In this document: positions 1 to 39,907 of the stretch, piece after piece
Layout: each line of letters starts with the position of its first letter
How positions within the stretch are numbered: the stretch's first letter is position 1
NCBI GenBank assembly: GCA_012514635.1
Contig: JAAYZX010000062.1
Location: 1 to 39,907 of the forward strand
DNA: 39,907 nt
Direction: 5' to 3'
DNA from: Actinomycetota bacterium
GTDB taxonomy: Bacteria; Actinomycetota; Thermoleophilia; RBG-16-64-13
Notes under the pieces: model-generated
What the model saw: the letters and a program-made list of their open reading frames with translations, nothing else
Told to the model about the DNA's origin: nothing
The model's database searches: none
Translations under genes and position numbers: made by a program

Positions 1-995
1 CAAGCCACCGTGACCAACACCAGCGTGTCCTTGGCCACCGTGACCGAGTTGCTCGTGATGGATGACTGGTTTGTGTTGACCAATGCGGCGGGCGACGTGC
101 CCGGGGTCACGGTGCCCGGACCCGTGAAGGCAGGAATAGTGATCGACTCACTACTCACCGTGGCACCACTAAGGTTCTTATAGACAAAATCGACCTTCGC
201 GTCCCCAGATACCTTGCTTATTGTCGCCAGCATGCCGTAGGTGTTTTTGTTGGCCCCCTCCTTCATGGCCCCGAAGCTGGCATACGTGAAGTTGATGGGA
301 ACCTCGGGACCCCCGTTCGTGAGCACGAGCTTGTCCCCCGCCTTCTTCACCGTGCCGTAGCCGGGGTCGGACACCGTATGGTTGTGCCCCCAGAGTACGA
401 TGGCGTTGGGAAAAGCATTGACCGCTTCGACGAAAGCCGCAGCGTTAGTGGTAATCCGCGAACCATTGGCATGGACGGGACAGTGGGCAGCAACGAACAC
501 CGGTTTGGTGCCGGGTATAGCAGAGAGATCCTCCTCGAGACTCTCGATCTCATCTAGGTCGAACTTGCCATTACCGTATTCTGAAGTCACATTGTCCAAC
601 GCATAGATGGCATAGTCGGGGCCGTTGTAGACCAGGCCTTTCGCCTGCAACATGTCATGAGTGGAGGTCTCATGGTTGCCCCTCACCAGCACTGCGGGAG
701 TGCCTGGGTACCGATCGTCATGATTCAGAATACTCACGCACGATTCCGCCGTGGTCCACCCTGCGTAGTCTCCGCCAAACACCATGTGATTGAGGGTGCT
801 TGTAGTACTCTTGAGACTGTTGAGCCAGGTTTGCAGATTGCCCGTCTCGCTGTGCACGTCCGACGTGAAACCTATGTAATAGGTAGTGTCGGGCGCCGCC
901 GCGGCCGGCCACGCCGAGAACAGCAGCGCGATGGCCAGCACCGCGAGAACAATCAGTAGTTTTCCTTTGTGTCTACCCAGCAAAGTCGCTCTCAT
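1..995 (-). CDS. Exported calcineurin-like metallophosphoesterase (3' end beyond window)
   Basis: About 331 codons are visible; the reading frame is open to the window edge, so the C-terminus is missing. The protein starts with a signal peptide (charged MRATLLGRHKGK, then a hydrophobic stretch ending near AWPAAAA, residue 34). The calcineurin-like di-metal motifs follow in order: D46-x-H48, GGD at 74-76, GNHE at 106-109, H171 in AAHCPVHA, and GHNH at 203-206. A phosphoesterase acting outside the membrane is therefore expected; the substrate cannot be read from sequence. After about residue 240 a Thr/Ser/Val-rich region begins, probably a beta-sandwich or stalk. The start is supported by AAGGAGGG at 1006-1013. 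The gene was absent from the simple ORF list because it runs off the edge. Not known: the anchor at the C-terminus. Confidence 0.88.
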   Translation of the reverse strand, partial: MRATLLGRHKGKLLIVLAVLAIALLFSAWPAAAAPDTTYYIGFTSDVHSETGNLQTWLNSLKSTTSTLNHMVFGGDYAGWTTAESCVSILNHDDRYPGTPAVLVRGNHETSTHDMLQAKGLVYNGPDYAIYALDNVTSEYGNGKFDLDEIESLEEDLSAIPGTKPVFVAAHCPVHANGSRITTNAAAFVEAVNAFPNAIVLWGHNHTVSDPGYGTVKKAGDKLVLTNGGPEVPINFTYASFGAMKEGANKNTYGMLATISKVSGDAKVDFVYKNLSGATVSSESITIPAFTGPGTVTPGTSPAALVNTNQSSITSNSVTVAKDTLVLVTVA

Positions 996-1158
996 TCCCA
1001 CGGTTCCCTCCTTGGTCGATCACCCATACGGCGGGTTCACCTTCCCCGCACGGACCATTCTCGGATTCGGCCGCCGCACGCGACCGGTTTCATCTCTGCG
1101 CACGCTCGTGTGTGCAGGAAATACACGCGAAAGTAGTCTACGAAGACGCAACGAACCC

Positions 1159-1180
1159 CACAACTGAGCGTACGATAGAA
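1159..1180. repeat. ACTGAGC-type element, copy 1
   Basis: CACAACTGAGCG, three variable bases, then GATAGAA. Its twin at 1721-1742 matches at the first 12 and at the GATAGAA bases. It lies about 165 bp before the phosphoesterase start. Confidence 0.45.
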
Positions 1181-1325
1181 TTACCTACATCCTCCAGATA
1201 CACATAATCACCCCCTGCGGCCATCTGGCCTAGGTTGGTTCACAAGGCGCGGGTAGCGGCCCGGCTCCCGAGTTTCGATACCCAGTGGCCCTGTAGGACC
1301 CGCCGGTCCCCGGGAAGAGATTATG

Positions 1326-1345
1326 ATACTGAGCAATACTGAGCA
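1326..1345. repeat. Tandem ATACTGAGCA, two copies
   Basis: A perfect 10-bp direct repeat, so the two ACTGAGCA cores sit one helical turn apart. It lies just after the PilZ stop codon and upstream of the phosphoesterase gene. Confidence 0.5.
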
Positions 1346-1365
1346 CGATCTCCGCTCCCGGTTCA

Positions 1366-1689
1366 CTAGGAAGCCTGCGTGAGGTATCTGCTGTCTTCGT
1401 CGAGCGCTATGCCGGCACCGATGCCTCCCTCCGTCCCCTCCACGCGCACCACCCTACCCCGCAGAATTACGCGCAGAGGAGGGTGGGCCCGAGGATGGTC
1501 GGGGTCGGGAACGTTCAGGGTCAACTGCAGGTTATCGTCGACGGCGAGGGCCTCGTCGGTGACCAGATATAGCCCCGCCACGGAGACGTCGCGCGTGACG
1601 CCGCGACCCCGGTCGGTCTCCACGGGGAGAGAGACCAGGAACCTCTCCGCCGAGCGGCGATCGGCCTGGGAAGTGTTTGTCTGCGCCAT
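1366..1689 (-). CDS. PilZ-domain protein, predicted c-di-GMP receptor
   Basis: A 107-aa single-domain protein. It has both c-di-GMP-binding signatures of the PilZ family: R12-SAE-R16 (RxxxR) near the N-terminus and D34-VSVAG39 (DxSxxG), followed by the beta-barrel strands expected of the domain. By family knowledge it should bind cyclic di-GMP and act on a partner protein. No output domain is attached. The ATG at 1687-1689 is preferred; a longer frame from a TTG at 1725 would translate through the repeated ACTGAGC element and has no SD. Neighbours are the exported phosphoesterase downstream and a response regulator upstream, so the gene belongs to a signalling/surface block. Confidence 0.85.
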   Translation of the reverse strand: MAQTNTSQADRRSAERFLVSLPVETDRGRGVTRDVSVAGLYLVTDEALAVDDNLQLTLNVPDPDHPRAHPPLRVILRGRVVRVEGTEGGIGAGIALDEDSRYLTQAS

Positions 1690-1720
1690 AGTTCTCAGCC
1701 TAAACGCTGAGGCAAAGCCG

Positions 1721-1742
1721 CACAACTGAGCGAAAGATAGAA
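1721..1742. repeat. ACTGAGC-type element, copy 2
   Basis: CACAACTGAGCG, AAA, GATAGAA, lying 32 bp upstream of the PilZ ATG. On the minus strand it is preceded by another partial copy of the same bases inside a hairpin (CTCAGC / GCTGAG, 1694-1711). Confidence 0.45.
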
Positions 1743-1921
1743 CTATCTGCTCCTACCGGATAGATGGAAGGCCCCGCGCACACAGGTCGGACCCGAACCG
1801 TGGGCCGGGCAGGCGCGCACCCGTTGCGGTGTGGCGCGGTGCGCCCCCGGTGCTGTGCGGTGAGGTGCGGTTCAGCGCGGGCGGTTCAACGCAGGCGATG
1901 CGGCGCGGTACGGCCGGCGCC

Positions 1922-2560
1922 CTACACCAGCCCGTGCTCGTGGGCGAACCGAGTGAGATCGGCCCGGCCACGAACATCCAGCTTGCGGTAGGCATTGTGC
2001 AGATGAGACTTCACCGTGCCCTCGGTGAGCGAGAGAGTCTGGGCTATCTCGGCGTTGGTGCCACCCTGAGCGCAGAGCCTCACCACCTCCAACTCCCGCG
2101 GGCTCAGCGTACCTGCCACACGCTGCGCCCCGGCTTCCCGCCGCAGAAGGTGCTCCATGGCCCGACTGAAGGAGCGCCTCTCCACCCACACGTCGCCGGC
2201 AGCCACCTTCTGCACGCACCGCAGTACAAAGATGGAGTCCATCTCCTTGAGGACAATCCCGGCTACACCTTGGCGCAGACACTCCGGCGCCTCGCGCTCG
2301 TCCAGATCGGAGGTGAGGATGACCACCCGCGTGGGATGACCCTCCTCTTTGAGGGTCTGGACCACCTCCACGCCGTCCATACCCGGCATATGTAGGTTGA
2401 GGACCAGTACATCGGGCCGCCCGTCCCTGACCGCCGCCAGGGTCTCCTCGCCGTCGGCGCAGCGGGCCAAAACCTCGAACCCGTCTTCGCCTGCAAACAG
2501 GCGCTCGAGCCCGTCCAGGATGAGCGGATGGTCGTCAGCCAGAACCAGTCTAATGCTCAC
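1922..2560 (-). CDS. NarL/FixJ-type response regulator with Asn at the phospho-acceptor site
   Basis: A 212-aa protein: receiver domain (about 1-120) and LuxR-type helix-turn-helix (about 150-205, with LSPRELEVVRL and the EGTVKSHLHNAYRKL recognition helix). The acidic pair D9-D10, the switch residue T84 and the conserved Lys of LKEMD are present. The residue that is normally the phosphorylated Asp is N55 in VLNLHMPGMDG (codon AAC). By family knowledge this abolishes ordinary Asp phosphorylation, so the protein is probably an atypical, phosphorylation-independent regulator, or is constitutively in one state. GTG start. No histidine kinase gene is adjacent. It may control the nearby surface genes, but no direct evidence for that is visible. 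Confidence 0.9.
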   Translation of the reverse strand: MSIRLVLADDHPLILDGLERLFAGEDGFEVLARCADGEETLAAVRDGRPDVLVLNLHMPGMDGVEVVQTLKEEGHPTRVVILTSDLDEREAPECLRQGVAGIVLKEMDSIFVLRCVQKVAAGDVWVERRSFSRAMEHLLRREAGAQRVAGTLSPRELEVVRLCAQGGTNAEIAQTLSLTEGTVKSHLHNAYRKLDVRGRADLTRFAHEHGLV

Positions 2561-2930
2561 AGCTATGCCCCGCTCAATATCTCGAACCGTCCACTACGTC
2601 CATCAACCAGTCCACCAGGTCCATCAAAGACGCTCCCGTCACTTTCTGTATACTGCACCCACAGAGCCTCGACACACAGGGGGCACAACGTGCCGCCCCG
2701 CCCTACGCCGACACCGGTCACCGGTCCCGTCCCTGCATGGGTCCTGCTCAGATATACCCATAGTTGGGGTCGGTTAGACCGGTACAACTTGCAGGGACCT
2801 GCACTCTACTATACAAAACGCAGATGACAGATGAACGGATCTGCCAGAGGAGCGCCGTCACGCCGAGCCACGCGCGCGACAACGCCGGCAGCGGGACAAG
2901 CGACCGGCCTAGACGCGGACGAGGCGGCCG
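2561..2930. other. Gene-free stretch upstream of the response regulator
   Basis: No convincing gene. It holds short dyads such as TGCAGGTCCCTGCA near 2790-2805 and ACCGGT-type repeats. A GCTCAATAT close to the regulator start (2571-2579) resembles the ACTGAGC element in reverse orientation. No promoter could be assigned with confidence. Confidence 0.3.
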
Positions 2931-3128
2931 CTAAGCCGTGTGCCCCACCTGCTTCAAGCCTGACCAGGGCTTGATCGTCTTGAGCGTGTCGCGGAGTCTG
3001 TCCGCCGCGACCTCCGTGTCGTACGCCGCCCGGGCGCGAAGCCAGTAGCCATTAGACAGACCGAAGAACCTGCACAGTCGCAGATCGGTGTCGACGGTGA
3101 AGTGCGTATGCTTGGATGCGCGCGAGCG
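2931..3128 (-). pseudogene. Remnant of a HigA-type antitoxin (C-terminal part)
   Basis: About 65 codons on the minus strand end at TAG 2931-2933 and read TVDTDLRLCRFFGLSNGYW then LRARAAYDTEVAADRL and LKTIKPW. This is the pattern of the C-terminal half of HigA/XRE antitoxins, where an amphipathic segment after the HTH has the form LRLxRxFGxSxxxWLxLQxxYDxExA. The N-terminal half and any toxin gene are missing; an in-frame stop lies directly upstream. It is therefore debris of a toxin-antitoxin locus, not a working gene. Family identity rests on my recognition of the pattern. Confidence 0.55.
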
Positions 3129-3181
3129 TCATCGCGGTTGCCTGGACCTTCGACCACGTGACCTCCGAGACTCGTCCAGTA

Positions 3182-3361
3182 GGACGATGGCTGAAACGGA
3201 TAGGTCGTGTGCAGCAGCTCACTCGTGACGGCCGTTAGATTGGGATTGATGCGTGTACCGTCGAAAGCAGTGATCATGTCCGCCTGGGTGGTCTTTCCGA
3301 TTTTGGTCAATCCGGGCATCAGTGCATTGGTCAGTACATATACGATTTCGTGCCCCCACAA
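3182..3361 (-). pseudogene. Remnant of a T5orf172 / GIY-YIG-like domain gene
   Basis: The frame reads EIVYVLTNALMPGLTKIGKT, the hallmark N-terminus of T5orf172-type (GIY-YIG superfamily) proteins. It then jumps to AFDGTRINPN and SELLHT, which normally occur 40 or more residues later. The middle of the domain is thus deleted, and the frame then runs into non-homologous sequence. The usual length is about 100-150 aa. It sits directly upstream of the HigA-like remnant, so this is a short patch of decayed mobile or defence genes between the regulator and the SLH genes. Confidence 0.55.
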
Positions 3362-3404
3362 GCCATCGACTTCCTCTTGCCTTACTCATTTCATCGTGTC
3401 AGCC

Positions 3405-5501
3405 TTATCGCACGCGCGCCACGACGCCCGTTATAGCCCGTATAGCCTCTGCCTCCCACAGTTGCGACCGCAGCATCACCCAGTAATGCCGCTGGAGGGA
3501 GTCGTGCACCTCCATGTGCACGCCACCCCAGTAGTAGGTGATACCGTCACTGTGAAACCCGGTGAAACCGTCACCGAAATCACCCTGAAAAGGCCACGTC
3601 ATCTCAACCGTGGAGGTGCCGTTGGTGAAGACAAGCCGGTAGCCGCTCCCGTCAGGCGGGATGGAAGGATTGGCACGGTCGAGCGACCATTCTCCGTAAG
3701 CCTCAGCGGGAAGAGGAGCCTCTGCTATGGCCCATCCGGCAGGTAGTTGCCGAGGCAAGAAGATGGCCAGGTCGGGCTTGAGCCGACTCCGCAGTTGGGC
3801 CTCAACCTCGGCCAGGGTAGTGTCCGATTTCTGCACAGGCCAAAGGGGGGCAAAATCCCCACCCAAGGCCGCGTAGAGCATCCAGGCCATCTCCTGCCGG
3901 GAGGCTTCCTCATACAAGCTCAGGCCCCAGGGTATCCAGCACGTAAGAAGACCGTTGTACTCGGCCAGGCGCACATTCCTGCCATGCGTGGGGTCGTTCG
4001 CCTCCGCGTACTGAAAATCCCAGTTGCCGGGTGGTTGCTCGAGGCGGCCCGGCTTGAAGAGCTCAAGAGCCCGCACAACCATGCTTACCATCTGGATGCG
4101 GGTCACGGGGATATAGGGCCGGAAGGTGCCGTCGTCGTAGCCTTGGACGATGCTGTTCTTCGCCGCAACTGCTATGAAGTCGTCAGGATAAAGAGGATCA
4201 GAAGGCGGACCGGCCGGCACGTCGGCAAAGGTGCAGGGGATAGCCCCGTCAGTGACCGTGAGACCCAAGGCCCCGACCAGCATCTTAGCCAACTGAGCGC
4301 GCAGAACGGGATTGTCGGGCCGGAAGGTGCCGTCGTCGTAGCCTTGGACGATGCCCTCCCGGGCAAGGGTATAGATATCATCGCGGTAGCCGGGCACATC
4401 ACCGAAAACCAGACCGGTGGCGGAGTATTTGAGCAGCTGTCCGTTCGAGCTCAGTATCCATCCGTTCCCCTCGTCGGTGAACTGCACAGATGAGAGGTCG
4501 GAGCCGGTGGGGCACTGGACGGTCGCCCAGGAATGGCCACCGTCAGAAGTGAAAAGGATGGTCCCCTCCTCGCCTACCGCCCAGCCGGTCAAGTGGTCAA
4601 TGAAGTCCACGGAGTAGAGTTCGCGAGAAGTGGGTGTAAGTTGCCTCTCCCACGACGTCCCGCCATCTGCCGTGTGCAGGACGGTTCCTGCCGACCCGAC
4701 TACCCAACCATGTTGCAGATCCACGAAATCCACGTCCATGTACCAGGTGTGATTGCCGGTGGGAGGCCACGCTTCAGAGCCCAGCTGACGTTCCCATGAG
4801 AGACCTCCATCTGCGGTATGAAGGATTGAAGAACCCTCACCCACATCAGTCTCCCAGCCGGCGACTATCCAGCCGTTGTCTTGATCCAGAAAACTACAGG
4901 CGAGGGCTCCGTCCTGACTCCAGTCGGCACCCTCGGGGTCGTACCATTTCCAAGTCTTGCCACCGTCACTGGTACTCCAAATATACGTAGCCATGTTTTT
5001 GCGCCCGTTGCCGATCAGGAAGCCGGTCTGTTCATCGAGGAACACGAGCTGGTTCAGAAACAGCAGATCCGCATCCTCATCGTCAAAGAACACCGTCCTG
5101 GCCCAATTGAACCCACCGTCGGTGGTCTTGAGTATGTAGTAGGCGCGGGGTATACCGCCTGGCCCATCGCCGTACTGCGTATCCATCATCCACCCGTTCT
5201 GGGAGTCCAAGAAGAAGAAGGGGCCGGAGGCACCGGGGTTTGAGGCCTCAAACCATGAGTACCCGCCGTCAATCGACCCGTAGAAGACGCCATCCACCAC
5301 GCCGAACGCGGTGTAGGGGCCGAGAAATTGAACCTGTCCCAGCGGGCCGGGAAGCCCCGAGGTGGTCAGTGGAACCCAGCGTCCCGAGGGCGAGGAGGCC
5401 GCTTCCGATTTCGCTTGGACAACGGGAGGAAGCATCAGACTGAGGCCGATAGCAAGGAGGAGTCCCACAAGAACGATCGCCAACCCCTTGGCTGCCCGCA
5501 T
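3405..5501 (-). CDS. Exported Asp-box propeller protein with C-terminal SLH domains
   Basis: 698 aa from the preferred ATG at 5501, which has GGGGG six bases upstream; an ATG at 5528 is the alternative, and longer frames overlap the upstream gene. A signal peptide (MRAAKGLAIVLVGLLLAIGL..., about 30 aa) is followed by at least six Asp-box repeats of the type SxDGGxxW (SIDGGYSW, TTDGGFNW, TSDGGKTW, TADGGLSW, TADGGTSW, TSDGGHSW), the signature of BNR/Ycf48-like beta-propellers. Next come SLH domains: VQGYDDGTFRPDNPVLRAQ, VQGYDDGTFRPYIPVTRIQ and a weaker third. A roughly 110-aa tail with no recognised domain ends the protein. By family knowledge SLH domains bind pyruvylated secondary cell-wall polymer, so it should sit on the cell wall; the ligand of the propeller is unknown. 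Confidence 0.88.
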   Translation of the reverse strand: MRAAKGLAIVLVGLLLAIGLSLMLPPVVQAKSEAASSPSGRWVPLTTSGLPGPLGQVQFLGPYTAFGVVDGVFYGSIDGGYSWFEASNPGASGPFFFLDSQNGWMMDTQYGDGPGGIPRAYYILKTTDGGFNWARTVFFDDEDADLLFLNQLVFLDEQTGFLIGNGRKNMATYIWSTSDGGKTWKWYDPEGADWSQDGALACSFLDQDNGWIVAGWETDVGEGSSILHTADGGLSWERQLGSEAWPPTGNHTWYMDVDFVDLQHGWVVGSAGTVLHTADGGTSWERQLTPTSRELYSVDFIDHLTGWAVGEEGTILFTSDGGHSWATVQCPTGSDLSSVQFTDEGNGWILSSNGQLLKYSATGLVFGDVPGYRDDIYTLAREGIVQGYDDGTFRPDNPVLRAQLAKMLVGALGLTVTDGAIPCTFADVPAGPPSDPLYPDDFIAVAAKNSIVQGYDDGTFRPYIPVTRIQMVSMVVRALELFKPGRLEQPPGNWDFQYAEANDPTHGRNVRLAEYNGLLTCWIPWGLSLYEEASRQEMAWMLYAALGGDFAPLWPVQKSDTTLAEVEAQLRSRLKPDLAIFLPRQLPAGWAIAEAPLPAEAYGEWSLDRANPSIPPDGSGYRLVFTNGTSTVEMTWPFQGDFGDGFTGFHSDGITYYWGGVHMEVHDSLQRHYWVMLRSQLWEAEAIRAITGVVARVR

Positions 5502-5643
5502 CACAGACCCCCGATCGTACGGATTCATTGCTGGACTCAGTCTAGGGAGCAGCGGAATAGATGTCAATCGGCACCACGTTCTGTCATGTTTGATGGCGGC
5601 CAATGCGGCACTGGAGCCATCCGCCGGCAGCCTCGGGCCATCG

Positions 5644-8412
5644 TCACGACGGCCCGGCACCGCCCACATCCTTCTTGGGCATCCACTTATACACATACTC
5701 GGCTCCGACCTTCATGTTGCTGTAGAACATGCCCACCATGATGGTGTGGGTCTCCGAGCCCGCCCCCGCTCCGCTGCCCGGAGCCGCGAGTCCGTTCTTG
5801 TTCTTGTGGGCCAACACGGTCTGGTCGGCGTTCAAGCCCAGATCAAGCACGCCGTCGAAGAGGCAGTAGAACTCGAAATTGGAATGAGTCACGGGGATGG
5901 AGGGCTGATAGGGCTTATTGGGCTCGAGATAGGCGGGCATGGTGTAGACGGCGGAGCGGATGGTCTCCCGGCCCAGCATCTTCTCGTTCATCTCCAGGGA
6001 GCAACTCCCGGGCGATGCCGAGATATGTAAATCCTGCCCCAGCAGTTTGCTCTGACCGAACTGGGTGCTTCGGTAGGGTTGGATGTTCACCAGCCCCCAC
6101 ACGTATTCCTGGGGGTCCCCCGTCACGGCGTACGCTTCCACCTTGACGTCCACGGGCTGGGCGCTCAGGGACACAGCCAGCACCAGGTAGTCGTACCCGT
6201 GCCCGATCTTGCTCTTGGGATCGGTGATGGTCGCCTCATCCAGGAAGGTGGTGTCCTGGCCGTGGATCTCCAGTAGCTTCATCTCGCACCCCGGTGACGA
6301 CGTCCGCACCTGGATCTCCAGTTCGTCCGGGTACGCATTGAGGGCCGTCTGACTGGTGAAGAGTTGCAGCGCGAACAGGCGCGCGCCGTAGGCCGGAACC
6401 TTCAAGGAAGCTTCCCCCAGCCCGAGCTCCCCTTCCTGCTCCAGGCGGGAGCGCACCTTCTCGTACTCGGGGATGGTGGGCTGCCAGAGCGAGCAGACCC
6501 CTCTCGAGTCCTGATCGCTCGGGTCCTCCCAGTCCTCGGGTTTCCCCTCCGCGCCCAGGGCGCCCCAGAAGATAGCGGCCGGGGTCCTATAGCTGGTCAC
6601 CTTCTGCTGTAGGAGATCGGAGTAGAAATCCACGGCATAGTCCGCCGGTTGCAGCTTGGTCTCGGTGACGATGGCCTTCTCCCAGCCGGAGGTATGGCCG
6701 GTATAGAGGTCGTGGATGAACTCGGGCCCCCCGGTCTTGTTGACCAGGAACTCGATGAGTGGCATACGCGCGTAGCCGTGCTTGGCGGTATCAGACGGGG
6801 GGAAGATGCCGTCGTACATGAGCTTCCAGTTGCCCATGCGGTCTATGGAGTCCAGCGCGCCTCCACCCTTCAGGCTCTCGTGATAGGTGGCGGTGGCCTC
6901 GTCCAGCCAGAGACAACTGCTGCGCTGGCTCACATAGTTGGCCTGCACGAAGTGGAAGAACTCATGGGTGAAGACGGCCGGGACCCGTCCCTGCTTCCCG
7001 GCCTTGGGGTCGAAATTCTTGTTCTGACCCGAGTAGAAGAGCCGGGTGTTGAGCGTGATGGTGCCGCTGTTGACCGAGTAGCCCTGGGAGTACTCGCCGT
7101 CTCCGTTTTCGCCCAGCGGCACGATGTACACGTCCAGCGGGTATTTGGTGCGGGCCGCGTATCCGTAGCCGTAGGTGTTTTGATACATGTCGAAGGTGTC
7201 TTCGAACACGCCGAAGAGCGCGATCAAGTCATCCTGCGTGAAGTAGTCTTTCCCCTGCCTGTGCTTGGGATAGGTCAGGCGGAAGTGTGTGGTACCCTCC
7301 GGCCCGCTCGCTACCTTCCGGCCCACGCTGAAGAGGGCCGTGCTGGTGCGGAGCCAAGGGGGACGGAGCCCCACGTCGCCGCTTGATTGGAAGCGCACCT
7401 CTTCGGAGAGCGCGTCCGCGGGCACGAAGGAGGCGGTGGCCACCCCCTCCGCTACCTGTACGTCATAGAAACGGTAGAGGGTCACCGGTTCGCCGACGGT
7501 GCCGTAAACTTCCGTACCCACACCCAGCATGTAGAGCCCGCCGTCGTTTTCGTGCATAGGCAGACTCACGGTGACCGGCGAATCGATCAGTTCCGCGTAT
7601 TCGATGGTGGCCACGTCCGAGGCGGCGTTGCCCTCGAATAAGTCCCGGGGCGCCGGAGCGACGGTAAGGGCGGCGGAACCATCGGGGATGTCGGCGCTCA
7701 AGGTCACCCCATCGGCTCGGGCCACACCATCTTTGATGGGCTCGCCCGCGAGGCCGTCGGTCAGATCCAGTACGTTATTCAGCATCTGCGCCACTTCTCC
7801 GCGGGTGGCCGGTGCGGTGACGCTCCAACCGGAACCGAGTCCCATAAGGCCGTCCAGCAGACCGTTGTGTTCGGCAATGCGCAGGTTCTTTCCGTGCGGC
7901 TCAGGGACACCGGCAAACAGAGATGAGATCCCCTCCGGAGGGTTCAAAAGAGACCCCGGAGCGATCTCACTGATCCCACGCACTACCATGCTCGCTACCT
8001 GGTCGCGCTGGATGAAGCTCCATGGTGAGAAGAGAGTCTGGGCGGTATTGGTGCCGTAGGTGATGCCGTTGTCGTAGGCCGTCTGTACGAACCTGTGCGG
8101 ATAGCCCGCCGCATCCGGAGCGCCGAGGTCGGTGAAGCGGGTGGTCGTTGAGGTGTTGGGAGTGACCCCCAGGGTGCCCACGATCATCTTGGCGAACTGG
8201 GCCCTCTTGACCGGATCATCGAGGCCGAAGTTCCCGTCCGTGTAGCCGCCGATTATGCCGCGTGAAGACAGCTCATCGATCGCGCGTGCATAGGCATGAT
8301 TGTCAGGGACATCGGGGAAGGCCATGGCCGGCGCAGCGGAGACAAGTACGAACGTCATCGCCAGGAGCATACAGACGACTCCCAGACCGCGTAGTGCCGG
8401 ACGGTGAAACAT
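5644..8412 (-). CDS. SLH-anchored secreted zinc metallopeptidase-like protein
   Basis: 922 aa with a signal peptide (ending near APAMA, residue 31), then three SLH domains at the N-terminus: FPDVPDNHAYARAIDEL with GGYTDGNF, a second with DQVASMVVRG, and a third ending TRGEVAQMLNNVLDL. After a linker and beta-rich region comes a gluzincin-type site: H483-E-F-F-H487 and E505 in WLDEATATYHE, 18 residues later, the usual layout for the third zinc ligand. A large C-terminal beta-rich region follows. Predicted role: protein cleavage at the cell surface; substrate unknown. The SD GAGGAGGT lies just before the ATG. The anchor domains precede the enzyme, the reverse of the two SLH neighbours. It lies 142 bp upstream of the Asp-box gene and may be co-transcribed with it. 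Confidence 0.88.
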   Translation of the reverse strand: MFHRPALRGLGVVCMLLAMTFVLVSAAPAMAFPDVPDNHAYARAIDELSSRGIIGGYTDGNFGLDDPVKRAQFAKMIVGTLGVTPNTSTTTRFTDLGAPDAAGYPHRFVQTAYDNGITYGTNTAQTLFSPWSFIQRDQVASMVVRGISEIAPGSLLNPPEGISSLFAGVPEPHGKNLRIAEHNGLLDGLMGLGSGWSVTAPATRGEVAQMLNNVLDLTDGLAGEPIKDGVARADGVTLSADIPDGSAALTVAPAPRDLFEGNAASDVATIEYAELIDSPVTVSLPMHENDGGLYMLGVGTEVYGTVGEPVTLYRFYDVQVAEGVATASFVPADALSEEVRFQSSGDVGLRPPWLRTSTALFSVGRKVASGPEGTTHFRLTYPKHRQGKDYFTQDDLIALFGVFEDTFDMYQNTYGYGYAARTKYPLDVYIVPLGENGDGEYSQGYSVNSGTITLNTRLFYSGQNKNFDPKAGKQGRVPAVFTHEFFHFVQANYVSQRSSCLWLDEATATYHESLKGGGALDSIDRMGNWKLMYDGIFPPSDTAKHGYARMPLIEFLVNKTGGPEFIHDLYTGHTSGWEKAIVTETKLQPADYAVDFYSDLLQQKVTSYRTPAAIFWGALGAEGKPEDWEDPSDQDSRGVCSLWQPTIPEYEKVRSRLEQEGELGLGEASLKVPAYGARLFALQLFTSQTALNAYPDELEIQVRTSSPGCEMKLLEIHGQDTTFLDEATITDPKSKIGHGYDYLVLAVSLSAQPVDVKVEAYAVTGDPQEYVWGLVNIQPYRSTQFGQSKLLGQDLHISASPGSCSLEMNEKMLGRETIRSAVYTMPAYLEPNKPYQPSIPVTHSNFEFYCLFDGVLDLGLNADQTVLAHKNKNGLAAPGSGAGAGSETHTIMVGMFYSNMKVGAEYVYKWMPKKDVGGAGPS

Positions 8413-8955
8413 GGCTTACCTCCTCGTTTTGGCGACCAGAGCGCGCGGAGCAATGCAGCTCTTGTGGCATGAGTTTGTTCAGAAGGTACAGAAGATCGAC
8501 CCTGGGTGCAACCCCGCGCCTTGCCTCACCCAAAAGGTACCCGAAATCGATTCGTTGCCTCAGCTGAGCAGATACTCGAAGCCGACTGCCGATTCTTGCC
8601 TTGTAAAGAACTTCCCGTGAGGGATGCGGGCGAGACAGAGGAAGTGGTCGGCGACCGGCTTCTTTGAGATCGTGGGGATGGCCTGCTTGCCCGCGTCCGC
8701 TACCGTGCCAAGCCTGTGTCTTAGCAGTGTCCTTCCGGTCCATAGTCGGCCACCCCCTTAACATGCGGTAGTAGAGAAACCGCCAAGCGCGATACCCATC
8801 CCCCCAGAGGAGATCGGGCTCACGACTCTGCAACAACCCTCGTTCCACCTTGCATCGCCAAGCCGACGTTGCTGCCGACCGTCAAGGCTTCTCTGCTCTG
8901 TGCCGACGATCTGGGCAGCATATGCGCAGCGTCGGTGTCGATGCCGATGCTGTAC
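8413..8955 (-). other. Long leader of the SLH peptidase gene, with a possible gene relic
   Basis: The stretch contains dyads that could fold in a 5' leader, for example GGGTG...CACCC (about 8506-8533) and GGTACC at 8536-8541. I could not fit it to a c-di-GMP, c-di-AMP or cobalamin riboswitch. Most of the rest is covered by a 66-codon open stretch described separately. No transcription terminator was recognised after the TolB-like gene. Confidence 0.3.
8560..8757 (-). pseudogene. Possible C-terminal relic of an unidentified gene
   Basis: A 66-codon open stretch with protein-like composition (for example KQAIPTISKKPVADHFLCL, then IPHGKFFTRQESAVGFEYL) ends at TGA 8560-8562 and begins directly after a TAA. 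It has no start codon or SD of its own. I do not recognise the family. It overlaps a longer frame on the same strand that looks like chance. It may be decayed debris or noise. Confidence 0.25.
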
Positions 8956-10695
8956 CTACTTCATCCAAAGGAACCAGAGCACACCGGCCATCTCTCCACG
9001 GGTAGCGGGTTGCCAGGGATCCCACTCCGGGCCAAAGCCCTCGAGTCCTGCCAGGACTCCATTGTACTCGGCGATGCCCATGGCCGCCGCGTGAACCGGA
9101 TCGAAGTTACCCAAGGTTGACACGAAGTCATCTGGAGGGGTTGCCAGGTCGAAACCCGGATGGAGCTTCCACCACGCGCGAATGACGAGGGTAACCATCT
9201 GAGCCCGACTCAGGCTCTGCCAGGGAGCAAAAGACGTCGCAGTGACACCATGGACCCATCCGTTATCCCAAGCCGCAGCGATGTAATCATTCGGATACAG
9301 GGTGGAGGGGTCATTCGCCCCTATATCCCAGAAGGGACTCGGCATCCCCTCCACGACAGGCAGCTTGAGCATCAGGGCCAGCATTTTCACGAACTGGGCC
9401 CTTGCGATAGATGCATCCGGTCGAAATGAACCGTCTTCGAACCCATTCACCACTTGGTACTCGAAGATACCCTCGATGGATTCCCGGTAGGGGGAGGCAT
9501 CGATATCGGGGAAGGGAGCCGGATCCGGGACCGGCGCCGTCAATGCATCAAACCGCATCACGGCAATCTGGCCAATCCTCCCATCGCATCTACGTACCCA
9601 TGCCAACAAGTCATCGCCCAACGTCGGAGCCGCGTCGCTTACATAGTCCTGAGTAATGCGTCGGGTGACACCAGACGGCACATGGTGCAGGATGATCTCC
9701 ATGGGAAGCGATGAAGATCCCATTCCCCAGGCCAGCCAGTCACCATTGGAACACGGCATAGCCTCCATGTAGGGATTCCAGGATATCCGTCGCGGTTGTG
9801 ATGCTCCCTTCTCCCAAAAGTAGACATCCGTCCCTCGATACTGCTGTTGCTGAGCCCACACCACTCCTTCGGGGGTTGCACGCAAACTTGTTTCGCGTTG
9901 CAAGTTGTCCGTCAGTCTCCTCGTCAGCCCATCTTCCAACCAGTAGGCGTACACTTCACTCCCAGCTCCAGGAGAAGGGTATCCTTCCCAAGTTACAAGA
10001 TCGGCCGAGACATGTGGATTGAAGTCCGCGTATTCGTTACTTGTGAGCCGGTGCGTTACTCCGGTCGCAACGTCGTAGAGGTAAATCTCGGCTTCCTCTT
10101 CATTGCCATACCTGTACACTACATGCCCGCCGTCTATGTCCAGCTCCGCCCGAAGACCGAAGTCATGTGACGCGCCCTCAACCACCACCCGGTAGTCTCG
10201 TGTTGCGTGGTCATACAGCCGGATGGTCGCTGTCTCGCCCTCGTCACACCACCACACAACCATCCCGTTTGAGGTATGAGGAACCAAATTGAGTCCTGGC
10301 CCTGAATCCAGCTTGAACGTCTTCGCTTCGGCAATATCGTAGCATTCCACATCCAGGCCCAGTTTACCGGTGTGGACGAGCCAGACAACGAGGCCGTCCG
10401 CGATGATAAGGGGCCATCCAACCAAGTGGCTCCCGATCTGCCGAATGTCGCCTGAGACGGCGTCATAGAGGTAGGCGTAGGTCACTCCGTCTTCATCATC
10501 GGCCGTCCACACAACCCAGCTGCCCCACGCGTCCGGGGCGCCACACCCTCTTGGTTCCTCGGTGATTATCGATATGTTGCCGAGCGGTTCCGCCAATGCC
10601 GGGGCCCCATACCCCAACACAACGCAGGCGAAGGCGCTCACGAAGAACAACACCCCGAGAGCCATCCCCCTACCTTTGAGCACTCCCCGTCCCAT
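8956..10695 (-). CDS. Exported TolB-like propeller protein with C-terminal SLH domains
   Basis: 579 aa. A signal peptide (MGRGVLKGRGMALGVLFFVSAF..., cut near PALAE, residue 36) is followed by six or more repeats of the form YLYDxxTGxxxRLTxx...VSxDLVTW, typical of TolB/PD40 propeller blades. Three SLH domains end the protein: FPDIDASPYRESIEGIFEY with GFEDGSFRPDASIARAQ, a second with TSFAPWQSLSRAQMVTL, and a third with PATRGEMAGVLW. The architecture matches the Asp-box neighbour with a different propeller. The start is supported by GAGGAGG ten bases upstream. Upstream lie a strong hairpin and a candidate promoter with a nine-G spacer. Function is unknown: probably a wall-bound binding protein. 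Confidence 0.87.
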   Translation of the reverse strand: MGRGVLKGRGMALGVLFFVSAFACVVLGYGAPALAEPLGNISIITEEPRGCGAPDAWGSWVVWTADDEDGVTYAYLYDAVSGDIRQIGSHLVGWPLIIADGLVVWLVHTGKLGLDVECYDIAEAKTFKLDSGPGLNLVPHTSNGMVVWWCDEGETATIRLYDHATRDYRVVVEGASHDFGLRAELDIDGGHVVYRYGNEEEAEIYLYDVATGVTHRLTSNEYADFNPHVSADLVTWEGYPSPGAGSEVYAYWLEDGLTRRLTDNLQRETSLRATPEGVVWAQQQQYRGTDVYFWEKGASQPRRISWNPYMEAMPCSNGDWLAWGMGSSSLPMEIILHHVPSGVTRRITQDYVSDAAPTLGDDLLAWVRRCDGRIGQIAVMRFDALTAPVPDPAPFPDIDASPYRESIEGIFEYQVVNGFEDGSFRPDASIARAQFVKMLALMLKLPVVEGMPSPFWDIGANDPSTLYPNDYIAAAWDNGWVHGVTATSFAPWQSLSRAQMVTLVIRAWWKLHPGFDLATPPDDFVSTLGNFDPVHAAAMGIAEYNGVLAGLEGFGPEWDPWQPATRGEMAGVLWFLWMK

Positions 10696-10715
10696 GTGCG
10701 TGCAACCTCCTCATC

Positions 10716-10750
10716 GCCGCCGCCGGCCGGAAATTGGGGCCGGCGGCGGC
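10716..10750 (-). promoter_or_regulatory. 13-bp perfect hairpin just upstream of the SD
   Basis: GCCGCCGCCGGCC and its exact complement are separated by a nine-base loop, in the predicted 5' UTR of the TolB-like SLH gene, ending a few bases before its SD. There is no U-tract, so it is unlikely to be an intrinsic terminator. It could limit ribosome access or stabilise the mRNA 5' end. Confidence 0.55.
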
Positions 10751-10780
10751 CATCTCCCTTATGCTCACGACCCCACTTCA

Positions 10781-10811
10781 AATATATTGCCTCACCCCCC
10801 CCCACTGTCAA
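10781..10811 (-). promoter_or_regulatory. Candidate promoter with nine-G tract in the spacer
   Basis: On the minus strand: TTGACA (10806-10811), a 19-bp spacer that contains nine consecutive G (10795-10803), then TATATT (10781-10786). A spacer of 17 is optimal for sigma-70 promoters, so loss of two G would give the ideal distance. It lies 86 bp before the ATG of the TolB-like SLH gene. Confidence 0.55.
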
Positions 10812-11051
10812 TAGGTAAACTGTCTTTCCTTCCTTGAAGCGCTGCTTCTCGACTGCACCGGCGGAGGGGTGCGACCGGCCTATTCCGCAACGCTTCCACC
10901 TAGGCTCGTACATGGATCATGGATATATAACCGGCACTCCCATATCCATAACATAGAAGCCTCAGAAGTCTCGGAAAGATACGGGAGGTGAGACATCACC
11001 ATCCCCACGTGATACTGGTGGCCAAGGGCTTTGATCCAGACGGTAGGGCGG
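10812..11051. other. Intergenic DNA between the giant ATPase gene and the SLH block
   Basis: No gene recognised. The base composition is more A/T-rich near 10920-10990 (for example GGATATATAACC). No terminator with a clear T-run was found after the giant gene. Confidence 0.3.
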
Positions 11052-14000
11052 TTAAGGGCGCGTGACCGCAGAATCAGAATCCGTCTGCGTCAACCTGAAG
11101 CCGACGAGCCTGGCAATGACGTGCTTGGGATCGGCTGTCAATGCACACGAACCGCTCCCCGGCACCACGTCAATCTCAAGGCGCAAAATGTCCCGGGCGT
11201 CTCCACCCCCTAACGCGACCGTCCGCCGGACAACGAAACGTCTCCTGTCTAGTTCTCCGTTCGTATCAACGATAACAATCCCCCCACCGGCAAATTGCCA
11301 GGGTGCACAATCGAAGACCCCCACTCCTCCGAGAGGAAACGATCCTCCGAGGCGGTCTTCGAGTTGATGCACAGCTAGTTCGAAGTCAAGAGTCCCAAGG
11401 TCACGCGATATGAACCACACATCATTCGCCAGCGCATCACCATCCACGAGGAACGCGTCCAGATAGGCCCAAGATCCCACCCGCTGAAGGGAGAGCTCAA
11501 GATCGCCGGCCAAGGTCGGGGCATCATTCGTTCGAACGTGCCGACGTGAACCGTCAACAACCTCAACGCCATCGACACCGGGTCCGTACGGCTCCAAGGC
11601 AGCTTCTTTCCAACCATGATCCAGGAGAAAGCGATTGGCTTTGGCGGCAACATTGGGAATTGGATGAATCGCCCATCGCTCATCATCGCAGGCGTTCTCC
11701 ACTACATACAGCCAGTGGCGCCCATCCTGCGCGGATTGGGCGAACTGAATCGCGGTGAGTTGGGGAGGTCGGGACCTCGTCCCATACTCTGCCTCCCAAG
11801 GTCCGCCGAGACCCTTAACTTCGATTAGACGCTCAACACGGTTTTCAGGACCACAGCGTGATTGGATATCAAAACCCGGATTGGCTGCTGGCATCACCTC
11901 AGGAAACCGGCCGCACTCCTTCTCATAGCTCAGTACACGCCGCACCGCGGCTATCTCGACGGGTTTCCAGCGCTCCTCATCCGACACGCCGCCGGGGTAG
12001 GCTTTCCGATGCGAGACTCCGGGTCCGCTAACCCAGAGCCGCCAGGGCGCCTGAGGCTGGGAACATGAGTAGGAGTCCTGCCAAGTATGGTGGGTTGGAG
12101 ATGACCCCGCAGCTTGGGCGTGATTTAGGCGGTGAAGTGCCTGCGTCTCCCCAACATCTCCCCGAGACCCTTGCTCCCGCTTCGACACATGGCGCTCAGT
12201 GTGGGCGCGAACACCGGCCTGCGACCTCGTCTCGGCGGCCGTCGTTTCCGTCGAACCCGAACCATGAGTTGAGGGGCCTTCAGCGCATGAAGAGTCATTG
12301 CCGTCCGAGAGAGCTACGTAGCTCTCCGTTGCGCGGCGCTCCAATGTCTCCAGCGCCTGTTGCAGAAACTCATCTTGGGACGATTCTTCGGAGGCCGCCT
12401 TGGGGGAATCAACGTCGCCCACGTCCATCGCTTGAGCCACCGAGACCGTTTCCGGATGCTCCAGGAGCAGGTGAGCTTCAGCGTAGGCATCAATGAAGTC
12501 CCCATCCCGGAAAATACACGCCCTTATTGCCTGCCGCGCCGGTGCGCTGGCGAATGCAGCCTCGATTTCGGTCGCCACGTCCTCAAAGACGACGCTCGCG
12601 CTCCCCCTCGCATATAGAACCTGGCCCTCCCAGACGGCGTTGGCCTCGAACTCCTCGGATGCCTGCTCTCCATCAAGAAACCATTCGGCCACGAGGTCCG
12701 TAGCCCGTAACCAGGTGCTGCAGGCCAACCGCCTTCCCGATTCGCGATCCATGGTGATCGTCTCTTCCTGGTCGGACCCCGTCGCCAGCCTCGATAGAGC
12801 AGCCCCGAGCCGTCGCATCCACTCAGCGCTGGCACCACCATCAGATGCGGCAGGGCGAAAACGTGTCACGCGCGTGACCAGTTGATTTTCAAGCAGCGGC
12901 AATCGTTGCAGGAGCGGATCGGTAGGGCCGAGCATGGAGAAGTCCGCCGTCTTTCTCACGATGGCATCCAGCAACGAATCTCGCGATGTGCGGCCGTTCC
13001 AGGACCAGGAGAACTCCGATGTGGCCTGCAGTCTGCCTCGCAGGTCAAGCCACAACCCCCCCTGGCTCCAAACCTTCGCTGGATAATGTTTCATCACTGC
13101 CTGGAAGCGCTTCTTTTCCGCAGAGGTCAACTGGACCTGGTCGGCAAGCCCCCGGATCCACGAAAGGACAGCGTCGAAAGAGGGTGTGAGACGAACACCG
13201 AGGAAATCCCACAGGCGGTGGAAGGAACTGATGAGAGAATGGAGCACGGGCCCACCGGGGACACCATCGGGGTTTTCCTGCGCCACTTCGTCGGACCGAT
13301 ACCACCCGCTCTCGCCAGGGAGCAGTGCCTCGACGGAGAACTCGCGCCGAAGTGACTCCGCCTCAGACTCCTCCAGGGTTGGCAGCATACGCTCTAATGA
13401 CTGGAACAATGGGATAGTTAGCTCGATCTTGGCATTAGAAGCGGCTGCATGCATCCTCAATCGAGCGAGCACCGACTCATAACCGTCGGGTTTGGCCTTC
13501 ACTCCCAGAGCGTCAAGGGCTGCGGCAAACTCCGGTTGGTCCCAGGCGAGCGCAACGAACTCCTCTGTACCCGCCAACACATGGGTCTCCGCTGTCTTTC
13601 TGTAGACCTGCTGCGGTAATCGCATCTCCCCAGTCTCGGTGGGAACACAAGCGGTTTGCCGCAGGCGAAAGAGCCATTCTGCAGCTACAGGGCCGACATT
13701 AAGCACACGCCCCTTCTGGCGAACAACGGCTTTCTCGGTCTTCTTCCAGCGCGGCGACCACGAACGGAGTATCCGCCAGGCTATCTCGGACCAAATGCTA
13801 GGCCTCTCTTGCGCCTCTTCCTGCCAATGTCGCCAGTACGACTCCGGCCAGTCGTAGGTATCCACCGGGTACCAATGTGTCTTTAAGGGGTACGAATCTG
13901 GCTCTTTGCCTCCCCTTTCGCAGCAGAAGGCTTCCAGAGCACTCCGCTTGTCGAACACGTGCTTGTAAGGAGACCCTGCGGTGTATGTGTGCTGCGGCAT

Positions 14001-16100
14001 AGGGAACTCAGACAAGCCCAGCTTATCGGGATCCCGCATCCATTCCAGGAGGTGTTCGCGCTCGGCGCGATCCAAGCCAGTCCAGTGGGCATCAGAGACC
14101 ACTTGGACAGCCGCGCCATCTTGAGGCAGCAGCCTGTCGATATCGCTGTTAACGCAGAGCAGGGGGTGGTCGCCGGCAACAACCCACGACCCATCACTGC
14201 ATAGCAAACGCAATTCGTTGAGCCCGAAAAGCACTGAAACATTCAGTCGGGCGGCTATGCGTACGACTTCGATAGCAACTTCCGGGTCGATAGGATCCGA
14301 TGAAAAGATGGCGCGTATCGAACGCAAGACCAGATCCTCGTCCGACACAGAGCGCTCCAACTCAGTTTTCTCCCAAGCCTGCACCAGAGCGTGCGCCGCG
14401 CCCTTCGCCTCTTTCAAGCCCTCGATCTCGGCCAAGGACCCAAGGGCCGCCGCCTCCCGCCGACTCAATCCACGCATGAATTGCAGCCAGGAACGATGGA
14501 CCGTATGCAAGGGAGCAGTAAGAATCTCCCACTCCTCGTCCGTGCAGGACTTTGGTTTCTGAGGAGACGCGATCATCACGTTTGCGGCCCCCAAGCTTGT
14601 ATGGTGAGATTGAGGCACGACATGGGCGGTGCGCCACCAAGAATCGGAACGCCAACCTTGCGACCGCGTCGCTTCGGCTGCCATCCGCCAAACGTGAACC
14701 AGGTCCTCGACCTTGGTGAGGCGGGGCACTGTTCCCTCTGTTGAACTACCCAGACGATCCAGTATCTGTTTTGGTTTGGTGACTTCGCAGAACCCCCAGC
14801 TTTCCAGTCTTTCCCGCTGCTGAAGGTCGACCTCATCAGCCAGCAAGGCGGTCTTTCCGGGTGAAAAAAGATCGAGGGCCGTATCACGTCCCCAGGTAGC
14901 CACGACTTCCGACGGGAGAGCGGCCACAGAGTCGGTCATCTGCAGGCTACCGTCGGCGCACAACAACACTGCCCTTCCCTGCAAGCCCTTTTGGAAGGCC
15001 CGCGACATGATGCTAGAGCACTCTTCAGCCAGTGACGTGCTGCCGGTTTGGAGCAGCGGCGGAAGCAAGGAGTAGGCGCGGGCGCGATCGTCCAAAGACA
15101 GGGCCGGCTGGCCAAGCCAGGCAAGCAGCGCGTCTGACAACAGACGGCCGATTCTCTCCAGGAGCCAGCGGTTGGTGGGCGAGGTGGAAGGCTCCTTGAT
15201 GCGTTCCCGAGCCGGATCCTGGATGAATGGGGCGTGACAGCTGAAGCCAAGCGGAACATCTACTTCGGTGGGGAGAAATGCGTACAGACTGTTCCTTCCC
15301 GCGAAGCCCAGCATCAAGACCACTTCGCAGGGCGGCAACTCCAGACCACTCTCGTTGCGGACTTCGCGAACTTCAGCGAGGCACTCGGGCGGAAATGCTT
15401 CCCGTTCACTACGCACCACCAGCAGACCTTCGTCCGGACCGCCGGGTACATGGACGTAAGAACTGCCGGAACAGGGGCCGGGGCGAAGGAACGTGCGCCG
15501 TACGGTTACTTCACCGAAAGTGATCTCCTCCAATGACTTGAATAGAAGAAGCGGTAGTGCGCTGTCAGCCCATCGGGCAAGCTGTTGTCCAACCGCCTCT
15601 TCTGCTGCGGGTTCCTTTACCGCTACCTCAATGCGCGTATCCCCGTCGCTTGTGGTGCGATTCGTCCATTCAGGCAGCGTGAACATGTCTTTGTGGAACA
15701 CGCAACTCAGTGTCGGTGTACGCACGTGAACGTCGGGCCCGAGCGAGAACAGGGATTTGAACCCCACCCCACGGAAGCCTATGGTCATGAGCGAGCGCTT
15801 ATTCGAGTAGGCGAAACTACAGAGAGAGCTGAACTCCTCTTCCGTGAAATCCCGTCCGTTGTGCGCGAACACGAAGCGGCCATCGACAACCGTGACGCTG
15901 ACTCGGGAGGCGCCGGCATCATCGGCATTCTGAAGTAACTCCGATATGACGTGGCGCGGGTTCTGCACTTGTTCGAAGAGTTGCTGCCATCCACCAGCGA
16001 GCCATGGCCGCTGAGCCCAAAGCAGCCAGTCCTCTTCGCAACGCCTGCGTACTGAATCGAAGTAAGCGGGGGCAACCGCAGTGCCATCCGTTCGTTTCAC
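11052..16100 (-). CDS. Giant NOV/sacsin-like protein: GHKL ATPase domain plus C-terminal DUF3883
   Basis: 1682 aa. The N-terminus is a Bergerat-fold (GHKL/HSP90-type) ATPase like sacsin and plant NO VEIN: E54...N58-ADDA in the N-box, the AHNGRDF segment (79-85), and GFRGVGFKS (108-116) as the glycine-rich lid. A long helical middle (about 350-1280) has no recognised domain. About residues 1385-1500 form a DUF3883 domain; GFD near 1409 and IEVKG near 1427 are the acidic and E-x-K residues expected of a PD-(D/E)XK-like nuclease fold. About 180 extra residues follow. GTG start with GGAGGTGG nine bases upstream. Such proteins recur in bacterial defence islands; a nucleotide-driven nuclease is my inference. 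It stands alone, 6.4 kb from the DISARM operon. Confidence 0.85.
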   Translation of the reverse strand: MKRTDGTAVAPAYFDSVRRRCEEDWLLWAQRPWLAGGWQQLFEQVQNPRHVISELLQNADDAGASRVSVTVVDGRFVFAHNGRDFTEEEFSSLCSFAYSNKRSLMTIGFRGVGFKSLFSLGPDVHVRTPTLSCVFHKDMFTLPEWTNRTTSDGDTRIEVAVKEPAAEEAVGQQLARWADSALPLLLFKSLEEITFGEVTVRRTFLRPGPCSGSSYVHVPGGPDEGLLVVRSEREAFPPECLAEVREVRNESGLELPPCEVVLMLGFAGRNSLYAFLPTEVDVPLGFSCHAPFIQDPARERIKEPSTSPTNRWLLERIGRLLSDALLAWLGQPALSLDDRARAYSLLPPLLQTGSTSLAEECSSIMSRAFQKGLQGRAVLLCADGSLQMTDSVAALPSEVVATWGRDTALDLFSPGKTALLADEVDLQQRERLESWGFCEVTKPKQILDRLGSSTEGTVPRLTKVEDLVHVWRMAAEATRSQGWRSDSWWRTAHVVPQSHHTSLGAANVMIASPQKPKSCTDEEWEILTAPLHTVHRSWLQFMRGLSRREAAALGSLAEIEGLKEAKGAAHALVQAWEKTELERSVSDEDLVLRSIRAIFSSDPIDPEVAIEVVRIAARLNVSVLFGLNELRLLCSDGSWVVAGDHPLLCVNSDIDRLLPQDGAAVQVVSDAHWTGLDRAEREHLLEWMRDPDKLGLSEFPMPQHTYTAGSPYKHVFDKRSALEAFCCERGGKEPDSYPLKTHWYPVDTYDWPESYWRHWQEEAQERPSIWSEIAWRILRSWSPRWKKTEKAVVRQKGRVLNVGPVAAEWLFRLRQTACVPTETGEMRLPQQVYRKTAETHVLAGTEEFVALAWDQPEFAAALDALGVKAKPDGYESVLARLRMHAAASNAKIELTIPLFQSLERMLPTLEESEAESLRREFSVEALLPGESGWYRSDEVAQENPDGVPGGPVLHSLISSFHRLWDFLGVRLTPSFDAVLSWIRGLADQVQLTSAEKKRFQAVMKHYPAKVWSQGGLWLDLRGRLQATSEFSWSWNGRTSRDSLLDAIVRKTADFSMLGPTDPLLQRLPLLENQLVTRVTRFRPAASDGGASAEWMRRLGAALSRLATGSDQEETITMDRESGRRLACSTWLRATDLVAEWFLDGEQASEEFEANAVWEGQVLYARGSASVVFEDVATEIEAAFASAPARQAIRACIFRDGDFIDAYAEAHLLLEHPETVSVAQAMDVGDVDSPKAASEESSQDEFLQQALETLERRATESYVALSDGNDSSCAEGPSTHGSGSTETTAAETRSQAGVRAHTERHVSKREQGSRGDVGETQALHRLNHAQAAGSSPTHHTWQDSYSCSQPQAPWRLWVSGPGVSHRKAYPGGVSDEERWKPVEIAAVRRVLSYEKECGRFPEVMPAANPGFDIQSRCGPENRVERLIEVKGLGGPWEAEYGTRSRPPQLTAIQFAQSAQDGRHWLYVVENACDDERWAIHPIPNVAAKANRFLLDHGWKEAALEPYGPGVDGVEVVDGSRRHVRTNDAPTLAGDLELSLQRVGSWAYLDAFLVDGDALANDVWFISRDLGTLDFELAVHQLEDRLGGSFPLGGVGVFDCAPWQFAGGGIVIVDTNGELDRRRFVVRRTVALGGGDARDILRLEIDVVPGSGSCALTADPKHVIARLVGFRLTQTDSDSAVTRP

Positions 16101-16428
16101 GTCAGCTTGCCACCTCCAGACCTAGGATGACAGAGATCAGCCCTCAAGAGGCCCGTCCCCGCATCCGAAATCAGGCCAGATACTACGGCTAAAATGACGA
16201 CATGTGATCCCAGATGGTCCGGCCCATCCCGGTGCGGATACGGATGCTTAGTATTCTATCGGCACATAATTCGCAACACATTAAGCCATTTCTGTCTACA
16301 CGCCTCCTAGAGAATCACCTCCCAAGTGACTCCCTGGGGTACTAGGCGACACCACCATGACCGACTCGTGATGGATCCGCTTGACCCGAAGACAAAGGAC
16401 ATTGCCGCGCAGGCATGAAAGAGTGGAT
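16101..16428. other. Divergent intergenic stretch upstream of the giant ATPase gene
   Basis: No gene. On the minus strand it carries GCCGATAGAAT followed by an A/T-rich stretch (about 16245-16275) that could serve as a promoter for the giant gene, but no hexamer pair fits well. On the plus strand it leads into the pseudogene at 16429. Confidence 0.3.
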
Positions 16429-16960
16429 ATGAACAGCTCCGGCACTCACCTCTCCATCCCCACCTCAGCCGAGGTCGCACAAGCGGCCGCTCGCTTTCAG
16501 ACGGATTGGGATCTGATAGATCATCTGCTCTACGGTCTATGTCGCGACTACCCGGGTCACGGCAACCGAGCCGCGGTATATGCGAAGCTCGCGATGATCG
16601 ACCGCGTTTACGCTGCCGGAATGGAGCATCGGATCAGTCTACCTGCCGGCAGACAAGCGACCGAAGTGATCGCCGATTAGGAGCACGGGCGGCTCACATC
16701 ACTGCTCCGCGAGGCGGCGGCTGACGGCAAGTCGCCCCGCTTCTTCGCGTACCTAGTACCTGCACTTCCACAACCCGGTCGTTCCGATCTTCGACGACTA
16801 TGCGTGTCGCAGCATCATGCGGTTGGTCCGTTGGAGCAGCCGCAACCTGCCATTCGCCCTAACACCGACCGCGGATGCCGACTACTGTAACTATGCCGTC
16901 CGCTTCTTTTCGCCGTCCAGCGCCGATAAGAGGGCTTCAACCGTGGTATTTCGGCGGTGA
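16429..16960 (+). pseudogene. Broken gene of an uncharacterised family (internal stop, deletion, frameshift)
   Basis: The first part starts at an ATG (16429) and reads FQTDWDLIDHLLYGLCRDYP then NRAAVYAKLAMIDRVYA, stopping at TAG 16678-16680. The same frame continues with EHGRLTSLLREAA and SPRFFAYL. The next frame (from 16757) carries on with YLHFHNPVVPIFDDYACRSI and MRLVRW up to TGA 16958-16960. These pieces follow the order of an uncharacterised bacterial family that I recognise by its conserved KYLHFHxPxVPIxDS block. The segment between VIAD and EHGRL is shorter than expected. The gene is clearly dead. Its 3' end abuts an IS3 relic. Confidence 0.6.
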
Positions 16961-17105
16961 CTATGCCGCCGTAGAGCTGCTGGGTCTTCTCGAAAATGCC
17001 GATCTCTTGGCAAATCTGGCCGATGTGGCGGCTGGCGACAAGGCTGGCTTCCACGTCCCGAAACAATCTCACGATCTGCTCGGTCGTGTATTCCAATGTC
17101 GCCGC
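16930..17105 (-). mobile_element. Relic of an IS3-family OrfA transposase gene
   Basis: The minus-strand frame reads YTTEQIVRLFRDVEASLVAS, then GQICQEIGIFEKTQ and LYGGIVTAEIPRLK. This matches the IS3 OrfA helix-turn-helix pattern (YTxEQIVxxLREvEa...vCxelGIsekTyyrWrxxYGG...eaxRLK). The tyr-tyr-arg-trp piece is missing and the N-terminal Met and OrfB are absent. No terminal inverted repeats were found. It lies between the dead gene at 16429 and an SLH fragment, suggesting an old insertion. Confidence 0.55.
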
Positions 17106-17159
17106 ACCACAGCCGGTCGGGCTGGGCCGCCCACCTTGCCCGACCCCCCTGCAGAGCAC

Positions 17160-17375
17160 TCTACCGTCTTTGCAAACTTCTCCGGAGACCACTACCAGTG
17201 GGCGCGAAAAGCCGCCTACGCTGGACTACTCGACACCCTCCAGGGCATGGGTGGAAGCTATGACTTTTGGGCTTCAGCCACCAGAGGTGAGGTGTGTGGT
17301 GCTCTGCAACTTATTGCAGCGATAGGTAGCCCGGTCAGCAAGAAGGCGTACGGCATGATGAATCCTGACACATGA
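17160..17375 (+). pseudogene. Fragment of an SLH protein (last SLH domain)
   Basis: The plus-strand frame reads FANFSGDHYQWARKAAYAG, LLDTLQGMGGSYDFW and ASATRGEVCGALQ, then stops at 17375. It corresponds to the third SLH domain of the intact SLH proteins in this window (compare the PATRGEM and PATRGEV segments). Nothing upstream encodes the rest. It is on the opposite strand to all intact SLH genes. Confidence 0.6.
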
Positions 17376-17420
17376 ACCTGGGGGCTCAAGTTGTCATAGA
17401 AGGTGAGCCGGCGCACACGG

Positions 17421-17885
17421 CTAACCGGTCTTGTCGGCCCGAAATCCTACAAGCCGGCCCAGCGACTGTCGAAAGCGGTCCCGGTCTTCGTCGGTGAATG
17501 GTACAGGCCCCGGGGTGCGGCCGCCTGCACGCCGGTGCTGCTGCTCGGCGTGGCGGACCGCCAGTTCAGCGTCTATTGTCGCTGCGTGATAGACCCGGCC
17601 TCGAGGATCCACAGCGTAGGCACCTCTAGCGAGAGCCATGGCTGCGAGTCCCGTGTCATTCGTCACCACGATGTCGCCGGGGTGAATTAGAGGCACCATG
17701 GCAAAATCCGCCGCATCCCTTCCTGAGCCGACCTGCAGGATCTCGACCCCTACACGATTGGCAAACTGGGAAAGATTCTGCGATTCATTGGCTACCAATA
17801 CCACCGCGGCTGAGCGCTTCCGGGCGATGGCCAGAACATCGTGCGTCACCGGGCAGGCGTCTGCATCTACGAAGATCTTTGACAT
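17421..17885 (-). CDS. UPF0178 (YaiI/YqxD, DUF188) family protein
   Basis: 154 aa, the usual length. It starts at the ATG 17883-17885 with the family hallmark MSKIFVDADACPV and continues with the VVLVANES, VGSGRDAADF and DIVVTNDTGLA motifs seen in the PIN-like NYN/DUF188 group. The fold suggests a metal-dependent RNA or DNA nuclease, but no activity is established. A longer frame from TTG 17930 is less likely, since homologues begin at the MSKI-like residues. The SD is weak. It lies among decayed genes but looks intact. Confidence 0.88.
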   Translation of the reverse strand: MSKIFVDADACPVTHDVLAIARKRSAAVVLVANESQNLSQFANRVGVEILQVGSGRDAADFAMVPLIHPGDIVVTNDTGLAAMALARGAYAVDPRGRVYHAATIDAELAVRHAEQQHRRAGGRTPGPVPFTDEDRDRFRQSLGRLVGFRADKTG

Positions 17886-18061
17886 AGGAAGACTATACGT
17901 GAACCTGCAAATCGTCTCCATGGATGGCAATCCTCTGTCGTGGTGCCGAGGCGGCTCTCAGGCATGATGATCAGCGCTGGATAAAGAACATCGCACCGCG
18001 CAGACGTGATCCACTCTTCCTGACCGCAGCGGGATCAGCCCGGTTCTACGTTCGTTCCTTC

Positions 18062-18092
18062 AAAGGAGGAAATGATCACCATGACCGAATAG
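18062..18092 (+). other. Orphan ribosome-binding site and six-codon frame
   Basis: A perfect AAAGGAGG (18062-18069) precedes an ATG at 18072 whose frame stops after six codons (TAG 18090-18092). It looks like the 5' end of a plus-strand gene whose body was lost, or a leader peptide. No continuation was recognised downstream. Confidence 0.3.
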
Positions 18093-18162
18093 TCGCACTT
18101 CCTGCCAACCCGAGCTGCGAAAACCCAGGCAGCGACCCGCGGAGCAGTCAAGAGTTTCTCGG

Positions 18163-18480
18163 TCAATCATTGCCGGCTGCCGGCTCTCCAAGAAGCCTGG
18201 GGTGCGCAGCCAGAACGATTGCCTCGTCTATCACATCGATCTCTCGCCGCACCAAGCAATAGCGTTGCCAGCCAAAGATCCACAGCACAAGAACAACCAC
18301 GACAACTATTGTCCGCAGAACCCCCGAGAGCCCATCCCACCCTGGTCGGAAGACAACCCACCCATAGGCGAATATAAGGGCGAGAGGGCCACCCTGAAAT
18401 AGGAAGCGGACAAACAGGACGGTCCGTTTGAAATGAAGGGGCTTGAAACGTCTTCCGGACGGTAGTCCCAAAGCCTTCAA
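18163..18480 (-). CDS. Small membrane protein, unknown function
   Basis: 105 aa from a TTG at 18478-18480 that has GGAGGAGGG six bases upstream and overlaps the stop of the preceding frame (TTGA). Two transmembrane stretches are visible: TVLFVRFLFQGGPLALIFAY and, after a short loop, VLRTIVVVVVLVLWIFGW. The tail is charged (RREIDVIDEAIVLAAH). No family recognised. Translation coupling to the frameshifted nuclease gene upstream is suggested by the overlap. A longer TTG start at 18528 is possible but lacks an SD. Confidence 0.55.
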   Translation of the reverse strand: MKALGLPSGRRFKPLHFKRTVLFVRFLFQGGPLALIFAYGWVVFRPGWDGLSGVLRTIVVVVVLVLWIFGWQRYCLVRREIDVIDEAIVLAAHPRLLGEPAAGND

Positions 18481-18955
18481 AGCGTGCCCTCCTCCCAGAG
18501 CAGACCCCCGACCGGGACTGGCTTCCAATAGGCACTGTCATTGGCGAGAGCCAGGGCCACGCCGGTCGCGCCCGGGGACAAGGCGGCAGCCCGTTCTAGT
18601 CTTGAGACGTCCTTCAGGATGCCGTAGCGGCCTAGGTCTTGGGCTCCCTGACTGAGGAGGTCGTATCTCTCTCCCCCCACGCTCACACTCATCCCCCGCG
18701 TCTTGTACCTTTGAGTTCCATGGCCATTACCTGGCCATCGACCGTCAGCCAGATATCCAGGTAGCTACGCAGATCCATTCCCGGTACGCGATGTTCGAGT
18801 CGGATCTCCGCGTTCGGAATCTCGCCATGCAAGAACCATGCCAAGGCATGCTGGAAATCGGCCTCCGAGTGGAAGACTCGATGGGTCGAAGCAAGCTTCT
18901 TCGTGAGGGCGTGGATATCCTGGCCGAAATCGATAAGCTGAAGATCATCGTCCAA
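18477..18955 (-). pseudogene. Frameshifted PD-(D/E)XK nuclease-like gene
   Basis: Two adjoining frames together match one uncharacterised family. The first (88 codons, 18955-18689, TTG start with GGGGAGGAG upstream) reads HSEADFQHALAWFLHG, RLEHRVPG, YLDIWLTVDGQVMAMELKG: the acidic residue, Asp and E-L-K of a PD-(D/E)XK nuclease core. The second (71 codons, 18692-18477) reads MSVSVGGERYDLLSQGAQD, GRYGILKDVSRLE and NDSAYWKP, the usual continuation. They meet at a five-G run (about 18691-18696); one inserted G restores a single frame. The C-terminus ends earlier than usual. It may be decay, an assembly error, or programmed slippage. Confidence 0.6.
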
Positions 18956-19201
18956 GGCAAGCTCCTCCCCTGGTGGCCTGCGCGACTGTTGATCTGTCTG
19001 CTCAGCATTCTAGCGCTCTCAGCGAGAACGTGAGCTCCAGGCAATGCTCAGATAGGGCCTACTCTCTCTTCGACAACGATCACCATCGTCACGTGGTGCT
19101 CTGGACCTTGGTTGCTTCTCCCTCGCCGGGTAACCTAGAGAGCCAGTTCTCGACGGTCACCCGGAGACGGCAATGGCAGGTGCGAAAGGGGGAATCGGGT
19201 C

Positions 19202-19597
19202 TTGAAGCAAGGGTCGCTCCCTCACACACGCCGGCCGGGTCACAAGCGCATCGAGAGAGAGCAACGCACCGTTCAGGTGATGATCTCCATGTACTGCGAG
19301 GGCCATCACCCGCGCCCCGCTGCCGAGACCGCCGCCGCAACAGCCGAGCCGCGGCTCTGCCCGGACTGCGTCGCTCTGCTTAGGTACGCGCAACAACGCG
19401 TTGAGCGCTGCCCCTTCGGACAGGACAAGCCGACGTGTGCCCGCTGCCGCGTGCACTGCTATCGACCCGACATGCGCGAGAAGGTAAGAGCCGTAATGCG
19501 CTACTCCGGCCCCCGCATGACCTTCAGGCACCCCTACTTGGCTTTGCAGCACGTGCTCGATGCCCGAAGGGACTCGAAGCACCGGTCTGCACAGTAG
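19202..19597 (+). CDS. ygbA: YgbA / nitrous-oxide-stimulated-promoter family protein
   Basis: 131 aa, the only confident plus-strand protein gene. The family block is clear: HKRIEREQRTVQVMISMYCE, then LCPDCVALLRYA, CPFGQDKPTCARCRVHCYRP and DMREKVRAVMRYSGPRM. Seven cysteines (32, 53, 56, 70, 79, 82, 86) suggest a metal or iron-sulphur site. In E. coli the homologue belongs to the NO-responsive regulon; its molecular role is not settled. The start used is TTG 19202, with AGGGGG about eight bases upstream; an internal Met at residue 27 is an alternative. It is surrounded by gene debris. Confidence 0.8.
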   Translation: MKQGSLPHTRRPGHKRIEREQRTVQVMISMYCEGHHPRPAAETAAATAEPRLCPDCVALLRYAQQRVERCPFGQDKPTCARCRVHCYRPDMREKVRAVMRYSGPRMTFRHPYLALQHVLDARRDSKHRSAQ

Positions 19598-20417
19598 CCT
19601 GATGCCTGCCTGCGCCGGCAACACTTCCCTACCGGGTATTTGCACCATCACAAGATGGTGAAAGGAAACGCCAGTCGAGTAGGAGAAGCGCGGACTACTG
19701 CGACAACTGGAGGAGGCGGCCCAAGAAGAAGACGTCAAGGAAAAACAACTGTCATACCGTGATCTGCTTTTACACAACTTGACAGACACAACCTGCGAAG
19801 GAGGTCTTGACAGGACCGCGGCCGAGACCTGGTAGCGCCTTGGTCACCTCCCGTATGGGCTCTACCCACCCCTCTTTGTAGGGCCGGTCGTGGTCGTGGT
19901 ACTCGGGTCGCTTCACGGCGACGTCCCTACTTGGAGGCCGGCGAGAGGGACGGCATCTCGCTCTTTGCGGCCGTGGCCCGGGAAGGCCGGAGACGAAGCC
20001 GACCCGCCGCATACTCGATTTTCCGTCCTGCGCGCCTTTCATGATTGGAAGATGACAGATTCCTAGAAGAACGGAGTGAGCAAGCTGCGTGTCGTGGAAG
20101 TGATCGTTGATGGGCCTATTGGTGCCGGCCCGGGCGGAGGCCTTAAGTTTGCTAGGGGAGCAGGGGCGAGGAGTGGATCTGGTGGCGGGGTGGATGCAGA
20201 AGCAAGGGGTGTGAAGGCCGCTCCTGTCACTTGCCACTCAGCCGCCGCCAAAGCAACCAAGCGCACAATGTGGGAGCCGAAGTGCTCCCTCGGCCGGCTT
20301 GTAGCATCAACCGACTGTGAGCTTTGGTACCTGCCCTTCTTCCGCCTCCCCCACCTCCCCGTCAGGTGGCTCTGGATGCTGCCCTTGTCCGCCCAAAGAT
20401 CGTCTTCTCGGACGCCG
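19598..20417. other. 820-bp stretch without a recognisable gene
   Basis: Several short open stretches exist on both strands, none with a family match. One plus-strand run of about 48 codons ending at TAG 19833-19835 (EKRGLLRQLEEAAQEEDVKE and YRDLLLHNL) and one minus-strand run ending at 19770 (YHDHDRPYKEGWVEPIREV) look protein-like and may be relics. No terminator or repeat was found. Confidence 0.3.
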
Positions 20418-22034
20418 TCACCAAGACAGAGTCTCATGTGCACGCACGGTCATGACCACCCCCTGTGCGCGGGTGAGGTTCTGGTTGGGCCTTAAGTATC
20501 TTAGCCCCTGCTCTGCGGAGCCTTGGACCACCCCTTTGAAGATGAGGAAGGCCGTGGTCTCCAGATGCGGGGGGGTCAACTGGCCCCGATCGGCAAAGTC
20601 TTTGAGGAACTCTTCTCCTTCTGCTGCATACCACTGAGCCAGTGTAAGGTAGGTAGCCTCTCCTTGCCCCTGGATGACGCCGGCAGATTCAAGCTCCCTC
20701 TTTGCCAAGATGCGGGCGATCATGCTGTTGAACTGTTGGCGGACGATATGGCTGGCGGGACGGAAATTGCCGTCATCATAGCCGCCCATGATGCCGGCGG
20801 CATATCCACCCTCCACCCACTTATAGAAGGTGTGCTCTTTGGGCACATCGTGGAAGGTGGGGGTGGCCGGTTCCAGGGTGTCCACGGCAAAGCCGTCCAC
20901 GATCATCTTGGCGCTCTGGCCGCGTACCAGCGAAAGAGCGGGACGGAAACTGCCGTCATCGTAGCCTTGGGCCACCCGGTAGGCTTGGTCGGCCGTGATC
21001 TTGTAGGTATTCACCCATGTCTCATCGGAGATATCGCTCCAGAGGTCATAAGCCAAGCCCAAGCCGTGCCAGTAGCCGGAGGCGATGGCCACACACTTCC
21101 TGGCTGCAGGAACGGTACTTACCTGTTGGAAATGATCCCAGCCCCAGGCCACCATAGAGCCATCCCTTCGTAGAGCTAGGCTGCTACGCTCGCCGCCGGC
21201 GATGGCCACGAAATCATGTCCGGTGGGGGTGTCCGTGACCAGGCCATAATTATCTGAGCCCCAGGAGACTATGGAGCCGTCGCCCCTCAGGGCCAGGCTG
21301 TGATGCCACCCGCCGGCGATGGCCACGAAACCGCTATCGGTGGGGATGCTGCTCACCTGGCCATGATCATCTCTTCCCCAGGAGACTATGGAGCCGTCGC
21401 CCCTCAGGGCCAGGCTGTGAGCCCACCCGGCGGTGATGGCGATGAAGTCATTCCCTGTGGGGATGCCGCTCACCTGGCCTTCATTGTCTCTTCCCCAGGA
21501 GACTATGGTGCCGTTACTTCTTAGGGCCAGGCTATGGCCGTAGCCGCCGGCGATGGCCACGAAACCCTTCTCGGTGGGGGTGCCGCTCACCTGGCCTTCA
21601 TCATCCGCACCCCAAGCCACTATGGAGCCGTAGCTTGTTAGGGCGAGAGAGTGCCAACCGCCGCAGGCGATGGCGACGAAATCATGGCCCTTCGGGACGG
21701 TATAACCTCTGGCTCCCCAGGCGGCTAGGGAGCCGTCGCTTCTTAGAGCCAGGCTGTCGGTTGCACCGGCGGCGATGGCGATGAAGTCTACGTCGGGAGG
21801 GATGTTCGTGACCTCATTATGGAAGTCGTAGCCCCAACCAATCACCTGACGAGGGGTCTGGGTGGCAGAGGCAGCCGGGGCCAAGCTGAGCAGCGTGAGC
21901 GCGGCCAGCATCAAGGTGAGCACTAGGTAGGCAGACGTCCGGAGGTGGGTCTTTTTCGGCTGGGGCGCACTCTTCTCTCCGGCATGCTTTCCGTTGACGG
22001 CCTTCACTGGACGGAGATTGCTCAGGAAGTTCAC
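20418..22034 (-). CDS. Exported RCC1-repeat protein with C-terminal SLH domains
   Basis: 538 aa, GTG start with AGGAAAGGGGGG upstream. A long charged N-terminus and a hydrophobic stretch (about 32-58, AYLVLTLMLAALTLLSLAP) act as signal peptide. Seven RCC1-type repeats of about 41 aa follow, of the form FVAIAGGxxHSLALRxDGSI then VSWGxDxxGQVSxIPT, together forming a predicted seven-bladed propeller. Three SLH domains (AQGYDDGSFRPALSLVRGQ, MGGYDDGNFRPASHIVRQQ and a weaker last one with LTRAQGVVMTVRA) complete it. The same design, a variable propeller on an SLH anchor, is seen in two genes to the left. It lies 447 bp downstream of the DISARM operon. Function: probably wall-bound ligand binding. 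Confidence 0.88.
   Translation of the reverse strand: MNFLSNLRPVKAVNGKHAGEKSAPQPKKTHLRTSAYLVLTLMLAALTLLSLAPAASATQTPRQVIGWGYDFHNEVTNIPPDVDFIAIAAGATDSLALRSDGSLAAWGARGYTVPKGHDFVAIACGGWHSLALTSYGSIVAWGADDEGQVSGTPTEKGFVAIAGGYGHSLALRSNGTIVSWGRDNEGQVSGIPTGNDFIAITAGWAHSLALRGDGSIVSWGRDDHGQVSSIPTDSGFVAIAGGWHHSLALRGDGSIVSWGSDNYGLVTDTPTGHDFVAIAGGERSSLALRRDGSMVAWGWDHFQQVSTVPAARKCVAIASGYWHGLGLAYDLWSDISDETWVNTYKITADQAYRVAQGYDDGSFRPALSLVRGQSAKMIVDGFAVDTLEPATPTFHDVPKEHTFYKWVEGGYAAGIMGGYDDGNFRPASHIVRQQFNSMIARILAKRELESAGVIQGQGEATYLTLAQWYAAEGEEFLKDFADRGQLTPPHLETTAFLIFKGVVQGSAEQGLRYLRPNQNLTRAQGVVMTVRAHETLSW
21000..21850 (-). repeat. Tandem approx. 123-bp repeats encoding RCC1 blades
   Basis: The DNA repeats itself with a unit near 123 bp. 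Segments such as CAGGAGACTATGGAGCCGTC recur in adjacent units at 21260, 21380 and (with changes) 21500. The similarity at DNA level implies recent duplication or gene conversion of the blades. Confidence 0.65.
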
Positions 22035-22481
22035 GTCCCCCCTTTCCTGCGGCTTGCCTAATATGATTTGTTGGTAAGTAGTATGTATCTTTTTACCCTA
22101 AAATGAGCCAACTCGTGTCATCCTATCCGCCTTCGATCTCATGGGCAAGTACGGTTTGGGGCAGACCAGAGGGTGTTTCTCGACCGACTCCCTGAGCAGA
22201 CGATACCGAGAGCCGGCCGCTCGGCACCGCCGCTTCTGGCTACACGCCTCCCGGTGACCCGGGACGAGACGCACCAGCTTCCGGCAGGCAATGGGCCCGT
22301 TTCTCTATGATCACTATGGAGACTTTGTGTTCCCTGACAAGACAGGAGTGTGGTGTCGCGTGGTGGTGGAGGATCTGTAGCTGGCGACAGTGCGGGCGGT
22401 TCGCGTTCGACCACCATCTTGTGCTCGTGATGGGTCCCCTCGGTTTCCCCGCCGCCTGTGTAGCCACGTCCGACCGGACCC
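22035..22481. other. Intergenic stretch between the DISARM operon and the RCC1-SLH gene
   Basis: No gene recognised. Near 22060-22110 the minus strand is A/T-rich (GGGTAAAAAGATACATAC) and probably holds the promoter of the RCC1-SLH gene, but no clear hexamers are seen. A 29-codon plus-strand frame (from about 22290) is too short to call. Confidence 0.3.
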
Positions 22482-23207
22482 TCACCTCGTCTGGTCCTGG
22501 CGATCCCAAGAAGCGATAACCCAGAGCTTCCACAGGTAGTTGCGGAGTCCGACCATCAGTGTCGTGACCTCAGCGTCTATACCGACACTGCAGTCCAGGT
22601 ACTTCCAGCGTCTTTCCCCGAGCAGTCCTTCTCGTGCCTGCATAATGGCCGCGAGGGCTTCCTCACTCGTCTTTCCGCCGTGCCCGACTCTTCCCATGGC
22701 ACGATCGTCGATGTGCTCGTAAGAGTCTCTGATCGTCTTGATTGCCTTTGAGGATCGCTGCACGCCTTCCGGTAAAAGAGGGACTTCTGCGAGTCGGAGC
22801 TCCATGGAAGCCCGTTCGGCCATCTTCATTGCACGATGCAGAGCGATGATAGTCATCTCTGCTTCGTTCACCATCTGGAAGAAACGCTGCCTTATCGGCG
22901 GATCATCGAAGAACCCTCGTGCAGCGCCTGCCTGATTCTTGTCGTTGATCGGCTTCAGTTCGTCGACGAGCGCTCGAGTTCGCTCAAGTAAAACATGGGC
23001 ACCGTCCAACCTCCTACCCGCAGTGATGAGATAGCGAAAAGCATATGCGGGCGGCATCGCGCCCCCGCTCATGACGCTGGCCAGCATCATATCCTCGCAA
23101 ACGGGTACATATCCATCTGAGCAACGGTTCTGGTCTCGTACTGCGCACACCACAACGTCCAGTGCTGCTTCCAAGAACTCGTTTTGCGTTCCCATGTGGT
23201 CCACCAT
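22482..23207 (-). CDS. DISARM-linked protein of unknown function with an R-X4-H motif
   Basis: 241 aa, probably soluble and mostly helical. No family recognised. R160-DSYE-H165, inside a helix-rich C-terminal half (KAIKTIRDSYEH then IDDRAMGR), fits the R-X4-6-H motif of HEPN RNases, and the surrounding helix pattern is compatible with HEPN, but this is inference from a short motif. The ATG at 23205-23207 is followed by another in-frame ATG at 23195; the G-rich SD abuts the first. It begins six bases after the drmC stop, so it is the last gene of the DISARM operon and is expected to be co-expressed. It is not one of the standard class 1 genes. HEPN RNases are common toxin parts of defence systems. 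Confidence 0.7.
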   Translation of the reverse strand: MVDHMGTQNEFLEAALDVVVCAVRDQNRCSDGYVPVCEDMMLASVMSGGAMPPAYAFRYLITAGRRLDGAHVLLERTRALVDELKPINDKNQAGAARGFFDDPPIRQRFFQMVNEAEMTIIALHRAMKMAERASMELRLAEVPLLPEGVQRSSKAIKTIRDSYEHIDDRAMGRVGHGGKTSEEALAAIMQAREGLLGERRWKYLDCSVGIDAEVTTLMVGLRNYLWKLWVIASWDRQDQTR

Positions 23208-23213
23208 CCCCCC

Positions 23214-23993
23214 TCACGCCCCGGGCAGCGGCTTCAGCAGCCCCCGCTCGATCAGGCCGCGGAAGTGCATCACCACCGTCGCCGCGAGGGCCGGGTCGCG
23301 CACCAGCAGGCCCAGCTCGATGTTGCGGTCGAGGGCCGCTTCGGTCAGGTTGGCGGAGGTGATGAAGACCGCCTCGTCGTCCTTGACCACCGCTTTGGCG
23401 TGAAGTACGCCTTTGGGGCGGGGAAGCTCGAGGGCCCGAGGGTCGTAGAAGACGTTCGGGCGGCGGTCACCGGGCCATTCGTCGCCCCAGAAGCGGTCGG
23501 CGAAGCGCCGTACCAGGGCGTCGGCGGAGGTAGTGTCTCCGTACTTGCGCTCGATGTTGAGGAGCAGCATCACGTCGAGGGTCGGGGTCGAGTCCATGCG
23601 TGCGGAGATCACCTCGAACGCCTTAGGTCCGTCGAAGAAGGCATAGGTGGCCGCCCAGATCGAGCGCTCGGCCGAGCTGAGGAGCTCTTCGTAGACGCGA
23701 CGGGTGTCGCGGGCGTGAAGGCCGGTGACCTCGGGCCCCGACCAGACCAGGTCGGGCTGCCGGGAACGCGATGCCGCTTCGTCCATCATCGCGAGGCAGG
23801 CGGCGGCTCCTCGACCGGTTATCCCCAGACGATCAAGAGCCTCCAGAGCGTCTACCGCCTCTGCCGCGTCCTCCGTGATGCCGACCGCGCGCAGGGCGGC
23901 TACGGAGTAGGGAGGCGCCAGCAGGCCGCTCTCCAAAGCTTCTGCCAGACGTCCGCGGACGTGCGGTGGCATGGCGAGCAACCGCTTCGGCAT
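23214..23993 (-). CDS. drmC: DrmC, phospholipase-D-like nuclease of DISARM
   Basis: 259 aa. The start at ATG 23991-23993 shares one base with the drmB stop; a longer frame from 24194 is a shadow inside drmB. One HKD motif is present: H198-A-K200-x4-D205, followed by ITSANLTEAALDRNIELG, the classic PLD-superfamily pattern. A single HKD per chain implies a dimer for a complete active site. In the DISARM literature drmC is conserved, but was dispensable for protection in the tested class 2 system. An N-terminal helical part (1-80) precedes the PLD fold. Confidence 0.93.
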   Translation of the reverse strand: MPKRLLAMPPHVRGRLAEALESGLLAPPYSVAALRAVGITEDAAEAVDALEALDRLGITGRGAAACLAMMDEAASRSRQPDLVWSGPEVTGLHARDTRRVYEELLSSAERSIWAATYAFFDGPKAFEVISARMDSTPTLDVMLLLNIERKYGDTTSADALVRRFADRFWGDEWPGDRRPNVFYDPRALELPRPKGVLHAKAVVKDDEAVFITSANLTEAALDRNIELGLLVRDPALAATVVMHFRGLIERGLLKPLPGA

Positions 23994-25801
23994 CAGACAC
24001 CCTCGAAATCGAAGAGGGCCGCGTCTTCGACTCCCAGGATGGGCACGACCAGCGCCCGGTCCAGATACTCGTTGCGCATCTCGCAGGAGGTCTCGGCGAC
24101 CAGGGTGCAGCCGTGGCAGGCGGCTCCATGCAGATAGCGCTTCTCCATGGTGCTCCCGGGCGCGTGCTGGGCGCAGATAGGGTCGTTGGAACAAAGCGCC
24201 GCCGTGGCAAAGGCCCTCTCCAGGTGAGCCTGCGTGTGCCGGGCCTGAGCCACGAGACCGCCCAGTGTCCCTTCGGCGTCAGAGCTGCCGGTGAACAGGA
24301 GGAGGCCGTAACGCTCGGATTCGGTATCGGCGTAGATGCGCTCCCGAATGGAGCTGGCCGAGTATCCCGCCCTCATGGCCAGCGCCTGGACCAGCAGGTG
24401 CGACAACGTGTGGAGGAGGATGTAAGGGCCGCCGGGGAACGGGCGTTCGCTCTTGCGCTCTTCGCTCCATTTCTGGTGTCCACCGGCGAGATCATCGAGG
24501 CGTTCCTCGACTGCCGGCCTCGCGAGCCAATCGCGGACGGCGGAGGCCCGGAGTTGGATGAAGACCCCCTCTCCCCTGTTCTCGACGGCGGGGAACCACT
24601 CGGGCTCGAGCTGTATCTGAGCCCGCTCGACATCGGTCTCGTACTCGCCGTGGATGTCGGGCATGATGGCTTCGAACCGCGAGAAGCCCGCGAGCGCCAT
24701 GACCTCGCGCAGGCGGTGGAGTTGGTAGACCGCCTCCACCGGCTCCAATCGGCCGTCCCTTCTCCAGACATGGTCGGGCAGTCGGCGCACGTGGAAGTCT
24801 TGGTCGACTATCAGGTCGTCCCCGAACCCTTCAGTAGCGGCGAGGATGGCATCGAGCTCCACCTCTTTGACCGGCCGCTCTGCGACACCGCCACTCTTGA
24901 CCGCCTGGATGGCTCCCAGCACCTCTGTATCGGTGAAAGGAAGCAACTTATCGGCCACAGCGGGCACTTTCTTGAGGACAGCGAGTTCTTGGACGCCCTC
25001 GACGATCTGCAAGTAGTCCCACAACTCCCGCACCGTCCGCTCCGCGTCGTTGCCCCGGTCCGGCAGCGAGAGCACGCTCACCACCTGGGGGAAGTACGAG
25101 TTGGAAGCAGTACGCACCAGAAGGCGGCTGTGTTCGGAGCAGTCTTCGTGGGCGTCCCTTCCCAGCCAGGGCCTACGTCCGCTGCAGAATCCGAGTGCGT
25201 TCTGTTCGATCTCGCTGGCCTCATACAGCGGCCGGGTCTTGCCGCATCCTTGGCAGCGCACGAAGAGCTCGGCCAGATCGCCGGTGGTGCCCCGCTCATC
25301 GAGCCACAGTTGACATCGCGTGCAGGTCTGGTCGCCTTTGTGGACGAAACCCCGCCAGTCGATGTCATCCACGTGGCCTTTGGGGCAGGCCCGCACGAAG
25401 CGGGTGGCCACCACCTTTCGGCCTTCGCAGCGGCCTTTCTCATCAAGTTGCTGTCGGTGGACCAAACGTCGGGAGCGTTCTCCCCGGCCCGCCTCCTGCT
25501 TGGTCGGGTCTTCTTGCACCACGAACCATTCGGGGAAGCGCCACACGCGGATGCCCCGGCTACCTTCGCCAGGATGATCCGAAGCCGGCGGAGGAGCATA
25601 GAGGCGTACTGCTCTCACCCCCGTCATCATCTCGAGCTTCCGGGCCAGGCGGGGTTCGATGACCTCGGATAGGTCGTTGGTCTTGGGCCACCCGTCCAGA
25701 CCGCCGATGATACCCGAGTCATTGGGTAGGTCGATGAGGGCGCCCGGCCCATAGGTGGTGATGATCTGACTGCTTCTCAGCTGTCCGTGGGCCCTGCTCA
25801 C
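23993..25801 (-). CDS. drmB: DrmB, DUF1998 partner of the DISARM helicase
   Basis: 602 aa, GTG start overlapping the drmA stop. Zinc-binding cysteines occur in the middle (CPKGH, CTRC, CQGCG) and again in the DUF1998 part near the C-terminus (CHGCT, residues 562-565, then SCEMRNEYLDR). The DUF1998 helix HTLSHLLVQALAMRAGY is also present. By family knowledge DrmB forms a complex with the helicase DrmA and helps it bind DNA. It lies between drmA and drmC, as in other DISARM loci. Confidence 0.93.
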   Translation of the reverse strand: MSRAHGQLRSSQIITTYGPGALIDLPNDSGIIGGLDGWPKTNDLSEVIEPRLARKLEMMTGVRAVRLYAPPPASDHPGEGSRGIRVWRFPEWFVVQEDPTKQEAGRGERSRRLVHRQQLDEKGRCEGRKVVATRFVRACPKGHVDDIDWRGFVHKGDQTCTRCQLWLDERGTTGDLAELFVRCQGCGKTRPLYEASEIEQNALGFCSGRRPWLGRDAHEDCSEHSRLLVRTASNSYFPQVVSVLSLPDRGNDAERTVRELWDYLQIVEGVQELAVLKKVPAVADKLLPFTDTEVLGAIQAVKSGGVAERPVKEVELDAILAATEGFGDDLIVDQDFHVRRLPDHVWRRDGRLEPVEAVYQLHRLREVMALAGFSRFEAIMPDIHGEYETDVERAQIQLEPEWFPAVENRGEGVFIQLRASAVRDWLARPAVEERLDDLAGGHQKWSEERKSERPFPGGPYILLHTLSHLLVQALAMRAGYSASSIRERIYADTESERYGLLLFTGSSDAEGTLGGLVAQARHTQAHLERAFATAALCSNDPICAQHAPGSTMEKRYLHGAACHGCTLVAETSCEMRNEYLDRALVVPILGVEDAALFDFEGV

Positions 25802-28800
25802 GACCGCCTCCTTGGTTGTGCGGCGGTCAGACTCTCTACGAAGAGGTCCACCTCGGGCTCCACGTCACGGAGTGAGCGCCCCACCCGGAACTTCTCGTGG
25901 TGAGGGGTCTCGAACTCTTCATCAAGTAGGTCACGCAGTAACGGTTTGGGTCCCTCCTTGCCCTCATACTTCTGATACTTGAGCGCCACACCCACAGCCT
26001 CGTAATCGTCGAAGACCTTGCGCCAAGAATCCAAGAGGTCGACCACCCGGTTCTGGATGCTGCGCAGCGCCTGTTCGCGCTCATCCGCCTGGTCGATGGG
26101 TTGGCTCCGCACGCGCGACCGGAACGCCTCCAGCAGGAGCTCCTCCAACCGCTCTCGTTGGGAGGCGATGTTCTCCGCGCCCAGAGGCGGGGTCATGTTC
26201 TTATCCACATGCCGGGCCATGGCCACGAGCGCCCCGGGAAGCCCCCGATCGAGGGCCCGGGCCGCAAACGGGGTCACGCTTCCCACCTCCACCGAACGGT
26301 AGAAGGTCTCGTGGTAGTGACGGAAGCGCTCGAAATGGGAGCGGTCGCGGGGCTTGTGTACGTTGAAGAGCGTCACGACCAGACCCGGCCGCGTGGGATC
26401 ACGACCGACCCGGCTGGTCGCCTGGATGTACTCGGCATGGGCCTTGGGCTGACCGACCACCACCATGAGCCCCAGACGCTGCACGTCGAGACCGACCGAG
26501 ATCATGTTGGTGGCGATGGCGCAATCGACCCGCTGTTTGATGTCGAAGAAGGGCAGACCCAGTCGCCGGCGGGCCTCGGCCACCTTGTCGGTGGAGACCC
26601 GCGAGGTGAGCTCCACCACCTCCGAGAACGTCCTGCGGTCGCGGAAGAGCCCTGTCTTCTCTCCGATGCGGCGGCGCTGGCCGTAGGCTTTGAGGGTGTT
26701 CTGGACCTCCTCCTCCAGGATACGGCGTGCCCCTCCCAGTTCGCGCAGACTGTTGAAGTAACCCATCACGGTCATGTAGGGGTCGGCGGGGTTCTCTTCG
26801 TTCTCAAAGCCCCCGGCCTCGACGTAGGCCCGCTGAGCGGCTCCCATGAGGGCGAGATAGGTCTTGCGCATCGCCACTTTAGGATTCCGTCCTTGAGCGG
26901 CTATCCCCACATAGAGCCGGGCGGGTATTTCTGAAGAGAGACGGGTATGGGCGAAGAAGGTGTCGCGCCGGTCGGCTCCCTGGGGCGGGAACACCCGCGT
27001 GAGCGCTCTCCCGAAGAGCGCCTGCACCTGGTCTTGCGCCTGCCTGACCGTCGCTGTGGAAGCCACGATCTTGGGCTTGGTGACGGTACCATCCACCTCG
27101 CGCGTGCAGAGCGCCTCGATCGCCGTCTCGTAGAGGCCGGCCATGGTCCCCAGCGGACCGGTGATCAGGTGGAGTTCGTCCTGGATGATGAGGTCGGGAG
27201 GCAATAACGGCGCCGCCAGACGTGATCCCCTACCCGGCTCGGCCGGTCCGTAGAAGCCGGAGGCGTCGAAACGATCGGCTCCTCCCAGGAGAACCCCGCT
27301 CGGTCCCACCCAGGGGAGCGAAGCGAACTTGTCCACCGTCGCGATGATGAAGGCGGGCAGACGCCGATAAAGCGGTTCGTCCACCGCCACGATGGGGAGT
27401 GGCCGGTCGCCGGAGAACTCGCAGTCGATGTTCATGCATCCCACCAGCAACTGGGTGGGCTCGTCGGAGTCGGCCAGGCCCTTGTCATCGCAGAGCGAGA
27501 AGGAGTCGGCCCCGAAGCGGGTGCCGCACCAAGGACAGTCTTCCAAGGGGATTGGCGCCGCCTTGTGATGGGGGTCGTTCTTGTATTGGCGGGTCTTGGC
27601 GCGGGCCGTGTCCTGGCGCCCATCTCCTTTGCGCCCCATGACATTCGGAGTGGCCGCCTTGCCCACCCAGAGGCCGATCTCGAACGGCCACTCGCCGTAG
27701 CGCTCGGGATCCTCCCCCCGTTCGAGCTCCAGCGCGCACACCAGCCCCGCCGCCCGCGAGAGCTGATCGAGGGTGAGAAGACGCAGCGTGTAGCGCATGA
27801 TGACGGTGACCCCGGCGCCCTCCCGCCCGCCTTCCCCGGGATGGCGCAGACGCCTGAGCACCATGGCGAACGCAGCGAGACCCAGATAGGCTTCGGTCTT
27901 GCCGCCGCCGGTGGGGAAGAAGAGAAGATCGACCGTCTTGCGATCGCCTTCGGTGGGATCCACAAGACCGGGGATGTTGAGCAGCATGAACGCGAGCTGG
28001 AAGGCCCGCCAACTCGGCTCCGAGATGTCCAGACGCTTCTCGAGCGCCCGGGCCACCGCCCGGTTCGCCACCTTGAAGGCATTGAGCGCGTCAGGGTTGT
28101 CGGCGAGCGCATCGATGCCTCTCCCGATCCGCTCTGCGGCGGACTCCGCCGATCTCACAAGTTGCTCAGCCGTCTCGCGACGCTCTCCGCTCAAAGAATC
28201 GAGGGCACCCTTCTGCTCTTCTATCCACTCCCGGTAGCGCTCGACCAAAGGCTCAAGAGCCCGGCGGGCCTCATCGCCCCCGGTCAGGCTCCCCAGTGCG
28301 ACCATGGAGAGCTCCACACCCTCAAGATCGGTGGTCTCGGTGTATTCCACCTCTGCTGAAGGGATCCAGGCGGTGCGCACCGTGTGGCAGGCTCCGTCCA
28401 AGAGCTCCCAGGCGGCAGAGACCCCGTGGCCCACAGCGTACTCAGGCGTATCTTGGTATTGAAGGTCGGCGACCTGTTCATCCCAATCGGAGGAATCGGT
28501 GCCGTGCGGGTCGGGTCTGGGCACCAGCGGAGTGGTCGAGGTGACCGCGATCTCGGGCTGGAAGACGTAGGCGAGATCCGGCTTGGACTCATCGGGCGGA
28601 CGGCGATTGACGAGGAACACCGAGACGGCCCGCGTCCCCCTGGGGATATGGCCGGCCAGAGCAGCCGACGAGATGGTACGGGCGCTCACGTGGAGCACCA
28701 GCCCTTCTGCACCAGGCAGCCGCACCTCCGCTTCACGCTCGGGGACCACGAACGGCACCACCACCTCGCGAGGGCGGCGTTGCCAGACGGAGTACTCCTT

Positions 28801-29208
28801 GCCCTCGGGGTCGGCAACCACTTCGGTCGTGTAGTCGCCCCAGGTGACCAACGCCTCTAGTTGCTCGGTCTCGGGAGATACAAGGAAGCTCAGGCCCATG
28901 GAGGAGGGGAAGTAGGCTTTCTTAGCGGCCCGACGCTCTTCGGCGCTCTCTTCGGGGAGCCCGACGTCGACCGGCACCTCATCGAGCTCGTCATCTTCAT
29001 CGAGATCGGCGCTCTCTTCGGGCCGGGAGTCGGCCGGGATGAGAAAACCGGCCAGATACCAGTTGGAGGGCCTGACGTGGCCGGGTAGCTGCTCCTCGGC
29101 CAGGTGGTGTCCGGCCCACGGCCCGATCAGGTCGAGCTTGAGGGCCTCGACCAGTCGTTCGCGCACCTCAGGCGACGTCATGATGGCGGTGTCTTCTGGT
29201 GACGACAT
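25798..29208 (-). CDS. drmA: DrmA, DISARM superfamily 2 helicase
   Basis: 1136 aa. The long N-terminal part (1-400) includes an acidic stretch near residues 60-90. Walker A is FFPTGGGKTEAYL (near 430), and the Walker B box is IIQDELHLITG (near 675) with DELH. A cysteine pair WCGTRFG...C lies between them. The C-terminal RecA-like lobe has MISVGLDVQRLGLMVVVGQ and EYIQATSRVGRD (near 930), the characteristic DrmA signature. The protein should be an ATP-driven DNA translocase; with DrmB it forms the core that engages phage DNA. Start ATG 29206-29208 immediately follows the drmMI stop. Confidence 0.94.
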   Translation of the reverse strand: MSSPEDTAIMTSPEVRERLVEALKLDLIGPWAGHHLAEEQLPGHVRPSNWYLAGFLIPADSRPEESADLDEDDELDEVPVDVGLPEESAEERRAAKKAYFPSSMGLSFLVSPETEQLEALVTWGDYTTEVVADPEGKEYSVWQRRPREVVVPFVVPEREAEVRLPGAEGLVLHVSARTISSAALAGHIPRGTRAVSVFLVNRRPPDESKPDLAYVFQPEIAVTSTTPLVPRPDPHGTDSSDWDEQVADLQYQDTPEYAVGHGVSAAWELLDGACHTVRTAWIPSAEVEYTETTDLEGVELSMVALGSLTGGDEARRALEPLVERYREWIEEQKGALDSLSGERRETAEQLVRSAESAAERIGRGIDALADNPDALNAFKVANRAVARALEKRLDISEPSWRAFQLAFMLLNIPGLVDPTEGDRKTVDLLFFPTGGGKTEAYLGLAAFAMVLRRLRHPGEGGREGAGVTVIMRYTLRLLTLDQLSRAAGLVCALELERGEDPERYGEWPFEIGLWVGKAATPNVMGRKGDGRQDTARAKTRQYKNDPHHKAAPIPLEDCPWCGTRFGADSFSLCDDKGLADSDEPTQLLVGCMNIDCEFSGDRPLPIVAVDEPLYRRLPAFIIATVDKFASLPWVGPSGVLLGGADRFDASGFYGPAEPGRGSRLAAPLLPPDLIIQDELHLITGPLGTMAGLYETAIEALCTREVDGTVTKPKIVASTATVRQAQDQVQALFGRALTRVFPPQGADRRDTFFAHTRLSSEIPARLYVGIAAQGRNPKVAMRKTYLALMGAAQRAYVEAGGFENEENPADPYMTVMGYFNSLRELGGARRILEEEVQNTLKAYGQRRRIGEKTGLFRDRRTFSEVVELTSRVSTDKVAEARRRLGLPFFDIKQRVDCAIATNMISVGLDVQRLGLMVVVGQPKAHAEYIQATSRVGRDPTRPGLVVTLFNVHKPRDRSHFERFRHYHETFYRSVEVGSVTPFAARALDRGLPGALVAMARHVDKNMTPPLGAENIASQRERLEELLLEAFRSRVRSQPIDQADEREQALRSIQNRVVDLLDSWRKVFDDYEAVGVALKYQKYEGKEGPKPLLRDLLDEEFETPHHEKFRVGRSLRDVEPEVDLFVESLTAAQPRRRS

Positions 29209-32200
29209 CTAGAACAGGCTCCTCACGTCGGGGTCGGTATCAGATGACGCCTTCTTGCCCCTGCGGGACTTCTTCGCGCCGGCACCGGCCCGAGCCTCCT
29301 CGGCCGCACGCTCGGCGTTGAGCTCGAGGAGTCGGGCGAGCAACTCGTCACGCACCTCGTCGGGCCAACGATAGCGCCAGGGCTTCTTCCGCCGCCCCGA
29401 ATCCTCTTCATCGACCTCGTAGTCGAGCAAGAACTCGCACTCGGTGGGGATGTCGGTCCAGCCGTAGGCGTCGAGCACGGCCCGGTCCATGGCCTCGTGG
29501 AGCTCCCGCAGCTTGAGGATATCGGGAGAATCCTCCTCGGGATCGTGGAAGCGGTTGTAGGTCTTGGTGAGACCCTCGTCATTCTGCACCATGAGAGCGG
29601 CACGGAACTCGTAGTAGTCTTCGCCCACCTGCTCGAGAACGGGATGGGACTCCCAGTCCTCTGGGAAGGGGAAGGTCTCGAAGACGTCTGAGGGCGTATA
29701 GCGAAGACGATCCTCCAGAGACGAGCCGAAGAACCGGGCCCAGACCTCGTGAGGGCGGGATTGGAGAGCGCAGAAGGCGGCTTGGGTGGAGAAAGGGAAG
29801 ACAACAGTGCTCTCCGCGTAGACCATCCCCGCCGGGAGAAGAGCAAAGGCAACGCGCTGGCCGACGCGCGAGATGACCAGCACCCGCTCCAGCCCGGCGA
29901 TGGCGCCGTACAGCTCCTTGGCCGATGAACCGTAATGCCACCAGTACCTCGCTCTCTTGCGGCCGATGACGTTGTTCGTGAGCTTCGCGCGCTCCGGCTT
30001 CACCTTCTCCTCAACAATCGCCATCAGCTCCGGCCAGCGCTGCCGACACTCCTCCTCGCTTCGCTCCCGGAAGTTGATGACGTAGCGGTGGTGGGCATGG
30101 GTGGGGCTGGTGTTCACCTCTTCACCACCGATATACGGGAAGATGACCTCAGCGTTGGCCGGGTCCTGTTCAATCAACCGATGCATCTCGGCAATCGGAG
30201 TAGCCACCCCCCTGGTGTCGGTGTCGTCGAAGGTGAACCCCATGCCCAAAACGTAGCTACCCACGAAACTCTTGCCGGCGTTCGATACAAGGCGCGCAGG
30301 ATCGTCGTGACCGCCACGGTGGAAGAGAAAGGCGGTGATCTTCTCCACCCGTCGGCCGTCTAGAACCTTCTCGCCCTGGCGCAAGCCTTTGCACACGTGG
30401 ATGACACTGACCACCACCGCAGCCAGCCCGGGCCACTTGAGTCGACGTGTGGCCGAGTAGATCTCTCCCCCGTGGGTGCCTATCCAAGCCAACCCGGTAG
30501 AGCGTGTGTCCCCTTGAGCGATGGTATTGGTGGCGATGAGCCCGAACGCTCCTGCTTCACGTATCAGGACGAATGCCCGTCTGAAGAAGTGGGCCACGAG
30601 GTCTGAGTTGCCATGACTAGCCTCGTGCAGCGTCTTCAGCCAGTCGGGGTAGTTGGGTGGATTCGCTGCCGCCATGGTGTTCTTGCCCGCGAACGGCGGG
30701 TTCCCCACGAACGCATCGAACCCGGGATTGTCCCGCTGGAACACCTCCGGATACTCGAGCTCCCAGTGGAAGGGCACCAGTGGCGGGTCGGCGTGCCTCC
30801 ATTCGGCGAGCATGTCTTGGTGCTTGTCGGCCTCACCGGCTTCCACCGCAGCCACGAATGTCGCCAGCTTGGTCTCCCTATCCCTGGGCCTGGCGCCTAG
30901 GAAGAAGGCGGCCGTCACCAGATCGCCTGCCGGCTTCACCTGGGCCAGCTCCTCCTCAGCCTCTCCCAGGAGGACCTTCAGCTCCTGCTCGGGGGTATCG
31001 TCGTCGGCCTGTCTGATGAGCTCCCGGATCTCAGTGGCCCTCTCGGTGTGCTCCCGTATGCCGAGCGCCACGAAGGCTTGGCTACCGCCGGCTTTCTTGG
31101 CGTCCCAGTGGAAACCCTCGATCTGGCGGGGAGTGAGGCCCACCAGAGAGTCTCCGTGCTTGAGTGCGTGGTCGACGAAGGTCAGGGGATGCTCACGGGC
31201 GAGGGTCGCCAGCCAGAGCGACATCTTGGCCAGGTCGACCGCCACCGGGTTCTTATCCACACCATATAGACAGCGCTGGGCGACCAGCCGTCGGGCGAAG
31301 ACCAGCCGGTCCTCGTTGGCCGGTATCTCAGGTTTCTCGGCGTAGAACTCCCACGACTCGATGAGGATGTCGGCCAGCTGACGGCAGGTCTCGACCAAGA
31401 AGGCGCCTGAACCCATGGCCGGGTCGCAGACCTTGAGCTCGAGGATCTCTTCCGGCCGGGGCGGCTCGCCGTTCGGACCCTTGAGGCGCTCCAGGATAGG
31501 CTGCAGAGTGGTGCTCACGATAGGAGCGGTTAGAGAGCGCGGCGTGTAATGAGAGCCTGAGCGGCGGCGCTCCTCGCTCGGCTGCAAGACCATGGAGCCC
31601 GGGGGCACCAGGTCGGGTGTGGCAGCGCGATCCGCCGCACGGTCGAGGGCCGCGTGCAACTCCTCCAGAGTCGAAGCCGCTTTCATCTCCTTTGTGACGG
31701 CAGCGGCGGGCTTCTGGTCAGTCTGATCGCGGAACCACTTCTCGCGCTTCGCGGGCTCGACGGTCAGAAGCTCGTCAAGGTCGATGGTCGTAGGAGCTCC
31801 CATCCGCTTAGCCGGACGTATGGCCAGCGAGCGTCCGTGTGCCGTCTCCAGGCGGAAGCCCATCATGGTCTCGTAGACAGAGCCGATCTGCTCCACATCC
31901 AAAGCCCGGTAGGAGATGCGCTCTCCGTCCAGCACCAGGAGCTTCTCCAGCACCCGGTAGACGGTGCCGTCGGGGACGAGCGGTGGATGGATACGTTCGT
32001 GGATCTGGCGGGCTCCGGCTTCAGTGCGTCCCTCAAGGAACGAGAAGCGGTCGGGGTCGAAGAGCACGCCGTGCCGCTCGGGCAGGTGCATCTCCTGGGA
32101 GCGGGCCCCGTCGTGGATCATGCGGAAGAGCGTGAGCAGTTGCGCCCAGGCGCCGAAACGCTGGTCCATGGTGTCGGGATAGAGAGCCGCGTCCTCGCGC

Positions 32201-33207
32201 AGCCGCTTGTGAAGAGCGGCAAGGGAGTAGTACTGCACGAAGGTCTCGTCTTCGGGCAGCATGTCGCGCTCCTCGGCATAGAGGATGAAGACCAGGCGCA
32301 ATAGCACCGTGAGCAGGGCGTGGTAGACCTCGTCGGGCCGCTCGCGCAGTTGGTGTCTGAGCAGCTCGCCCCTGCTCGCATCGTCGGCCGCCTGGAAGCC
32401 GCGGAGGAGTTCATACAGCGCGTGCAGCACCTGCTCGGCCAGACGCTCGCTCACCTCGTTCTGATACCTGCGGCTGTCTTCGAGAAGATCGGTCAGACGT
32501 TCTCCGGGCCTTACGATCAGCAGACGATTCTGGCCCAAGAGCAGGCGCATGGCCGTCGATATGGGCCGCCCGGGCGTCGTCAGCATGTGAGGGATCTTGA
32601 AATCGAGCCAGCCCGAGCTCTCGCCCCGAGGAGCGGATATCAAGCGGACCGTCTCGCCGTTGAAGATGAGGCCGGCGAGGACCCCCGTCTGCCGAAGGAG
32701 ACGCTCCATGCGGCCGTGCTCAGAAGCTTCGAGACGACCCGCGCCCCGCGTCTGCCGGTCGATGTCTTCACCCGGATCGAGCACGCGCACGAGAAGCTGC
32801 CAGGCGGACTGTCCCTCCCCTGGTTCACGCTCTCGCACGGCGTAGTCGGCGCGCAGAGTTTCGCCGTAGGCGGGCAATGCCACCTCGAGCTCTTCGGGCA
32901 TGGGGCTCTCTTCAGTACCTGCGTAATACTTGGGGGAGAAACCCCACCCGAGCACCTGACGGGCGAAGGTCTCGAAATCGGGTAGGTACCAGTCCGACTC
33001 TTCCTCCCCCGCCCCGGGCCGCTCCACCACGCACTCCTTGAGAGCCGTCTGCCCCTCTACATCACGACGCTGGAGGATGGCTCCGGCTTTGATCAGCGCC
33101 AGCGCTGAGACCACCAGGCCCGTGGGTTGGACGAATCCCAACCATTCCAGATGCGCGAGTATGTCAGGGTCGAGCTTCTTCTTGGCCATCAGTTCGTCTC
33201 CGGCCAC
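29209..33207 (-). CDS. drmMI: DrmMI, class 1 DISARM N6-adenine DNA methyltransferase
   Basis: 1332 aa, the size of large PglX-like gamma-type adenine methyltransferases. Motif I is VCDPAMGSGAFLVETCRQ (near residue 600), followed by motif IV GNPPFAGKN (near 836). The N-terminal third (1-570) and the C-terminal third, with DFVIG-like and LRYTPSDVFETFPFP segments that fit a target-recognition region, flank the catalytic core. It should methylate adenine at a host-specific site and so mark self DNA; the site cannot be read from the sequence. It overlaps drmD by 19 bp and abuts drmA. It has no separate restriction domain that I recognise. Confidence 0.92.
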   Translation of the reverse strand: MAGDELMAKKKLDPDILAHLEWLGFVQPTGLVVSALALIKAGAILQRRDVEGQTALKECVVERPGAGEEESDWYLPDFETFARQVLGWGFSPKYYAGTEESPMPEELEVALPAYGETLRADYAVREREPGEGQSAWQLLVRVLDPGEDIDRQTRGAGRLEASEHGRMERLLRQTGVLAGLIFNGETVRLISAPRGESSGWLDFKIPHMLTTPGRPISTAMRLLLGQNRLLIVRPGERLTDLLEDSRRYQNEVSERLAEQVLHALYELLRGFQAADDASRGELLRHQLRERPDEVYHALLTVLLRLVFILYAEERDMLPEDETFVQYYSLAALHKRLREDAALYPDTMDQRFGAWAQLLTLFRMIHDGARSQEMHLPERHGVLFDPDRFSFLEGRTEAGARQIHERIHPPLVPDGTVYRVLEKLLVLDGERISYRALDVEQIGSVYETMMGFRLETAHGRSLAIRPAKRMGAPTTIDLDELLTVEPAKREKWFRDQTDQKPAAAVTKEMKAASTLEELHAALDRAADRAATPDLVPPGSMVLQPSEERRRSGSHYTPRSLTAPIVSTTLQPILERLKGPNGEPPRPEEILELKVCDPAMGSGAFLVETCRQLADILIESWEFYAEKPEIPANEDRLVFARRLVAQRCLYGVDKNPVAVDLAKMSLWLATLAREHPLTFVDHALKHGDSLVGLTPRQIEGFHWDAKKAGGSQAFVALGIREHTERATEIRELIRQADDDTPEQELKVLLGEAEEELAQVKPAGDLVTAAFFLGARPRDRETKLATFVAAVEAGEADKHQDMLAEWRHADPPLVPFHWELEYPEVFQRDNPGFDAFVGNPPFAGKNTMAAANPPNYPDWLKTLHEASHGNSDLVAHFFRRAFVLIREAGAFGLIATNTIAQGDTRSTGLAWIGTHGGEIYSATRRLKWPGLAAVVVSVIHVCKGLRQGEKVLDGRRVEKITAFLFHRGGHDDPARLVSNAGKSFVGSYVLGMGFTFDDTDTRGVATPIAEMHRLIEQDPANAEVIFPYIGGEEVNTSPTHAHHRYVINFRERSEEECRQRWPELMAIVEEKVKPERAKLTNNVIGRKRARYWWHYGSSAKELYGAIAGLERVLVISRVGQRVAFALLPAGMVYAESTVVFPFSTQAAFCALQSRPHEVWARFFGSSLEDRLRYTPSDVFETFPFPEDWESHPVLEQVGEDYYEFRAALMVQNDEGLTKTYNRFHDPEEDSPDILKLRELHEAMDRAVLDAYGWTDIPTECEFLLDYEVDEEDSGRRKKPWRYRWPDEVRDELLARLLELNAERAAEEARAGAGAKKSRRGKKASSDTDPDVRSLF

Positions 33208-36200
33208 AGGTAGACGAGACCCACCGGTTCGATGCGCGTGGCCCGGACTTCGTAGAAGTCGCGGATGCGTTGGGGCTCACGCTCAAGGTCGCGCCCGAAC
33301 TGCTTCAGGCGGATGCGCCACCACTTGACGTCGGCTTCGAGCTGACGCTTCTCTTCGGCCCCCACTCCCTCCAGATCGAACCCCAGGTCGAGAGCGAGTT
33401 GACGGGCGTCTTTCTCGTAACGGGCGAGTTGCTCAGATACCCGCTTCTGCTGACGCTCAAGGAGCTCGCGCAGGAGCCGCTCCTCACGTTCGCCCCGTTG
33501 CCGGAGACGCTGGATGGCGGTGGCGGCCAGATCTTCTGCCCGTTTCTCGAGTTGCGGCAGGAGCCCCTCCACATCCCGGGGAGCCGACTCAAGCAGCTTC
33601 TTGCGAATGGCTTCGTCAGGTTCACGTCCTGAGCGGTCGGACAAAGTGTTCTCGAGCAGCTCGAGCGTGCGGGTTTCGGCCTCGCGCCCGTAGGGTTTGA
33701 GGGCACTCTCACGCCTCGACGGATCCACCCAGCGGGCCGTCAGCGGCACCACCTCTTCGTGCAGTCTCTCCGCCCGTTGTCCATATAGGGATAGGCGTCC
33801 AAGGAGGAGCACGCGGGGGATGGAATCGGCCGATTGGGCCAGACAGGCCCGCGACAGGTCGTGGTAGATGAAGCCCTGCGAGCGGAAGCGGGCCAAGAGC
33901 CGTTGAGCCACCCGCTGCTCCAGGTGCAGGTGCACCACATCATCGGTGAGCACGCCCGCATCTTCGAACACCACCGGCCGGATGGGGGCCTCACGCCGCC
34001 AATCGGCCAGCTTCTGGTCGCGCTTGCGAGGAGTACGGAGGGTGTCGAGGGTGGCGGTCCAGGAGGGGTCGGCGTATTCCTTGCGGTCGAGCGCCGGGAA
34101 GGTCCAGACCTTGCGGCCCTCCTCGTCGCTGTCTGCGGCGAGAGGCTCGGCCCCCAGGAGCTCGAGCGAAGAAGACAGAGCGTCGCGGAAGGCGCCTTCT
34201 TCGAAGCCGGTCCAGGCCCGAGAGCGCTCAAGAAGCGTGCGACATTGCTCGATCTGCTCTTCGAGTTCTTCGCGGCGCTCGCGGGCATCCTCGAGCTCTT
34301 CTGCGGCGACCTTCTTGCGGTCGGCATCGATGTCGAGGTCGTCCAACTCTTCAGCCAGACCTTCGGCGTCGCTGTGACGGATGCCGTATTTGACCAGACG
34401 CTTCTCGACCTCGTCGTCGATCACCTTGGAGAGGCTGCCCAACTCCTTCTTGATGCGTTCGGTCTTTCGCACCAGGACCTCTAGCACGCGGTCTTCGGCC
34501 CGTTGCGGGAGCACGAAATAGTGGCAACGGACCTCATCTGCAGGCTGCAGTTTGCGGTCGATGCGGCCGTTACGCTGCTCGATGCGGCCGGGGTTCCAGG
34601 GAAGATCGAAGTGGAAGAGGTCGGTGCAGTGGGCCTGGAAGTTGAGCCCTTCGCGGGCGGCGTCGGTGGCGATGAGGATGCGCAGGGGGTCCTTGGCCGG
34701 ATCGGTGTTGAACCGCTGTTGCAACTCTTTGCGGCGGGCTCCGCTGGTGAGACCGTCGATGACCTCGATGCGCTCGTCGCCCTGGTCGGTGCCCTCGATG
34801 ACAGACTGGAGCATCTCTCTCAGATAGACCTTGGTCCCCTGGCGGTTCTCGGTGAAGATGAGGACGCGGCGTTCGTTCCAAGTGGGTGGCTCGCCCTGCA
34901 CCTCTTCATCCACTGCGGGCAGCCCCGGGCACATGTTCACCCGGATCCAATCCACCAAACGTATGATCTTGGCATCCGGCTCCCAGCGGGCCCGCTCGGC
35001 GATATCCTGCATGCGGTCGAGCAGCTCCTGCTCCTCGCGCCATATCGCCTCAGCCGCAGCATCGCGAGGCGACGTCGCCTCTAGGGCCTCGGTCGCCGCC
35101 TCGAGCTGGGCCGCCTCTTCGGCCTCGAGCTCTTCATCGGGAAGATCGGCCCGGTCATCATCGCCATCGATGGCAGAAGTGAACCGCTCGGCCTCCCTTT
35201 CTGCCCGCGCCTCGTCTGTCCGGCACCCCACACTCTTCTCCCACTGACGCCGGGCCGTCTCGCGGTGGACCCCAAGCGACCGGGCGAAAGCCTCGATCGA
35301 AGAGAGCAGGCGCTGCTGCAGGCCGACCACCAGGAGGCCTGCCGCCGCCTGGGTGCGCCGGGTAGTGGTGGCGAAACGCTTCTCGCGAAGGGTGCGGTAG
35401 TCATCGAGAAGATCGGAGAGCACGATCTCGGGAGCGTCTCCCGGTAGGTCATCGATCACCTCACGAACGACCCGCCGCTTGGGGAAGCCACCCTGGATCT
35501 CGCGGATATCATCCTTCAGCCGCCGGACCATCACATCTTCAAGGTCCCTTCTGCCGCGCACTTTGACCCCGCGGGTGAAACGATAGGGATCGAGGAGCTC
35601 AAGCAGAGTGGAGAAGCTGTTCGAGTGACCGTTATGAGGCGTGGCCGACAAGAACAGGCGGTGCTCGAACCGGGGCGCCAGGTCGCGGATGGCCCGGGTG
35701 AACTTGGTCTCGATGCCGTAGCGTCCGCCGCTGGACGGAGCCGCGTGATGGGCCTCGTCGATGATGAGGAGGCTGCCGGGCAACATGTCTCCTAACCATT
35801 CGCGCAGGGGGTCGGTGTAGACGGGGTCGATGAGCAGGTTGTGCGAGACGAGAAAACGGCTGTGGGTGCGCCAGGGGTTGACGCCGAAACCGCGCTCTTG
35901 TCTTACCCGGCCGAGGTAGGCTCGGTCGAGGATCTCGAACACCAGGCCGAACCGCTCCTCCAACTCGCCCCTCCACTGCTCAAGGACAGAAGCAGGCGCC
36001 GCCACCACGATGTGCTTGGCCTTCTTGCGGAGCAGGAGCTCGCGGGCGATCAGCCCGGCCTCGATGGTCTTGCCCAGGCCGGTGTCGTCGGCGATGAAGA
36101 GGTTGACCCGAGGCAGCAACAGGGCTTTTCGCAGCGGCTCCATCTGGTAGGCGTCGATCTTGATGCCGGCCCGGAACGGTGACTGGAAGAGACTGGGGTC

Positions 36201-36518
36201 GGTAGCCGTGACCGAACTCCAGCGCAGTGTGTGCAGGAAGGCGGCGAAACGACGGGGCGTGTCGAAGCCTCTGGCGGCGAGATCGTCCCACCCCTCGTCT
36301 TCGACTATCATGCGATCGGGTTCGTAGTCCCAATAGACCTGCAGAGTCTGGCCCTGCGCGTCGTCGTCGGCACAGGCGAGACTCACCACCGGCGAGAGCC
36401 CCGGCACGGAGGCCGGCTCGACCTCCTCGACCAGCCAGCGCCGCGAACGGACGAGCACGAGCTCGCCCACCGCGGGGACGCGCTCGGGCAGATAGCGATT
36501 TCCTGCGACAGGCGTCAA
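33189..36518 (-). CDS. drmD: DrmD, SNF2-type helicase of class 1 DISARM
   Basis: 1109 aa, TTG start with GGAGG nine bases upstream. SNF2 helicase motifs: FIADDTGLGKTIEAGLIARE (Walker A near 148), LLIIDEAHHA (DEAH near 254), LFLSATPHNGHS, and in the second lobe LIATDAAREGLNFQ with FDLPWNPGRIEQRNGRIDR (near 640). A long coiled-coil C-terminal half is rich in Glu/Arg/Leu. By family knowledge this gene, with drmMI, distinguishes class 1 DISARM from class 2. It starts the operon; an inverted repeat overlapping its probable promoter is listed separately. Confidence 0.93.
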   Translation of the reverse strand: MTPVAGNRYLPERVPAVGELVLVRSRRWLVEEVEPASVPGLSPVVSLACADDDAQGQTLQVYWDYEPDRMIVEDEGWDDLAARGFDTPRRFAAFLHTLRWSSVTATDPSLFQSPFRAGIKIDAYQMEPLRKALLLPRVNLFIADDTGLGKTIEAGLIARELLLRKKAKHIVVAAPASVLEQWRGELEERFGLVFEILDRAYLGRVRQERGFGVNPWRTHSRFLVSHNLLIDPVYTDPLREWLGDMLPGSLLIIDEAHHAAPSSGGRYGIETKFTRAIRDLAPRFEHRLFLSATPHNGHSNSFSTLLELLDPYRFTRGVKVRGRRDLEDVMVRRLKDDIREIQGGFPKRRVVREVIDDLPGDAPEIVLSDLLDDYRTLREKRFATTTRRTQAAAGLLVVGLQQRLLSSIEAFARSLGVHRETARRQWEKSVGCRTDEARAEREAERFTSAIDGDDDRADLPDEELEAEEAAQLEAATEALEATSPRDAAAEAIWREEQELLDRMQDIAERARWEPDAKIIRLVDWIRVNMCPGLPAVDEEVQGEPPTWNERRVLIFTENRQGTKVYLREMLQSVIEGTDQGDERIEVIDGLTSGARRKELQQRFNTDPAKDPLRILIATDAAREGLNFQAHCTDLFHFDLPWNPGRIEQRNGRIDRKLQPADEVRCHYFVLPQRAEDRVLEVLVRKTERIKKELGSLSKVIDDEVEKRLVKYGIRHSDAEGLAEELDDLDIDADRKKVAAEELEDARERREELEEQIEQCRTLLERSRAWTGFEEGAFRDALSSSLELLGAEPLAADSDEEGRKVWTFPALDRKEYADPSWTATLDTLRTPRKRDQKLADWRREAPIRPVVFEDAGVLTDDVVHLHLEQRVAQRLLARFRSQGFIYHDLSRACLAQSADSIPRVLLLGRLSLYGQRAERLHEEVVPLTARWVDPSRRESALKPYGREAETRTLELLENTLSDRSGREPDEAIRKKLLESAPRDVEGLLPQLEKRAEDLAATAIQRLRQRGEREERLLRELLERQQKRVSEQLARYEKDARQLALDLGFDLEGVGAEEKRQLEADVKWWRIRLKQFGRDLEREPQRIRDFYEVRATRIEPVGLVYLWPETN

Positions 36519-36841
36519 GTCAAACGACCTCCAGGGAACCGTGGCTCGACGGCCGGATCAGCCCGAACCGGCCTCGAGCCTACTTCAACCTGCGCCCTAT
36601 AGTACAACGTCGGTCGGACGTCGGCTAAACACCCGGATACAGAGCGTGTGGCTAGAATGCAGCCTCAGAGACTTTTATGTGACCCACACCACGCAGATAT
36701 GGTGTTGCCCTAACCACCGCAACATGGAGGCCCATCGTGCAGAAGACGCAGGCATTCCTTTGCCGAAGAGCCGGCCGAACCAAAAGACGGGAAGACGGGT
36801 GTTGAGGGTTGGCTGCGGTACCCGCACGACTCAAGGTCGAG
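36519..36841 (-). other. Intergenic stretch upstream of drmD
   Basis: No gene recognised. Holds the probable DISARM promoter (36599-36628) and short dyads near 36690-36740. No clear rho-independent terminator follows rmuC. Confidence 0.35.
36599..36628 (-). promoter_or_regulatory. Candidate DISARM promoter with a dyad in the spacer
   Basis: On the minus strand TTAGCC, 18 bases, TACTAT (36599-36604). The spacer contains an inverted repeat ACGTC-N5-GACGT (36607-36621), well placed for a repressor. The hexamers are only moderate matches, so the call is tentative. It lies about 80 bp before the drmD start. Confidence 0.35.
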
Positions 36842-38170
36842 CTAATCGTCAACCTCTGCAGCGCCCGTGGGAAGGAGCCCGGCGGCGGCTTCTTCAGGGA
36901 GTTCTTCAACCCCTCGCAGCTTTCTCTCGATGGTTCGGCTCTTTCTCGCGGCATCCTCGATGGTGGTGGATGCTTGGTCCAACTTCTTGTGCACCTTCTC
37001 CAGGATCACGCCGAACTGCCCAAACTGCGTCTTGACCGCGCCAAGCAGCTGCCAGACCTCGCTGGACCTCTTCTCTATTGCCAGTGTCTTGAATCCCATT
37101 TGGAGGCTGTTCAAAAGGGCGGCTAGAGTGCTCGGGCCGGCGATCACTACCCGGCACTCGCGTTGCAGGAACTCGGCTAATCCGGGGCGGCGGAGCACCT
37201 CGGCGTAGAGGCTCTCTGTAGGCAGGAACATAAGGCCGAAATCAGTAGTTTTGGGCGGATTGATGTACTTGGCCTGGATGTCCTTTGCTGCCAGTCGTAT
37301 GCGGGCCTCGAGTTGCTTCCCGGCAAGTTCCACACCAGCCATGTCCGCGTTCTCCTGCGCCTCGGTTAAACGTTGATAGTCCTCAATCGGGAACTTGGCG
37401 TCGATCGGCAGGTACACGGACTCCCCCTTCTTGCCATCAGGACCCGGCAATCTGATGGCAAATTCCACCCTGTCGGCACTGGGGGGCCTACAGCAAACGT
37501 TGGCTTCGTACTGCTCGGAGGTGAGAATTTGCTCAAGCAGGTTGCCCAGCTGCACTTCGCCCCACATACCTCTGGCTTTGACATTTGTCAGCACCTTCTT
37601 CAGGTCGCCCACGCCGGCTGCAAGCACCTGCATTTCTCCCAGCCCCTTGTGCACGGCCTCAAGTCGCTCGCTCACTTGCTTGAACGACTCCCCGAGCCGT
37701 TTTTCCAGTGTCGCCTCCAACCGCTCGTCGACGGTCTTGCGCATCTCGTCGAGCTTCTGGCTGTTCTCGGTCTGTAGCTGCTTGAGGCGGTCGTCAACGG
37801 TGGCCCGCAACTCCCCCAGACGCTTCTCGTTTGTGTCGGTCAGGGAGACCAACTGCGTAGCGAAGGTATCAAACTGGGCCTTCTGTTGGGCACCCAGCTC
37901 TCCGACACCACGAATGACGGAGTCTCCCAGGCCCTTGACCCCTGCGGCAACCTCCTCGCGCACCTGCCGCGCATTCGCTGCCGCTTCCTCTCGGCTTCGT
38001 CCCAGTTCTTCTCTCACCACGCGGTCTCCGCGCTCTATCGCCTGAAGGACTTGGAGGAACCGTGGTTCAAGTCCCGCAAGATCAGGCTTGTTGCGGCGGA
38101 CGAGGATGACCAGGAGCACCACCGCCACGAGCACCAGCATTACGATTAATCCCAGCAACGCGACGGTCAT
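36842..38170 (-). CDS. rmuC: RmuC family protein
   Basis: 442 aa. The ATG at 38168-38170 is chosen because AGGAGGAT lies five bases upstream. An N-terminal transmembrane helix (TVALLGLIVMLVLVAVVLL) is followed by a long coiled coil (about 40-190) and the RmuC core: ARGMWGEVQLGNLLEQIL, LPIDAKFP, TDFGLMFLPTESLYAEVL. RmuC has a PD-(D/E)XK-like fold and limits DNA inversions or recombination of short repeats in E. coli; its biochemical activity is uncertain. The gene is full length. It lies between a frameshifted HsdR-N-like gene and drmD, in the same direction as both, with a 323-bp gap before drmD. Confidence 0.93.
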   Translation of the reverse strand: MTVALLGLIVMLVLVAVVLLVILVRRNKPDLAGLEPRFLQVLQAIERGDRVVREELGRSREEAAANARQVREEVAAGVKGLGDSVIRGVGELGAQQKAQFDTFATQLVSLTDTNEKRLGELRATVDDRLKQLQTENSQKLDEMRKTVDERLEATLEKRLGESFKQVSERLEAVHKGLGEMQVLAAGVGDLKKVLTNVKARGMWGEVQLGNLLEQILTSEQYEANVCCRPPSADRVEFAIRLPGPDGKKGESVYLPIDAKFPIEDYQRLTEAQENADMAGVELAGKQLEARIRLAAKDIQAKYINPPKTTDFGLMFLPTESLYAEVLRRPGLAEFLQRECRVVIAGPSTLAALLNSLQMGFKTLAIEKRSSEVWQLLGAVKTQFGQFGVILEKVHKKLDQASTTIEDAARKSRTIERKLRGVEELPEEAAAGLLPTGAAEVDD

Positions 38171-38208
38171 TAAAGATCCTCCTGATCGCACGAGCACGTA
38201 TAGGAAGA

Positions 38209-39068
38209 CTATTCGGCATCAAGAACGGCAGTCCTGGTGACGATAACCGCCATGCCTATCGCGTGCCGAGCCTGCAGTACGCCGCTCCACTCCCGCCGAA
38301 GCGAGTCTCGTATCTCGGCCGGCGCTGGTTCGGTCAGCCGCCTGCGCAGGAGACGGATGAGTCCAGGATCGTCCTCCAGAAAGACGTCTTCCAGAGCTCC
38401 CTCCACCCGGCGATCGACGAACTGACTCTTCCACAGCGTCTCCAATAGATTCTCCCCCAGAGTCTCCTTGTTGAGAAGGCCCAAGGTCTCCACGATGTGG
38501 TCGGTTTGGGCTTCGTCGGAGAGCCGTACGCTGCGAAACAACTTATCCTCGGCATCGACGGCTGCGTGAGAGTTGTAGAGACGATACTCATCACCGTCTG
38601 TGACCACGCACCAGCCCACACCGACCACCGACGCATACCCTAAGACCTGCCGGGCGCACTTACGTTGGTGGAGGGGGTACCCAGAGCTTTTTTGGCTTCG
38701 ATGAAGAGACGCGATTTGCGAAGAGCAAATAGAGCATAGTCGACGGGATCGTCCTGCGGTTTGCGCCGATACTCCCACCGTACCTCGTCCAGTTCATCGA
38801 GCCGCCATCCGAGAACAGAGAGGATAGGGTCGATGAGAATGGCCTTGGTGTCTTGTTCTCCGACGCCCTCTCCGCGCTTTTCGATTTCTTTGATGCGACC
38901 GGACACCCGGGCCACAGTCTCCCCGAGCCTGCGCGTGATGCAGATGAATTCCACAACCACTCTGGCTCCCTTAGCCAGAGACCTGATCGGCGAGGAGCGC
39001 TCATAAGGGTGCGGTCGCTCCACGACCGTCACACGAATGAGCTCAATTTCACTCAAGGGAAACTCCAT
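38209..39068 (-). pseudogene. Frameshifted HsdR N-terminal-type nuclease gene
   Basis: Two overlapping frames form one gene. The first (from ATG 39066-39068) ends with EQDTKAILIDPILSVLGW, VDYALFA and RLFIEAKKALG: the Asp and E-A-K of the PD-(D/E)XK core found in type I R-subunit N-terminal domains. The second (to 38209) continues with CARQVLGYASVVGVGWCVVT, TDGDEYRLYNSHA, the usual following strand. The shift lies near 38660-38680. Total length (about 286 codons) is that of short stand-alone HsdR-N proteins, so this may be a solitary nuclease-like protein that has decayed, or a sequencing error. It precedes rmuC by 38 bp, so co-transcription is likely. Confidence 0.65.
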
Positions 39069-39407
39069 CAGTCCTCTTCCTCTGTGGCATCGGTTCGGAC
39101 GTAGGCGCTACGGTGACCGTGAACTCCTCCAGGAGCTGTTCTTCGTCCTTGCCGCAATGATCTTAATCAGGCAGCCAAGCACGGCGAAAGACCTTGAAAG
39201 ACCTTGATTTCTAGGACCTGCTCCAGTAGAAACGCGACCAAGTCACCATCGGCTACCAGTCTCACCGCCGAAACCTACACACACCTTTTACCGGAAGACG
39301 ATAGACAAACAGCGCGGGCCATGGAAAGCGCTCTTGGGAAAACCGAATAGAATTACCTTGGCTGTCGACTTGGCACATCAAAAATGGAAAGTATCGCTGA
39401 AATAAGG
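39069..39407 (-). other. Stretch between the tRNA-Phe gene and the HsdR-N gene
   Basis: No intact gene. A short minus-strand frame (KDEEQLLEEFTVTVAPTSEP, ending inside the HsdR-N gene) and another with LVADGDLVAFLLEQVLEIK look protein-like, so this may be the tail of an older gene next to the integration site. No direct repeat of the tRNA 3' end was seen elsewhere in the window. Confidence 0.3.
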
Positions 39408-39480
39408 TGGCGGGACCCGGAATTGAACCGGGGACACCATGATTTTCAGTCATGTGCTCTACCAACTGAGCTACCCCGCC
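39408..39480 (-). tRNA. tRNA-Phe (GAA)
   Basis: The cloverleaf is complete: acceptor GGCGGGG with 3' TCCCGCC (one G-U), D arm GCTC AGTTGGTA GAGC, anticodon loop CTGAAAA between CATGA and TCATG, and T arm CCCGG TTCAATT CCGGG. Discriminator A. CCA is not encoded. It is the last tRNA of the cluster and the defence island lies at its 3' side. Confidence 0.95.
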
Positions 39481-39585
39481 ACGGCTGGAATGGGAGGATG
39501 GTATCTGAGAGCGGACGGCATTTCAAGCGCTGTGGTACGCTTTCCCCAACAGGCGAGCGCCGGCCGCATCAGCAGCCGAACAGAG

Positions 39586-39605
39586 AGGTCCTTCGGGACC
39601 TTTTT
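39586..39605 (+). terminator. UUCG-loop intrinsic terminator on the plus strand
   Basis: AGGTCC-TTCG-GGACCT followed directly by a T-run (TTTTTG). It faces away from the tRNA genes, so it may block antisense read-through. No plus-strand gene upstream was recognised. Confidence 0.6.
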
Positions 39606-39678
39606 GTTTGCACTAAGGGGCATCCTGAGCGGCGGTCCACTCCCAGACAACCGGTGTGCAGCGCCATGGCTCCTTAGA

Positions 39679-39708
39679 AAATGGGGACCTCTCACGAGGT
39701 CCCCATTT
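39679..39708 (-). terminator. Intrinsic terminator after tRNA-Asp
   Basis: A perfect 13-bp hairpin, AAATGGGGACCTC / GAGGTCCCCATTT with a TCAC loop, followed by TTTT on the minus strand and near-symmetric on the plus strand. It probably ends the Val-Asp unit or attenuates read-through to tRNA-Phe. Confidence 0.65.
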
Positions 39709-39713
39709 GGGAG

Positions 39714-39788
39714 CGGGAGCGACGGGACTCGAACCCGCGACCTCCGGCGTGACAGGCCGGCGTTCTGGACCAACTGAACTACGCCCCC
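39714..39788 (-). tRNA. tRNA-Asp (GTC)
   Basis: Acceptor GGGGGCG with CGCTCCC, D arm with TTGGTCC, anticodon loop CTGTCAC between CCGGC and GCCGG, T arm GCGGG TTCGAGT CCCGT. Discriminator G; no encoded CCA. Confidence 0.95.
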
Positions 39789-39842
39789 TGGCCACTACTC
39801 TCAGCCGCTCCTACCAGTGCTCATGGTACACCGCCCAGCGAG

Positions 39843-39907
39843 TGGGCGCAGCAGGATTTGAACCTGCGACCCCCTGCTTGTAAGGCAGGTGCTCTCCCAC
39901 TGAGCTA
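39843..39907 (-). tRNA. tRNA-Val (TAC), 5' end beyond window
   Basis: Only the 3' portion is in the window. Anticodon loop CTTACAA between CCTGC and GCAGG, T arm GCAGG TTCAAAT CCTGC, 3' acceptor TGCGCCC with discriminator A. No encoded CCA. Val-Asp-Phe clusters are common in bacteria. Confidence 0.9.

Follow-up and report, generated by a model that had tools for sequence, protein, structure and literature searches.

Does the giant protein encoded near a DISARM island in an Actinomycetota bacterium belong to that island, or is it a device of its own? An earlier note had read it as a single-protein ATP-controlled DNA-cutting or sensing device and had placed it next to the island. We analysed the gene computationally within its stretch of 39,907 nucleotides (the window), covering the anatomy of the 1682-aa product, the conservation of its active-site residues, its kinship with ATPases of Hma systems, and the exchange of its C-terminal domain together with the recurrence of that exchange. 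Results indicated that the 1682-aa protein is most probably a defence protein.

The gene lies outside the DISARM operon

The reading frame opens with GTG and runs without interruption (Table 1). Downstream on the same strand is an S-layer-homology protein gene (8956-10695), and upstream are small ORFs and a YaiI/YqxD-family gene. No operon partner was obvious, and the closest annotated genes are S-layer genes. One RCC1-repeat/SLH gene of the window (20418-22034) contains six 117-nt direct repeats at 21131-21820.

The window holds a complete DISARM system (DrmD, DrmMI, DrmA, DrmB, and DrmC) in a separate operon, about 7.1 kb from the gene. DrmA, DrmB, and DrmMI were found beside none of the relatives' loci examined. 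Membership of DISARM was ruled out by this position and by the missing DrmA, DrmB, and DrmMI, and the proximity looks incidental; the DISARM island of the earlier note is real and complete, but a functional link to it is not supported. Directly downstream of DrmC, a 241-aa ORF (22482-23207, minus strand) without family matches carries R-DSYE-H, which resembles the RX4-6H motif of HEPN RNases and is recorded as a lead only. Where the DISARM/RmuC stretch ends, genes for tRNA-Phe and tRNA-Asp (39406-39788) mark a possible island insertion site.

Table 1 Features of the 1682-aa protein gene and of the neighbouring DISARM system (window coordinates)
Feature	Position	Strand	Basis
GGAGG, likely ribosome-binding site	16113..16117	-	12 nt 5' of GTG; read from sequence
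Whole gene, sacsin/HSP90-type ATPase with predicted DUF3883 nuclease domain, 1682 aa	11052..16100	-	
N-terminal GHKL ATPase domain, residues 30-203, sacsin SR1-like	15492..16013	-	NF047352; fold match 5v46
E54 codon, predicted general base; N-box E54-xxx-N58	15939..15941	-	Same residue in each of 50 aligned sequences
G2 box/ATP lid GFRGVGFKS, residues 108-116	15753..15779	-	Kept in relatives
HSP90/GyrB-like middle (transducer) region, residues 204-441	14778..15491	-	VIA-align
Folded region without family annotation, residues 442-1215, co-linear with Hma-associated ATPases	12456..14777	-	
Low-complexity linker, residues 1216-1369, predicted mostly disordered	11994..12455	-	Low pLDDT over most
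Predicted DUF3883/NOV_C PD-(D/E)XK nuclease domain, residues 1370-1505, TmtA-type	11586..11993	-	
Predicted active-site residues E1393, D1411, E1427, K1429	11814..11924	-	Invariant in tail alignments A4 and A6
C-terminal 177 aa, residues 1506-1682, only in the 1682-aa protein	11055..11585	-	Beta-rich low-confidence model
DrmC, PLD family; true start probably inside the ORF	23214..24194	-	PDLC02587, 270 bits; PLDc_2
DrmB, neighbouring DISARM	23993..25801	-	NF038324, 561 bits
DrmA, neighbouring DISARM	25798..29208	-	NF038325, 1166 bits
DrmMI, neighbouring DISARM	29209..33207	-	PDLC02643, 1324 bits
DrmD, neighbouring DISARM	33189..36518	-	NF038317, 1018 bits

A sacsin-type ATPase body is joined to a predicted nuclease domain

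The NCBIfam sacsin N-terminal ATP-binding model NF047352 matched the protein at 74.6 bits (cut-off 50), and Pfam SACS reached 30.7 bits, slightly below its cut-off of 32.8. In an AlphaFold2 model based on a 50-sequence alignment, residues 1-1200 had a mean pLDDT of 87. Structural comparison by VIA-align matched residues 30-203 to the SR1 ATPase domain of animal sacsin (5v46; Z 13.2, rmsd 2.9, 156 residues) and residues 30-441 to HSP90, TRAP1, and GyrB (Z about 13). The GHKL boxes N (E54/N58), G1 (H80-F85), and G2 (G108-S116) are intact, and E54, N58, D61, H80, G82, D84, K101, G108, R110, G111, F114, K115, and S116 are invariant among the 50 aligned sequences. E54 presumably acts as the general base, a role assigned from GHKL enzymes, and low pLDDT at residues 107-112 agrees with a flexible ATP lid. 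The sacsin-type N-terminus with intact ATP motifs described earlier was thus confirmed. The 1,000 aa of unassigned middle lacks family annotation, as had been claimed, but residues 204-441 model as an HSP90/GyrB middle domain and residues 1-1200 are folded. Kinship with MutL or gyrase by sequence was rejected (PDB sequence matches were weak and the fold search preferred HSP90 and sacsin), and so were tandem repeats in the middle region, where profile comparison gave one pair only (355-425 with 895-960, 81% probability). Unlike animal sacsin, the 1682-aa protein has a single ATPase module and, in place of further modules, the predicted nuclease domain; the DnaJ, HEPN, and ubiquitin-like domains of sacsin were not matched.

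Model confidence was low for most of the tail (residues 1216-1682), except for residues 1370-1505, whose core (pLDDT about 90) has the a-b-b-b-a-b topology of PD-(D/E)XK nucleases. Pfam NOV_C matched residues 1382-1476 at 27.6 bits (cut-off 22.1). By VIA-align, this domain shares the PD-(D/E)XK core of the archaeal Hjc resolvase 1gef (Z 10.0, rmsd 2.9, 111 residues of a 116-residue chain) and of SPARDA nucleases (Z up to 10.8), from which it differs in being fused to an ATPase. The GFD...EVK residues pointed out earlier are D1411, E1427, and K1429, all invariant, with E1393 further upstream. DUF3883 therefore is present as described, and the domain models as an Hjc-like PD-(D/E)XK nuclease core with conserved predicted catalytic residues, the nuclease-like site that structure prediction had been suggested to reveal. 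The likeness to plant NO VEIN (NOV), known here from the Pfam model alone, consists of the NOV_C match; the 1682-aa protein differs in being bacterial and in having an Hma-type body. Residues 1506-1682 had no relative among the loci examined.

The body belongs to a family of Hma-linked ATPases

Relatives of the ~1200-aa body were searched for on plasmids by tblastn and in GTDB species genomes, where the scan gave 139 relatives and the best 80 of the 139 were kept; HmaA, HmaB, and HmaC, the components of Hma (Type-1 BREX-related, BR) systems, were identified by PADLOC models in the loci scanned. Long plasmid matches, from Bradyrhizobium and Niveispirillum, covered 74% of the query at 32% identity, and the Bradyrhizobium relative shares its operon with genes for a helicase and for proteins with DUF1156 and DUF499. 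Alignment to 49 relatives was co-linear from end to end, with 27-36% identity, 72 invariant columns, and invariant GHKL motifs. The body gene was found together with HmaA in 77 of the loci examined (L012 and L077 are one contig counted twice), most commonly in the order HmaA-ATPase-HmaB-HmaC on one strand (45 loci). In these loci the HmaA and ATPase genes point the same way and overlap by a median of 3 bp, and 53 of 69 adjacent pairs are at most 60 bp apart; since the kept loci were those that matched the query best, the figures describe the family and not the share of Hma systems that have an ATPase. One relative (L027) begins at a contig end beside HmaB and HmaC, and two (L018 and L087) are on contigs too short to judge Hma neighbours. 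A ~1400-aa sacsin/HSP90-like ATPase adjoining or overlapping hmaA recurs in many Hma operons of bacteria and archaea (L015-L094, e.g. L021, L022, and L036), and in L036 HmaA and the ATPase form one ORF.

Among 396 sampled genomes of the phylum, HmaA was present at E <= 1e-150 in 33 and the full-length body only in the source genome, which makes the ATPase an optional companion of Hma. In a relative of the same family (G003), the ATPase stays inside Hma and is identical to that of L077 ('Actinobacteria bacterium isolate FK_Sedi_B_Bin.10'). A phage origin was considered and rejected: no PHROGs match was obtained, and the search gave one weak phage-record match and one viral contig with an Hma operon including the ATPase. 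The survey for defence genes proposed by the earlier note found the family overwhelmingly linked to them. That note had made its reading depend on a nuclease-like active site and on such an association; with DUF3883 modelling as a nuclease and the family linked to defence genes, neither ground for giving it up was found. The reading as a single-protein device is accordingly supported in part, by the predicted nuclease domain and the defence-linked family, but the partner system of this family is Hma and not DISARM.

The C-terminal domain has been exchanged more than once

In the Hma loci examined, DUF3883 is missing from the ATPase and sits on HmaA instead, in 76 of 77 cases by strict motif. 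The HmaA of a Bradyrhizobium plasmid (L008, 9073-12621) reads GYGI...EVK instead of GYDI; the DUF3883 aspartate is lost and the nuclease may be inactive. A conserved C-terminal domain of ~120 aa, probably a docking module, closes each of the 76 unfused ATPases tested (75 at E < 1e-5). This domain had no match in three fused proteins, the 1682-aa protein, L032 (Chloroflexi), and L089 (Cyanobacteria), in which DUF3883 is present and the C-terminal domain is gone. They are the only DUF3883-fused ATPases among the loci examined (best 80 of 139 relatives) and, in the kept loci, exactly those with contig room yet without adjacent Hma genes; beside none of the three were separate HmaA, HmaB, or HmaC genes found. 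Compared with the Hma-linked ATPases, therefore, the 1682-aa protein has no adjacent Hma and no C-terminal domain, and its DUF3883 is in cis rather than on HmaA.

L032 is surrounded by HerA, UvrD-type helicase, PD-(D/E)XK, and M78-peptidase genes. Its region 5815-17813 is operon-like (M78 peptidase, a 401-aa unknown, HerA, fused ATPase-DUF3883, UvrD-type helicase, PD-(D/E)XK) and adjoins type III restriction-like genes, possibly forming a multi-gene TmtA-type system.

In the body tree, the three fused proteins fall apart from each other, and AU tests rejected uniting all three in a single clade (p 7.6e-6) as well as pairing the 1682-aa protein with L032 (p 7.3e-5). In the DUF3883 tree, the 1682-aa protein and L032 fall in the TmtA-type branch (100/100), and L089 falls among the HmaA domains (100/99). 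The 1682-aa protein has long branches in both trees; because of that of the body, its nearest neighbour there, L015, is not secure. These placements and the AU rejections point to at least two, probably three, independent fusions that drew on two nuclease sources, TmtA-type and HmaA-type.

Relation to Tiamat, to the unlinked Hma system, and to housekeeping chaperones

By its sequence, the 1682-aa protein is placed between two known kinds, with an Hma-type ATPase body and a TmtA-type nuclease domain. We favour, with reasonable but far from full confidence, that it is a free-standing derivative of an Hma-type ATPase whose C-terminal domain was replaced by a TmtA-type DUF3883 nuclease, giving a one-protein ATP-gated defence nuclease.

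Less probably, it would be a divergent Tiamat (TmtA), a single-gene defence protein whose body resembles Hma-linked ATPases through general family kinship; we regard this as unlikely. Judged through its PADLOC models (PDLC03964-03972), Tiamat TmtA shares the single-protein layout, with a sacsin/GHKL ATPase in the N-terminal part and DUF3883 in the C-terminal part, as in the example L010, which matched a TmtA model end to end at 1279 bits, and its nuclease domain is of the same type. Nine TmtA models matched the 1682-aa protein as well, the best at 187.5 bits, but their best stretches were partial (residues 45-599 and 1229-1502) and took in only parts of the body. In phmmer comparisons, the body scored about 480-770 bits against Hma-linked ATPases and about 9 bits or less against the TmtA bodies L010, L011, and L014. 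Hma-linked ATPases without DUF3883 also match the TmtA models, through the ATPase, so the TmtA label is loose. A UvrD-type helicase gene follows in L010 and L032, whereas none lies downstream of the 1682-aa gene.

The source genome (2.34 Mb, 129 contigs) has one ATPase of the sacsin/Hma type, the 1682-aa protein itself, and a Dpd-type helicase. HmaA, HmaB, and HmaC are absent from the window, and a complete set without a sacsin-type ATPase is on contig C7. The protein might hence work in trans with this system, standing in for the ATPase that relatives such as G003 keep in their Hma operons, a reading to which we give little credence. The genes are unlinked, the C-terminal domain common to all tested Hma-linked ATPases is missing, the C7 system carries a DUF3883 of its own, and most Hma systems do without the ATPase, to judge from the phylum genomes above. 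A chaperone-like or housekeeping role as an HSP90/sacsin protein, with a DUF3883 that does no more than bind nucleic acid, would suit the HSP90 and sacsin fold matches and the S-layer gene neighbours, but is very improbable given the conserved predicted active-site residues, the restriction-like operon that the family accompanies, and a distribution in the phylum far too sparse for a housekeeping gene.

Discussion

Read as a free-standing derivative of an Hma-type ATPase, the protein looks like one part of a larger bacterial immune machine that has turned into a stand-alone device. Recurrence of the fusion is the chief argument that the ATPase and the nuclease work together. HSP90, MutL, and other GHKL proteins close as dimers at the N-terminus, driven by ATP, and Hjc-type nucleases work as dimers. 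We infer that the sacsin-like body of the 1682-aa protein would sense an invader-derived structure or protein, that ATP binding would shut a dimer's N-terminal GHKL clamp, and that closure would be passed on via the middle domain and the flexible linker. Placed behind the linker towards the C-terminus, two Hjc-like nuclease domains could be paired, or licensed, by closure, and might then cut DNA and protect the cell from phage.

A 2013 paper (PMC3710099) described the DUF3883 on an SNF2 helicase beside DUF499 as a new REase domain, and Hma stands for helicase, methylase, and ATPase (PMC8565338). In PMC12839542, Type-1 BR systems are described as tripartite, with a helicase-fused REase as the primary effector and a mechanism that is only predicted; the mechanism of Tiamat is described as unknown (PMC10482375). 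The words sacsin, GHKL, HSP90, and HATPase are absent from the main text of PMC12839542 and likewise from that of PMC7641849, which treats the same operon; a sacsin-type ATPase linked to Hma thus does not figure in these main texts. Going further, and with more doubt than belief, we propose that this ATPase could be an optional fourth Hma/Type-1 BR subunit, unlisted in those main texts, which gates the DUF3883 nuclease of HmaA. It would have been freed at least twice, probably three times, by capture of a DUF3883 in place of the C-terminal domain, each time yielding a one-protein ATP-gated restriction device.

If the same ATPase-nuclease pair does exist both split (an ATPase gene with HmaA-DUF3883) and fused, control of a nuclease by an HSP90-like clamp would be a testable common principle, and the 1682-aa single protein would be a simple model of it. 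The protein would matter more still should the ATPase turn out to be a genuine subunit of Hma.
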